Shown here: piece by piece, positions 1 through 64,000 of the stretch
How the letters are laid out: the number at the start of each line of letters is the position of its first letter
How positions within the stretch are numbered: the stretch's first letter is position 1
DNA from: Scolanthus callimorphus
Lineage: Eukaryota; Cnidaria; Anthozoa; Actiniaria; Edwardsiidae
Length of the DNA stretch: 64,000 bases
NCBI GenBank assembly: GCA_033964015.1
Contig: CM066925.1
Coordinates: 3,733,199 to 3,797,198 of the forward strand
Direction of reading: 5' to 3'
Notes under the pieces: model-generated
The model's input: the letters and a program-made list of their open reading frames with translations, nothing else
Told to the model about the DNA's origin: nothing
The model's database searches: none
Made by a program: the position numbers and the translations under genes

Positions 1-1490
1 AGATGAGCAAGGATGAAGCATTCACACAAATGTTTCTGCTAAAGGATCACATGTTTACACTAAGACTCCTTTTCATTTGCGTGCTAACGAAAAAGCACTT
101 CTTTTTGGTATATGTCAAATTACGATGTTAGCTCGCCTTGACGAAAATCATCAAGCGATGAAAAAATTAAGTAGCAATGCAAGTGTGACAATCTAAAGTT
201 TATTTCAATAGAGAATGTCGATATTCGTTAATTGACTATGACGCCAATATCTTAATAAGTGTTTTGAAGTGGAGTAACAACGGGTTGGTAGTACAAGAGT
301 GGTACCGTGATTTAGCCACTATATAGCGTCTTTCTCGGGTAAATATTTGACTACATAAGCATTAGGCAGTTGCATTAGCTAGCCTGTTTAGTTGTTTTTT
401 TTTATGTATTTAACTGTAAATGTAAGAGAAATGGCGAATAAATTGAAATTGGAAAATTGAAATTGCATTTGACTTAATATCCACACCTCGAGTTCTTTGA
501 GGACGGCAGTCTGAAATTTCCTCTAGCAGGGAAAAATACCAGTGTCTCTCCCAACTCGTGTCTCTCCCAACATCACGCGTGCTCTATTGCGCTGATAAAG
601 CCATAGAAAGTTGTGCTCTAATGCTTAACTAGTAGTATCGTCGCTGTATATCCGACCCTAAATTGCTTTTGGGCAATGCTCAAAACTTCTGGCGCATATC
701 ATTTTCAATGCTAAAATAAAAGATCTTCCGTACTTGTACTATCTAAGTGGTTGCTAGCGACTCCATTTTCCGAGAGGAGAGGATCAAGAAGATGACCAGG
801 GGAATAAATGGAATGGCCCTGAATTTGCCCTTCAATGACTTTTAACGGCGTACCAGAGTGAATGTTAATATACCTTTTTACCAATACGGTGGCCATCTTG
901 AATTCTAAAGAATGGGATGACCAGGGTGCAAAGTCACCAAAAGGTTGAACGACGTGATTTTTTTTCTATAATTATCCGCGTGGGTATTCATTATCGTAAA
1001 AGGTTGTTTGCTTTTAGATGTTTACTCACTTGAAAGCTTTGGGAATAACTTAAAACTCATCCAGATGGCTGTGCATATACTATAAAAATTTTTCAGCGTT
1101 TGCACCATGGGCATCCAATAAAATTTGTTGCTTGAACTATAGAATCCAAGATGGCCCGTATCAGTAAAAAGGTCTATTGTGCTACAAGTAGCCTAGCTCA
1201 TTCGAAGTCTAGGGTGTCCTCTGAATCCTGGCTCTCAACTTCCTTGGACGCAGCTGTGTGCCGCTTCTCTCTGGGGATCACTTGCAACGACGACACATCA
1301 CCTTCTTGTTGAAGTGCAGGCAGACATGGCATCAGCTAAAAATAAATAAATAAAAAATGCCTTTAGGCCTCGAAATATCCGGAGTTGAAAAAATAACTCA
1401 AATTTGCCCATAAAATGGTCAAATAGGTTTCATAGATTTGGTCGTAGCAAGTTCTGGTAAGCAACCAACACCCACTTTTCTAGTATGTGA
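1..1490. other. Gene-free stretch, no recognised feature
   Basis: No coding exon, RNA gene or clear repeat structure is visible. A 22-base word at 607-628 recurs exactly at 17047-17068, so part of this stretch belongs to a dispersed repeat. Confidence 0.5.
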
Positions 1491-1494
1491 CTGC

Positions 1495-1592
1495 CAGTGG
1501 TCGCTTACGAGAACCCTTCTCGTAAGCGACCAGCTCCGTTAACGACCACAATTTCAATCCCCGAGGTGGTGGCTTACGGCAGCTTTGACTGC
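1495..1592 (+). repeat. Right-end fragment of the GTAAGCGACC inverted-repeat element
   Basis: The stretch matches, in order and orientation, the last 100 bases of the complete element at 27387-27930, including TCTCGTAAGCGACCAGCTCC and the GAGGTGGT block. It ends in a decayed terminus (AGCTTTGACTG against AGCTTCGACTGTA in the complete copy). Confidence 0.7.
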
Positions 1593-1621
1593 ATGGCTGA
1601 CCATCCACGGTACTACAGATG

Positions 1622-1803
1622 TTTGAGGTTACTGAGAACCTTCGCGGCACGTCCTCGGAAAAACAATCATACACACCCTTAGTTTAACCAAAACATGTCA
1701 ACCTATATATCGTACCAACCTATATATCGTAGGTCGACATGTTTTGGTTAAACTAAGGACGTGTATGAATTTGTTTTCGAGGTTCTCAGTAACCTTAAGA
1801 ACG
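1622..1803. repeat. Inverted-repeat element with ~85-base arms
   Basis: Arms at about 1625-1712 and 1722-1800 are reverse complements, from GGTTACTGAGAACCT through AACCAAAACATGTC to a centre of repeated CCTATATATCGTA. A diverged single arm recurs near 31735-31790. Probably a non-autonomous DNA transposon. Confidence 0.75.
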
Positions 1804-2137
1804 GGGAGTATTGTATGCAACCTGACCTAAATCGTGTAGAAATTTTATTGCAGTTCTTTCGGTTGGTTGGTAAGAAAAGGTATTGTAAAATCCAAAAGAG
1901 GTTGAGCAATTTATAGATGGTTATCTGACATACAGTTAGATGTGGGCAGATTCTCTAATATCTTTAAAATGAGCATTTGTCTCTTTTTTGGGGGGTGGAG
2001 ATGGGGGTGTAAATCATAACAATTTAAAAAAAACAGTTGTGGGTCACCATTTACTGTGAACTACTCAAAAAACATTAGCAGATTAGGTTCTTACCCAATC
2101 TAGTTGCACTATGAGTTTATATCCAAGCCAGGTAATA
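1804..2137. other. Gene-free stretch
   Basis: No gene or repeat structure recognised apart from a short G-rich run near 1989-2010. Confidence 0.4.
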
Positions 2138-2396
2138 TCAGTTTTTAGTATGTACCAAATCAATGAATAGTCATTTTCACGAGCTCTGATTGGTTCCTGA
2201 AATAGTAGATATCAAACACGTAATAACTGTTTTGAGAAAACTCTCAAAATGGTGGCTCATTTCGGGTGCGATACTGTGTTTTGAATTTTTTAATCACCAT
2301 ATTTTATTCTACTGATTTGGTATATACTAAAACAACTATCCTCAACTATCCCTCAAGGTCGGCGCCTAGCGGTGGATATATACCTCAATGCTTCAT

Positions 2397-2432
<36 letters not shown>

Positions 2433-2452
2433 TGGGGGATAGTTGTTAAATA
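2138..2452. repeat. Inverted-repeat element related to 54822-55250
   Basis: The block from TACCAAATCAATGAATAG to GGGGGATAGTTGTTAAA is the diverged reverse complement of 54822-55123. It ends in a hairpin whose two strands both carry GTGGATATATACC. It reads as a ~310-bp non-autonomous DNA transposon seen three times in this window. Confidence 0.75.
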
Positions 2453-4130
2453 TCATGATTTACTGTACATCTTTACAGTGTCTAACTTGAATCCTCTGTT
2501 ACCTTTTCTTCAGTTGCCCCTTTCCCAGGCTGACATTGCGTATACTTTCATCTGTTTTGTAGCATTTTTTGAAGCCATAACTTTGCCTTTGACTCATTGT
2601 TTCTCGGCTGAGAGATGGCACAGTAGCATCAATCTGAAATAATAATTATTGTAAGAATGTATTGAAGAACTACACTGCGACCAGCTACACTCATCAAGTT
2701 GACTATTTGACTAATAGAAAATGAGAATGAGTAGTCTAGTTGTTTTAGTAGAAATCCAATATAGCATAACTACCTTCGAGTTGCTGCTAAAACATGATTT
2801 TAGAAAGTTGTGTGCCAGCGTTTTTGCTACTCACTATCTATTTAACAATTAGACCTCAAGCTCGAAAGGGCTACAGACCAATAGCCCATAGGAAGGCCGC
2901 AGGCCGAAAGAATAACGCAACTAGTTGGACAAAAAAACGTGAAACATTGTGTTGAAATATCACCAGAAACCTTGACAAAACAAGAGCGACCGCCATTGTT
3001 TTCATGCTCTGCAATGTAATAGCTCCAATGAGAGCTCTGAGCCCATTTTCCACATACACAAATTCTTTTTTTTCATTGATGAATTGATGAACTTATGCTT
3101 GAAATGGATACTGAAATATGTATATTAATTTAGTGACTGTTGGACGTTGCTTTGCGTTGTTTTAAATGTCAATAAAGTTATAATTATTATTCATTCCATT
3201 GGATAAAGGTATCCAGAGAAATTCTGTTCTGTTTCTGTTCCTGAAAGTATGGATAGTGTTATCCCAGGGTAAACTAGCGGATAAATTTATCCAACCTCGC
3301 GATCGAGGAGTGGACTCAATTCGCCACATGTCAGCCCTTCTAAACATGTGCATAACATACATGTACAGTCGTTCGGTTAACAGAAAACATTTTGGTGCAC
3401 TAAAGCACTCCAAGTTTACCATAGTTATGCAAACATCACCATTCTGGCTGACTAACTCTGATGTTTGAACAGCCAATTAGCAAACTTTTTAGTGTCATTC
3501 GCCTTTGTCACATAAGCGTCATCTTGGATTTTTCCGCCGACTTATTCAGCATGGAAACGAGGCCAAATGGGGTGCTTACCATTGGTCACGAAAAACCGGT
3601 ATCGGTTGGGATTCCAATGGTACAGCATTTCGGTTGGTACGAGATGTTCAGCTTTAGAGGTTGTCTAGCCGTTCCAGTTGGAACAAACCGAATGATTTGT
3701 ACTTTTGGTACTCCAACCGGTTTTATGACCAAATTAGGTAGCCGAACCAAAATGTGAATGGCAAGCACCATTCCACTCGGTATTTCATCCCAACCGGGAT
3801 ATTTTGTACCATTCGACGCTGATCAAACCAACCGGTTTTCCTTTACCAATGGTACAAAAGTTGACTAGGCTACCAAAAAGTACTCCTTTATTGTTTAAGA
3901 ACCAAAAAGTTGACTGGTTCACTTTTTTCTGCTTTGCCGGGTCATTCTGTCATTCTGCAAACAAAATGGCGGCGCGTGACAAAGGCGAATGTGTTCACGC
4001 TTAAACGACTATATCAGTCTTTTGTACTTTAATCGATTGCGCAAAATGGGGCCGACTAAGTGGCTAATGCTTACTCATAGCAGGGAATTTACGTGACGTT
4101 GATGATTCAAATCTGATCGATCAAAACGTC
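2453..4130. other. Gene-free stretch with degenerate ACCGGT-type repeats
   Basis: No gene is supported. About 3560-3880 is rich in short related words (ACCGGT, CGGTTGG, CAATGGTAC) on both strands, suggesting an old palindromic element. The small ORFs here overlap on both strands and have no splice or family support. Confidence 0.4.
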
Positions 4131-4139
4131 GATAAACGT

Positions 4140-4835
4140 AGCTTAGAGGTTTCAGCTTTCCATTTGGCAAAAAATCCCGGAATTTTCGGTTAGAAGTCAA
4201 ATGGAAAGCGCCAAACCCGGGGAAAAGTTTCGGAAATTTGGGACAACCTTTGGGGCGCTTTCCATTTGGCAAAAAATCCCGGAATTTTCGGTTAGAAGTC
4301 AAATGGAAAGCGCCAAACCCGGGAAAAAGTTTCGGAAATTTGGGACAACCTTTTGAGCTTACCCCAAAAGTGGGAATTTTCGGAGAACTCGAAATTTCCG
4401 GGAATTTGTCCCTTTCCATTTGATTTCTGACCGAAATTCCCGGAAATTCCGGGTCAAATGGAAAGCGGTGCAGACCGTTCTCGGACTTTCGTCCAATCGT
4501 GGCTGTTCTCGTGAATTACCGGATTGAGACCTTTCCATTTGACTCAGAGAACTACTGGGAATTCAAAACGGGATTTTTTGCCAAATGGAAAGCGCCCAGT
4601 TTACCCCAAACGTGGGAATTTTCGGAGAACTCGGAATTTCCGGGAATTTGTCCCTTTCCATTTGATTTCTGACCGAAATTCCCGGAAATTCCGGGTCAAA
4701 TGGAAAGCGGTGCAGAACGTTCTCGGACTTTCCTCCAATCGTGGCTGTTCTCGTGAATTGCCGGATTGAGACCTTTCCATTTGACTCAGAGAACTACTGG
4801 GAATTCAAACTGGGATTTTTTGCTAAATGGAAAAC
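4140..4835. repeat. Tandem block of ~99-bp and ~240-bp GGGAATTTCC-rich units
   Basis: About 4156-4254 is repeated almost exactly at about 4256-4354. About 4378-4560 is repeated at about 4616-4800. Every unit is built from TTTCCATTTG and CCCGGAATTTTCGG words in both orientations, so ORFs open on both strands are by-products. Confidence 0.8.
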
Positions 4836-6090
4836 AAAGAAGTCTTCAAGCCAGACATGCCTACAATATGCTCTAAGCAGGATACAAATGCTATTTAACT
4901 TAGTTTTAAGGAGCAGATCATACCTGCATATAGCGTCATTTTCTTCATTCCTTACGCCTACGGTCGAAGATTCTTCTTCTGTTGAAATTGTCCGTTGGAA
5001 TTCCAGGAACTTGACCGTTTGAACCGCTCGTGAGTGCTGATTGGCTAACCAGAAACATTCTTCTTAGTGATTGGCTAACAATATAAACAACGAAGTTGGG
5101 CCAGCGGTCACGACCCACCGAAAAATGGCGGTTGGGAACACTCGAGTCGAAGGTTTTCAGGGATAAATCCATGCATGTTCTTGTCGTTTGTTTGGCTGTA
5201 TGGAAGGGCGAATTAATAAGCAAATCGATTATTTGCAAAGTTTCAATAGCCAGGCTAAAACCGTTAGTGAGTTAGTTAAACCTTGGAGAAATTGATTAAG
5301 ATAGACTCAGATCTGGATGGATGTGGGATTATGCTAAACTGCAAAGCTGAACAAGCTTACTTACGATCTGCAAAGAAAGATATTTGAGAGATTGGAGAGA
5401 AGGATGTTTTGCTCTAACCTGGAAATGAAATCATGACTTCTCGATGAGGTTTACATGGCTCTTAAATGGAGATCGAAAGCAATTTAAAAATCATGCCATG
5501 CTTGCTGTTCTTGAAGCTTGAACAGAGTGGTTTTTGGCTGTAAAGCTGCATACCGAGCGCATGGCGATGTAGTTTGTTGAAGTATAACAAGGTAAGACTT
5601 AAGACATCAAGTTGGCAAACTAACAATCGTTTGACATCAACAAGTTAGGGTTTTAAGTGACATAAAAAAGCAATGTAAATGTAGGAACATAATATGCATT
5701 CCTACAGGATTCAAAGTAGCAGCTGGCTACTGGTAGAACTGATTTATTACTGCATATTATGGCATATATGACATTAAGAATAGACCTAGTGGGAGCCTCC
5801 CCAACACAAATTTCGGGCACCAATAAACTTGAATTGAGGGTATGAAAGGACACAAGTGGTAGTCGCCTCAATAATTCACAATGTAATTATTTCATACCAT
5901 AAGGGACTGGTCATAAACTAGAGGGTGGGAGGGCTGGTGCATTATTTAGGTCTACATGTTTTTGTGAAGCCCTCCCCTGACAAGATGCACGAAAAATGTT
6001 GGCCCTCCATGCAGTGACATATTTAATGGTGACTTTCCCCCATCATTCACCAGATTTAGATATTGCTAAAAAGACATTTTTAAAATCTAC
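4836..6090. other. Gene-free stretch
   Basis: No convincing exon or repeat was recognised. Confidence 0.4.
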
Positions 6091-6096
6091 TTTCAG

Positions 6097-6366
6097 CAGG
6101 TTATAATAGCAGTGCAAGATTCAATATGTCTTTCATACCCGAAAGCTACTTCATCTGTGTATGTTTTACATAGACATTATCTTGCTCAAATCCCAGATAA
6201 TGATTATCTTGCCAATTTGAATATTGCTTACATTGATAGGTATTGGCAGAAACATATAAGTGAGTTGAAACATGTAACCGTGCAACAACCTGCGAACAAC
6301 TTGCGATCAATAAACACCATATTTGGAAAGCATCAGGTTCTTCATTTAGCCAATCAGCAACAGGAG
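6097..6366 (+). CDS. Candidate internal coding exon, function unknown
   Basis: A possible internal exon of 90 codons, phase 0 at both ends. It is preceded by a pyrimidine-rich acceptor (CTACTTTCAG, ending 6096) and followed by GAG|GTTT, a weak donor. In-frame stops lie just outside both splice sites (TAA at 6067, TGA at 6370), so the open stretch fits the splice sites closely. The translation is ordinary-looking soluble protein with helix-prone segments (residues such as YIDRYWQKHISELKHV). I do not recognise the family. No neighbouring exon was found, so it would belong to a gene with long introns or be a relic. Spurious openness cannot be excluded. Confidence 0.3.
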
Positions 6367-6582
6367 GTTTGATTCATCATATTTTCTAAAAATAATGCGT
6401 GTGAACTCCTCACAACAGATCAAAAGCACAAAATGAGTAATATTTCATATCTCAGAGCTTAGTTCACTGTTTTAATTCCATGCTCAAAATATATTCTCGT
6501 AATATGATTGGCTGATTTGCCATAGTAAATAAGAGTGTGCAGACAACGCTGTTTGCATCAACACGCGTGTGTTCACTTCTAA

Positions 6583-7336
6583 GGGAGCATTCATTATTTA
6601 TGCCAGGGGGTGGGCTGGCAAGATTTTTCCTTCAGCCCCAAAAAATTCTTGACCCCCCTACAAGTATCAAACAATAAAAACCTCAAAACCCCCTTTGACA
6701 ATTTTTATAATAATGATACCCCCCACACTTAGATCAGGACGAAATGTTGGGACATCTCAATACCAAGTAGATCATTTCCTGTATTTTTAGGACATTTCCT
6801 GCGTGCATGAACAGTTTGTTGCAATTTTACAGGCGTGCATCCTCTTGTATCCATATGTTGAATTAAAGCCTGGGGGGTACTCCCTTACAAGAGCTATATA
6901 GGCATGTGCCGCTAAACGGGGTCCCGATTTCTTCCTCCAGCCAATAGAATGGGGTACCGTTTAGGAACCGTCTTATGGAATGGGGTATGATAATGAAGAC
7001 CACCCAGTAAAATCTTCAAGGAAGTGACCCGGCGGTCACATACTGTTTTATTAAATGTAAAGAATTCAACAAGTAACATTCTATTACAGATAAAACCGTA
7101 ACAACAACAATTTTGATTTACAGTTATAATTAATTTCTCTTTAGAACGGGGTCTCATTTTCGGTGCAAAAACAATTGAACAGGGTAGCTTTTCTTCCGTC
7201 ATAAAACGTAGATGACCCCTCACAATTGTTTTCATTTTTTCTGGTGACCCCCTACTTGAATGTGCCAAATTTAACATCCCCCCCCCCTTAATTCTTGCCA
7301 GTCCACCCCCTGGCATAAATAATGAATGCTCCCCAA
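6583..7336. mobile_element. ~750-bp non-autonomous element with ~42-base terminal inverted repeats
   Basis: The left end, GGGAGCATTCATTATTTATG, is the reverse complement of the right end CATAAATAATGAATGCTCCC. The match continues for about 42 bases with two or three differences (CCAGGGGGTGG... against ...CCACCCCCTGG). No transposase is encoded. Internal sequence near 6866-7040 resembles blocks near 22895-22985 and 24370-24560. Confidence 0.8.
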
Positions 7337-8525
7337 ACCAATGCAAAACAGTTCGAATGCATGTGCAATCCCCATTGGTCTTATATGAATTTTGATTGGC
7401 TGCACGCAAGGGCATTGTTTTCTATGGTGTTTAGTGATTGCAAGTTGTTCGCTGGTTGTCACATCAGATTCATTTGTCTATGACACGTTTCAACTAAGTT
7501 ATATGTTTCTGGTATTGGTAAATATGCTAGTCCGAAGGTGACAAAAAAACAAGTTTACTTTTTTATAACTACTTTGGAGTCTTTCACATCAAGTATCGTT
7601 TCTATGACAACAAGTCACTCACATTTTTACAAATATCATAAAGGACGCTCTTATCTCAAATAATCCTGTTTGATTTGCGTGAGTATGCAGTACCATAACT
7701 ATTACTCAAACAGAGCAGTGAGATGTACCGTGCCGCGGTCCGCAACGTTATGCTTTTAAAAAAAAACAGCAGGCCAGGTTCTGTGCCGCGTCCTTGTCGC
7801 CATCGTACCTTTATCACAAAGCTCCGCCCTCGAAAAAGCGGACGCAGTTTTGGTGTGGCCATTTTCTGGGAAGGCCATGAGAACATTAAGACGACTTAAT
7901 TGGAAATCTGTAATAAATATTGAATTGTTCCTCAGCTGTAAACAAAAGAAACTACTCATAGTTCATTAGCTGTTGTGACAACATTGTACAGTAAAACTAA
8001 TCATCGAAGAAACAAATAGTTTGACACTCACTCGCGCAGCGCTTGTTCGTAAAATATTATTTTACCAGTAATATCCTCTTAATTTATTATTTATTTATTT
8101 TCTCGATTTTCCTTCCGCAGATCTACACGGGATCTTACAGGACGAAGCGCATTTTGCGACCTCGCAAGTGACACTATATTCAGCTTGTCAGTAGAGGACA
8201 CCGTCGACCGACATTTACGCAAAATAGACAGTATGACTACTACCGAAGTATGGCATTAGTTTAGATTGGGGCTTAATGAATCGTCGAGCCTCAAGCGTTC
8301 TATAAGACAATCCGTTTCACGTTTTCGAACGCCGCATCACGGGTATCACCCTAATTGTACTGCCGGCTTATGCAGAAAATTGGTACTGGGCGTACTTGAG
8401 TCAACAACCACCAGGAATATTGCAAATAAAGCGATTGGCGCAGGTTTATGGACACATGCGTTTCTTTCTGATGGTAAAGTGAACAAGCGCACTCCATGTA
8501 GTTGACAATAGTTTATTTGGAGAGT
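7337..8525. other. Gene-free stretch
   Basis: Nothing recognised except an A/T-rich low-complexity run (TTATTATTTATTTATTTT) near 8090. Confidence 0.4.
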
Positions 8526-8529
8526 CTTC

Positions 8530-9490
8530 CAATCTTAACTCTGTGCAGCTCATCTTCGCTCGCCTTTTCGTACAAAGTTGTTTGAGACCGGAGCGCAGAG
8601 CGCAAAAATGTGTGTCAGCCCGGAGCAGAGCGTACAAATTCGTGCAGCTCATCTTTGCTCGCCCTTTCTCGAAAATTTGTGTAAGCCCACAGCAGAGCGC
8701 ACAAATTTGTGCAGCTCATTTTTGCTCGCCTTCTCGCACAAATTTGTGTGAGTCCGAAGCATAGCGCACAAATTTGTGCAGCTCCTCTTTGCTCACCCTT
8801 TTCGCACAAATTTGTGTGAGCCCGCAGCGCAGCAGAGCGCACAAATTTGTGCAGCTCATCTTTGCTCGCCTTCTCGCACAAATTTGTGTGAGTCCGAAGC
8901 ATAGCGCACACATTTGTGCAGCTCCTCTTTGCTCACCCGTTTCGCACAAATTTGTGTGAGCCCGCAGCGCAGCAGAGCGCACAAATTTGTGCAGCTCATC
9001 TTTGCTCGCCTTCTCGCACAAATTTGTGTGAGCCCGGAGCATAGCGCACAAATTTGTGCAGCTCCTCTTTGCTCACCCTTTTCGCACAAATTTGTGTGAG
9101 CCCGCAGCGCAGCAGAGCGCACAAATTTGTGCAGCTCATCTTTGCTCGCCTTCTCGCACAAATTTGTGTGAGTCCGGAGCATAGCGCACAAATTTGTGCA
9201 GCTCCTTTTTGCTCACCCTTTTCGCACAAATTTGTGTGAGCCCGCAGCGCAGCAGAGCGCACAAATTTGTGCAGCTCATCTTTGCTCGCCTTCTCGCACA
9301 AATTTGTGTGAGTCCGGAGTATATCGCACAAATTTGTGCAGCTCATCTTCGCTCGACATTTCGCACAAATTTGTGTGAGCCGGCAACAGACCGCACAAAT
9401 TTGTGCAGCTCGCTTCGCTCGCCAGCTTTTCGCACAAATTTGTGCAGCTCATCTTCGCTCGACATTTCGCACAAATTTGTGTGAGCCGGC
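8530..9490. repeat. 140-bp palindromic satellite (GCACAAATTTGTGC core)
   Basis: About twenty copies of the palindromic core ACAAATTTGT occur roughly every 30-45 bases. They are organised into a 140-bp higher-order unit, with equivalent points at 8774, 8914, 9054 and 9194. The core alternates between GCACAAATTTGTGCAGCTC and GCACAAATTTGTGTGAG contexts. The left edge (8530-8700) and right edge (9330-9490) are diverged. Several frames are open on both strands because the unit length is not a multiple of three and the unit lacks stops; none of these is a gene. Confidence 0.95.
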
Positions 9491-11689
9491 AACCTGGCAG
9501 AGGCACACCTTTCTTGAGTGTCTGTACAATGTTTATGTGGAAAGGCTGATCAGCTGCAATGTGTATTTCAGGGTTCAAAAATTCGATGTTAAAAGGACAA
9601 CCTTACGTACATTTGTGTAATATATTGGATAATTATAGGGCTAGATAAAATTGAACATTTTCCTTATATATCTTTGTAAGCATTGCTGCTCCAATTCGCA
9701 CAGTTGAAAGGTTGATATAGTTTTTGATAACTACTTGATGTGTTATTGAAATCGGGCAACAAAATAAAGAGATTACGCTGTATCAAAGTGTCCAGTTCTT
9801 AATTGCCATCAGTGCTTTAGCGAAACCTGCGCTTCTGAACTTGCGATATCGTACATGTCAGACAAACACTTCGTATGTACGACAAATTCGTCCAAAGGAG
9901 ATAACACAAGCAGTACGTTGTTATGATGAAACGGCACGAAAATAGTGTCCTCAAATTTAGCAAAGGACAATGTCATAGCCTTGCTGTGAAAACTGGTCAT
10001 TTTGTGATAAGATGTATAGAGCAACCACCATTGAAAGCCCCTTTCTGATATTCTGATAAAGTGTATATCTTGCACAAACTACGACATCCACGAATAGACC
10101 GATATTGGACAAAAAATTTTTTAATATTTAAAAGTGTCCATTTTGGCATAAATTAAAGAAAGTGCAAAAGTGCAAAAATTGATTTTAGGTTGTTTAAGTG
10201 TCATGCAAAATGGTATCTAAAATCATATGATTTTGAAATTTTGAATTTCGTCCTTAGAGCGAAGATATAAAGCATTGTTAAATTGTGACGTCATAATCTA
10301 TGACGTCATGAGTATACATCTTTTGGATTTTAAACACGGAAAATAGATGATCGAAAATGGAAATGTTTGCAATTATTTTGTAGTCAACTAGTATAACCTA
10401 TATACTAAGATACTTGTATGTGCAATGATGTTACCAAGTAATAATTAATTATTTTGTAAACTTTTTCAAACTGTTAAGGTAGATCCAGTCTTATACAAAT
10501 CATGAAAAAATCATAACTTAGCTATTATAAATCCTAAAAGCAAACGGTTTTCGACTTTTAGCTTTTTTTGTTGAAATCTATCATTGCCGCTACAAAAAAC
10601 AAGCAGATTCAACATTACGAAAAATGGTCCAATAAATACGTTATCGCCAGTGACGTCACAATCACCATGGTGACCACTCAATACATGAAAAATGTTTGAC
10701 TCCATAATGTCATCCAGTGTACGAAGTTTGGTAAAAATAGACACAAGGGGTAGAAAGTTATGGCGACATTTGATTTTTGGTCACTTTTGATGACTCATTT
10801 AGGGGGGTGGTTGGCCCCAGCGTGAATTTAAGTAAAATGGCAGAAAACAAAACCAAAAACCAAAGTGGCTTTTGTAATATTTCAACAAACCTAGCTTCTG
10901 ACACAAGTTTGAAGGAAATCGGCTGACCCCCACTTTTTTGACCTGGAACACTTTCTCAGACCATGACCCTTAAGTGCATGTAATTTACAATATACCTATA
11001 TATCAAGTTGTTTATTTATTTTGGTATATAGCCTTTTCAAGAAACGTTGTCGGTGCCCAAGAGAAAAGACCAAAGAGTAGACCGAAAGTGAGCATGGGAC
11101 TGCGAGGACAGAAGTAATAGAATAGATTTCAGAAAATGTATTTTCCCTGATGTTTACAGTTTTGATAAGCAGATTTTGATTTTCCCCCCGCTAACAAGAA
11201 ATGTGTTCGAGAAAAAAAGGTTGCTTCCAAATGCGTGCTCTAATTATTTCTCCAACCCAAATTCATGTTGGCACGTGCTTAGAGAGCTTTTACGTCAGAG
11301 GATTCAAAACATTTCGCTACGGTTCTCTCGTGTAGAAAGCCCCGAAAAAAAAGACGAAGCGATATTATTCGCCAACGAAGGTCTTCACTGCACGGCGCAG
11401 GCATGATTCGTCTCTGAAACTGTATATTTTGTGTACAGTAATAATGCAATTTGCACACGGTTTCAGACGTCTAAATTTGTTGAAACTGTGCTTGGAACCA
11501 CAATAGAGGACAGAGGGAATATAGTAGGCCATTCTTGGAAATTTACATTCGAGAGGGTTTTCAAGCGAATTTGGCAAGTAAAAGACTCGAGGATTTTCAA
11601 AGTGAACTATTGACACCATATTGAGGTGTGTTTTGACTTACGATTTGGTAATTATTGTCGCTGAAAATATTGAAAACGCGGTCACCCCT
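9491..11689. other. Gene-free, old repeat-derived stretch
   Basis: No gene is supported. About 10060-10980 carries TGACGTCA words (10280-10310, 10650) and GGGGGG runs. The style resembles the element at 12359-13310 but I could not define its ends. Confidence 0.4.
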
Positions 11690-12095
11690 GTTGCTTTCTC
11701 CAAAGATAGCAAAAGAGAAGAAGAGAGAAGAAATAGGATTTCAGGTGGAATATACGAATGACTTGTACAAGGGTTGATATAGGGGTGGCGAGAGGGCCCA
11801 GGGGATTGTTTCTGGAAATGGCCCGGAATTTGCTGGACCGATTAATTTTCGGGGTGTGGTTTTTCTGGCGCATTAGGAGTCCCGAAAAAAAATTTGTTTC
11901 TCGAAACTCCCAACTCTCTCTAAAGATAGCAAAGAGAAGGAGAAGAGAGAAGAAATAGGGATTACAGGAGGAATATACGAATGACTGCTAGAAGGGCGGA
12001 TCTAGGGGTAGTGAGGGGGCCCAGGTGGTCGTTTCTCGAAATCGCCCGATAATTTCCCCCCAAAAAATCGTTTCTCGAGACTCCCAACGCCCAAC
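11690..12095. repeat. ~235-bp direct tandem duplication
   Basis: About 11700-11900 (AGATAGCAAAAGAGAAGAAG ... GTTTCTCGAAACTCCCAAC) is repeated in diverged form at about 11932-12090, both copies containing GAATATACGAATGACT and GGGCCCAGG. No coding role is seen. Confidence 0.75.
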
Positions 12096-12162
12096 TTTCG
12101 AAGACACTACCTTCGCGCCGTTTACAACAAACTCTCCCAAAAAAGCTTGCATCAATAGGCCT

Positions 12163-13795
12163 GACGGGCAGCAGGGGCTCATAAGTAGGGGCGTCCCTCT
12201 GATATATATTCTTGATAAGGCGTTTTGACAGACCCAAGAGTTCATAATTAAGAGTGAACAACTCCGATACAGTATTGGTGAGAGATCGTCTGTTTTTCTC
12301 GCTGAATTATAATTCTATTGTTTTTGTAGCCAATCAAATTCATTTCATCAGTAGCTCATTAACCCTATTCAGACTGGGGGGGGGGGGGGGGGGGGGCTTT
12401 TCGAGCCCCCCTCCAGTAAAATCCTGATTACTCTAAAACCACTGCAGCTATGATGGTGAAACTTCGTGACTTTTACTAAAATTTATCTGAGGACATTTTG
12501 GTGTCAATGACATGTCGGTGTCAACGGCCCAGTTTCCATGGCAACCAATTTTTGACATGCATGTTTTGCAAAACTCGAAAAAACGTGAATTTTTCATATT
12601 TCAAGCTTAATGTTGGACACATTGCCCAATTTATGACTATCGGAGCTTGTACTCCTTAGTAATTTATGTACAGGCTAATAAATTTTTAGACACAAAATCT
12701 TTGGGGGGAGGGGTAGGGGGATTTTGTTCATTTTAACATATGGTCTAAAACTAGCTCTGGGATTCACAAATTTCCTTTTAATTCAACTTTTTGAATGTCA
12801 AACACTTCTTTGATGAGTATTTTGTACATTTTGACCATTTTTTTCTCATTGAGTATTTATCTGAAGAGTCAAATGGAAATTAAATGAAATCCAAGATGGC
12901 GGATCCAAGATGGCGGATCCAAAATGGCGGACAATATTTTCAAAAGTCGTCATTATGACGCAAGTTTAATCAAATGTATGTGGTAATGTCACAAATTATT
13001 ACATTTACATTATCTTGATGTTAGTTAGTTGGCTTTTAGAGTATTATTTACCAAGTTTTTGGAAGTTAAATAAAATTACTTAACAATTGATAAACATTGA
13101 GAATGACGTCATTGTGACGTCACATTTTGCTCCCACGTGACAAAAATAAGTGTGGTGATTTGTCTAAGGCTCATGGTCATTGTGTGAAAGTTTCATGAGC
13201 ATAGCCCCAGTGGTTCCAGAGATATAGAGGGGGGGCCGAATTAGCCCCCCACCCCCCCAGTCACAGATGGTCAAAAAAAGCCCAGTCTGGATATTGTTAA
13301 AGCTTTGGTATTTACAACCGCTCAACCGATACGCACGCTCTTGCAAGACTATATTCTTTAATTAGGCCTATTGTTTTATGCCTTTTGTTGTTCTCAGTGC
13401 GTGACTTTAGAAGACTAAGTACCAATCTAAAAATAACCAGGTTTGTCTAAAGGTTCTCTCACGCCCTATTATCATGTTGTACACTCTTATTTATGTACTT
13501 TTGCAGACCTAGTTATTTTTAGATTGGTATTTACTCTTGTTTCTATGCCGCTGCGGTCCCGTTTATTTAGAATAACAATAGCACAGAACAACAAAAAATC
13601 AGTGCTTGCACGTGCACATCTTGCCAATTACAAGCGTCTGATACAACGACTTTGATTGGCTAGTAAAACAAAAGCTTTACAATTTTATAGCGGTAAAACC
13701 GTTCTAAAAATAACTAGGTCTGTCAAAATGCCTTATCAATAGGGCAATACTAGAGAGGGACGCCCCCATTTATGAGCCCCTGCGGGCAGTCACAA
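12163..13795. mobile_element. ~1.6-kb element with ~70-base inverted termini, interrupted
   Basis: The left terminus (CTGACGGGCAGCAGGGGCTC ... GGCGTTTTGACAGACC, 12163-12235) is matched in reverse complement by 13724-13795 (TCTGTCAAAATGCCTTATCA ... GAGCCCCTGCGGGCAG). A second inverted pair lies inside (13419-13448 and 13505-13535). Another element (12359-13310) sits within it. No transposase was found. Confidence 0.7.
12359..13310. mobile_element. Nested ~950-bp element with CCCAGTCTG termini
   Basis: The left end TTAACCCTATTCAGACTGGG is matched by CCCAGTCTGGATATTGTTAA at the right. The left end runs into 21 consecutive G (12376-12396). The body has GATCCAAGATGGCG copies near 12900 and GACGTCA sites near 13105. 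It is non-coding. Confidence 0.7.
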
Positions 13796-14084
13796 TGTCG
13801 GAAAGAAGACGCCTTAGGTAAGCGTGAGTTTGACGTTACAAGCATAGAAAATCGTCATTTGGGCCGCGCTTCACGCAAATCAATAAATAACAATTTCGTC
13901 ATTTGCTGCGCGCAGTTGCGCGCTTAAATAATAAAACTTACAGGTTTTCTTTACTACTGCACAAAAAACGGAATGTTTATCTCTCCCATTCTCTGAGGTT
14001 AGATGAAATGCGTTTATTCTACGTCACATGGGGGGAGGCATTTTTCCTGTAGCAAAGCTCAGTCATTCCACCTGCAGATCTATT

Positions 14085-15106
14085 TAGTAGAGTCTGTTAA
14101 GGTATTTGACTAGATGGGGTGCTGCAAACATTTGAAAAGGAGGAGGGGTGAGTAATGGATGAAATTTACATGCTATGCGCTTTTTAATTTCAATTTGATT
14201 GTACAGTTACTAAATCTGACATGAATGTTCCTTAGGCAACATCTAACAGTTTTTGGAAGGGGTGCCACAATTTCGGACCAAGGGGGGGAGGGTAGGGACA
14301 ATTTTGTACTTTACCTGATTATCCCTATATTTCCGCGGTACTAAAGAGTTATTGATAAACAACACCATGTCGATTCTTCATGAAGGTTCCCTTCACATTT
14401 GACTAGATGGGGGTGCTACAAACATTTGTCGCGGGGGAGAGGCGGGTTATGGGTGAAATTTACATGCTATGCGCTTTTTAATTTCAATTTGATTGTACAG
14501 TCACCAAATCCGACATGAATGTTCCTTGGGCAATATCTAACAGTTTTTGGAAAGGGGGCCACAATATGAAGGGAACCATTCATGAAGAATTACCGTGGAT
14601 TTGTTTATTGATAACTCTTTAATACCACTGAAATATAGGGTAAGTCAAGTGATGGACAAAATTCTCCCTACCCTCCCTCCATTGGGCCAAAATTGTGGCA
14701 CCTCTTTTGAAAACTATTAAATGTTACCTAAGGAACGTTTATGTCGAATTTTGTGATTGTACGATGAAATCATGATTTCTGAGGGTAGCACGAAAATGTG
14801 ACCCGAAACTCCCCCTTCCCCCCCTTGCCGGACATTTGTTGCACCCCCACCTAGTGCAATGTGAAGGGCACCATACAGGAAGAATTGTCATGGTCTTGTT
14901 TATCTATAACCCTTTAATAACAAGGAAATATTGGGAAATTAGGAAATAGACAAAATTGCCCCTACCCTACCCCCCTTGGGTGGAAATGATGGCACCCCTC
15001 CCGAAAACTGATTTATTTCACCTAAGGAACATTTGGTCCAAATTTGGCGCCTTTACGCACAAGTACACGATTTTACCTATTTTTTTTCCCGTACCAGACT
15101 CTACTA
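14085..15106. mobile_element. ~1.0-kb composite inverted-repeat element
   Basis: The ends TAGTAGAGTCTG (14085) and CAGACTCTACTA (ending 15106) are exact inverted copies. Inside are repeated blocks: 14100-14340 recurs at 14396-14575 in direct orientation and at about 14580-14870 and 14880-15060 in inverted orientation (ACTAGATGGGG.TGC, TTTATTGATAACTCTTTAAT). No protein is encoded. Confidence 0.75.
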
Positions 15107-16489
15107 ATTGTTATGAACTTTTGTTACCATTCCGTAGGATGAGTTTCCCAAAACAAACATAAAAACATGAGCGAATCAGGCAACAAAAGTCTGTATTTTG
15201 ATGTAAATGTTCAGCTGTTGACAAAAATTGTTCACGCGCGCGCTGCTGACGAAGATCACGCCACTTTCAACGAGCGCGCGCTCAGCTCTGTTTTGCAAAA
15301 ACAATGTTGCTGAAAACTGAATAAAATATTTTAGCAATTTTCTGATTGCCTTCACTTTTATTTTCATCGTCCGAGCTGTCTGAGACTGTTGAAGAACAAA
15401 TTGTGCCGAACTGATTTATAGAGCAAATAAACAATTAACAGGCGTGAAAAGGACTAAAAGGTCAGCAACAAAATTATAAAAGCAAGGTCGCCCATTTCTC
15501 CTCAAAAACGTGCAAAAAGATCGAGAACAACCTCATTTCTTGAAACTTCACTCATATTGTTCAGTGTGCTCCAAAATGAGCCGTATCAGTAACGACTAAG
15601 AGGCCTGGATGCTCAGGGGGATAAAAGTGCGGCACGATTCAAAACGAGGCTGCTATAACCGCTATCATTTTTAATTACAGGTTCGTATTTTGGAACATAA
15701 AATTTTAATGGCGGACGAAAAAACCGTACTTTCCGCAGACGTTTTTCCTTGTATTGCGGGCGGAATTTTTCACTAAAATCCACTCAGCAAGAATGTATTG
15801 TGGATAATTAAAGTACTAGGCCGGAAAAAATGGTAGAAAAAGAAGTCAAATGTTGGTCATGCTAGCACTTTAAGAACCCTCTATCTGTAAACATCCTTTG
15901 GAATGAATTTTCTCTTCGATATATAGTTTTTGTCCAGTTTCTCATTTACTCGCCTACCTTTTTGTTGTTTTCGCTTGATTTACAGAGCTGTTAGAGGTGA
16001 TGGCTCGAAGAACAGACTGTAAAATGATTACCAAGCCTGTTAATATAATTATTGTGCAACCGGGTGCTTAATTGTGGCGCATTTTCATTGGTCGGGAGTG
16101 ATCACGTGCCATGGATATGTGCCCGTTTCGCTCATCATCGCCATTCGATTGTCACCATTCGAATAATGACAGCTCCCTAAACACTGGTGTGAAGCAGGGG
16201 GGCCAAGTAGGGCTGTGCCATGTCTGGATATATTCCAGTTCTTATTGGCTATCCACTGGCCATTGGCAAAGAAAATAGCAATATTTTTGATGATATAACT
16301 AAATTATATGCAATTTTCAATCCCATAAAGCTCCGTTCAAAGAATTATGTTCTTGAAAATAATGTTGATCCCTTTATATGAAAGAAAAGCCAATGTGGCT
16401 TGATGGCCGGCTCGTTTTATGTGAAGGGGAGTTTCTGTAGAAATCTAAAAGCTCAGATATAAAAGACTAAGCGAGATAATAGATATTAG
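15107..16489. other. Gene-free stretch with an inverted fragment of repeat A
   Basis: No gene is supported. About 15885-16012 is the diverged reverse complement of about 17835-17935: both contain GCCATCACCT, CAGCTCTGTA, GCGAAAACAACAA and GTAGGCGAGT in mirrored order. Confidence 0.5.
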
Positions 16490-16722
16490 TACAAACCAAC
16501 TATTGGTCTATTCCTGTATTCTGATTGGCTTAGCTACTAATGGTCTATTAGTGATAGACTGAACCTGGCAAAACTTTTTTCAACATAAAATACTGGTATT
16601 CATTGCCAAAACCGACCAAGTAGTTGGTTTATACTAAAACAATAAGACCTCTCGTCCTCATGTGCTATGATATCAATAGACAATTCGGCCTGGAGGTCTA
16701 ATTGTTAAATAGACTGGAGGTA
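16490..16722. repeat. Inverted-repeat element, copy 1 (empty-site reference for 26697-27388)
   Basis: It carries CCAACTATTGGTCTATT, CTACTAATGGTCTATTAGTG and AGTTGGTTTATACTAAAAC and ends in GGTCTAATTGTTAAATAG. A second copy at 26697-27211 has the same order but two further insertions, so this copy shows the uninterrupted arrangement. Confidence 0.75.
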
Positions 16723-17046
16723 GCCTCGTCATTCATCTGGACAATTCGCTTCTTTTTCTTGAACCGTTCCCAATGAAAGTGAATCATCTCAAGATGGACA
16801 ACTTTGTATTCAGTTTCATTTGGCTTAAGCCATAAATTTCGGAAGACGTTAAGCATGCGTTGTTCAGATAACCCTTATTTGCATAGTAACGATTTGTGTA
16901 AAACTATTCATCTTCACAAAGCAACCAGCAGATATCTTCCCTTAAATTAGCCAATCAGGATGATTTTTGCTGCGGCTCGTGATTTTACAACATTATTGAG
17001 TCTCTCCAAAAATCACGCCCTCTTCTTTTCGCAGATAAAGTAATAA

Positions 17047-17890
17047 AAAGTTGTGCTCTAATGCTTAAGAGTTAGGAAACGAAGTTCAGTATTCAATTCA
17101 GCACATCCGTTACTAGAAACTTGCAAAGTTTGGGAAGAATTACTCGAAAACTGGCTGGGATATGATTTTTAAAACTTTCTGGCCCATTTTTGACAAACAA
17201 TATGTATCTGGCAAAAATAACGAAAACAAGAAGGCTGGTATGGATCGATGTGATGTCACAATACATTTTATTGCAAAAAATCATCAATTTATAAAATTAT
17301 TATTATCGGTCAGATTTAGCCAATTCTCACCAAACTTTGCTGAATTGCATACTGGACTTCGTTTCCTGAATAACGTGATACGGTCCTATTTTCTCACACT
17401 TTGCTGAATTGAATACTGGACTTCGTTTCCTGAATAACGTGATACGGTCCTATTTTCTCACACTTTGCTGAATTGAATACTGGACTGAATAACGTGATAC
17501 GGTCCTATTTTCTCACACTTTGCTGAATTGAATACTGGACTTCGTTTCCTGAATAACGTGATACGGTCCTATTTTCTCACACTTTGCTGAATTGAATACT
17601 GGACTGAATAACGTGATGCGGTCCTATTTTCTCACACTTCATTTGAGTGTTTCCCTTCATTTGTGGTCTCTTTCTGCGTGACTAACTATATTGAAACATT
17701 ACAGCAACCAATAATTAGGTTCAAGCCAAAGGGTTCTTTCATTGAACACTACCCACCGTGGGAAAACCTTTGTTCCCAACGAAGATAAATACCAACAGGC
17801 TTACCATTCACGTTCCAGTCCCGTCCTCAAGCCATCACCTCAACAGCTCTGTATAAGGCACGCGAAAACAACAAGGTAGGCGAGTTAATT
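17047..17890 (+). repeat. Dispersed repeat A, copy 1
   Basis: The sequence from TTTTTGACAAACAATATGTA (17187) to AACAACAAGGTAGGCGAGTT (17886) recurs at 19958-20660. Copy 1 has an internal tandem expansion (17345-17640). Copy 2 has a ~235-bp insertion near 20317-20553. A third, inverted fragment lies near 15885-16012. No family assignment. Confidence 0.8.
17345..17640. repeat. Minisatellite alternating ~64- and ~55-bp units
   Basis: About five units of TTTGCTGAATTGAATACTGG ... TATTTTCTCACAC. Alternate units lack TTCGTTTCC, giving a long-short-long-short order. The homologous position in repeat A copy 2 (about 20105-20172) has one unit, so the expansion happened after the copies separated. Confidence 0.85.
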
Positions 17891-18044
17891 AAGAACTTGA
17901 CGAAAGTTCATTCCAAAGGAAGTTTTTTGGTAGGGATCAGTACGTTTTGTAAGGTACGCCAGATTGAGCACTTTTTTGCGAATGTTGAACGATTCGAGAT
18001 TGATCATTGAACATCAACTAGATTCCTCACGATTCAACTTTTCC

Positions 18045-19960
18045 CCAAGTTACGTTTTCGACCGTTTCCATATCGCTAATCATACGAATTCGAGCTCAAT
18101 TTGGGATTAATTGAGTAATTGTACGGTCCGGTCCGTACACTTCGTTTGACTGAGATATTATCCATCTACCTCATATAATAGAAGAATTTCATATTCAAAA
18201 CCATTTCTTACATTCATGTTGTACTATCTCATCCAGAGAAGTGAACACTGAATGGAGTATGAGAAAGTAAAGTCCAGTAAATGAGTGAAAAGGTTGGGAA
18301 AAAATGATAACAAAGGTTTCTCACCAGGAACATGTTTACTAGTGTTCCGTTAGTACACAAGAAAAAGTCCACCCGAATCCTCCAATGGTAACTTCCTTAT
18401 TTTGAGTTTAGAAAATTCCTTATTGTAGCGCTATTGTTACCGCCATTGTTATTCATGAATTTCCCGGCACTTGAGCCTTCCAAACCAGAAGATATTCTAT
18501 TGTGTGTACATCAAAAATACTTCCATATTCTCTGCCCCAGGGGCCATGGTTTGACTCACAGACTTGATTTATAAATCGCTAGTCACGTCGCAAATAATTA
18601 TCTAGCATTTTGGCATTTAGTTTCGATTTTTTACTCGATTTCACGCTTTCAAATAAAGACTTCGTACGGGATTTGAAAATATGAGTTCCGTAAATACCAG
18701 AAAATGTCTTCTGAAGCAATTTATATTGCCATGGAGTTAATAAATAAAGTGAAATGATCATTCTTGGAAGTCAGAAACATTCAGTGATTAGCCGGGCCGG
18801 CGCTACACTCCATAAAATTCATTCTCAGAAACAGTGGAAAAATAGTTGTGCTGCGAACAACAAAGGTTAAAACAAGCTGCCAAAATAACTCGGTAATTTT
18901 TACCTTTCTCATGATCTGATTTTTGTTGATTTTCTTCCTGTGATACTAGAGAGTGTCAGGAACAATATTAAGAAGAAAAACCTTTTGTTTCATTTTGAGC
19001 TCTTTTTCGGCCTAAAATGACTGGACTATTAGATTTCATGAAAATGAGGAATTTTCAAAACTTAAAAAAGGAAGTTGCCATGGGAGGATTCGGGTGGACT
19101 TTTTTTGTGTACTAACGGGGCCACTAGTAAACATGTTCCTGGTGAGAAACCTTTGTTATCATTTTTGTCCAACCTTTAGTAAAAATATTTTTTCATTTAC
19201 TGGACTAGTAGGTGATCCTCACGAGACGCTTGTAAATCTTATAGAAGACCTGAAGCGGAAAAAAAACTCTTTTCTCGTTTTTCTTTTTGGGTTCAGTATA
19301 GGGTCCTAAAATAAAATGATTTCGAGCTGAAGGGAAGAGCAGCGAGCTAAATTTTCCGACTCAGCTTGCCGATACTTGACTATAAGGGAAATCGATAATG
19401 GGTTGATATTGATACTAGTAGAATCCAAATCAGGAGGGAGTCCTGGAGGAAAGAGACCTGGACACAATCATTACCTACCAGATTAGGCCCCAGATCTTTG
19501 GGAAGTTACGGGATTTCCGACTTAGGAGTAGACCCCGATGGGGCGGCAGCACAAACAAACAAAATGGGTAGAGGTATAATCTTAGAAGGCTTCACTCCAG
19601 TTTTTCCCTAACTTAATGACAACCATCGCATATTATATAATCTATTTATTTTTGTAATATAATATGAGAGATAAGGAATGGGCGAGAAAGCATTTTTAGT
19701 TTAAGTATTAGACGGGTAGTAACACACGTTAGAGTAACGTAGTAACGCCTCAACGTATGGGGACAATACGGAAAATAAAGAGATTTTTGTATCTCAGGGC
19801 GATCGGTTGTATGTGCATGAGAGGTGATCAGAAGGACCCCACTAGCGCATTAGAAGCGGATGTTGAGCGGACGCGAGCCAGGCCAAATGGACGCTAGCGG
19901 GCGCTAAAGACGCTAGCGGGCGTATCGTACGCCAGCTGGCAGTTTACCGGGCAAAAATGA
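18045..19960 (+). repeat. Dispersed repeat B, copy 1, split by an insertion
   Basis: 18045-18269 plus 19207-19960 together align with the continuous copy at 30035-30960. Both contain AATTGTACGGTCCGGTCCGT, CACGAGACGCTTGTAAATCT and GATCGGTTGTA. The interval 18270-19206 is absent from the other copy and is a separate mobile element. No protein is encoded. Confidence 0.85.
18270..19206. mobile_element. ~937-bp element with ~150-base terminal inverted repeats inserted in repeat B
   Basis: The left end AGTCCAGTAAATGAGTG is matched in reverse complement at the right (CATTTACTGGACT), and the arms continue about 150 bases (left to about 18420, right from about 19052) with small indels. AGTA stands on both sides (18266-18269 and 19207-19210), a plausible 4-bp target duplication. 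The empty site is represented by repeat B copy 2 near 30225-30240. No transposase was found. Confidence 0.85.
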
Positions 19961-20660
19961 TTTTTGACAAACAATATGTATAGGCAAAAATAACAAAAAC
20001 AAGAAGGCTGGTACGGATCGATGCGATATCACAATACATTTTATTGTACAAATCATCAATTTAGAAAAATTATTATCTCCGTCAGATTTAGCAAATTCTC
20101 ACCAAACTTTGCTGAATTGAATACTGGACTTCGTTTCCCTGGATAACGTGATACGGTCCTATTTTCTCACACTTCATTGAGTGTTTACCTTCATTTGTGG
20201 TCTCTTTCTGCGTGACTAACTTTATTGAAACATTACAGCAATGATCTATTCTTAGGTTTAAGACAAAGGGTTCTACCATTAAACACTACCCACCGTGGAA
20301 AAATCTTTGTTCCCAACAAATAATTTATTAATAATTTATGTTATTTTGTATTTCTGAAACTTAGAACTATTTAAATCCTTCCCTTTTTCGCTTGGTATTA
20401 ACGTTTTTTTTCTTCACGTTTTTACCCTTCGTTTTCTTTGCTTCTTTGTCCTCTCACCGCCTTCCTCGACTAGCTATAATATTTGCAGGCGGCTGCCATC
20501 TTTGTAGTATTTTAAAAAAGATATAACAAAGTTGTAGTTGAAGTTGAAGTTGAAGATAAATAACAACAGGCTTACCATTCTTCCAGTCCCGTCCTCAAGC
20601 CATCACCTCAACAGCACTGTATAAGGCACGCGAAAACAACAAGTTAGGCGAGTTAAGAGC
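19960..20660 (+). repeat. Dispersed repeat A, copy 2
   Basis: Aligns with 17187-17890. After CCCACCGTGG and GTTCCCAAC it is broken by about 235 unrelated bases (20317-20553) that end in a GAAGTTGAAGTTGAAG run. It then resumes with GATAAATAACAACAGGC. Copies A2 and B1 abut. Confidence 0.8.
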
Positions 20661-20687
20661 GGCTGCCTGTAACTATCAAACATCGTC

Positions 20688-21145
20688 CGACAGCTTGAAG
20701 AAATGGACCTCCATTTTATTTCATAAAAAGAATCCCTATATGGGACTATTATCGAAAATAGGTTTTAAAGGTTTTGAGAAAATTCGTTTTCTTCGAGAAA
20801 TTGTGTCATGTGTGATTTCGCCCAGACAGGGCCCAGAGCAAGCCTCGTAATCGGCAAATTTCGCGAAGATTTATCGGCCCCGCAAAGCTAGAAAATTAAA
20901 TATTTTCAAGCTGATTTTTCTATCTTGTAAAAGTATGTTATCCAGTGTACTGACAAATAAAAGTTCCTCTTCTCAATTGGCTTTGTCAATTTTTTGAGGC
21001 ACATCAAAATACCCCCCTCAAATCGAATACCGTTTCCTCCGAATTTTACCCTAAATTCAAGAGCCTATATTCCCACTGATGTGCATTATTTTTTGATAAA
21101 ATTGATTTTCTGAAGTCGCTTACCTTTCATTTCTATTATATTAAA
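20688..21145 (+). repeat. Dispersed repeat C, copy 1
   Basis: Reverse complement of 28050-28505 over about 450 bases, for example CCCTATATGGGACTATTATC and GGGCCCAGAGCAAGCC here. Similarity continues into 21170-21240, whose inverted partner is near 25425-25500. Confidence 0.85.
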
Positions 21146-21473
21146 GAATTACTGGTGAACGGAAAATATTAACTTGTGGCGAGCACGAAACGTCCGAGCC
21201 ATTTTCACGAAGTTTTGAATTAATTAACGTCTTTGTTGAGCGCGCGCGAGGAAGAAAAATATCTAAAATTTCCTGCTCGATGTTGTCTGAGAATTTCGTT
21301 ACCTATTGTGCTATGAAAACTTACATATTGTGCTACGTGTAAACTCGTAATTAGTTTTATTATTTGAGATTTGGGACAATGTGACTAAAAGCTTGCGTGA
21401 CAACTTTCCCTTTCTCTTCTCTAAATTGAGTTATGGAACTAAAGTACGAGCTAGTCAAAATCATCCACTATCA

Positions 21474-22142
21474 AGAGTGGATTACCAAGAGTTTCCATAT
21501 TTACTATGTACGCCCGAATCACAGTCAGAAAAGTGTCTATTTTTAGAACTAGGATGCCCGCAAAAATTCGTCATCCACAGGGTTCTTTCTTTCTTGCCAC
21601 GCGAACAGTTGTGAGATCCCAGGGGCGTAGCCAGGGGGAGGTTCCAGGGGTTCCGGAACCCCCCCTCTCCCGCAGCGGAACCCCCCCTCGCCTCTGTTCT
21701 GGACCGACTTATTACTAAAATTCGGTAAATATTTAATAGACAACAAATAAAAGCTCCAATAAAATGTAGCAAATTTCTTCAAACGCTAGTTTTTTCCCGA
21801 GATCAATATTTTTGGCTGGGTTTCCTGTGGCGAGAACGCAAAAAACGTCCGATTTATATAGAGTTTTTTATTTTTTGAATTTTGGAACCCCCCTCTCATA
21901 AGTGCTGGCTACGCCCCTGGATCCAGCCTAAAATTAAATCGCAGATCAATGGAAAAACCGTTAAAATCGCAAAGACAAGGTAGGATATTCTCTATTTTGT
22001 TGTGTATTGGGTATACGAGCATTCGAGCCTGAGTATTCGAATACTTTCGCGCGCGAAACTCAAATCTAAAAATAGACACTTTTCTGACTGTGGTGTGGAC
22101 AAATACAGTAGGGAAAGATTCTAACTCTTGTTAATCCACTCT
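21474..22142. repeat. Inverted-repeat element hosting an hAT-like insertion
   Basis: Arms at about 21474-21550 (AGAGTGGATTACCAAGAGTT ... CAGTCAGAAAAGTGTCTATT) and 22066-22142 (AATAGACACTTTTCTGACTG ...) are reverse complements. The insertion at 21620-21919 lies between them. Confidence 0.7.
21620..21919. mobile_element. 300-bp hAT-like non-autonomous element with 5-bp TSD
   Basis: The termini CAGGGGCGTAGCCAG and CTGGCTACGCCCCTG are exact inverted repeats, flanked by GATCC at 21615-21619 and 21920-21924. CAG-start termini with short TSDs are known from hAT-type elements, some subgroups of which make 5-bp rather than 8-bp duplications; the class assignment is inference. A sibling lies at 27212-27375. 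Confidence 0.85.
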
Positions 22143-22217
22143 TACCAATATTTAGTGTCCTATAATAACTTTTTCAATTTTACACTTACAATATGCTATT
22201 CTTCTAATTCTATTCCT

Positions 22218-22515
22218 TTCCGTCTTTTACCACTGTATGCATTGCTACGCGACCTCAAAATTCAAAATTGCGATGGGCGATTGGCGATTTTTAGCCGTCA
22301 ATCAAACCAAAACACTGGATTCGGCCACTTCAGCGGGCCGACATTTATTGCAAAATCAACTAAAACGGTTTTGAGCTGTCCTTCGGCTTCCTTGAATCGA
22401 ATGTTTAACTTTCTGGTTCAAGAAAATTGATAATAATTTTCTTGCGTAAAATCGCCAATAGCCCAATATTTAGTGAATTTTGAGGTCGCGTAGCAATGCA
22501 TACGGTGGTAAGCAA
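22218..22515. repeat. Inverted-repeat element with ~55-base arms
   Basis: TACCACTGTATGCATTGCTA with the following CGCGACCTCAAAATTC (22227-22265) is mirrored by GAATTTTGAGGTCGCG and TAGCAATGCATACGGTGGTA (about 22475-22512). GGCGATTTT blocks extend the arms. Confidence 0.8.
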
Positions 22516-23229
22516 TAAGTAAGTTATTTTTTCCCACGCGAAATCTATATTTAGAATAATATGACCAGACAAGTTTTCGTAGACAGTTTCTTGCTAAAAT
22601 AAACTGCTGAGTTGAACAGATTTCTCAACATAAAGTTCGAAGTCTTTGTTGGATTTATTAAACTCTCTTGGATATATTATTCTCTCATGCTCTTTTGTAG
22701 CACTATTTTGTATTACATTTCCAGATATATTTTTATGCAGGGCATTTACGCTCATTTTCTCCAGCACTGTGAGGATTAGAGCGGATTTCAGATGACTGTC
22801 GTGAGTAATTGGTAATTACTTTGTATTACTCCTATAGGTTTTATTCAGAATTGGTGTAATCATTTTCCGATTGGTTTTACTACGGTCATGAAAACCGGGG
22901 AGCGTACTCCGGGGTATTGTTGACGAAATGCTTTATAGAACGGGTATGACAATGGAGACCACTAAGACTTAAACTGCTTCTTAGAAGGTATCGATTGTGT
23001 AGTGGACGTACCTTGTTTTATACTTTTTCCTCAAGGACACAGTAACGAATTCTGCATTCTGATTGGTTCTTACAGCGTGCGCACACGGGCAATATTTTCC
23101 TATCTTTGACCATTCACGCGCGCTTGTTTTCATCAAAAATTCAAATTTTAGAGTTGGGAAAAATAAATAACTTAATTACCGGCTTTAGGTCGGTTCGTAT
23201 AGAAAAAAAAAAGAAAGAAAAGAAAGTGT
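22516..23229. other. Gene-free stretch
   Basis: No gene seen. 22893-22985 (GGGGAGCGTACTCCGG, GAACGGGTATGACAATGGAG) resembles internal parts of the element at 6583-7336. Confidence 0.4.
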
Positions 23230-23645
23230 CTTCTCCTCATCGTATATCGTGAGGGAACTCCAAGCGGTGAGGACTTACGGGCTGCATGGCGCAAATATCT
23301 GCCGCGCACCTTACAGTCATGAGGGCTGTTTAGCAGTATATGTAGTGCCTCCGAGAGTCAGGCCATTGCACGGGAGACCTACTCTTACGAAGAGTGCAAT
23401 GGATTCTTCATCGTCCACCTTAAGCAGGGGTGGAAGGGAAGGCAGACGAGACCTCGGTTTATTGTCTCATCCGAAAGACTAGGAAACACAAGTAGAACTA
23501 CGTTCAACCCACAATATGAACCTGTCTCGATCACGACTTGAACAGAAAGAAAATTTCCTCTGTCCAGCCGGGAATCGATCCTGGACCACGTAGCGGTGGG
23601 AGTCCCAGCGCCTTAACACCGAGCCAACACCACGCCTGCCCCCGA
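23230..23645 (-). mobile_element. tRNA-derived SINE-like copy
   Basis: On the minus strand the copy begins near 23640 with a tRNA-like head: an A-box-like TTGGCTCGGTGTTAAGGCG and a B-box-like GGATCGATTCC. A conserved-looking middle follows (TCGGATGAGACAATAAACCG near 23475), with a T/C-rich tail near 23200-23230. A tRNA head plus a TCGGATGAGAC-type middle is typical of invertebrate SINE superfamilies with shared central domains. The exact family is not established here. Confidence 0.7.
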
Positions 23646-23695
23646 GTGGCCCTGAGTCCAAAACTATCAAAAACTTCTGAAAACCCATAAGCGAA

Positions 23696-24125
23696 GCTGA
23701 TCAATGGGAACCGTAGGAAACACTAGTGGGAAATGGATGGGAACACTAGTGGGAAGTGGATATGTGAACACTAGTTGGAAAGGAAAATGGGAACACTAGT
23801 GGGAAGTAGATGATAAGAACACTAGTTGGAAGTGGATATAAGCCAATACTAGTTGGAAAGGGAAATGTGAAAACTAGGGGAAACTGATATGGTTACACTA
23901 GTGGGAAGTGAATGGGAACACTAGGGGGAGTGAATATAGGGACAGTTGGAAGTGGATACGAACACTAATGGGAAGTGGATGGGAACACTAGTGGGAAGGG
24001 GTCATAGGAACACTAGTGGGAAGTTGATACGGAGTGGATGTGGAGTGGATATGGAACACTAGGAGAAAGTGGATGGGAAAACTAGCGGAAAGTAGATATG
24101 AGAGCACTAGTTGGAACTGGATACT
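23696..24125 (+). repeat. Degenerate minisatellite, GGGAACACTAGTGGGAAGTGG
   Basis: About sixteen units of 20-27 bases share ACACTAGTGGGAA and AGTGGAT with indels. The motif reappears in the hairpin next to it. Confidence 0.9.
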
Positions 24126-24164
24126 GGAACATTTAAACTGTTAAAGTGAATATACCGTATATTC

Positions 24165-24372
24165 ACCTGGAATATTCACCTGGAATATTTTTATTTAGTT
24201 TACTTTCAGTTTTTACTTTCATTATTTCCCACTAGTGTTCTTATATTCACTTCCCACTATTTGACCGTTATTTTTCAGCCAAACAATAGTGGGAAGTGAA
24301 TATAAGAACACTAGTGGGAAATAATGAAAGTAAAAACTGAAAGTAAACTAAATAATAATATTCCAGGTCGGT
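24165..24372. repeat. Large hairpin built from the neighbouring minisatellite motif
   Basis: About 24183-24275 (AATATTTTTATTTAGTTTAC ... CACTTCCCACTATT) is the reverse complement of about 24286-24370 (AATAGTGGGAAGTGAATATA ... AATAATAATATTCC), with a loop of about ten bases. The arms contain CACTAGTGGGAA, the array motif. Confidence 0.9.
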
Positions 24373-25607
24373 CGGTTGCGGGAAGGGGGGACTCCATTGA
24401 TTTTTGGGAACGGGAGTGCCTCCGGGGTGCCGCCGAGGCCCCTTTTGAGCCCCTGATATGAGGGAGTGCCCCGTGTGGTCGGGGGTCCCAATTTTGATAA
24501 AATCATAGAACGGGGTATCTTTTCTGTTGAAAATCGTTTTCAGAACGGGGTCGAGTCGCAGCATACCCACCTTACATCAAGTGAGTACCCCCATACCACA
24601 AACTCCCACCCCCGCGCCGTAATAAAGTCCACACATGGCAATTCAGACAATTGCAATCGCATACTAAACAAAAGAATTTCGATGTCATCATGTACTACGG
24701 CATAATATAAAATAAAATTATGGGTATTTAGTCCCCCAGGGGGACAACAGCTGACAAACTCCCCCAACCATGGGTTATCCTACTTGATTTGTATATTTTC
24801 TCTGATTATTATTATTTTGCTCACTTTTGATACTCCTAGATCCCTCACTTATTGCTCGCTTGACTGAGTTAATCTTTTACACTGACACAACAGGGCCCTA
24901 GCAAGCCTCCAAAAACTGGGAAGCACGACATATAAAAAATCTCAAGGCAGTTTTTAATGAAAGTTGAAACTCTTTTGCGCCCAGCATAAAAATTATGTTA
25001 TGAATGTTATGCAGGCGCGTGTGCTCCAAGGTCCAAGCCAGATGCACTTTTTTTTACTTCAATTAGTCATGCAAAAGTGTAGCAACTTGAAATGTTTCAT
25101 TTAGCAATTATGTCTCAGTCTGTCAACTTTGCGTCTGCTTATTCGTGGCTGTTGCAGCTAGTTTGAACTAATTAAATATGACATCAATTTGAATATATGA
25201 GGGTTAAAAAGCTATTTTACTAATGATCAATAATGTCACGCAAAGCTAAGTCACGTTGTCCTAATAGCCGAAGAATAGACCATTGCGTGCTTAATAAGCA
25301 AATAATTTTATTTTAATCTATTTTCTGATGAAAAGGCAAAGCTACGAAATTTTCAAACAAATTTGAGCAAGAAAATTTGAATATTTCTTGTCAAGCGCGC
25401 TCAACACACATGTTAATTAATTCAAAACTTCGTGAAAATGGCTCTGACGTTTCGCGCTCGCCACAAGTAAATATTTTCCGTTCACCGGTAATTTTTGAAG
25501 CTATTTGCAGTATGCAAATTGCTTCTTAGTCGTCACCCTCGGACGGTGTATGTATCCATTTCCGGTTCAATAGATGGTTCTCCATGAAGTTCACCGTTAG
25601 TATAACT
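24373..25607. other. Gene-free stretch with repeat fragments
   Basis: No gene is supported. 24373-24600 is G/C-rich sequence related to 6866-7040. 25425-25500 (TTCAAAACTTCGTGAAAATG) is the inverted partner of 21170-21240. Confidence 0.45.
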
Positions 25608-25986
25608 AACAACCCTCCCCTCCCTGCTTATTAGTTATTAGTGCTTGTTTCATGTGTGTGCTGCAGTGTGTTTGGAATAGGACCCTTTCCAGTTGACTTT
25701 TATGACTTTGCAACAGACAGGGGGGAGTGGCGGTTGCGTGGCGGCTGCCACTGATTTTACTGCTTTTCAAGTCCAGGCAACGACCTTTGAACCCTTGATC
25801 ATACGCCCCCCTGGCTACTTTTGACATCAACTCTCCCCTCCTCGGTATATCTCCCCACCCCTCCCCACCTCATGGTTGATTACTAATAGCCAACTGGCAA
25901 CCCATCCAACTACTAACCTCGCCGGAACGCCTTAACTTCAAGAGATTCGGCGAGTCACGCGCTAACCAACTGCGCCACGGGGACTT
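25608..25986 (-). mobile_element. Probable tRNA-derived SINE-like copy
   Basis: Reading the minus strand from 25986, CCCCGTGGCGCAGTTGGTTA and GCGCGTGACTC match the 5' half and A box of a eukaryotic tRNA. The downstream B box is degraded (GCGAGGTTAGTAG) and no acceptor stem closes, so this is not a tRNA gene. The 3' limit is uncertain. Confidence 0.5.
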
Positions 25987-26575
25987 TGATGACGTAAGCA
26001 CTAGTAAAAAAGTAGATATATAGCTGTCCCAGCTCTTCGTGTCACGCAAGTTCACTGTGTTTTGAGACTCGTGTTCACTTTCCTCAAGGCGAAAATCGAG
26101 GCTGTTATTCATCCAACATCGTTGTTTAGATGCTAATGGATTTGCCAATGAGTCGATGTATTCTCCAAACTCGAGAAAAGCTTTGAGCTTTGAGAAAAGC
26201 TTTGAGTCTCAACGATAACTGTCCTTACTGTCTCTCGCAGTAGCCAACTTCACTTTGCGGCTTCTTTACAATAATTTGAAGTTATTAAAGCTCACTGAAG
26301 TGTTGAAAATGTAAGAATTCGCACAATATTCGACATTACTCACACAACGGTGGGATAGAAATCACCCAACTTCTGCCCTCTCAGAAACTTGCTTGGGGCT
26401 TCGTTGGCGTGATCGGACTTCGCACAGTTCGCAAGGCAATCGATCAATTCGGTCTTTGTGAATCGCAAATTTATTTATTTATTTTTGCAATTGTTTTGCA
26501 GTTTTAAGTGGCTTGCTTTCTTATGTTGATTCAATAATGCTAGAAAAAAAATTGAAGGGAGAAAAAGAAAAAAAT
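25987..26575. other. Gene-free stretch
   Basis: Only a short direct repeat (GAGAAAAGCTTTGAG, about 26170-26205) was noted. Confidence 0.4.
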
Positions 26576-26660
26576 TGCCGATAACGGGAGTCGAACCTCG
26601 GTCGACCCGGTTTGATTTGTTTTCCCCGGCCCTCTGCAGATTGAGCTATTCGCCACTTCT
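26576..26660 (-). pseudogene. tRNA-like pseudogene or SINE head
   Basis: The minus strand contains GGCGAATAGCTCAATCTGCA (A-box-like) and GAGGTTCGACTCCCGTTATC (B-box-like) at near-normal spacing. The candidate acceptor halves (TGGCGAA and TATCGGC) do not pair and the T stem is imperfect, so it is not a functional tRNA. Confidence 0.55.
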
Positions 26661-26696
26661 CAACGGGTGGATGGCTCGGACCGAGATATAAAGGAA

Positions 26697-27211
26697 ATTA
26701 GTATAAACCAACTAATGGTCTATTACAAATCCTGCATTCTGATTGGCTGAGCTACTAATGGTCTATTAGTGATAGACCGTACCTGGCAAAACCACCACCT
26801 TTCTTTGCAAGAAAACTTGATTTTTTCAACATAAAATTATCGAATTCATTACCAAACCGACCAACTAGTTGGTTTATACTAAAGCAATTAGACCTCTCGT
26901 CCTCATGTGCTATGATATCAATAGACCATTCTGCCTTGGGCCTCATGGTCTATTCATCATAGCCTCCTCCGCAGGCGTCTCGTTGTGTTTTGAAACACCT
27001 ATTTCGAGCCTTCTTCGACGCGCTTGGTTGGACTTCCGGTGGTGTGATCGTGAAAGGGCCGTGAAAGGGTTTGAACTCGTTCTCAGGTTCCGCTCTGCCA
27101 AAACCGCCAACGAAGCGATGCAAAACGATGCAAAGCACACGGAAATCACACGGAGATGCCTGCGGAGGAGGCTATATTCATCATAGCACATTCGGCCTCG
27201 AGGTCTAATTG
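26697..27211. repeat. Inverted-repeat element, copy 2, with two nested insertions
   Basis: Matches 16490-16722 (CTACTAATGGTCTATTAGTG, AGTTGGTTTATACTAAA, GACCTCTCGTCCTCATGTGC). It is interrupted by 26960-27174. Its right end is split at AATTG by 27212-27375, after which the expected GTTAAATA follows. Confidence 0.8.
26960..27174. mobile_element. 215-bp Mutator-like MITE with 9-bp TSD
   Basis: The termini TAGCCTCCTCCGCAGGC and GCCTGCGGAGGAGGCTA are exact inverted repeats, flanked by TATTCATCA at 26951-26959 and 27175-27183. Nine-base duplications are characteristic of Mutator-like elements. The ORFs through it are by-products. Confidence 0.88.
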
Positions 27212-27375
27212 CAGTGGCGTAGCCAGGAATTTCTGAAGGAGGGGGGAGGGCGGATAGTGAAAACATGGGACGAAAATGTTCAAATTTCCTCCAACAAATA
27301 CAGTAAATGTATGGGAAATCTCCCGAGAAAGGGGGGGCGCCCCCCCCCCCCCCTGGCCCCCTGGCTACGCCCCTG
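27212..27375. mobile_element. 164-bp hAT-like MITE with 5-bp TSD
   Basis: The ends CAGTGGCGTAGCCAGG and CCTGGCTACGCCCCTG are imperfect inverted repeats, flanked by AATTG at 27207-27211 and 27376-27380. The uninterrupted site TCTAATTGTTAAATA survives near 16700-16720, giving an internal empty-site control. Confidence 0.9.
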
Positions 27376-27386
27376 AATTGTTAAAT

Positions 27387-27930
27387 ACAGTCGAAGCTCT
27401 GTGCGACCGCTCTCGTAAGCGACCAGCTCCCATAACGACCATTTTCCCGAAACCCCGTTTGAAATGTCGCATAAACTCTGTTACTTCAAGCTCTCGTAAG
27501 CGACCGCCTTATCGATGCGACCAGCTCCGTTAGCGACCACAATTTCAAATCACCAACAGAGATTTTTATTTGTTTTTAAGCTCTCGTAAGCGACCACAGT
27601 ACTTTTTTGTCTTTAAAACATCAGTCATCACCTCATAAATATCTAAACTGATACAAGCTGCACCGATGAAATGCTATTTTCTATGTACATATTTGCGGTT
27701 GTCTATTCTTAATTAAAGTCGGGAATTAAATCAAACTATTTTAAGCATTAGAATCACATGATATTTTTTAGATTTATTGTACTAAGCTCTCGTAAGCGAC
27801 CAATACCTATTGTTCAAGTAGGAAGCCGCTTGGTGGTCGCTTACGAGAGCCGTTCTCGTAAGCGACCAGCTCCGTTAACGACCGCATTTTTCCGTTCCCG
27901 AGGTGGTCGCTTACGAGAGCTTCGACTGTA
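27387..27930. mobile_element. GTAAGCGACC inverted-repeat element, complete copy
   Basis: The termini TACAGTCGAAGCTCT and AGAGCTTCGACTGTA are exact inverted repeats. The interior repeats GCTCTCGTAAGCGACC at least six times in both orientations. No protein is encoded. 1495-1592 is a fragment of the same family. Confidence 0.85.
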
Positions 27931-28049
27931 GACCGAAGTACGTATACAGAAGCGTAACCAGGAATTTTGGTTGGAGGGGGGAGTACAATGTCTCATGGCA
28001 ATCGCAAATAGCTTCCCGTTCGCGTTAGCGGACCTATGTTTTTTATATG

Positions 28050-28505
28050 ATAGAAATTAAAGGTAAGCGACTTCAGAAAATCAATTTTATCGAAAAATAA
28101 TGCACATCAGTGGGAATATAGGCCCTTGAATTTAGGGTAAAATTCGAATGAAAAGGTATTCGATTTGAGTGGGGTATTGTGCCTCAAAATTGACAAAGCT
28201 AATTGAGAAGACGAACTTTTATTTGTCAGTAAACTGGATAACATACTTTACGAGATAGAAAAATCAGCTTGAAAATATTTAATTTGCTAGCTTTGCGGGG
28301 CCGATAAATCTTCGCGAAATTTGTCGATTTCGAGGCTTGCTCTGGGCCCTGTCTGGGCGAAATCACGCATGACTCAATTTCTCGAAAAAAAAAACAAATT
28401 TCTCAAAACTTTTAAAACTATTTTCGATAATAGTCCCATATAGGGATTCTTTTCATGAAATAAAATGGAGGTCAATTTTTTCAAGCTGTCGGACGATGTT
28501 TGATA
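28050..28505 (-). repeat. Dispersed repeat C, copy 2
   Basis: Reverse complement of 20688-21145, about 90% alike by eye (for example GGGCCCTGTCTGGGCGAAAT, TAATGCACATCAGTGGGAAT). Confidence 0.85.
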
Positions 28506-30034
28506 ATTACATAGTCCAGTCAATCTATGATTTTCATATCAAGAAAGTGCTGTCGTTTTTATGGCAAATCCGCGCGGGTTGCCTGTGGTGTTCAAAACGT
28601 GACTCAGGCCCCTCGGCGGGGGGTAAACAAAATGGCGATCAAGAGAAGGATGTTTCTCGAGTATTTGCAAGTTTTGGTCATTTTTCCTGCTTTTTTCGCT
28701 AAGATATGAGGAAAAGTACTTACAGACCTTCCAAATAAGGTAAGGGGGAATTTCCTAATAAGGAAGTTTTGCAACGTCGGCAAAACGACAGCTTTTGGCG
28801 AAATTTTCTTGATATGCAGTCAAAATAATTGCAAAAGAATTTGTTTCACTGCGAAATGAACGCTTTAAGGGACCTTAGTAACCTACTAAAAATCCCCAAA
28901 AATCCCATCGGTGGAACATCCTGAAATTTAGCAATAAAAATATCAAGCATTTACTACAGGGTACCCACGTTGAGAAAAAAGCAAAACGATGGTGGAAGTC
29001 TATTTTGAACGTGCCTTTTACGCATTTTTATGTGTATTATGTTTAAACAAAGTTCATTAGCATGGATAATATAGTTTTTCGTTGATTTTTATGAAAATTG
29101 CTATTTTGACGTACCACAGGGTACCCATCTTGATAATTCACCATTTCTCCTTGTTGGGGTTTCCTTTGGGTAGGGAGTGTAGAACTGTTTAGTTAATTAA
29201 TAAAAGAAACTAGGGACATATAAAGAATTTATTAACAGTCTTAGAACGTACTTGGTTTGTTTTTATCAGTTCCAACCACTTCGTAAACTTGTGTTGCTTT
29301 GAGATGTAAATATAAACCTAACCAGCTTCAAATTCAAAATTTTTCTGGCTTACTCGTCACCATCCTTGAGGGCCCTCGAGGTCGGGACTCGCTGAATTCA
29401 TTCCCTTTGGGCAGACAAAATGACCCCAACAAACGGAGCATTGCTGCTGATACATGCCAAACGGGCTCGGAGCAGTCCTACCAAGTCGAATGGCAACGGG
29501 AACCAACATCCAGTTGCTTTTGCTTCTCCCTCTGTTGGCAGTATCACTGCTTACGTGAAAAGGCCTAACAATTCACTAGTGAAACGGTAACTAACATTTG
29601 ACTACTAGTTACCAGCTACCGACTTTACGTTTGAGTAGACTTTGATATTGTGTTGAGGCGTTTTGGCATTTCCTTTGCGCTGATTTTCCAAATTAGACAA
29701 GTCCTATAGAACAATGTTGTGCTGTGATCAGCCCTTTTATGCACAGTTCAGTGGATAAAAGTCTTTACACCCTCTGTCGCTGTTACTCGAATTTGCGCTC
29801 AGTTCAAGAGAGGAAAAAATATATGTATTATCACAATTATTGGGTGGCTTCCCTCTGGCGTGCTTAACAGTAACCCGTGGACTCCTGACGTATGACCAGA
29901 GGTGAGTCCCATCATCGATGCAGCAAATGTCAAGGACGCGCTAGGTCTGGTGACCGTCTGGTGACCATTTATGGCGAATGGTGAACAGATGCCGCACCTG
30001 TGCAAAGCTAAAACCAGAGCTGAGGGAGCACCGT
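28506..30034. other. Gene-free stretch
   Basis: No supported gene. A 56-codon ORF at 29420-29590 (ATG to TAA) has moderately protein-like composition but no splice sites, promoter or recognised family, so it is only mentioned. ACAGGGTACCCA recurs near 28957 and 29116, and again near 45008. Confidence 0.4.
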
Positions 30035-30960
30035 ATCGGTAATCATACGACTTCGAGCTCAATTTGGATTAATTGAGTAATTGTACGGTCCGGTCCGTAC
30101 ACTTCGTTTGACTGAGGCATTATCCATCTACCTCATATAATAGAAGAATTTCATATTCAAAACCATTTCTTACATTCATGTTGTACTATCGCATCCAGAG
30201 AAGTGAACACTCTATGGGGTATGAGAAAATAGTTGATCTTCACGAGACGCTTGTAAATCTTATAGAAAACTTGAAGCGGAAAAATGACTATTTTCTCGTT
30301 TTCCTTTTTTGGATCAGTATAGGGTCTTAAAATAAAACGATTACGAGCTGAAGGGAAGAGCAGCGAACTACAATTCCGACTCCGCTTGCCGCTATTCGAC
30401 CATAAGGGAAATGGGTTGATATTGATACTGGAGAGGGAAATCGAAAATGGGTTGATATTGATAAGAATCCAAATCAGGAGAGAGTCCTGTATGAAAGACA
30501 CCTTGAGACAATCATTATCTACCAGATCAGGTCCCAGATCTTTGGGAAGTTACGGGATTTCCGACTTAGGAGTAGACCCCGATGGGGCGGCAGCAGAAAC
30601 AAACAAACAAAAACTTGCAAACATGGATTTATGGGTAGAGGTACAATCTTAGAAGGCTTCGCTCCAGTTTATCCCATTACATATAAAATAATCTATTTCT
30701 TTTTGTAATATAAGATTAGAGATAAGGAATTGGCAAGAAAGCATTTTTAGTTTAAGTATTAGAGGGGTAGTAACACCTAAGACGCCTCAACTTATAGGGA
30801 CAATACGGTAAATTTTTTGTATCTCAGGGCGATCGGTTGTACGTGAGAGAGGTGATCAGAAGGACCAAACTAGCGCATCAGAATCGGGTGTTGAGCGGAC
30901 GCGAGCAGGGCAAATTGGACGCTAGCGAGGTTTCTGCCCGCTCATTGCTTAAAATTGCTC
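30035..30960 (+). repeat. Dispersed repeat B, copy 2 (uninterrupted)
   Basis: Continuous homologue of 18045-18269 plus 19207-19960, with shared blocks TGGGAAGTTACGGGATTTCC and AGGAGTAGACCCCGATGGGG. The short ORFs are not conserved between copies. Confidence 0.85.
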
Positions 30961-32290
30961 GAAATTCTAAACAATCTGTCTTTAAATAAATCATTAATTG
31001 GCTAATTAGGTCATGAATAATTATTGAGTATTTGAAGTACGCTATGACGTTTCAAAACATCTGACCGTGTTCAACAAAACCTGTGATTGTGACTCCCATG
31101 AGACTCCGATCGCAAAAAGTACGTTGTTTCAAGGTATAATGGAGGGACTAGCATGGAGGGAACTGCAGATTTGGATGTTTCTGGCATTTCTAAGCAGTAT
31201 TTTCGCTTTCTACTGAAACTGCTTCATTTTTAACTAAATCGGAGCGTGGAATTTTGCATCGTGTTGAACAGACAGAAGAACCAGAAGTTTTCCTGAGAAA
31301 CTAGCGCAATGTCCTGTTATCTTCAGCCTATTCTTGATTTGCAATCATTCCTTTGGGAATAAAATAACAAAAGCACGGCGGCCATTTTGGTGCCCTGAAT
31401 AAAAGGAGCAAATGAATTTGTTTTTGTTCTGCACCACCAACATGGCCGCCAGTGACGTCACATGCAAACCAAGAATTGACAAGAAATTAAGACCAGAATT
31501 CGGGATGTACAATGACTGGATTCATCTTCAGGTCAGTCTTAATTCACTGTACTTTTCATATCCTTTTCACAGATTAATTTCGGTGTATCTTTCGTGAACA
31601 AATGTTTCCCTTCCCTTTCGAATTTCAAACGTTGTTGGGAGAACGTTATTGAAGGTGGAAGGTCTTGTGCTGTCAAATGTAAGTTGTCAGTCTGCAGAAT
31701 AATCAACAACAGACCCACATAAGCTCCCAGAGGTGGCGTCCTTGGAAGAGCAATCATATACATCCTCAGTTTAAACAAAAAATATTCACCTATGTATCAA
31801 TGGCAAGATTCAGAATGGACTAGCAAGCTATGGCAAAAAGAAACAACTTATTAAGCAATGGTCTGTATAAGAACTAGACAAGCCAACAGCAATGCATGGT
31901 GCAATGCAATTATTTTCTATTGAAAATATAGGCAATTTCATTTTCTTAGACACAAAAATCAGGAAAATTACTATGATAGAAGAACTTTTCTGCAGATTAT
32001 TTAAGGAGACATTATCAACAACAACAATCTTTATTCGTTGTTGAAGCTTAAATGATTTACAATTTCAATTTATGAAAATGAGAAAAAAGAATAACTCACA
32101 AACAGGATATGCAAAAGACTTTGTATGTGGGGAACCACCCTTCCCTGGGGGAAACTAGTAGTAATGCATGTGTTTAGATTACGGTTTGTCAACGTCGTTT
32201 CCAAAAAATTTTGGCAACGAGATTCATTTTTGGCAACGGTAACGCTTGATTGACGTGACACGTGATTCAAACAACGCTATTTTAATTATT
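30961..32290. other. Gene-free stretch
   Basis: No gene is supported. 31735-31790 (CTTGGAAGAGCAATCATATA) is a diverged single arm of the element at 1622-1803. Confidence 0.4.
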
Positions 32291-32390
32291 CATAAACTAC
32301 AGTACGATAAAAGCCTAGCGCGTGTGTTTTCAGCACTCCTACTCAACGAAACATACAAATCGTTTTCAAAAAATTAAACTACACAAAACC

Positions 32391-32528
32391 ATGTCTAACC
32401 AACTGTTCCCGAGAGACATTGCGCGTGGTGCTGTAAAAGTTGGGGAAATGATAATCGATCTCACGAGATTCATTCTAGGAAACAGTTTGTATATAAGGAC
32501 GAATGACAAACAATTACCCTTGTTTTAG
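32391..32528 (+). CDS. Small ORF at the edge of the virus-like island
   Basis: A 45-residue ORF starts at an ATG in ACCATGTC context. Its centre (about residues 10-31) forms a likely amphipathic or hydrophobic helix containing the words AVKVGEM and IDLTRFILG. An A/T-rich GATAAAAG lies about 80 bases upstream. I do not recognise it. Its last codons and stop fall in a 90-bp direct duplication (32508-32650), so it may be a truncated piece of a longer gene. It is listed because it lies on the compact island that also carries the ATPase and acidic-protein genes. Confidence 0.25.
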   Translation: MSNQLFPRDIARGAVKVGEMIIDLTRFILGNSLYIRTNDKQLPLF

Positions 32529-32650
32529 GCGCTTTCTTTGGCTAAAAAAAGACGCACTAGGTCCTCTTTCTTTTCCACTCAAAAAGACAAATAATAACAA
32601 ACAATTACCCTTGTTTTAGGCGCTTTCTTTGGCTAAAAAAAAGACGCACA
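32508..32650. repeat. 90-bp direct duplication
   Basis: ACAAACAATTACCCTTGTTT and the following GGCGCTTTCTTTGGC occur at about 32508 and 32598, separated by a spacer rich in T and C. Confidence 0.85.
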
Positions 32651-32998
32651 GGTCATATTAATCAGAGTCTTTCGTGTCCTACCTGTCCTAGTGTCCTAAT
32701 TCGACGACCCTTATCTGAGTTCAGTATAGTAAAGTTTATTTCCACGTCTTACATATACAGCGAATATGATAAATAATGTTCCAGTCAAGCGTGTGTTAAT
32801 TAAGAAAGTTAATCCATGATGTTGGTCATTTTGTTTGTTTATAATAGACAGCGAGTTCTTTGTTTCTTTTTAGCGTCTTTTATTTAATAAGTAACTTTAC
32901 ATCACATACATTACAATAAGTTCGGGACCCTTTTTATACACACCGGTAAGCATATTGTTAGCCTAACACAGTCCATTTTTTGTTCTGTTTTGAAGCAA

Positions 32999-33328
32999 TT
33001 AGAAATCTACCTTTGCGTTCATTCTCGGCCACAGTAAATCAAACGAGTCACGGAGAACTTGTTTTACAGTAGGTTCATCAGGGTAGAGTCCAACAACTTT
33101 TGTAGCACCAGTTTTTGTGTGTTTTAGTTTGACAGGCCACCAGGTCTTTCCATTCCCTGCGTTGCAAGCAGATGTGCCAGGGAGAAGTTGATTGCGCGAG
33201 GACTTGAACATTTCGGCTATGTAGTAGCCGTCAGGAATAGTATTCATAGGTTTATTGTCAATCCGACAGCCTCTTGCCATACGTGCGGCGGTGCATCTGA
33301 CCAAACTATTGGTGGAATTGCGCAGCAC
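32999..33328 (-). CDS. Unidentified ORF downstream of the packaging-type ATPase
   Basis: An open frame of 109 codons on the same strand as the ATPase remnant, overlapping its 3' end in another frame. The C-terminal two-thirds (after about residue 25) has credible protein composition, with a WWPVKLKHTKTG stretch and a basic, aromatic character. The first 25 residues lie in sequence that also reads in the ATPase frame, so the true start may be an internal ATG or a frame continuous with an upstream ORF. A TTTATT at 32879-32884 gives a minus-strand AATAAA downstream. I do not recognise the product. By position it may be a second gene of the same element or its displaced C-terminus. Confidence 0.4.
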   Translation of the reverse strand: MLRNSTNSLVRCTAARMARGCRIDNKPMNTIPDGYYIAEMFKSSRNQLLPGTSACNAGNGKTWWPVKLKHTKTGATKVVGLYPDEPTVKQVLRDSFDLLWPRMNAKVDF

Positions 33329-34378
33329 GGCTCTGACCTCGCGCGCTTGTTTGGAGGTTGTTGAATCGTAGTAATGTGCGTCAACTGATTGTCAGATTGC
33401 TCGTCCTTTCCCATGGTACTGTTTACTATAGCATACACTTTACAACTACCAAAAATATCGGCCAGTACTTGCTTGTTTGCTGGGGTATCTGGTTTGTTAT
33501 CTACCAAGATGTAACCGTATGTTTCTTCTGTTTCTTGGAGATAAGCGTTCATAAAACGCTCCCGATTTTTATCAAACATACGTTCGGCTACAATCCCTAT
33601 TTGTCTCCGGTCGCCGGGACTTCGAAACAACGCTAAGTACTGGGCATTGCGACTAATGTCGGTAAACTATTGAACTTTCCTCTTGGGAACATGTTTTGTA
33701 ACAACAGAACCACACGTCTAGCGTTTCTGTGGCGACCCTGAGTAAACAGGCGAGCGACCAGTCCACTATCTGAAGCTTCCGTCATCAAGTCGTCCAGAAT
33801 AATAATGTTGTTATATTCGGGATTTATTTCATTGAGATCGTTGGAAAAGTCGGGAAGCCCTCGCTCGAAACGTCACCCAGAGATATCTTCATCTGATTAT
33901 ATATTTCTTGCCATTGATTATAATACCAATATATCTGCATTGTTTTCTTGTCTTCGTAAAAGATTCTGTCTTTTTCTAAGATCTGGCGCACAAAAAATGT
34001 TTTTCCACTTTGACTTGGGCCAACGACTAATAATGAGAACTTGTGACGAAATTTAAAAGCGGGATAAGGTTCCGTATTCAAGAATGGTGCTTCGCTCGAA
34101 CCAATTCGGCCTTGGTTCGCTGTTCCTCTTTTTCTGATACGAGAGAATTGCTTGACCGTTGAAGATGTAGCTTGTGGTGTAGCACGTGGCTTGACTGAAG
34201 CGGTGGATGGAAATGTAGTTGAGACAAGACAAGTCTGTGGAGGTGAAAATACCGCCATTTTGAGCCATCGTTTTCTCTCGCCCCCACAAATCTGACGAAC
34301 CTGTCGCAAGTGATCACCTAGATACAACACATTCGCCTTATTGCACACCGGGCAAATTCTCTTGTATTTGTAAGGCAT
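33244..34378 (-). pseudogene. Zinc-finger plus P-loop packaging-type ATPase, frameshifted
   Basis: The first open segment (34378-33824, 184 codons) begins with a Cys-x2-Cys zinc-finger half (residues about 9-12). Its expected distal His position reads Arg. A low-complexity linker follows, then a Walker A motif GPSQSGKT at about residue 118. Downstream, the same strand carries a hydrophobic strand ending in DD (Walker B-like, about 33800) and a final segment to 33244. At least two frame changes, near 33840 and 33680, separate these pieces, so no intact product is made. This order fits the FtsK/HerA-type DNA-packaging ATPases (A32-like) of Polinton/Maverick, adintovirus and related DNA viruses. 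The family call rests on motif order and spacing alone. It lies head-to-head with the acidic-protein gene at 34772. Confidence 0.6.
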
Positions 34379-34457
34379 CTTGCTCCAATAAGGTCCTGAC
34401 CAAAATGAGGCATGATGTCAACTTTTTTGAACATTTTATAGTTTGCTTAATCATGTC

Positions 34458-34640
34458 GATCCCAGGCCGATGTGGGGCCGATCCCAGGCCGATGTGGGGC
34501 CGATCCCAGGACGATGTGGGGCCGATCCCAGGCCGATGTGGGGCAGATCCCAGGACGATGTGGGGCCGATTCCAGGACGATGTGAGGCCGATGTGGGGCC
34601 GATTCCAGGACGATGTTGGGCCGATATCGGGACGATTTTA
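34458..34640. repeat. 22-bp tandem array between divergent genes
   Basis: About eight units of GATCCCAGGMCGATGTGGGG followed by CC, degenerating to the right (GATTCCAGGACGATGT, GATATCGGGACGAT). It fills the gap between the ATPase start (34378) and the acidic-gene promoter (34700). Confidence 0.95.
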
Positions 34641-34699
34641 AGACGGTTCAGGCGGAACCGTAAACATGGAATACCTTGGTAACCACCCTTTCTAGAAAA

Positions 34700-34709
34700 T
34701 ATATAAAAG
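34700..34709 (+). promoter_or_regulatory. TATA box of the acidic-protein gene
   Basis: TATATAAAAG is a consensus-quality TATA box 72 bases upstream of the ATG at 34772. Transcription would be expected to start near 34730. Confidence 0.7.
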
Positions 34710-34771
34710 GGAGATGCACAGCTAGGTTAGGCACATTTTATCTTTGACACTCAGGGGTGTACGTTAGAGAT

Positions 34772-35335
34772 ATGGATATGGAAACGACATATTCTGATAA
34801 TGAGGACGTTAACAGTCAAGACAGTGAAAAGTCAGTAGAATGTGATGATGATTCGGTAGATGAAAGCTCAGAGTCTGATGATTCTGAAGGTGAAAGTTCT
34901 GATGAAGAATGTGTCTGGAGTAAACTCCAGGACGAAGCAATGCGCCGCCATCATCAACACTGGGAGGGACTTGTAAAACAGTACCAGCAAGTTGGTAATA
35001 CCGAAGAGGTCGCTGAAGCGAAAGCAACAAACGAACTTATACCCAAATTTAGGAAGGAATTAAGACAAGTGCTGTATGAAAATCTTGAATGGATGCACCG
35101 TTTGAAAAAGGACCCGTACTTTAAGAAAATAAAAAACACTATGGAGAACCTTAACAATGATGATGGACTTGATTGGGCAGAAGCCACACAAGCAGCCATA
35201 GAAAAACGCAAATTTTTACTGAACGGCTTTTTAAACAGCTTGGCAAGCTGTTTAAAAAGCAGTCAGTCCCAAATCAACCAGAAGTACCTGTCTGGAACAG
35301 AAGATTCTATAAACGATTTTGAGTTTAGATTCTGA
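34772..35335 (+). CDS. Compact intronless acidic protein of the virus-like island
   Basis: An intact 187-codon ORF. Residues about 1-48 are strikingly acidic and serine-rich (for example SDDSEGESSDEE). The rest is a mostly helical domain with WSKLQDEAMRRHHQHWEGL, a Lys/Glu-rich middle, and a second helix near WAEATQAAIEKRKFL. It has no signal peptide or membrane segment and only two or three cysteines. The first ATG in frame was chosen; the open frame extends five codons upstream without an ATG. A TATA box at 34700 and an AATAAA at 35362 frame it, making a self-contained gene of about 630 bp, unlike the intron-split host genes nearby. I do not recognise the family. By context it may be a virion or regulatory protein of the element that carried the ATPase. 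A domesticated host gene is the alternative. Confidence 0.75.
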   Translation: MDMETTYSDNEDVNSQDSEKSVECDDDSVDESSESDDSEGESSDEECVWSKLQDEAMRRHHQHWEGLVKQYQQVGNTEEVAEAKATNELIPKFRKELRQVLYENLEWMHRLKKDPYFKKIKNTMENLNNDDGLDWAEATQAAIEKRKFLLNGFLNSLASCLKSSQSQINQKYLSGTEDSINDFEFRF

Positions 35336-35361
35336 TTCACTTCATTCCGATTATTTCAGAA

Positions 35362-35367
35362 AATAAA
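35362..35367 (+). terminator. Polyadenylation signal of the acidic-protein gene
   Basis: AATAAA stands 27 bases after the stop codon of the 34772-35335 ORF, an unusually short 3' end typical of compact viral or transposon genes. Confidence 0.65.
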
Positions 35368-35423
35368 GATCTAGATAAGAATAGAGTCCAAATGTCAATG
35401 CCCAACATATATATATATATATA

Positions 35424-37297
35424 CAGCGGTTTGCAAAAATTCTGTCTGAGAAGTATATAAGTATATAAGTATATCGCCGTTTGATACCTTTGCAAGTCCG
35501 ATGCACTTGAATTATATTATTTCTCTGTTTAGGCTTTGTTGCTGACTGTTTTTTAGCTTTTTCCATGCATATAATGTGCCCGCCATGCGTTGTTTTGGAG
35601 ACTTTTAAAGTTTCACGAAACGCCTTCTCGGCTGGATGAAACGCCATTACAAGAACGCGTAACTGAAACCCTAGATTTTGCTGGTGTTTTTAACGAAATG
35701 TTTAGTTATTCAATCTATGGATTTAGAATTGGTTTTATTTATGTGTTTTCGGTAGTGGTGATCAACAGGTATCTCTGAGAAAGGTGAATTTGACGTGTAT
35801 TTAATGACTAATTAAATATTCAAAACGGCGTCTTCTACGCAAAGCACGTTTAGTAGAACGCGACATTGCCTTCATCTTTCGATCTTTTCGAAATTTAACC
35901 ACGGAAAAGAACAAACACTCACTGTATAGTGGGGAAGTTATAAGAGTTATCTATCTCCGTTTTCGGTGTCAGTTTATTCTATTTTAATCGATTGAGAGCT
36001 GTGTACATCCAAAGTCTCGGTGACAGTGAAGGAAGCCATTTCGCAGTTGTTCTTCCCCACTCTGCATTTGAATAAATAAATCATTCACCAGCATTAACCA
36101 ATATTCAAAGTTTGTCATTCAAATATATTTTTTGTAACTCTCCTACCCCATGCCCGAAATAATCTAATTAATTACTTTATCAAAATCAAAATTACATCAA
36201 AATTAAAATTTTGTTTCTCTTTTCGGTCTAATTATAAATTCAAATTATGAAAAATATTCCTTGGATCAAAAAATAGAAGAAATAAATATAACGAAACTGA
36301 AGTAAGTTTTTTCGCACCTCATTAATATTATAGAGAGTGTTTTGAGTGTTTTTTATTTCGGAAACATCGGGACTACTTTCCGATGACAAAAAAATACAAA
36401 GAAATGAACTCTATTTAAATCCAGGAAAAGTTTTTATTTTTTGAATTTATAATTAGACCGTAAAGAGAAATACATTTTAATCTTTTGTCGATTATAAACG
36501 TACTTTTTCCAACACAGAGATAAATCGGCCTGGAAAATTAATTAGATTGCTTCTGGTATGAGTGAAGGGATTTAAAATCTTTGAATGAAAAACTTTGAGC
36601 GAAAAATTGTAAGCGGTGAATGAGTTATTTACTCAAATGCAGAGTGGGAAGAACCCCGGGGAAGAACTACTGCGAAATGGCTTCTCATTCACGCCAGTAC
36701 ATAGCTCCATCGATTACAACAGACTAAACTGATAACGAAGACAGAGATTTATAACTCCCACAACTTCCGCTCTATACACTCAGTGCAGAAAAGTTAAATT
36801 TCGTAGAAAAGTTAAATTTCGAAAAGAGAAAACGCCAATTCCGCGTTCTACTAAAACGTGCATTGCGAAGAAGACGCCGTTTTGAATATTTAATTAGTCA
36901 TTAAAACACGTCAAATTCATCTTTCGGATCTTTCTCAGAGATACCTGTTGATCACCAATAACGGTAACACATGAATAAAACCTTTTCTAATTCCATAGAT
37001 TGAATAAAATAATAAACATTTCGTTAAAAACAGCAGCAAAATCTAGGGATTCAATTACGCGTTCTTGCAATGGGGTTTCGTCCAGCCGAAAAGGCGTTTC
37101 GGGAAACTCCAAACGCCCAAAGTACGGATAGCAGGCACACTATATGCATGGAAAAAGCTAAAAACAGTCAGCAACAAAGTCTAAACAGATAAATAATATA
37201 ATTGAAGTGCATTGAGCATGCGAAGGTATCAATCGGCGATATACTTATATACTTATATACTTATATACTTCTCAGACAGAATTTTTGTAAACCGCTG
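35424..37297. mobile_element. 1.87-kb near-complete palindrome, Tc1/mariner-like termini
   Basis: The ends CAGCGGTTTGCAAAAATTCT (35424) and AGAATTTTTGTAAACCGCTG (ending 37297) are imperfect inverted copies. Similarity continues inward for some 850-900 bases per arm, to about 36265 and 36440. The element sits in a (TA)n tract with TA on each side (35422-35423 and 37298-37299). CAG-type ends and TA targets fit Tc1/mariner-type transposition. No transposase frame survives. Arms differ by scattered substitutions and small indels. Confidence 0.85.
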
Positions 37298-37358
37298 TAT
37301 ATATATATATATATATATATACTGTCACAAAAGAAGAATAAACAATGTTTTTTGCTGA

Positions 37359-37401
37359 TCACCTATATTTCGATCTTGTAAAAAGATCTTCATCAGGGTG
37401 A
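37359..37401 (-). ncRNA. Hammerhead ribozyme motif, copy 1
   Basis: The same 43-base motif as at 38745-38787, on the minus strand of the first terminal repeat. CTGATGA and GAAA are intact. Confidence 0.65.
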
Positions 37402-37601
37402 ATGAAGATCAAACCGTTATACACGACATCAAACAAGTCGCGTGCGCTTAAAATTATAAAATATTTACATACAAACCGATATGCGCGCGCTAGAGAATAG
37501 ACTCCTTGATAAATAAAAAGAACTTTACAACTAGGAGATAAATCAACGATTACGTCTCTGACGGTTCTGGCTGATGTGATGCCGATGTGATGCTTGTGAA
37601 A

Positions 37602-37675
<74 letters not shown>

Positions 37676-37762
37676 TTTCACAAGCATCACATAGCTAAAA
37701 CATTATCTTCATAGGAAAATATATACTGTCACAAAAGAAGAATAAACAATGTTTTTTGCTGA

Positions 37763-37805
37763 TCACCTATATTTCGATCTTGTAAAAAGATCTTCATCAG
37801 GGTGA
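37763..37805 (-). ncRNA. Hammerhead ribozyme motif, copy 2
   Basis: Intact core in the second terminal repeat, 404 bases from copy 1. Confidence 0.65.
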
Positions 37806-38005
37806 ATGAAGATCAAACCGTTATACACGACATCAAACAAGTCGCGTGCGCTTAAAACTATAAAATATTTACATACAAACCGATATGCGCGCGCTAGAGA
37901 ATAGACTCCTTGATAAATAAAAAGAACTTTACAACTAGGAGATAAATCAACGATTACGTCTCTGACGGTTCTGGCTGATGTGATGCCGATGTGATGCTTG
38001 TGAAA

Positions 38006-38074
<69 letters not shown>

Positions 38075-38163
38075 CTTTTCACAAGCATCACATAGCTAAA
38101 ACATTATCTTCATAGGAAAATATATACTGTCACAAAAGAAGAATAAACAATGTTTTTTGCTGA

Positions 38164-38206
38164 TCACCTATATTTCGATCTTGTAAAAAGATCTTCATCA
38201 GGGTGA
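38164..38206 (-). ncRNA. Hammerhead ribozyme motif, copy 3
   Basis: Intact core in the third terminal repeat, 401 bases from copy 2. Confidence 0.65.
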
Positions 38207-38347
38207 ATGAAGATCAAACCGTTATACACGACATCAAACAAGTCGCGTGCGCTTAAAACTATAAAATATTTACATACAAACCGATATGCGCGCGCTAGAG
38301 AATAGACTCCTTGATAAATAAAAAGAACTTTACAACTAGGAGATAAA

Positions 38348-38519
38348 TCAACGATTACGTCTCTGACGGTTCTGGCTGAAAAAAAAGTCACTCTCGTTTA
38401 GTCCGTGGGGTCTTATTGTCTTCAGTTTGTACGCCCACTCTCCTTCCTTGTTTAGGAGGTCCTCCGATCTATTAACTCGATCTATCAGTTGAACACTAAC
38501 ATCCTGCATTCCGGAATGC
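38348..38519 (-). pseudogene. C-terminal remnant of a Penelope-like polyprotein
   Basis: The minus strand is open for about 56 codons to a TGA at 38348-38350 and contains EGEWAYKLKTIRPHGLNES. The pattern E..W..KLKT..P.GLN is typical of the end of the GIY-YIG endonuclease domain of Penelope-like elements. The frame starts abruptly at a CATTCCGGAATG palindrome (about 38508-38519). The same 3' codons reappear on the plus strand in the inverted copy (38520-38603), showing a head-to-head junction. Everything upstream (reverse transcriptase and catalytic GIY-YIG motif) is missing. Confidence 0.65.
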
Positions 38520-38744
38520 AACAAACTGAAGACAATAAGACCCCACGGACTAAACGAGAGTGACTTTTTTTTCAGCCAGAACCGTCAGAGACGTAATCGT
38601 TGATTTATCTCCTAGTTGTAAAGTTCTTTTTATTTATCAAGGAGTCTATTCTCTAGCGCGCGCATATCGGTTTGTATGTAAATATTTTATAGTTTTAAGC
38701 GCACGCGACTTGTTTGATGTCGTGTATAACGGTTTGATCTTCAT

Positions 38745-38787
38745 TCACCCTGATGAAGATCTTTTTACAAGATCGAAATATAGGTGA
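38745..38787 (+). ncRNA. Hammerhead ribozyme motif, inverted copy
   Basis: Order on the plus strand: TCACC (stem I, 38745-38749), CTGATGA (38750-38756), a GATCTT/AAGATC hairpin (stem II), GAA (38775-38777), ATAT (a two-base self-complementary stem III with no loop), A (38782, cleavage-site position 17), GGTGA (stem I, 38783-38787). All conserved core bases are present. Penelope-like elements are known to carry hammerheads with this minimal stem III, thought to act as dimers. Confidence 0.7.
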
Positions 38788-38822
38788 TCAGCAAAAAACA
38801 TTGTTTATTCTTCTTTTGTGAC

Positions 38823-38823
38823 A

Positions 38824-38874
<51 letters not shown>
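38823..38874. repeat. (TA)n microsatellite
   Basis: About 26 TA units directly after the inverted Penelope-like repeat. Similar TA runs lie at about 37605-37670 and 38008-38072. Confidence 0.95.
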
Positions 38875-38878
<4 letters not shown>

Positions 38879-39153
38879 TTAACATATATTAAAAGCTACG
38901 TGGATCATATTGTGTCTTGTAAAGTTTCTACCTCCGACGCTAATGAAATAAACAGCAAGTATCTTATTTTACGTTGTAAGGGTCTTTACTATATCCATTT
39001 TGAAATCACTGTCAATCCGTGCAATCTGATTGGCTTAAACAGTGCGATTCATTCACAAATCGCATCGTTTGAGTCTAAGTCGCATCTTTTCTCAATCAAT
39101 CACATTTCAGTATTTAAAGGTACTGACCAATCAGGTTACAGGTAAATAATGAC
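38875..39153. other. Gene-free stretch
   Basis: No feature recognised. Confidence 0.4.
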
Positions 39154-39238
39154 AGGAAAGAAAATTTTCGAGGATAAAATAGTTCGCTGGAGACTGAGAT
39201 AACAACAGTATATTTTATCCCGAAAATTTTCTTTCCTG
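39154..39238. repeat. Short hairpin element
   Basis: GGAAAGAAAATTTTCGAGGA (39154) and TCCCGAAAATTTTCTTTCC (ending about 39236) form ~27-base arms with a ~30-base loop. Confidence 0.8.
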
Positions 39239-39708
39239 GTCTTAATTTCTTCAGTTTATGTTGGGCTTGCACTATTCTGAGATACAAGATAAAGAAAGGA
39301 TATCAGATTACCAAAAAATCGCACGTAGCTGTACATTGCTTTTGCGTGACAAACTCGGCCGGATGCGCTTCAAAGGATGCGACTCAAAGCACTGCCGTGT
39401 ATGCATGTCCCGAGATTTGTAAAATATATCATTGTAATGACATATTGTTATTTTATTTGGCGGCAAAGATTAAAGAGTAAGACATTTACATACAAAATAC
39501 ACACTTTATTTATACACGGAAAATCATTCAGTTCAGACACATTAAAAATCACATACATCATCGGGAAGAATGCCGCGACGTACATCCGGGACTCTACGCT
39601 TGAACAGCGCTAGATTCGAAAGTTAATTATCCATAAATACAGACAATAAGGACCAAAACAGCCGACCTTGACTCTTATATTGACATATCTTGTTAAAAGC
39701 TATTGGTT

Positions 39709-39897
39709 TAGACTGCTTGCAGCCCCTTCTTTGGCGAACGTCCGTAAATCGAGAATAAAGTCCAAGTCCTACATTGTAGTTTTGCGCGCTCGTATTTCCG
39801 AGAGAGTCTAGGTGTCGGGTAACAAGCAGCGCCACGGGGGAATTCCCTTTCTCTCGATTTACGGACGTTCGCCAAAGAAGAGACTGCAAGCAGTCTA
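39709..39897. mobile_element. 189-bp Mutator-like MITE with 9-bp TSD
   Basis: The ends TAGACTGCTTGCAG and CTGCAAGCAGTCTA are exact inverted repeats, and the arms continue through TTCTTTGGCGAACGTCCGTA for about 46 bases. CTATTGGTT flanks both sides (39700-39708 and 39898-39906), the duplication length expected for Mutator-like transposition. Confidence 0.88.
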
Positions 39898-39906
39898 CTA
39901 TTGGTT

Positions 39907-40540
39907 CTATAAATTGCTAGACTCGGATTTTTAAAGTTGAAAAATCAATAAACGAATTTTTGCCTAGTTATTTCAACGTAGTGTCAATTATAACTTCCCC
40001 CACGGCAAGCTACATTTTGTGTTTTGGGCTTTCTCGATGAGGAAAAACATATTCAAAGCTAGTTTTATGCTCCAGGAAGTACTTCTTGTCAGTTGCTAGA
40101 AACGGAAACATACAGTACCGATTTCGGAGATGTGATAAAAATGAGCTGTACTGGTTTACAAGATTGCCCTGTGGGAGTTCGAAACAATTATTAAAAACAC
40201 TCGTTTACTTTTCGTTTGAATTGCCCGAGTGATGAAGCTGTGCGTAATAGGCCATGTTCGAATAATTGCGCTCACTAATAATAACCTCAAGTCGAGGCTT
40301 TCTTCTAAATTTACTGTAAATGTATTAGAACTTGGGGAGAGCCTGGATTTGAAGCTTTTGTCTCGTGAGCATTGGTCGAGCGTAATTCGAACCTGGGCTA
40401 TTCCTTAGGAAGGGTATTCCATGGCAGAGAAGTCTCACTATACATAAAGGATCGCTTGAGATAATTTGTACGAGGTTTGGGCATGGTCAATTTACGATGC
40501 TATCGAAAACTATTCCCTTGCTAGGGCAATGAATGACTGC
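39907..40540. other. Gene-free stretch
   Basis: Nothing recognised. Confidence 0.4.
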
Positions 40541-40544
40541 CAAA

Positions 40545-41105
40545 GAGACATTCTCGAACCTAGAGCTCCCCGGCTCGTCGCCTCGCGCGCAGGGGAGGCA
40601 CTGGTGACATCCAGCCCTCGCTGATTGGCTGAAGTGGCGCGCACACGTACATAAAAGTAGCTTACTCTCGCTTTATAAAAAACGTTTGTGTCAAAATAAC
40701 ACTTGCATTCGTCTTTATATCAACCTATGCCTTCGAATTGAACGCTCCAAAAGTAATCATGAGACATAAAACCACTATTTTTTATACGCATGCGTCGGTG
40801 GCTGTCATCAGAGCCTCCCCCACCATTCTCGAACCCAGAGCTCCCCGGCTTGTAACCTCGCGGGGGAGGCTCTGGTGACGGTTGTGCCGGGTTGTGCCTA
40901 AATCCTACCCCCTAGCCGTACGCCCGACCGTTGAGAGAAAGAACTTTTAGCGCATGCTTCAACGCTCAAAATCAAGCAATCAGCGACGGCCCTGAAATCA
41001 ATGTCCCCAGAGCCTCCCCTGCGAGCTGACGAGCTGGGGAGCTCTGGGTACGAGAATGCTCCCCCGCGGGATGAAGAGCCGGGTAGCTCTGGCTACGAGA
41101 ATGCC
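40545..41105. repeat. GAGCTCCCCGGCTCG inverted-repeat cluster, copy 1
   Basis: CAGAGCTCCCCGGCT-type ends near 40560 and 40835 and their inverted partners near 41030-41105 (GAGCTCTGGCTACGAGAATG) enclose blocks such as GCTGATTGGCTGAA and ACATAAAAGTAGCTTA. A second cluster of the same family lies in the intron of the gene at 42237. Confidence 0.8.
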
Positions 41106-42236
41106 AAAGAGAGCAAGAGTATTGCCGAGCAGGGGTGTTTTAGGACGTTCGCCGTGATGTACATTAAGTGTACATCGAATTACCGAAACATAATATAACG
41201 ATGGATTCTGGGAATGTCTGTTGTTTTCCAGTTGTTGGATTGATATTGGATCGAATTAGGGACGGACCATTAGAAATTTTAGGGGGGTAGCAGAAAAAAC
41301 AAAAACCTACACAAATTCTATTCCGGAAAAAATTTCCTGCATGACCAAAAACCTGTCAGACATTACAAAGACAAGTGACGTATCATGAGAAAAAGGGTGA
41401 TCCTCACGAGACCCTTGTGAAGCCATGTCGCTTGTCAGATCGGGAAAGAATCTATATATCTGTAATGAAACATTCGCCTTTATCTCGTGAAAAACCACCA
41501 AATACTAAAACAGAAAATATATCACTCTTTACGACTTCGACAAATGATGTTGTTTTTTCTTGTTCCTCTTCAACTCTTCTTCAACATATTTTCACAAACC
41601 GGTCTCTCGTGAGAACGTCTGTTTTGTCACACTTAATTGAGTGTTCACTTTCCCATGTCTAATTCTCTCTTTCTGTGTGACTTCTTTTCAGAAATATGTT
41701 AGACGACAGTTCTTCTCAGTTGTAGCTTTGCTGTATACAACTATTTCAAAAAATTATGTCCAAAGCCGTACTTACCCAGACCGCTCATTAGATACGGATC
41801 GTTACGAGCGACTTTGGCCCAGCGCAAACTTAACAGCGAACTTTCAGTCGAACTTCTTCTGTCAAAATTTTATCTTCTCATGTTGTATCCGCTGCGCGCT
41901 CGTGATTGTATCTGCAGATAAAACGTCGACACTGATATTGTCTCGACCGTACTGATAGAATTATCAAGTCGCTGTGATTGATACTTTACATTGGTGACCT
42001 ATTCGCATATAGATTCCATGGATTGAGTAGATGATACCGAGTTTTGGAGCATTCAGTCAGCATTCAGCGCTAACACCATGGGACCCCCTTTCTCACCTTG
42101 GATACTGATGGAGGTTTTGCTATAAATGTCTTTTTTCTAGGAGTGAATGTTCGAGTCAGGTTTTTTAGTTTTTATTAATTTGACTTATTAAATTAATTTG
42201 ATTTATCACTATATATTTTTTTTTTTCAGTTTCAAC
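41106..42236 (+). other. 5' flank of the first secreted-protein gene
   Basis: Probably holds the promoter and 5' untranslated exon, which I could not place. The ATG is preceded by T11-CAG (acceptor at 42229), so the untranslated leader is probably spliced. 41396-41415 matches repeat B (GGTGATCCTCACGAGAC), and 41625-41695 resembles repeat A near 17640-17690 (ATTGAGTGTT, TCTCTTTCTG). Confidence 0.4.
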
Positions 42237-44652
42237 ATGAGCAAAGGCCAAGTTGTAATGCTCCTTGCGGCTGTACTCCTTCTTGACCTATTTTCGGTAT
42301 CGCTCGCCTGGAGAAAGCGGCGCCGTGATAGCTCCGCGTTACACAAACAAAACTACATGGAACATAAGAAAGTAGAGGGACCCTTGGATATGTTGGAGGG
42401 CAGCATGCAACGAATGCCACATTCTGGTAAAAATATCGGTTCTTAATTCCTCACTGTAATGGCTCATTAAGACGCATCTCTTAGTGTTGTCCCAACGGGT
42501 AATAAAGTACCTGATTAGGGGCATATATAGAAGTAGAGTTCAGATAAAAGAAACTTCGAGTTTCTGTGCAAAGTTAGGGAAGCAGTTAAAATACTTGTAC
42601 TCGATTTTATGACGGGAGGTTGTAGCCCGGGTTGTACTACCCCACCTTTTTTTTTCTAATGCCCATTTAATTTTCTCCGTGCTCACGTATAGGGATGTTG
42701 GATATGTTGTTCTCGCTATAAAGAAGACATCACCCCACTGGGTCCCATTTGAGTACAGATGTTTTGACCATTTCCCTTATACAAGCTCAAAATAGGGGAC
42801 ATTGCCGAACATTCTCACTCTCAAATGTCCCGTTAAAATTCATCCAGGGGAAACTGGGTCTAGTAGATCATTGGTCAGTAGGTCTACAATATTGGATAAA
42901 ATTGTTGGCAAAAAGTGTTAGTTTTTGTCAAAAACCGCCTAGGGACTATCATTTCTAGGCTCATAACCTCCGTGTAAGAACCCGTGTATTGCACACGAGT
43001 TGCGCCACAAAGCCTCTTTCGTTTAGTAGAACCAAAGTTAATCGAGTGGAATGGTTAGGAAACCTGACACTCTGTTATTGTACTATCTCTTTGTTCAGTT
43101 TTTCTGTGGAATCCTTTTGTCTGTGCAATGTCACGGTACATGAGTACCAAAATCCAGCCAATAAGATGCAAGTGTACTTTCACCTACGCACATCATAAGA
43201 GCTTGAAACAAAAGATTGTGCACTCTCAATGTCACGTGATAGCCCCTCTGAACATCCAACCCACGCTATTATGTTGTTCCTTTGAAGTTTGCCGGGCTTC
43301 CTAACCATTCCCCTCTATAAACTATGGTAGAACGAATCATGATGAAATAATTACTGAACACAATATAATGTCCTCTGGGAATGGTTCTTACACGGAGGTA
43401 TACCCCATTTCTATCATTATGATCATTGGAGTTTACCCCCTATACTCACGCCACATGCAACTTGAAAATGGTCATTGCTAGTTAAGTTAGGTCCAGGTCT
43501 AGAATCGTGACAGAGGATTTTGAATTTAAAAGGAACTTTTTGACGTGAGAATCAAAGCGTGGTGTAATTGCAGCACTGACATCAGCGATCTTCAGTCAAA
43601 TTGCTGAGAGGGCAGTGAGAGGGGAGATATTTTGTAACCACGGAGACTACTAATTCCCCATGATGGGGTCCGATTTTCCGTTTGTAGGCATCTAAAAAAA
43701 ATTCTCGTTTGTAGAAATCCCCGGCTCGTTAAGTCATGAGACTGGCGTTACAGCCATAATCAACGCATGAACTTTGATACAGAGATGTCGAGAGAAAGAA
43801 CTACCAGAGCTCCAACACTCAAAATCAGCCATTAGCAAAGGCCAAAAATGGCTGTCACTAGCGCCCCTACAAGATGACGTGTTGAGGAGCCCTGGGTACG
43901 AGAATGGGAGTGTAAAATCACTTGGAACCACCATTTTGAATAACAATCAACGGACGATTCCCATTCTCGTACCCAGACTCCCCGACTCGTCTGCTCGCGG
44001 GGAGACTCTGGGGACATCCTTCGCTGATTGGCTGATTTTGAACGTTTAGGCATGCGCAGAGACTTGTATCTAATCTCTATCTAATCTCGCGCATGCCAGA
44101 GCTCCCCGGCTCGTCGCCTCGCAGGCGAGGCTCTGGTGACATCCATTTGAGGGTCTTCGCTGATTGGCTGAAATGGGGCGCATGCGTACATAAAAGTAGC
44201 TTAATCTCGCAACCTATGTCTTCAACTTGAACGCTCGAAAAGTAGTTGTGAGGCATAAAACCACCATTTTCTTTTGAGCATGCGTCGGCGGCTGTCACCA
44301 GAGCCTCCCCCGCGAGGTGAAGAGCCCGGGAGGTCTGGGTTCGAGAAAGGAAGATTCCTAAAACACGAGCCTGTTGCGCATACATAACTGAGAAAATTGC
44401 ATGAGATAATGCCCGCCTTGAAATTATAGCCAAACTGTAGATTTGCACCCATTGATTTACGTTTTCTTTCCTGTTTTATAATTGAAACGAAGAAGCGTTT
44501 TTTTCTTTCCAGATGATGATTCCACATTCTCTCCAGATAATGATTCCACAGAGAAAGGAGAACTGGGATTTCGCTCAGACGCGATCGACGAGACTCTGAG
44601 ACGAAAAGAACCTGAAAAGTTTGAAGATGTGGTTGATGAGCCTGGGACTTAG
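42237..44652 (+). CDS. Small secreted acidic protein, paralogue 1 (109 aa, two coding exons)
   Basis: Coding exons are 42237-42426 and 44513-44652, joined after the first base of a codon (phase 1). The donor is G|GTAAAAA and the acceptor TTTCTTTCCAG. Residues 1-24 are a clean signal peptide (hydrophobic core, cleavage after FSVSLA). The mature part begins with a basic run (WRKRRR, a possible furin-type site), continues with a Lys/His-rich segment and conserved RMPHS. Exon 2 then encodes an acidic tail starting DDDST and ending in DEPGT. There are no cysteines in the mature chain. A 3' untranslated region follows; the nearest AATAAA is about 45187. The paralogue at 55692 shares structure, phase and intron-edge sequence. 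I do not recognise the family: a peptide precursor or a secreted matrix-type acidic protein both fit. Confidence 0.8.
43735..44350. repeat. GAGCTCCCCGGCTCG inverted-repeat cluster, copy 2 (intronic)
   Basis: GAGCTCCCCGGCTCGTCGCC (about 44100), GAGGCTCTGGTGACATCCAT and mirrored blocks near 43880-43920, 43965-44005 and 44300-44345 match the cluster at 40545-41105. It lies within the intron of the first secreted-protein gene. Confidence 0.8.
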
Positions 44653-44718
44653 ACATTTGAAGAGAATGGGACGGTTCTACTTGTTTAATTAGCATAGACT
44701 TTTAAGGGTATGCTTCAC

Positions 44719-44850
44719 AGAAAAATGTTAGAGAAATTACGTGCAGGTAATCATTCACTCTTCATTGAAACGGGACGACATTGCAAGGCACCTCGAGATC
44801 AACGAATATGCAATCAATGTAATTTTGCCTCTATTAGTCCGGAGGATAAG
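44719..44850 (+). pseudogene. C-terminal fragment of a LINE-type polyprotein
   Basis: A short open piece reads LRAGNHSLFIETGRHCKAPR and continues with a CxxC (ICNQCNF). Arg/Gly-rich 'leaving the RT domain' sequence followed by a Cys pair resembles the conserved C-terminus of LINE reverse-transcriptase proteins in animals. It then loses similarity within 30 codons. It begins some 65 bases after the stop of the secreted-protein gene, so it may lie in that gene's 3' untranslated region. Confidence 0.45.
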
Positions 44851-45245
44851 CGTAAAATTTTTCAAATTGGTGATACAAGTGCCAAACTTTGTATGGACAA
44901 CCTTTAGAGGGCAGGTAACAATAAATAGTAAAGAAACATTTTGGATCCTAATCGGTTCCTTATTTTGTATGGCGCTGAAGTTTTCCCATATGTTCTATAG
45001 TAAAACCACAGGGTACCCAAATCGCAAAAAGTCAGTTTTTTTAATGAATTTATGCTTGGCGCGTAAACTCTATTGTTTTGTATTGCTCTTTCCTGCCAAA
45101 AACAAGATATATTGTTTCCACATTTGTCTGTTTTTATAGAAGGGAAGCAGAAAGCATAAATAAGTTATTTTCGGACTAAGTGCAGAAAATAAAGCTATTT
45201 TTCTCGCAAACAAATGAAATAATCGATCTAATAAGCAAACGCGCG

Positions 45246-45566
45246 TTACCGTTGCAAAGCCATGATTTCTTGCTTATAGGCATTTTGTGTGCAGCGAGAG
45301 TCGGTCTGTGCCGACTTAAAAGCTCTTAGGCGGCTTTGTGGGAGAGCAGATTGAATTGCGGACAAACATTCCTTCTCTTCCAATTTCTTTTTCTCAAGCA
45401 GCTCTTCGACTTTGTTGAGCCATTGATACTCAGATTGCATGTTATTAGCAATCCGATCAGATGGTCGGGTTTGTTGCATGTCACCTTTAGGCAAGCTGTC
45501 AAAATTAATGACATATGGTAACCAACAATTTACCCCCTTGTAAACAGTAACTTTATGTGGACTCAA
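45246..45566 (-). CDS. Unidentified protein fragment, possible exon
   Basis: 106 open codons on the minus strand with good protein character. A mixed N-terminal part contains NCWLPYVINFDSLPKG, and a Lys/Glu-rich coiled-coil-like segment is at about residues 50-72 (KVEELLEKKKLEEKE). The frame is open slightly upstream to a TAA that coincides with a possible acceptor (TTTCTAAG, about 45583). At the other end CAACG|GTAACG is a possible donor overlapping the stop. It may therefore be an internal exon, a terminal exon or a relic. I do not recognise the family, and no partner exons were found. Confidence 0.4.
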   Translation of the reverse strand: MSPHKVTVYKGVNCWLPYVINFDSLPKGDMQQTRPSDRIANNMQSEYQWLNKVEELLEKKKLEEKECLSAIQSALPQSRLRAFKSAQTDSRCTQNAYKQEIMALQR

Positions 45567-45982
45567 TTCAATGCAACCGCCTTAGAAACTGTCTCTCAGT
45601 CGCTACAAAACTTGAACTAGTTCTTTTACCTCAGTCTTTAAAAAATAATCGCCAAATTGCTGTGCTGTGGATTGAGTCCCTGACTGTGCGCGAATTGGTA
45701 TTATGATCTGTTGTCTACGCTACCAGAAACAGCGACTTAATTCTTGAGCTTCAAGGGACAGACTACGCCCTCCTCGTCAAATTGCGTACATACAATATTG
45801 CCTAGATCGGCTGAAGAATGCATCATTCGGTAGCCCCATCCGGTAGAGTTTGTCTACTAATGAATTCTTCCGTGTTTCAGCATGAATTAGCAGACCCAGA
45901 CTGCTAACGGAGGCTCCCTATTAACATTGTGTCTAGTGCTAGTCGCTTTAGTTGGGGCTCTCTCTGGCTGTCACACGGTATT
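45567..45982. other. Gene-free stretch
   Basis: Nothing recognised. Confidence 0.4.
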
Positions 45983-45986
45983 AATA

Positions 45987-46131
45987 TACACTTAATGACT
46001 GCTTCCGAGGGAAACAGCGAGTTTTGTTTTCCCGAGAATCTCGATGTTTCCCTAGACGAAGTCGAGGGAAACATCGAGATTCGAGGGAAAACAAAACTCG
46101 CTGTTTCCCGAGGGTGCAGTCATTTAGTGTT
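45987..46131. repeat. 145-bp hairpin element
   Basis: The arms run from ACACTTAATGACTGC through CGAGGGAAACAGCGAGTTTT, and are mirrored by AAAACTCGCTGTTTCCCGAG ... GCAGTCATTTAGTGTT around a ~12-base centre. An open frame through it is a by-product. Confidence 0.88.
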
Positions 46132-47565
46132 TTATTATTTAGCAAAAAGAAAATACGGTAAAAATCATCCGCCGAAATTTCTCGCTCTAGCGATGTCGCC
46201 CGTGCGGGCAACAATTTTTTAATTGTAGCCCGCGTGGGCTACATTGGATTTGTAGCCCGCCACGTCACCATGATAGAACCAATCAGAGCGCGCGCTTTGA
46301 TCGAATAAACACGAGCTATATAATAAAAAGCATTAGTTGATAAAGATTACTGCGGCATCCATGCCCTTTGGTCCTTCTAAAATTACTCTAATAAGTGCCA
46401 GGGCCGGGGTCAAAAGAGCCTGGGAAGTCTGCTTGTTGGTCAGGAGCACCTTTTTACAAGCGTTGCAGCTTGTAAGTTATCGTTCATAATAAATGTTGTT
46501 GGATTGTTATTCGCTACGCTTTGAGAGTATGAATGTTGACCCATGAAAACTACAACACGCTGGAATGTAGTTCGCTTCACTGATTACAGGGAAAACCAAG
46601 TGAAAGTTACAACAGGTGAAAACAAAGTACAATGACAAAAACCGGCTCGAGCAAACCGAAAGAGTAGTGAAGTTTAGCATTTTTTCTCGATGCCTTAAAA
46701 TACTTTAATGAACTCAAGACTTGGAGGTTATCTTTGGTATATATTCAAGAATAATTTACGGAAGTATCAAAAACTTTGTCATATGAGATTTGTGTCAGAG
46801 GCGAAAAGTGTAAGTTTTATAACAAACGGAAGATTTATAATATAATTTCTCAAATTTTGCAGTTTCCTTGAACACATGCCAAACAAAATCGGAAGCATTC
46901 TAAGAAGTGAAATTTGGCTGGTACATTGCCTTGGGTTTGTAGAATTTTCGGGCGGCAAGGATTTCTTAATTCCGCAGATATTAGCCATTCTTTTTCAAGG
47001 AAATATTTGCGGCTTAAATAGTTTTGCCATTTTGGAGCCTGAAAAAGTCCGTTCGAATAACATAAAACCGGCCCAATGAATTCCCTCCAAACTTGCTGTG
47101 ATTAATGCTAGCTACTCAGGGATTAGTGTGAGGGGTGTCATATTAAAAGTTTAGATCGCGCAACGCGTTTGATGGCTGCGTATTATAAGCAAAGGTGTGG
47201 TTATAACGTTGCTATAGCAACTCCGATCACAACAAAATGCACACTACAACAAAGTTCAAACCCTCCAGGGTAACCATGTGAAAGTTCAGACCGGTACAGG
47301 TTTTTGAGCCTGAACAGCAGGCAAACAAAGTTTGGTGGTGGAGAGCAGAAAAAATTGTAGGCAGCCTCCTTAAACCAATATATTTTCGCACGATAATCGA
47401 ACTTCTGGTTCAGCGTTAATTCCCCATTAATGCCCCGCTGAATATCCCTGCTATAGAAGGTTCGTGTTAAATTCCCTGCAGACGAAAGTGAGGAAAAACG
47501 AGGACTAAAACAACACTGCACATCCGGGACATTCGGTACATAAGATATGGAAAGATATGGAAAAT
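46132..47565. other. Gene-free stretch
   Basis: A small hairpin repeat (GTAGCCCGCGTGGGCTAC, about 46226-46243) is present; otherwise nothing is supported. Confidence 0.4.
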
Positions 47566-47681
47566 ACGAGTGCCCCGGGAGTTCTCCCATGTAAAAGTGA
47601 TAGGGATGCTCGTCGGGACATCGGAAAATATACCCTAAAAAATACCAGGACATAAAAAATCCAACCCCTAAAAAATACCTT
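47566..47681. repeat. Left half of an inverted-repeat element split by the BEL/Pao insertion
   Basis: GAGTGCCCCGGGAGTTCTCC ... GGATGCTCGTCGGGACATCG is the imperfect reverse complement of about 54700-54785 (CGACGAGCACCCCTATCAGG ... CCCGGGTACGAGTG). Both halves are rich in CCCCTAAAAAATACC. The halves are continuous once 47682-54475 and one ACCTT are removed. Confidence 0.8.
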
Positions 47682-47820
47682 TTTGCGAGATTGACTGAGG
47701 CAGAACTACCCTGGCTTCGACATGTTTATTCTTTTCTGATCGACTGATAGGATTACAATTTATGACGTGATAATTAGAGTAAATTAGTGTTCAGACTGAA
47801 AGATTCCATATTTCATAACA
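47682..47820 (-). repeat. BEL/Pao 3' LTR
   Basis: 139 bp, the partner of 54339-54475. Its outer edge abuts the ACCTT duplication at 47677-47681. Confidence 0.9.
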
Positions 47821-48110
47821 TCCTCCGGGGCCAGCAATGTTCATTATTTGAGTTCGTGTATCGAAAAATAAGTTGTAAGAGTATATTCTTAAGTGGTATA
47901 GTTTACATGTCTTTTGAAAGTTCTGAAATTCTTCTTGTCGCCCTTTGAGCGGCTAGTCTACTGGGGCGAGCTTTACTGGAAGGTTTTTCTTCCTTATCTT
48001 GGTTTGATGGCGCGATGTCTCCGCTGACCGCTACTTCTACTTCATCTGATACTTATAATGGGTACAGCTTTTCGATTGGTCTTGTCAATTGTGTTATATC
48101 TTTTCCGTTA

Positions 48111-50230
48111 CTAACACGTAAAGTGACTGCTCGCACCATTCCATCTAAACCAGGATGAAGTTTTGTGGCCACTCCTTAGTCTCCATCTATTACGTGGAAG
48201 ATCTTCATGTATCAGTACCACATCTCCTTGCTTTACTGTGCTTTCTTTGCGATATTTGTTCTTCAGTTGAGTGTGGTGCTCTCGAAGATTTAGATATTCA
48301 TTCTTCCATCTTGTCCAAAAATGATTTTGTAGTTTCTGATGGTATTTTGCTCTCCGAGTCAGATCGTCTTTTGTTGAGCTTGTAGGTGCGTAATCTGGAT
48401 CGCTGTCTTCATCTTTGCTATAGACGTCTGGTAGTGCTATCAATCTGTGACCGCATAAGAAATCTGACGGTGTGAGTGGGAGTGCTTCTTTGTTGTCGGC
48501 ATAGGGATAGGTTAATGGACGACAATTGAGGGTTGCTTCAACCTCGGCGAGGATTGTGGTCATTTCAATGAAATTTAATGACGTTTTCCCTAGGGTTTCT
48601 TTAGGCAGCGTTTTACCAGTCCAACTAGACGTTCATAAAACCCTCCCCACTAAGGAGCTCTCTCTGCGATAAATTCCCAAATAATGCCTTTTTTCGAAAG
48701 GAATTGTTGTACAATAGTGTTTTTAAGTATTTCAATAAGTTCTTTGGAAGCTGTCTTGAAGGTTTTAGCGTTGTCTGTTACTATATGGCGTGGCACTCCT
48801 CGTCTTGCGATAAATCTCTTGAATGCTCTAATGAAGGCAGCTGCCGTTTGATCTTCTACTAATTCCAAGTGTACTGCTCTAGTTGTTGCGCATGTGAAGA
48901 GGCAAATGTACGACTTGGCTTGATTGTTTGCTTGATTTCGAATATACAGTGGGCCGGCATAGTCGATACCTGTTGCCTGGAACGTCAGAGATCCTTTAAC
49001 TCTTGATGGGGGTAGAGGTGGTGTTGTTACTGAGCGAAGAGGGGGACCTTCCACTCGCCTACATGTGACGCATCTAGAAATCACCTTTCTTATTGTCTGA
49101 CGTCCTTTCGGTATCCAATGTGTTTGTCTGATTTGCGTGAGAGTTTCACCTACACCGCCGTGCATAGTGTCTGTGTGCGCAGACTCGATCACTAGTTCTG
49201 TAAGATGGCTGTTTTGAGGAAGGAGTACAGGAAATTTTGCGTCAAACGATAAGCTAGAATGTTGTAATCTTCCTCGGCAACGAATAAGACCATCCTCGTC
49301 TAAATAAAGTTGCAATTGTTGGATGAGGGTCGGTGATTTTCCCTTAGTCTTGTTTTGTAGATGCGATAACTCCTGTTTGTAACTCTTGGCTTGAACGGCT
49401 TTGATGAGCAGTTTGCGTGACATGCTGATATCTTTGGCTGTGATAATGAGTGCGTCTTCTTTGCTTGTCTTTTTCCATTTGTCTACACTCTTCAAAATTA
49501 ATGCTGTGATTCTGAGCGTTTTGTTCCATGTACTATATCGTGTTATGTCTACTATATTCAGCATGTTGGGCTGGTTATTGTTGTTTACGGTGTTGACTGT
49601 TATTGGTTGGAATTCCTCTTCTTCTATAGTTTGCTCGAGTTGCCTCGAGGGCCATTTGTCTTTGGGCTCATTGATCCATGCAGGTCCGTTTTGCCAGATT
49701 GTGTTTCGAGCTATATGTTGTGCAGAGAGACCTCGTGTCAACAGATCGGCTGGATTTTCTTTGCTTGGACAGTGGTGCCAAAGGCTTGGAGTTGTGATTT
49801 GTGTGATTTTATTTACTCTATTTTGTATGAATTGTGGGAGATGTCTTTTTGATGACAGCCATGAGATCACTATCTGTGAATCACTCCACATGTTGACGTT
49901 CACGTTAGCGAGATTGAGGTTTTGTGTTAAGTATTCGCAGAGTTTTGCTCCTAAGAGAGCGGCTAATAGTTCCAGCCTTGGTAGGGTTTGATTTTTGACG
50001 GGCGCTACTTTACTTTTGGCCATTAGGAAGATTGTTGAGGTCCTTTCTGTTGATGATTTTCGTAAGTAAGCGACTGCGCCATAAGCTAGAGTGCTACTAT
50101 CATAAAAAATGTGAAGTTGATACTGTGATGTGTTGTCTAAATTGTATGATCTTGGTACGAAAATGGGAGTCAATTCTTTGATCTCGCTAAACCACTGTGC
50201 CCATCGTTCTCCATGGGGAGAAATACCGAA
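48111..50230 (-). pseudogene. BEL/Pao RNase H and integrase region
   Basis: The main frame (to 48650) opens with RNase H-type sequence (LHIFYDSSTLAYGAVAYLR; MWSDSQIVISWL). The integrase zinc-binding module follows (HTDTMHGGVGETL then CVTCRR), and the integrase core with GIDYAGPLYI and IVTDNAKTF holding the first two catalytic Asp residues. The third catalytic residue and the C-terminal DUF5641-like region (LNCRPLTYPYADNKEALPLT) lie in another frame from 48563 to 48111, after a break near 48600-48650. The last part lacks an intact C-terminus. Confidence 0.88.
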
Positions 50231-51232
50231 TGGACATGCGCACTTGAGCGTGGCACTTCTAAAATATGGACTCAGATTACCTTCAAATAATTTACTGTAA
50301 ATGTATGGCAATGAAACTTAAATTCAAGATAACACTGGGCTAAATTCGAAATCGAAAGTTACTTTGCCTCCGATCGAAACAACATGTTGTTCATCTTTCT
50401 TTTCGTGGTAATATTGGTGGGCTCCAGTATAAAATCGGTTCGGTTTTGTCAAATCTAGGTTACAAACTCAAGAGCTCTGTTTACAAGAGGAAGTCTATGC
50501 CACGGCGCTAAAATACACAGAACTAACAGTCAAATTTCGTAACGTTATAAGCTCGTACAAACCTCACTTTACCTCCAGATCAAAAGAACAAGAATTCCTT
50601 CGTAAATTCACACAGATTTCACGTCATGTAAATGATTTTTCAGCTCGGTTTTAAGATCCACTTCCATGTTAAACGAGGCTTCATTGTTTGGCCCTTGAAG
50701 TCCGCCTCGAAGCAAAAAAAGCTCGAAAAAATGCCGATTTCTTCGCTTCTTTCCGCTCTGAGCGGCCAGTTCTTCGACAGTGTACAACCAGGCGTTCCTC
50801 TGCTAATAATATGTGTCCAAAAAGACTAGAAACGAGTACCAGAGTGCCTAGCGAACTTAATTTTTAAATATTAGCGCGAACTTGAAGCGAACCGGCGAAG
50901 GCAAAGTTCAGTATTGACTCTCGTTATTTATCAACGCATCCTCGATATTTTCCCAAAATTAACAAAAAGCATGATATATTATTTTACTTTGCTTTCAAAT
51001 TGTTTCTTCTTGGCATGTTATCAGCCGAAAAGGCAAAGTTTTAAGCAATTTATAACAACCCTTCACTCTCTCTTCTGTCTCTCCCGGAAGTCAGGGTTTG
51101 TTTTTGCATACTAATTGACCCACCATCGACAGCGACCAATGAGAGACGCAATAGGACAATCGACTTTATTGACAGCATAATTAGGGTCATGTTTAAACTC
51201 CTCCCATTATCATTCGCTATTTCTCGCCATGC
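50211..51232. mobile_element. ~1.02-kb element inserted into the BEL/Pao pol gene
   Basis: The ends CATGGGGAGAAATACCGAATG and CATTCGCTATTTCTCGCCATG are inverted copies with two mismatches over 21 bases. Removing this interval brings the RT end (KEHS) next to the RNase H start (ERWAQWFSEIKEL). No transposase is present. The target duplication is unclear: CAT or a slightly longer overlap is possible. Confidence 0.8.
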
Positions 51233-52271
51233 TGTGTTCCTTCGGTAGCTCCTCGTCCCAATCGATATCTAGTTTCCATATTTCTTGGAGCATGATTTTA
51301 GCTTTGACCGTAAAAGGTTCAACAAATCCTAGAGGATCGAAAATTTGTGATGCAATACTGAGCACTGTTCGTTTTGTCGCTCTACTGGCGTTTAATGTTT
51401 CTGTTTCTTTGACTATTTTGTCTAGCGATAGGGATATTGTATCTGTATCGGCATGCCATTCTAGACCGAGGACCTTCACTGTTCTTGACGCTCCTGTGCT
51501 GTCTTCTTGAATTTTGTTGTTCAGTTCGCTTGCGTTTGTTGTCCATTGTCGGAGGTTCATACCTGCTTCTAGTAAATGGCTGCGTGCTTTTGTGTAATAT
51601 TCTAAAGCTTTAGCCTCGGTGGGACTTGCACCAGTTACTACATTGTCCATATACATTGTGTGCATAAGGGCCTTTGCTACCCAGTCATTCTTTTTGTTGA
51701 AGTGGTACTTTAAGGTTGCGTTGAGTAGGAAGGGTGATGGGGCTGCACCAAACAGGACTCGACGAAATCGCAGCGTCTTCAAATTATCATTGCTTGCGGG
51801 ATTGCAGATATTTCTTAACCAGAGGAATCGGGTTGCGTCTCTGTCTATAGGATCTATTTCAATTTGAAGGAATGCTTTTTCTATATCTGCAATGAGGCCG
51901 AAATTGTGGCGCCTGAAATTCAGTAGAATACGTGTTAAGTCTTGCATTAGGTTAGGTCCTGTGTGCAGGCAGTCGTTCAGGCTTAATGCTTTAGGAGACG
52001 CCCTTGCTGATGCATCGTAAACTATACGAGTTTTTGTAGTAGTACTATCGGCCTTGAATACAGGAAAATGTGGGATGTAATGCACAAGCCCTAGATGTGT
52101 TTTATGATCTACAACCTCTTCTATAAATCCTGAGGCGATCTGTTCTTCTAATTGTTCGTTGTACTTGGTAACTAAATTTGGGTCTTTTTTATTGAGACTA
52201 TGCAACAAATGTGTTAATCGTGTTCTGCTTAAATAGAAGTAGTCGGCAAGTCGTCTTTGTTTTCTTTCCAT
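51210..52271 (-). pseudogene. BEL/Pao reverse transcriptase region
   Basis: 353 codons of the RT domain. Visible landmarks are TRIVYDASARASPKALSLND (fingers/palm), LIADIEKAFLQIEI (first catalytic Asp), RFRRVLFGAAPSPFLLNATL, and TMYMDNVVTGA (YMDN in place of the commoner Y.DD), then VLGLEWHADTD. The frame ends artificially at EELPKEHS followed by six codons of inserted DNA, where the element at 50211-51232 begins. The N-terminus is out of frame with protease. Confidence 0.9.
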
Positions 52272-52331
52272 GGGAGTCTGACACTATATCTTCCGCTTGA
52301 CGGTTTGAATGAAATTGTTTCTTGAAATGAC

Positions 52332-53200
52332 TTAATGACTATATTGTTTGTGTTTTGGTATGTTGTTGATTTCCCAAAACTTGCTCAAAAGCTGACTAAG
52401 CTTATCATCTTCATTTGTCTTGCTAGTTTGAGCGTTTGTTACTTGACATAATGTGTTTTGTGCGTAATCTTCGATATTGGGCGTTGGTCGCGATAGTAAC
52501 CATCCGAATTTGCTTTGTATAGCCATCCATTTATCGTCGTATGATTTTCTTATGTTTCCGATAATAATTTGGTTGTAGTAGTCTATGCCTATAAGGATAT
52601 CGACGTTATGTTCATCTGCCGCTTTGAATTTGTCTGCTAGATCGAGAACTTTGAATTCTGCGGGAACGTTAACTTGTTGAAGTGTGACCGATAATGGGGG
52701 GCAGATGATTGGCGTTACGAGAGCTTTGATGATGATATCCTCCGAGAGTGAATGTAGCGTGAATGAGACGACTTCATAAGACTTTTGTTGGCTTTCGATA
52801 GTTCCGAATGTGGTTATGTTAAGCTTTTCATTGTGTGTGGATTGCAACTTGAGTTTGTCCTTTAATTGTTTCGTGATAAATGTTCTTTGGGAACCTGTAT
52901 CTATCAAGATGCGTGATTGGCATGTACGTGAGGATCCGCTTGCTTTAGCAAGGGCAGTTTGCATAAGAGTGTTTCTGTTTGTTGAATTTGGTACTAAATT
53001 GGTCATAACGGGAGTTTGCGGATCTTTAGGTGGGTTTGATTTTGATTGATCGTTTTGCTTAGACTCTTCTTTTTCTTTGCTTTGTTGTGAAATTGCTTCG
53101 CAGAGAGATGTATGATGTTTTTGTTTGCAATGAAAGCATCTTCCTCTAGATTGACATTTGCGTTTGCTATGTCCTGCCCTTGCGCAATTGAAACAGAGTC
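52332..53200 (-). pseudogene. BEL/Pao zinc knuckle and aspartic protease region
   Basis: The frame is open upstream of the first ATG (53006) and includes CCHC-type knuckles near 53095-53200. The protease active site reads ILIDTGSQRTFITKQL (about residues 33-48 after the ATG), the DTG/S triad of retroviral-type aspartic proteases in the BEL/Pao style. A second conserved block, IDYYNQIIIGNIRKS, lies about residue 145. The frame ends at 52332 just after PKHKQYSH, where the RT-proximal spacer should continue, so a stop or frame change separates it from RT. Confidence 0.85.
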
Positions 53201-53209
53201 GTTTTTCTG

Positions 53210-54316
53210 CTAGTATGGCTCTCCTTTGGGCGACAGTTTTAATAGTATCACATTGGTCTGGACGATGCCTGCCATCGCAATATACACATGGCCTTGGTTC
53301 ATTTCTTTCGTTTCGCTGACTAGGGGGATTTGTGTTCTTTGTGCGTTTGCTAATAGCGCGCTAGCTGTAGGTAAGGGGGTGTCTTCGATAGGTGGATCGT
53401 TTTCTACTTTTAAGTGCCCTTTTTCTCTCGTCTCTATTTCTTGACGGAGTGCTATTCTTAGCTCATTTAGCGAACTATCTGCTGAGGAGTTAGCTCTAAA
53501 TATTTGACAGCGCAGTTGTTCTGGTAGTTTCTTTAACAATATTGGTATTAGTAGATTTCCATAGCTGTATGTTTCAACCCCTAACGCTTCTAATGCGCGG
53601 ATGCTGCTTTCACAATTGTCGTAAAATGCTCTTAACTCGTGTATTTCGCTTGATGTTGTTCTACTTTTCGACAGTGCTTCCATATGAGCGTTAATTAGAA
53701 TTTGCTTCCTTCCAAAACGATCCGTCAGCATTTGGATGGCTTTCTCGTAATTTAGTGACGAAATAGATAAGCCTGCAATAGCGCGTGCAGCTTCTCCTAC
53801 AATCATTCCTTTTAGGTAGTTCATTTTATCAACGTTCGATAATGCCGTATTAGTGTGAATTGCATTGGAATAACTGTCCCAAAATGTTAGCCATTCTAAA
53901 GGGTTTCCATTAAATCGTTGTAAACTGAGCTTTGGTAATTTAACTTGGATTTTGGGCGCTGTTTGGCTTTCTTCTAATTGACTAATTTGGAACGAACTCA
54001 CCGTGGGTTGCTCTTTCACTTCAATTAGTTCTTGAATTTTCAGGATCCAGAATTCGATGTTGTCTTGAAATGTGAGCGCTAAATCCGTTTGTTCATGTAC
54101 ATCTTCGTCACTTTCCATGGCGTCTATAATTTTCTGATCCATTTTTGTTACTTCATCTAGTCTCCTCGATAGTCGTCCCACGATGGCTTTCAGTTCTGTC
54201 CGATCGATCTTGTCGGTTTCTGCCATAATCCTTTCCGCGCGCTTTATGTCTGATATGCAGTGTCCTTTGTAGGAGCCCCTGACAGCCTTTAAATGTGCGA
54301 TCTCTGCCTTTGACAT
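53210..54316 (-). pseudogene. BEL/Pao gag region
   Basis: A 368-codon ORF begins 22 bases inside the 5' LTR. It has an N-terminal basic/helical part, acidic stretches, and the conserved gag core with LPKLSLQRFNGNPLEWLTFW (about residues 127-146), the usual BEL/Pao 'F.G....W..F...F' signature. A one-base frame change near 53340 means the last ~40 codons leave the gag frame. The zinc-knuckle cysteines (CFNC, CFHCKQKHH) lie in the next frame at about 53095-53200. In an intact element gag and pol form one long frame or are joined by frameshifting. Here the frameshift is taken as decay because other breaks follow. Confidence 0.85.
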
Positions 54317-54319
54317 TGT

Positions 54320-54337
54320 AGTTGGGTTTCGGCACCA
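54320..54337 (-). other. Primer-binding site of the BEL/Pao element
   Basis: Immediately inside the 5' LTR the minus strand reads TGGTGCCGAAACCCAACT. The leading TGG complements the CCA end of a tRNA primer. The tRNA species was not determined. Confidence 0.7.
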
Positions 54338-54338
54338 A

Positions 54339-54475
54339 TTTGTGAGATTGACTGAGGCAGAACTACCCTGGCTTCGACATTTATTCTTTTCTGATCGACT
54401 GATATGATTACAATTTATGACGTGATAATTAGAGTTAATTAGTGTTCAGACTGAAAGATTCCATATTTCATAACA
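54339..54475 (-). repeat. BEL/Pao 5' LTR
   Basis: 137 bp, almost identical to 47682-47820, differing by a two-base deletion (CGACATTTATTC against CGACATGTTTATTC) and a few substitutions. Confidence 0.9.
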
Positions 54476-54785
54476 ACCTTAAAAAACAAAATGACCCCTA
54501 AAAAATACCAACAATAAACCTTTTTCGGTATTTTTTATTGTTTTTCATCTCAAAACAGCTTATTTTAGAGCTATAAATAAACAAAGAAAGAAAGAAAAAG
54601 TTTTACTTGGTTTGTGACCCTTTCATTCATTTGCGTACCCCTAAAAAAATACCATTTATTAGTGAAAGGCACAATGTTTCTCCGATACCCCCTAAAAATA
54701 CCTGAGAGTCGATTTTGACCCCTAAAATATACGACGAGCACCCCTATCAGGTCGACATGTGAAGAACCCCCCCCGGGTACGAGTG
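54476..54785. repeat. Right half of the inverted-repeat element split by BEL/Pao
   Basis: Starts with the duplicated ACCTT, continues in CCCCTAAAAAATACC-type sequence and ends in CCCCGGGTACGAGTG, the partner of the left half. Confidence 0.8.
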
Positions 54786-54821
54786 TTTTAGTTTCCGGTG
54801 GAACACTGGCATCCATATAAT

Positions 54822-54855
54822 AATTAACAACTATCCCCAAAGGGGAGGTGAATAA

Positions 54856-54887
<32 letters not shown>

Positions 54888-55186
54888 AGTATATATCCAC
54901 CGCTAGGCACCGACCTGAGGGAGGATAGTTGTTTTAGTATATACCAAATCAGTAGAATAAAATACGGTGATTAAAAGATTCAAAACGCAGTATCGCGCAC
55001 GAAACGAGCCGCCATTTTGAGAGTTTTCTCAAAACAGTAAATAGTGTTTGATATCTACTATTTCAGGAACCAATCAGAGCGCGCGAAAATGACTATTCGC
55101 TGATTTGGTATATACTAGTAGATTAGTATATACCAAATCAGATTATAGTCAGATTAGTAGATACCAAATCAGTGAACAGTCATTTT

Positions 55187-55244
<58 letters not shown>

Positions 55245-55250
55245 TAAGTA
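54822..55250. repeat. Inverted-repeat element pair related to 2138-2452
   Basis: A complete copy (54822-55123) is followed by a partial second copy (55125-55250) in the opposite sense. Both contain GTGGATATATACC and AACTATCCCC blocks. Confidence 0.8.
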
Positions 55251-55691
55251 ATACAAGGGCGCGCGGATGGAGTTTACCTTTGAGTGATTCACATTGATAT
55301 CGAACAAGTGAGCGCAGAGAAACGAAAGATAAGTGAACACAAGAAGATAAATTCCATATCTCCAAGCGTCCATGTGTTATTCTGTTTATTACATAAACAA
55401 GAAACACTGCCATGTTCCAGGGAAGCGCCTTATTACATTGGCCACGGGAGAAGACATCTGATTGGCTGATATTTTCACATGTAAAAATATCGTATTTTCA
55501 TACGGTTTTTCTCGGTGGCATAAATCCCTGTAACTGAGGTTTATGAAATAAAGTAGTTTCTTTTAGGAACTTCAAGCGAAGATGTTTTTTTGTAAATGAA
55601 ATTTGTTCTAGGCTAACGAGTGTTCGAGGTTTTATCGTTTTAATTAATTTCATTAACTATTCTCCCTTAATTTCTGTTTTTCAGTTTCACC
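55251..55691 (+). other. 5' flank of the second secreted-protein gene
   Basis: 55600-55691 aligns with 42135-42236: CTAGG...GTGTTCGAG, TTTTAATTAATTT and TTTTTCAGTTTCAC. The acceptor TTTTTCAG ends at 55684, implying an untranslated first exon further upstream that was not located. Confidence 0.5.
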
Positions 55692-57880
55692 ATGAGCAAA
55701 GGCCTAGTTGTAATGATTCTTACCGGTGTACTCCTTGTTGACCTATTTTCGGTATCGCTCGCCCAGAAATGGAAGAACCCTTTTGGCCTACTGTTACACA
55801 AGCGAAACTACAAACATAAGAGAGTGGAGCGATCCTTGGAGGACAAAATGGAACGAATGCCACATTCTGGTAAAAATATCGATTCTTATTCTTCATCTTT
55901 TAGTTTTGGCCCGGTGCTTTATACGGCTTTACTCCTTTTTCAGAAAAGGTTGCTTAGGTGGTTGCTCAATGTGTAGCTCAAAGGTTGCTCAGGTGTATAC
56001 AAGTGAAGGTCAAGATAGGGGAGAAGCTAGTTTCTGCAAAGTTACAGAAGCTAGGATTCTGCGAGAGAACAGTGGTGCCGGAGCCACTACCTCTCAGAGC
56101 TGAATTTTAGGAGCAAGTATCCTTAAATAAAATAGATATTAAAAGGTGAATGCTCCAACGCTTTCCTCGCAGCGAGAGGAGTCCAGTGCAATAAAAACAG
56201 TTACCCCTAGATCATGCTCTGAGAAAATGAGGTCTGAAAAAGGGGTATTGGGTACCTAAGGGGGTAGATGCCGTGCCGTGTACCCATCACGTCCCCTGAA
56301 AAAATTGGGTACCAGTCGAGTACAAGTGTTTTGACCTCTTCCCTTAGATAGTTTGATTGGTTGGACAGCAAAGTCAAAAATCAAAACTAAAGTTTGATCA
56401 TTTAAAAACGTGGGTCGCGATGCAGCGCGGTTTTAGCTGTTAATTAAGTAATTATCCATGCAAGAACTAGGCAAACCTCCATTATTATTCAGCCATGCCA
56501 CTATCTCGGTTGTGATTGGCTAAGAGTACGCAGCGAAACCTTGTTGGCGCGCAGTGCCTGACGTCATACTACAGACATTAGGATTGATGCACTTTAATGA
56601 CGTCATAACGCAAGCCAATAGGTTTGGCCGCCATCTTGGTATTTCCGAATTGAAAGCCGGTTTTGCGAATATTCTCGTTGAATCTGTTATGATTTTTGCC
56701 AAGAGATCATTGCTCAGGATATCTAAACATCAACTATGGCTATTTGAATTGACTACGAAAAGGAAAATACCAATTGACGTAAGATAAGGTTGAAAAACCG
56801 TGTCGCCGTGCACGGCCTCATCGCTGACTTCGTTTAGCTAGGTAAGAATTCTTGGTTGCTGAATAATAAAACAATTATTGAATTCAGTTTTCGCATGATA
56901 GTGAGATTTGTCAACGCCTCGAGTTAGTGTTATCCTCCTCAGCTTCGCTTCGGCAGATAACACAAACCTCGGCGTTGCCAAATCTCACTATCATGCTCAA
57001 CCTCATCCAATAAGTGTTAATTGTTCTACGGCATTGATGGTTCCCCACGTGGGATATGTCACATTTTTCTACCACAGAAAGTTTTTCTAGCATAATGAAT
57101 TTGCTGATTTTCATGTCTAAGCCAATGAAATTATTGAATTCAGTTTTCGCATGATAGTGAGATTTGTCAACGCCTCGAGTTAGTGTTATCCTCCTCAGCT
57201 TCGCTTCGGCAGATAACACAAACCTCGGCGTTGCCAAATCTCACTATCATGCTCAACCTCATCCAATAAGTGTTAATTGTTCTACGGCATTGATGGTTCC
57301 CCACGTGGGATATGTCACATTTTTCTACCACAGAAAGTTTTTCTAGCATAATGAATTTGCTGATTTTCATGTCTAAGCCAATGAAATTATTGAATTCAGT
57401 TTTCGCATGATAGTGAGATTTGTCAACGCCTCGAGTTAGTGTTATCCTCCTCAGCTTCGCTTCGGCAGATAACACAAACCTCGGCGTTGCCAAATCTCAC
57501 TATCATGCTCAACCTCATCCAATAAGTGTTAATTGTTCTACGGCATTGATGGTTCCCCACGTGGGATATGTCACATTTTTCTACCACAGAAAGTTTTTCT
57601 AGCATAATGAATTTGCTGATTTTCATGTCTAAGCCAATGAAATTGCCTATATTGTCAATAGAAATTAATTGCATTCCAGCGTGCTTTGCCGTTGCTTGCC
57701 TAGTTCTTATACGGACCATTACTTAAACGAAAATGGAACACTTTTTTTCCAGATGATGATTCTACAGAGAAAGGAGAACAGGGATTAAGGTCAGTCGCGA
57801 TCGACGAGACTAGGTGTCCTCCATTATGCCAAGAAATGTTTGAAGACTCCGCTTATGAGCCTGGGAATTCTGATATTTGA
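55692..57880 (+). CDS. Small secreted acidic protein, paralogue 2 (101 aa, two coding exons)
   Basis: Coding exons are 55692-55869 and 57753-57880, split in phase 1 with donor G|GTAAAAA and acceptor TTTTTTTCCAG, as in the paralogue at 42237. The signal peptide (residues 1-24) matches paralogue 1 at 19 of 24 positions and ends FSVSLA|Q. The mature chain begins QKWKNPF. It has possible dibasic cleavage sites (HKR, KHKR), then conserved RMPHS, DDDSTEKGE and AIDET blocks. Its acidic tail is remodelled, with two cysteines (RCPPLC) and the ending EPGNSDI. Without splicing the frame reads on into the intron to 55976, giving an alternative C-terminus that is probably not real. The family is unrecognised. 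The intron carries an exact 256-bp triplication. Confidence 0.8.
56873..57640. repeat. Three exact 256-bp tandem copies in an intron
   Basis: Units start at 56873, 57129 and 57385, and 3 x 256 = 768 bases. I saw no differences between units. Each holds a hairpin (GCATGATAGTGAGATTTGTC mirrored by AATCTCACTATCATGC), and a same-length ORF recurs in each copy. Confidence 0.95.
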
Positions 57881-58005
57881 AGAGAAAAGACCAAATCGGC
57901 TAACAGTATTTACATCTAGTTTCCACCTAATTCAGATCATGTGATGTTTCCTTTGGGTCCATTTCCTTTGTCCACACTTGACCCGGAATTACACGAGTGT
58001 ATCAC

Positions 58006-58042
<37 letters not shown>
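58006..58042 (+). repeat. (CAA)n microsatellite
   Basis: About twelve CAA units, downstream of the second secreted-protein gene. Confidence 0.95.
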
Positions 58043-58644
58043 ATTTATTTATTTACATATCAACACTGAACATTATATCTCATTATATACAGAATGAAAA
58101 ACTAAAAACATGCGTTGATGATGCTGCCTAGAAAATAACTCAAAAGCTAATCGAGCTAGGCAGCAGGGCTATATGTCCAATTAAATGCAAAAGTCAGACG
58201 AGGGACAAATACAAACAACACAAAACAATAAATGTAATAAAAACGGACAAAAAAACACATTACGTCGGTGATGGCAAGTGAGTTTGATAGAAAACTTAAA
58301 TTTGTTTAGGTTAACATTTGTTTAGGTAATGTGCAGACTGACTAACACTGCAAACGGATATCATCGCATGATCTGAATTGGATGGAAACAAGATGTAAGA
58401 CATAGACATAGACATACTGTAGACATGTTTTTTGGCACTTTGTAAATGGTTAAATTTACATCGGTGTATTTCCAATAATGAAATAAAATAATTAAAGCAA
58501 AAACAAACATTTAGGATATATATCTTATCAGTAGATCATGCTACTGCTATTGGCAATTGAAAGGAAAGAAAATTCTGTCTTGCAGTAAATGCATTAAAAA
58601 TATACTTTGAAATAATTTTACTTAAGTGTAAACACTCAACATGG
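58043..58644. other. Gene-free stretch
   Basis: A/T-rich with no supported gene. An AATAAA near 58483 could serve the upstream gene. Confidence 0.4.
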
Positions 58645-59340
58645 TCTCTAAAACGAATTGATGATTATCATCAAATCTCAATTGCCTTCGAATTGACGAT
58701 TATCATCAATCTTCTGACTTGCCAAAACCCTAGGTTTTGGGTTAGGCTTTGGGTTAGGTTTTGGGTTAGGCTTTGGGTTAGGCTTTGGGTTAGGCTTTGG
58801 GTTAGGCTTTGGGTTAGGCTTTGGGTTAGGCTTTGGGTTAGGCTTTGGGTTAGGCTTTGGGCTAGGCTTTGGGCTAGGCTTTGGGTTAGGCTTTGGGTTA
58901 GGCTTTGGGTTAGGCTTTGGGTTAGGCTTTGGGTTAGGCTTTGGGTTAGGCTTTGGGTTAGGCTTTGGGTTAGGCTTTGGGTTAGGCTTTGGGTTAGGCT
59001 TTGGGTTAGGCTTTGGGTTAGGCTTTGGGTTAGGCTTTGGGTTAGGCTTTGGGTTAGGCTTTGGGTTAGGCTTTGGGTTAGGCTTTGGGTTAGGCTTTGG
59101 GTTAGGCTTGGGTTAGGCTTTGGGTTAGGCTTTGGGTTAGGCTTTGGAAAAAGTCTGGCCCCATGCCCCGACCCTTATCCCCTAAAGCGCGTCCACTAGT
59201 ACTTATGTATTGTCTTCGCTCTGATGCATGTGGGTTACTTGCGCATGTCAAGTAACTATGACAGAAGATTGATGATAATCGTCAATTCGAAGGCAATTGA
59301 GATTTGATGATAATCATCAATTCGTTTTAGAGAACATGCT
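58645..59340. mobile_element. Foldback element enclosing a telomere-like satellite
   Basis: Arms at about 58648-58717 (TCTAAAACGAATTGATGATT ... ATTATCATCAATCTTCTG) and 59263-59335 (CAGAAGATTGATGATAATCG ... TTCGTTTTAGAGA) are near-perfect reverse complements of about 70 bases. Between them lie the 12-bp array and ~110 unique bases. No protein is encoded. Confidence 0.85.
58733..59150 (+). repeat. Telomere-like 12-bp satellite GGGTTAGGCTTT
   Basis: About 35 head-to-tail units. Only a few vary: GGGTTAGGTTTT near the left end, two GGGCTAGGCTTT units near 58858-58880, and one 11-base unit near 59107. The unit contains GGGTTAGG, the metazoan telomere repeat interrupted by CTTT. The long Leu-Trp-Val-Arg frame through it is a by-product. 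Confidence 0.97.
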
Positions 59341-59362
59341 GAAACACTGCGAATTTTCGAAA

Positions 59363-59390
59363 GGGGGGGGGGGGGGGGGGGGGGGGGGGG
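59363..59390 (+). repeat. 28-base G tract
   Basis: 28 uninterrupted G residues directly after the foldback element. The length may be affected by sequencing. Confidence 0.9.
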
Positions 59391-62277
59391 TAAGTTTTAG
59401 CAAAACCTACGAGCAGAAAAAAACACCAGCCCCAAAGTTGCGTAGTACAGGCGCGGGTTGTTCAAAGGTGGATTAAATTTAACCAGGTTTAGTTCTAAAC
59501 AAAGTCACCATGGTAATTAATCCTGGATTAGTGCTAAACCACTTTCGTGCAACCGGACCATGGAAAATAGTATAGCAAGAGTAATGGTATTTAATATGTC
59601 CTCTTAACAGCATCGAATTAGGCAAACAGACATGAAAATTTGCTGATTGAGGTAGAGCCACGCTCCAAAATACACATGGAAAACGTCGATTGTATACCTG
59701 ATCGCTGAGTTATACTTAGATAGAGCTATTGTATTCTACCTGCAATTTTTGGTGCTCCTCTCTGCGGCCTTAGGCCGCTGCGAGGAACGTACTCTACTAT
59801 CAAACAATGCGGCGACCAAAAACATTTAGAATTATTTACCTTATTAGACATACTTCCAGTTATGCTGCCACAAACTAATCTATCTTAAAGGGTATGTGTT
59901 TGTCAAAAGTCTTTAATTAAAAAGCTTAAAACGGTGAGATAAAGAGATAAAGCAAATTATATACATACAGAACCAGGCCCATTGATTGATGCTTCAAGAA
60001 ACATGACTGCATGGATATTTAAACGTTTCAATTAAATTGAGGAGGAAAAGGTGGGTTTCCTGTGTTTCTTCACTAGGCTCTGCTGACAAGAGGCTCTGGG
60101 AACGATAATTCCATTGAGCTTGGAGAACCTGTGGTCTCTTTTCCATGAAAAATGAATAGAGAAAGAAAAAAGTCGTGCGGTCCTGTGTTACTGATACCGA
60201 CACGGGTCTAGATCACGAACATGATTAACATTTGGTACAGTTTGGCTGGATTTGTGATGTTAAAATTACATAACTTCAAGAAATGCCCCTGATTCAACGC
60301 ATTTCAAAAGTTGTGGAACGCGCCGTTGTTGAACACACCCATTGAACAATGGTGATTTCAAAGCAGCAAATGTTGTTGAATGATATGGAACCAATTGTTT
60401 TAATTCGTTTGGCCCAGGAGACGCGACTTCGAAATGCGACTCCGAAACTGACAAAGCTCATTCCCTTCGACATTGGAAGCCCGAAACCAGGATATCCTTG
60501 TTAGAATACGTGTCTGATATTACGATTCCATTATCTGATTACTCTATCTAAGTCATGATCACCACTTTAGATTAGATAGATTAGTGCTATCACAATTATT
60601 ATGATACCTGTATGTAATTTCCTAAGTAGGACTTGCCGGAATCAAAAGAATGTAAGGGACGTGTCATTATTTACCGGGGGGTAAAAAAATAAGGACCCTC
60701 CCCTTGAACATAACAAAAAAAAGTGTGACCCTCCCCCAGTCGTAGGTAAAAATAATTGGGACCCTCCCCCATGTAATTTATATTTTCTGAAAATCTGTCA
60801 GATAGACTATTGTACGAGTGATGCAATGTCTCTTTCATTCTTCTTAATAGCAGAAATACTTTTTTCTTACTTCTGTCAAAGCTAAGGAACCGCGGTTATA
60901 ATTTATCGCCTCGATTATTTATGTGAGAGGATTTTGGGTTACACATTACAAAAACGCAGTGATCCTCCCTCTATAAGTACAATGACTAACGTGATCCCAT
61001 CTCTCCCGTCCCTTTTTGAGCTAGTACTGAAGACATTTTACAGAAAAAGGGGGTCGCATATATTTCGTTGCGCGAGAAGCGCGCCCGAATTTTGATAAAC
61101 GCATTTCATCAAGCCTCAGAGAAAGGGTAGATGAGCATGTTTTGTGTACGGTATAGTAAATAAGTATTCATGTGCGCGAAGCGCGGCCCAACGGACGAAT
61201 TTCTATGCTTGTATAGTCGAACACGGCGATTTGGCGTTATATGACCTTATGTGAAATGCGAGATCTTTTACATGTCGAAATCTCTCAAATTTGGCTAATA
61301 AATAACCCGTTCAGCAGTTTCGATCACAAATAGCATGCGCTGGTTTTACAGTAACTTATTAAAAATAGCAGGGTTCGATAGAGAATTTATTGAGCTTTCC
61401 GTAGGTACCAAAACGTGGTGTATTTCGATAATGTTTTGTGGTAGTTTGTCGAATCTCCGCAAAGGGATCCACTAGTGCGGTATCGTGCGGTACAAAGGGA
61501 TCCGGGCTAAATCTAATAAGAAAACGGCTTTTGAAGACAGTTTAAAAAGACTTGAATGTTGAAGGCTGCTGGTATGATGTCTGCAAAACATTTAGGTAAG
61601 AAGCTGTATCAATTGAACATATTAGAGGAGGAAATTTCAATTTTTAGACGGCTTGCGTGTTTTCCCTCACGGACTATAATGCATTCTGGTGCAACGAAGC
61701 ATGACGACCGCGCTGTACACACAAAATATACCATATTTTTACCTAGTTTCATATCTTTGAGGAGGCTAACAAGGATTTGCTTCCTTTATATCATTAAATG
61801 TTGCAGAAAATTGTGATATATTTCTGTTTTCGGGGGTATTATGAACATTTGAGCCTAACAGCAATTTGCAAGGGCTTCTGGTCTATTAGGCTGGGGTCTA
61901 AATCGCCGTGGAATACTCACGCTTACCTATGGAGCGTTCTTTCAAAAATAAAGTGACTTGCCCGCCAGGCCTATCATTGCAGGGCGTTTTTATGAGAGTT
62001 TACTTTTCTCGTTGAGATACACTTGTTCTTGTAAAGCGGCGCGAGGGAAGTGTCTTCATTGCCCAAAGAGTATATTAGATGTCATTCTTTATGCGAAATT
62101 TTATAGAGAAGTTGCTGAAATAACCACCATCGGCATCTGTTTTACCCTCTTCATCGTCCAAATGTTGCTGAAAAAATTATGACCCTCCCCCAAATAGGAG
62201 TGAAAAAAATTTGAACCCTCCCTTTAGACACGCGAAAAAAAATTAGGACCCTCCCTATCGCGTTCCCGGGAGTACTT
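59391..62277. other. Gene-free stretch with GGACCCTCCC repeats
   Basis: No gene is supported. GGACCCTCCCC-type words cluster near 60700-60770 and again at 62180-62260, perhaps the two ends of an old element. Other small ORFs lack support. Confidence 0.4.
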
Positions 62278-62757
62278 GCCGACACAATGCGGGGTATGGA
62301 AGGGCTTGGGGTTCGCTAGTTTTAACCACTGCACCGTTGGGGACGATTTACTGACCATTTATTAACGATTACAAGCGGTAAGAACTACAGTGGAAAATTA
62401 GATTAGCTAACATACAACTATTTCGAGATCATTGTTAAATACAAACACAGGAAATCACTGAAATCAGTATTCTACTTACAATTGATGCTTCTCTAAGATG
62501 TGAATAACTCCGATAACTCCGATTACTATATAGACTTGTAAATAACTCCGAAAGCACAATAAGATTCAACCGTAAACCTCCGGTCTGTCTCAGCTCTGTT
62601 GTGTGAGTCCTAAATTCCTATGTATCTAATGACACTGATACCTTTTAATCTACGCCAATCACGAACGCGTATAATCATTATGTGTCACTTGATCTTAACA
62701 AAACAGTTTCTCCATGCGAGTTCAAGTTAATATTTACATAGACCCGTAAACTTCACA
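62278..62757 (-). repeat. Probable 3' LTR of the second BEL/Pao element
   Basis: The minus strand starts TGTGAAGTTTACGGG directly after a purine-rich GGGCGAGGAG and contains AATAAA (62358-62363 on the plus strand, TTTATT). The far boundary is a guess from a CA end near 62278. The second LTR lies outside the window. Confidence 0.45.
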
Positions 62758-62774
62758 CTCCTCGCCCAAGGGTC

Positions 62775-64000
62775 TCAAGGCCCTTGCTCCGAAGTCGTGC
62801 TTGTCGTACTTTTCCCCTCGTCAGCTTGTTCTCCGGCTGGCATCAGCAAGACCAGTTCACAGACCGGGCGTAGCATCTTCTTCCTCACGCCGTCCTTAAC
62901 GAGGAAGACTTCCGCCTTTCTGACGGAACCATCATCGCTCTTGATCCCCTCTGCGATTCGACCCATTGACCAGTCGTTACGGTGTGCCTCCTTGTCGCGT
63001 ACCAAGACTACATCTCCTGGCGCAAGGTTTCGTCGTTGTCGGTTCCACTTTGTCCTAGGTTGCAGCGATTGCAAATATTCCCGTCGCCATCTGAGCCAGA
63101 ACTGGTCAGCGAGGTACTGGACTCTCCTCCAGCGACGGCGGGCGTAGACGTCTGCAGGAAGGAACTCTCCGGGTGGCGGTGCAACTGGGCGGCTTTTCAT
63201 AGTCAGCAACATCGCTGGCGTGAATGGGCGCGGATGGTCTACATCGGTTGGTATGGCGGCGATTGGACGTCCGTTAACGATAGCTGTGACCTCTGCCATA
63301 AGGGTTACGAGCAGCTCGTGCGTCAATCGGGATCCTCCTAACTCCATCAGTATCGCGTCCAATACGCGGCGGATGGTCCCGATTTGTCTTTCCCACACTC
63401 CTCCGAAGTGAGAGGCGTGCGGAGGGTTGAAGGTCCACTCACAACCCTGCTCTCTGACGTACTTCTCTATTGCGTCTCGATCCATTCCTTGCAGCGCTTG
63501 GTCGAGCTCCGTCTTCCCGCCTACGAAGTTTGTCCCGCAATCACATCTCATCTTGGCGACAGGACCTCGAAGAGCGAAGAAGCGACGTAGTGCGCATATA
63601 AAGGAACTGGCGTCCATGGACTCCAGCAGCTCGATGTGCACTGCTCTGCTGCTGAGGCACGTCAGGATCAGCCCCCAACGCTTGGAATTTGCGGTTCCTC
63701 CCCTTGTCTGTCGCGCGTTGACTAGCCACGGCCCGAACACGTCGAACCCGACGTTAGAGAAAGGCGGTGCTTCCTCTAGTCTGTCGCTTGGAAGGTCGGC
63801 CATCCGCTGCTCCTGTAGGCGTCCGCGCAACTTCTTGCAAGTCACGCACGAGTGTAGCTCCTTCGCAACTTCTCGGTGGCCTCCAACGATCCAATACCCT
63901 CCCTGACGAACGGCTCCGTGTGTCATTTGTCTCCCTTGGTGATGGACGTGGTGATGGAAGTGACGAACTACAAGCTGGGACACGTGGTGGCCTTTAGGTA
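62775..64000 (-). CDS. BEL/Pao integrase, C-terminal part of pol (partial)
   Basis: An uninterrupted frame enters from the window edge and ends at 62775. In order it holds a His-rich/CVTC zinc module (HFHHHVHHQG...CVTCKKL), the integrase core with NVGFDVFGPWLV, CDCGTNFVGG and GGVWERQIGTIRRVL carrying the D, D and E catalytic residues, and a DUF5641-type C-terminal domain (RTKWNRQRRNLAPGDVVLVR). No stop or frame change is visible over about 408 codons, so this copy is younger than, and a different lineage from, the one at 47682-54475. It is also markedly more G/C-rich than its surroundings. The upstream RT and gag would lie beyond the window. Confidence 0.9.
   Translation of the reverse strand, partial: PKGHHVSQLVVRHFHHHVHHQGRQMTHGAVRQGGYWIVGGHREVAKELHSCVTCKKLRGRLQEQRMADLPSDRLEEAPPFSNVGFDVFGPWLVNARQTRGGTANSKRWGLILTCLSSRAVHIELLESMDASSFICALRRFFALRGPVAKMRCDCGTNFVGGKTELDQALQGMDRDAIEKYVREQGCEWTFNPPHASHFGGVWERQIGTIRRVLDAILMELGGSRLTHELLVTLMAEVTAIVNGRPIAAIPTDVDHPRPFTPAMLLTMKSRPVAPPPGEFLPADVYARRRWRRVQYLADQFWLRWRREYLQSLQPRTKWNRQRRNLAPGDVVLVRDKEAHRNDWSMGRIAEGIKSDDGSVRKAEVFLVKDGVRKKMLRPVCELVLLMPAGEQADEGKSTTSTTSEQGP

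Follow-up and report, generated by a model that had tools for sequence, protein, structure and literature searches.

Introduction

Lineage-restricted peptide families are common in corals and other cnidarians. Acidic coral skeletal matrix proteins are secreted and contain an acidic segment, and in conotoxin-type and mussel CRP-I precursors the signal peptide is more conserved than the rest of the protein and the genes undergo turnover. Among the closest described systems are the Hydra antimicrobial peptide (AMP) families, arminins and periculins, which are presented as paralogous, clustered and taxonomically restricted, with a signal peptide and a bipartite charge; nine arminins are reported in Hydra, and a complex cysteine pattern is part of the description of most Hydra-type members (PMC10945409). 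Coral SCRiPs, which occur in corals and anemones, form a small family of secreted proteins, some of which have possible convertase sites; dN/dS is 0.576, 0.619 and 0.638 in three of their subfamilies and 1.30 in the fourth (PMC10892658).

Here, we analysed a 64,000-nt stretch of Scolanthus callimorphus DNA (the window), for which a duplicated pair of genes, A and B, encoding an unrecognised small secreted acidic protein had been predicted. A and B belong to a tandemly amplified family of small two-exon genes that appears to be undescribed and lineage-restricted. This family is similar to the Hydra AMP families in its small precursor with a predicted signal peptide, its bipartite charge, its several mostly clustered paralogues, the lack of detected relatives and its rapid turnover; however, it does not have the complex cysteine pattern, and the likeness is one of layout. 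In arminins, the order of charges is reportedly the reverse of that in the A/B family, which is basic first and acidic last. Whereas SCRiPs are described as having eight conserved cysteines, the eight intact copies of the A/B family have none or two. A cysteine framework is likewise absent when the family is set against conotoxin-type and CRP-I precursors. From acidic coral skeletal matrix proteins, with which A and B share a net acidic charge, the family differs in that the first half is basic, several copies are net basic and Asp/Glu-rich repeats are absent.

Results

Both two-exon genes lie where the original prediction had placed them (Table 1), with GT donors, AG acceptors and a phase-1 junction (S, then G/AT, encoding D). 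The signal peptides are identical at 19 of 24 residues, as claimed, and the DNA of A and B can be aligned over 124 nt across the ATG (81% identity), 53 nt across the donor (91%), 73 nt at the start of exon 2 (86%) and 49 nt across the first acceptor (73%). The gene A acceptor sits inside a 24-nt tandem duplication (CCAG/ATGATGATTCCACATTCTCTCCAG/ATAATG), and exon 2 may start either at 44513 (DDDSTFSPDNDSTEKGE) or at 44537 (DNDSTEKGE); the residues added by the 44513 start are absent from the eight other translated second exons. As whole mature proteins, both are net acidic, with a computed pI of 5.0 for A (or 5.6 if the second acceptor is used) and of 5.6 for B. In the gene B intron, a 256-bp unit occurs three times in tandem (56873–57644). 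The BEL/Pao element between the genes is a separate insertion, and we rejected it as a part of either gene.

Table 1. Coordinates of genes A and B and of the element between them, numbered along the window
Feature	Position	Strand	Remarks
CAG acceptor-like site, gene A	42227–42236	+	7 nt before ATG
Gene A exon 1	42237–42426	+	24-aa signal peptide, then 39-aa basic mature part (RKRRR, HKQ, RMPHS)
Gene A intron	42427–44512	+	GT..AG, phase 1
Gene A exon 2	44513–44652	+	acidic tail, stop TAG; start 44537 with second acceptor
BEL/Pao LTR retrotransposon	47677–54480	-	outer repeat pieces 94–97% identical
CAG acceptor-like site, gene B	55682–55691	+	before ATG
Gene B exon 1	55692–55869	+	signal peptide, then basic mature part (QKWKNPFGLLLHKR...) without polybasic run of three
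Gene B intron	55870–57752	+	GT..AG, phase 1
Gene B exon 2	57753–57880	+	acidic tail with CPPLC, stop TGA

A DNA query of the host genome returned 12 first-exon loci (all 12 candidates scored), and the identical set was recovered with proteins A and B as queries. Thus, the predicted duplication is real, but A and B are two of 12 first-exon loci, so that a simple pair is rejected. Ten of these loci are on the contig of the window, eight of them clustered within 231 kb. The recurrence of the design at other loci makes chance open reading frames (ORFs) untenable as the source of A and B, and with 12 copies found, a high-copy mobile element was also rejected as the source of the family. Both exons are open and flanked by GT/AG sites at eight loci (A, B, c3601, c3706, c3568, c4364, c7533 and C5), including c7533 and C5, which are far from the cluster, the latter on another contig. 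Four of the 12 loci are broken or incomplete: c3560 has lost its start codon, c3650 and C60 carry frameshifts, and no exon 2 was found within ~15 kb downstream of c3580. An orphan exon 2 is frameshifted as well, and the lost start codon and the frameshifts are signs of gene turnover. A CAG 7–8 nt upstream of the start codon in all 12 copies suggests a further, putative 5′UTR intron, for which no donor was identified. An upstream block (ACACCATGGGAC) is common to A, c3650, c4364 and C60.

Typically, exon 1 encodes the predicted signal peptide, the polybasic run WRRRR, a variable-length stretch leading to KR, and the block NYKHKxVERPLEDNMERMPHS, while exon 2 encodes an acidic tail (DDDSTEKGExGFRSDAIDE) followed by a freely varying C-terminus; the predicted alternation of short conserved blocks with variable sequence is thereby borne out. 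A polybasic run of at least three residues, starting one residue past the predicted signal peptide, is present in 10 of the 11 first exons examined (missing in B), as is a KR further on (missing in A, where KQ takes its place), the two being separated by 2 to 11 variable residues. In all nine two-exon copies, the mature part of exon 1 is net positive (+1 to +8, with C5 at only +1) and exon 2 net negative (−4 to −9). The pI of the whole mature protein ranges from 5.0 to 9.2 over eight copies, with c3650 counted with its frameshifted tail; five, including A and B, are net negative and three net positive. The label of an acidic protein therefore suits A and B but not the family as a whole, and the first half is basic in every two-exon copy. 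The mature parts of exon 1 have a low hydrophobic fraction (0.09 to 0.26), and in seven of the nine two-exon copies the mature part is free of cysteine, B and c3706 having two each. B and c3706, like an orphan exon, carry a CPx(x)C motif.

Pooled dS was 0.120 in the signal peptide, 0.447 in the mature part of exon 1 and 0.423 in exon 2, and the gap between signal and mature part was matched by 3 of 5000 column permutations. Pooled dN/dS was about 0.6 in exon 1 (signal 0.67, interval 0.29–1.5; mature part 0.62, 0.41–1.02) and about 1.0 in exon 2 (1.03, 0.66–1.6). These values exclude c3560 on account of its lost start codon, and frameshifts led us to omit C60 from all dN/dS work and c3650 from that on exon-2 rates. 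None of the three segments had a dN/dS clearly above 1. Because the exon-2 value is close to 1.0 and the intervals are wide, selection on the tail appears weak, relaxed or mixed; of the short motifs proposed to be selected, it holds that blocks recur across paralogues and that frames are kept. The signal-peptide DNA of A, c7533 and C5 has no synonymous differences over ~19.5 sites, other pairs reaching up to 0.25, and gene conversion is a possible cause of this near-fixed state.

In line with the prediction that A and B belong to no recognised family, no Pfam family scored above the cut-off either for a set of two proteins or for a set of six, and PDB sequences gave no significant match (best E 3.1). 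Searches of a protein collection and of viral and prokaryote contigs yielded no relative, although some of the searches may omit records close to the genome of the window itself and corals are probably poorly covered, since a control ORF of the window (a single ORF that may itself be a mobile element) matched one relative only. The family's motif strings were absent from the literature text searched, a result of little weight given how rarely strings of this kind appear in print.

Discussion

We tentatively interpret these genes, with a probability of roughly 0.4, as a fast-evolving family of defence or effector peptides that are secreted and probably cleaved by convertases, with a layout like that of the Hydra antimicrobial families, but in reversed charge order and mostly without cysteines. 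Each gene would encode a prepropeptide that enters the secretory pathway and loses its signal peptide; a secreted product of A and B is likely, as originally predicted. Furin-type or prohormone convertases would then cut the precursor at one or both of the basic sites, the polybasic run and KR. Until its release, the basic part may be neutralised by the acidic exon-2 tail, and the product would act extracellularly in defence or in shaping microbes. Consistent with this reading are the clustering, the intact copies, the basic-then-acidic layout, the basic sites, a predicted signal peptidase site (S-x-A), the low signal-peptide dS and the turnover. Several features argue against it: the low hydrophobic fraction is unlike that of a classical amphipathic AMP, most copies lack cysteines, a cut at KR would discard the segment that is most cationic, either basic site can be missing (as in B and A), exon 1 of C5 is barely basic, and dN/dS does not clearly exceed 1. 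Moreover, polyarginine is an unusual feature directly behind a signal peptide and is also compatible with a membrane anchor.

Such an anchor is the basis of an alternative that we regard as possible but doubtful, namely a single-pass membrane microprotein, in which residues 5–23 would remain uncleaved as a signal anchor, the cytosolic side would be marked by the arginine cluster and the acidic tail would be a fast-evolving cytosolic domain. All 11 first exons have a hydrophobic core with a best 19-residue hydropathy of 2.27 to 2.68, with the polybasic run right behind it in 10, and A and c4364 have weak Pfam matches, all far below cut-off, of which the longer ones are to the membrane proteins SIT and TMEM51. 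However, Asp17, present in all 11, leaves an 11-residue hydrophobic core that is more typical of a signal peptide, the S-x-A found in 10 of the 11 is compatible with signal peptidase, and B has no arginine run.

Returning to secreted defence or effector peptides, an extended version that we deem unlikely posits an as yet undescribed anthozoan effector family in which each gene would pair a polycation (exon 1) with a matched polyanion (exon 2), exons would reassort between paralogues, and signal-peptide DNA near-fixed even at silent sites would provide a constant leader for a rapidly changing cargo through which the microbiome or symbionts would be shaped. As to reassortment, exon 1 of c7533 groups with those of c4364 and c3706, but its exon 2 with that of C5.

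The basic sites could also point to a neuropeptide- or hormone-like precursor, from which prohormone convertases would free a receptor-acting signalling peptide. Two such sites in most copies and the conserved block immediately behind KR fit this quite unlikely alternative, as does the GKR of c3650 and c3560, at which amidation and cleavage could take place; but these are just two of 11 first exons, both from damaged copies, no peptide is repeated, the segment between the basic sites is hypervariable, and a hormone gene would not typically occur at 12 loci with such turnover.

A skeletal organic matrix or mucus protein, with calcium bound by the acidic tail and polysaccharide by the basic part, is improbable: exon 2 is acidic in every two-exon copy and most whole proteins are net negative, and SCRiPs too were at first taken for calcifying (PMC10892658), but three of eight copies are net positive, with pI up to 9.2, Asp-rich runs go no further than DDD, repeats are absent, and the tail has a dN/dS near 1. 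At least as improbable is a venom component made in nematocytes or gland cells, in which the signal peptide would stay nearly constant and the remainder would change faster. The family pattern presumably resembles that of animal toxin families, being clustered and having a signal dS about one-quarter of the rest, and its dN/dS is near that of three of the four SCRiP subfamilies (PMC10892658); however, it has neither a cysteine framework nor, in the searches above, a Pfam family above cut-off or a PDB sequence match. Decaying remnants without function are highly improbable, given that, despite the four damaged loci and the exon-2 dN/dS near 1, eight of 12 are intact even far from the cluster, and in neutral simulation both exons remain open with a probability of 0.004 to 0.115 per copy, the copies not being independent.

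Lineage-specific secreted peptides are one way in which cnidarians tune their contact with microbes, prey and symbionts, and many of them are overlooked by domain-based annotation. With the family, its splice sites and its intact copies now known, expression, proteomic and activity tests can be applied directly. The conservation of the leader at silent sites poses a question of its own, which other species can be used to test.

Genomic distribution and integrity of the family

Both genes stand where the original prediction placed them, each with its two exons, GT/AG sites and a phase-1 junction after PHS. Genes A and B share 19 of 24 signal-peptide residues, and their DNA can be aligned at the ATG, the donor, the acceptor and the second exon. 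Because the acceptor of gene A sits inside a 24-nt tandem duplication, its exon 2 may start at 44513 or 44537; the extra residues are absent from the eight other translated second exons.

What had been described as a pair, however, is a family, with 12 first-exon loci in the 597-Mb genome (302 contigs, the window being C15:3733199-3797198), where all locus and match counts are lower bounds. Protein A returned 17 exon matches (12 first and five second exons) across the whole genome and protein B also returned 17, comprising the same 12 first exons and five second exons, while the first-exon DNA of c7533 (C15 loci are named by kb position) recovered the same 12 loci from 12 candidates scored. 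The exon-2 DNA query gave nine matches from eight candidates, including an orphan second exon, and the second exons of c3560, c3568, c7533 and C5 were located in additional searches. Ten of the 12 first-exon loci lie on C15, the window's own contig.

Both exons are open with GT/AG sites in eight of the 12 loci (A, B, c3601, c3706, c3568, c4364, c7533 and C5). The exons of c4364 lie ~9.2 kb apart, their putative pairing resting on comparison with C60, where the distance is ~2.7 kb. Among the remaining loci, c3560 has ACG in place of ATG, exon 2 of c3650 is frameshifted, C60 carries frameshifts, and exon 2 of c3580 was not found in about 15 kb. In a neutral simulation, which is not a formal test because the copies share ancestry, the probability that both exons remain open was 0.004 to 0.115 per copy; these values speak against drift.

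Features of the window and family loci (window coordinates unless a contig is named)
Feature	Position	Strand	Remarks
Gene A exons	42237-42426, 44513-44652		GT donor, AG acceptor
Gene B exons	55692-55869, 57753-57880		GT donor, AG acceptor
BEL/Pao LTR retrotransposon between A and B	47677-54480	-	Peptidase_A17, RVT_1, Integrase_H2C2, rve
Tandem repeat in gene B intron	56873-57644		three copies of 256-bp unit, identical over 260 nt
Conserved block	42037-42113		around ACACCATGGGAC
Long array	58731-59140		12-bp unit TTTGGGTTAGGC
Three adjacent open frames	32999-34417	-	no Pfam match; GPSQSGKT (P-loop-like) in one
Acidic open frame	34748-35335	+	195 codons; no Pfam match
Overlapping open frames	8716-9448	-	repeated ~140-bp unit (TNLCAMLRAHTNLCEKASKDELHKFV...)
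Eight C15 loci within 231 kb	3560, 3568, 3580, 3601, 3650, 3706, 3775 (A), 3788 (B) kb		3601 on minus
Further C15 loci	4364, 7533 kb	-
C5 locus		-
C60 locus	near contig end		damaged
Orphan second exon L056	C15:3657567-3657732		frameshifted; ~3 kb beyond frameshifted exon 2 of c3650

Sequence surroundings

The outer repeat pieces of the BEL/Pao element are 94-97% identical, which suggests a fairly recent insertion. The ACACCATGGGAC block is kept upstream of exon 1 in A, c3650, c4364 and C60, and could be a 5'UTR exon, a promoter or a short upstream ORF. Elsewhere in the window, the 12-bp array resembles telomere repeats without matching them exactly, the three adjacent open frames may belong to a mobile or virus-derived element, and the acidic frame has one relative at 60% identity in the protein collection.

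Precursor layout and charge

In the common precursor form, exon 1 runs from MSKGLVVMLLAGVLLVDLFSVSLA through WRRRR and a variable-length stretch with KR at its end to NYKHKxVERPLEDNMERMPHS, and after the intron come DDDSTEKGExGFRSDAIDE and a C-terminus that varies; the tails of C5 and c7533 are of a second type, DRDxxEEREQR. In 10 of 11 copies, B being the exception, a polybasic run of at least three residues begins one residue past the predicted signal peptide. KR occurs in all of the 11 but A, which has KQ, and GKR in two of them. The mature part lacks cysteine in seven of nine two-exon copies; cysteine motifs are CPPLC in B, CPTC in c3706 and CPRC in the orphan exon.

In all nine two-exon copies, the mature part of exon 1 carries a net charge of +1 to +8 and exon 2 one of -4 to -9, and the frameshifted c3650 keeps these signs (+4 and -3). 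Whole mature proteins span pI 5.0 to 9.2 in eight copies, five of them net negative, including A and B, and three net positive. The acidic character originally proposed thus holds for A and B, but the family is charge-bipartite.

The precursor is probably secreted. The strongest structural rival, a membrane anchor instead of a cleaved signal peptide, draws on a 19-residue hydropathy of 2.27 to 2.68 with arginines after it, but Asp17 (11/11 copies) and S-x-A (10/11) favour cleavage.

Sequence evolution

Pooled Nei-Gojobori estimates (10 first exons, eight second exons), whose bootstrap intervals are wide in all three segments, gave dN/dS ratios of 0.67 for the predicted signal peptide (dS 0.120, dN 0.080; interval 0.29-1.5), 0.62 for mature exon 1 (0.447, 0.276; 0.41-1.02) and 1.03 for exon 2 (0.423, 0.434; 0.66-1.6). 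Only 3 of 5000 column permutations matched the signal/mature gap in silent divergence. Among pairwise comparisons, which are not independent, A, c7533 and C5 show zero synonymous differences in the signal, whereas in mature exon 1 the proportion of synonymous sites that differ is 0.33 to 0.49; signal differences in other pairs reach 0.25. Placement of c7533 conflicts between exons, with c4364 in the exon-1 tree (support 0.75) and with C5 in the exon-2 tree (0.98); c3560 and c3568 have a pS of 0.15 in exon 2 and 0.45 in mature exon 1. The conflicting trees suggest either exon-wise exchange or unequal rates, between which such short alignments cannot choose.

Relatives and possible function

Pfam yielded no family match above cut-off and PDB sequences no match. 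Queried against 5.8 billion proteins, neither protein A alone (6 candidates) nor a profile of six sequences (5885 candidates) found a relative, and searches of viral (19 pattern stretches) and prokaryote contigs (63 pattern stretches) found none either. Since a single control ORF from the window had just one relative, the collections searched probably carry little information on corals. Literature searches with the family motif strings found no paper, and among the related papers listed no title or abstract opening names the family.

The family is real and probably functional, and we infer its specific function. Its closest likeness is to the antimicrobial families of Hydra (excerpts of PMC10945409): the probably secreted precursor bears opposite charges on its two exons and recurring basic sites that resemble processing sites, and the paralogues are clustered and turn over fast. 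The low hydrophobicity of the exon-1 mature parts counts against a classical AMP, as does KR cleavage, which would discard the most basic segment. Coral SCRiPs are another family of secreted cnidarian proteins. According to excerpts of PMC10892658, some may have convertase sites, and three of their four subfamilies show a dN/dS of about 0.6; they differ in having eight cysteines, in contrast to the mostly cysteine-free copies here. Tandem duplication is common in corals, involving 29.9% of genes in Porites lobata (excerpts of PMC10236652). No earlier description was found in the literature and databases searched; by kind, this is probably another lineage-restricted secreted-peptide family.
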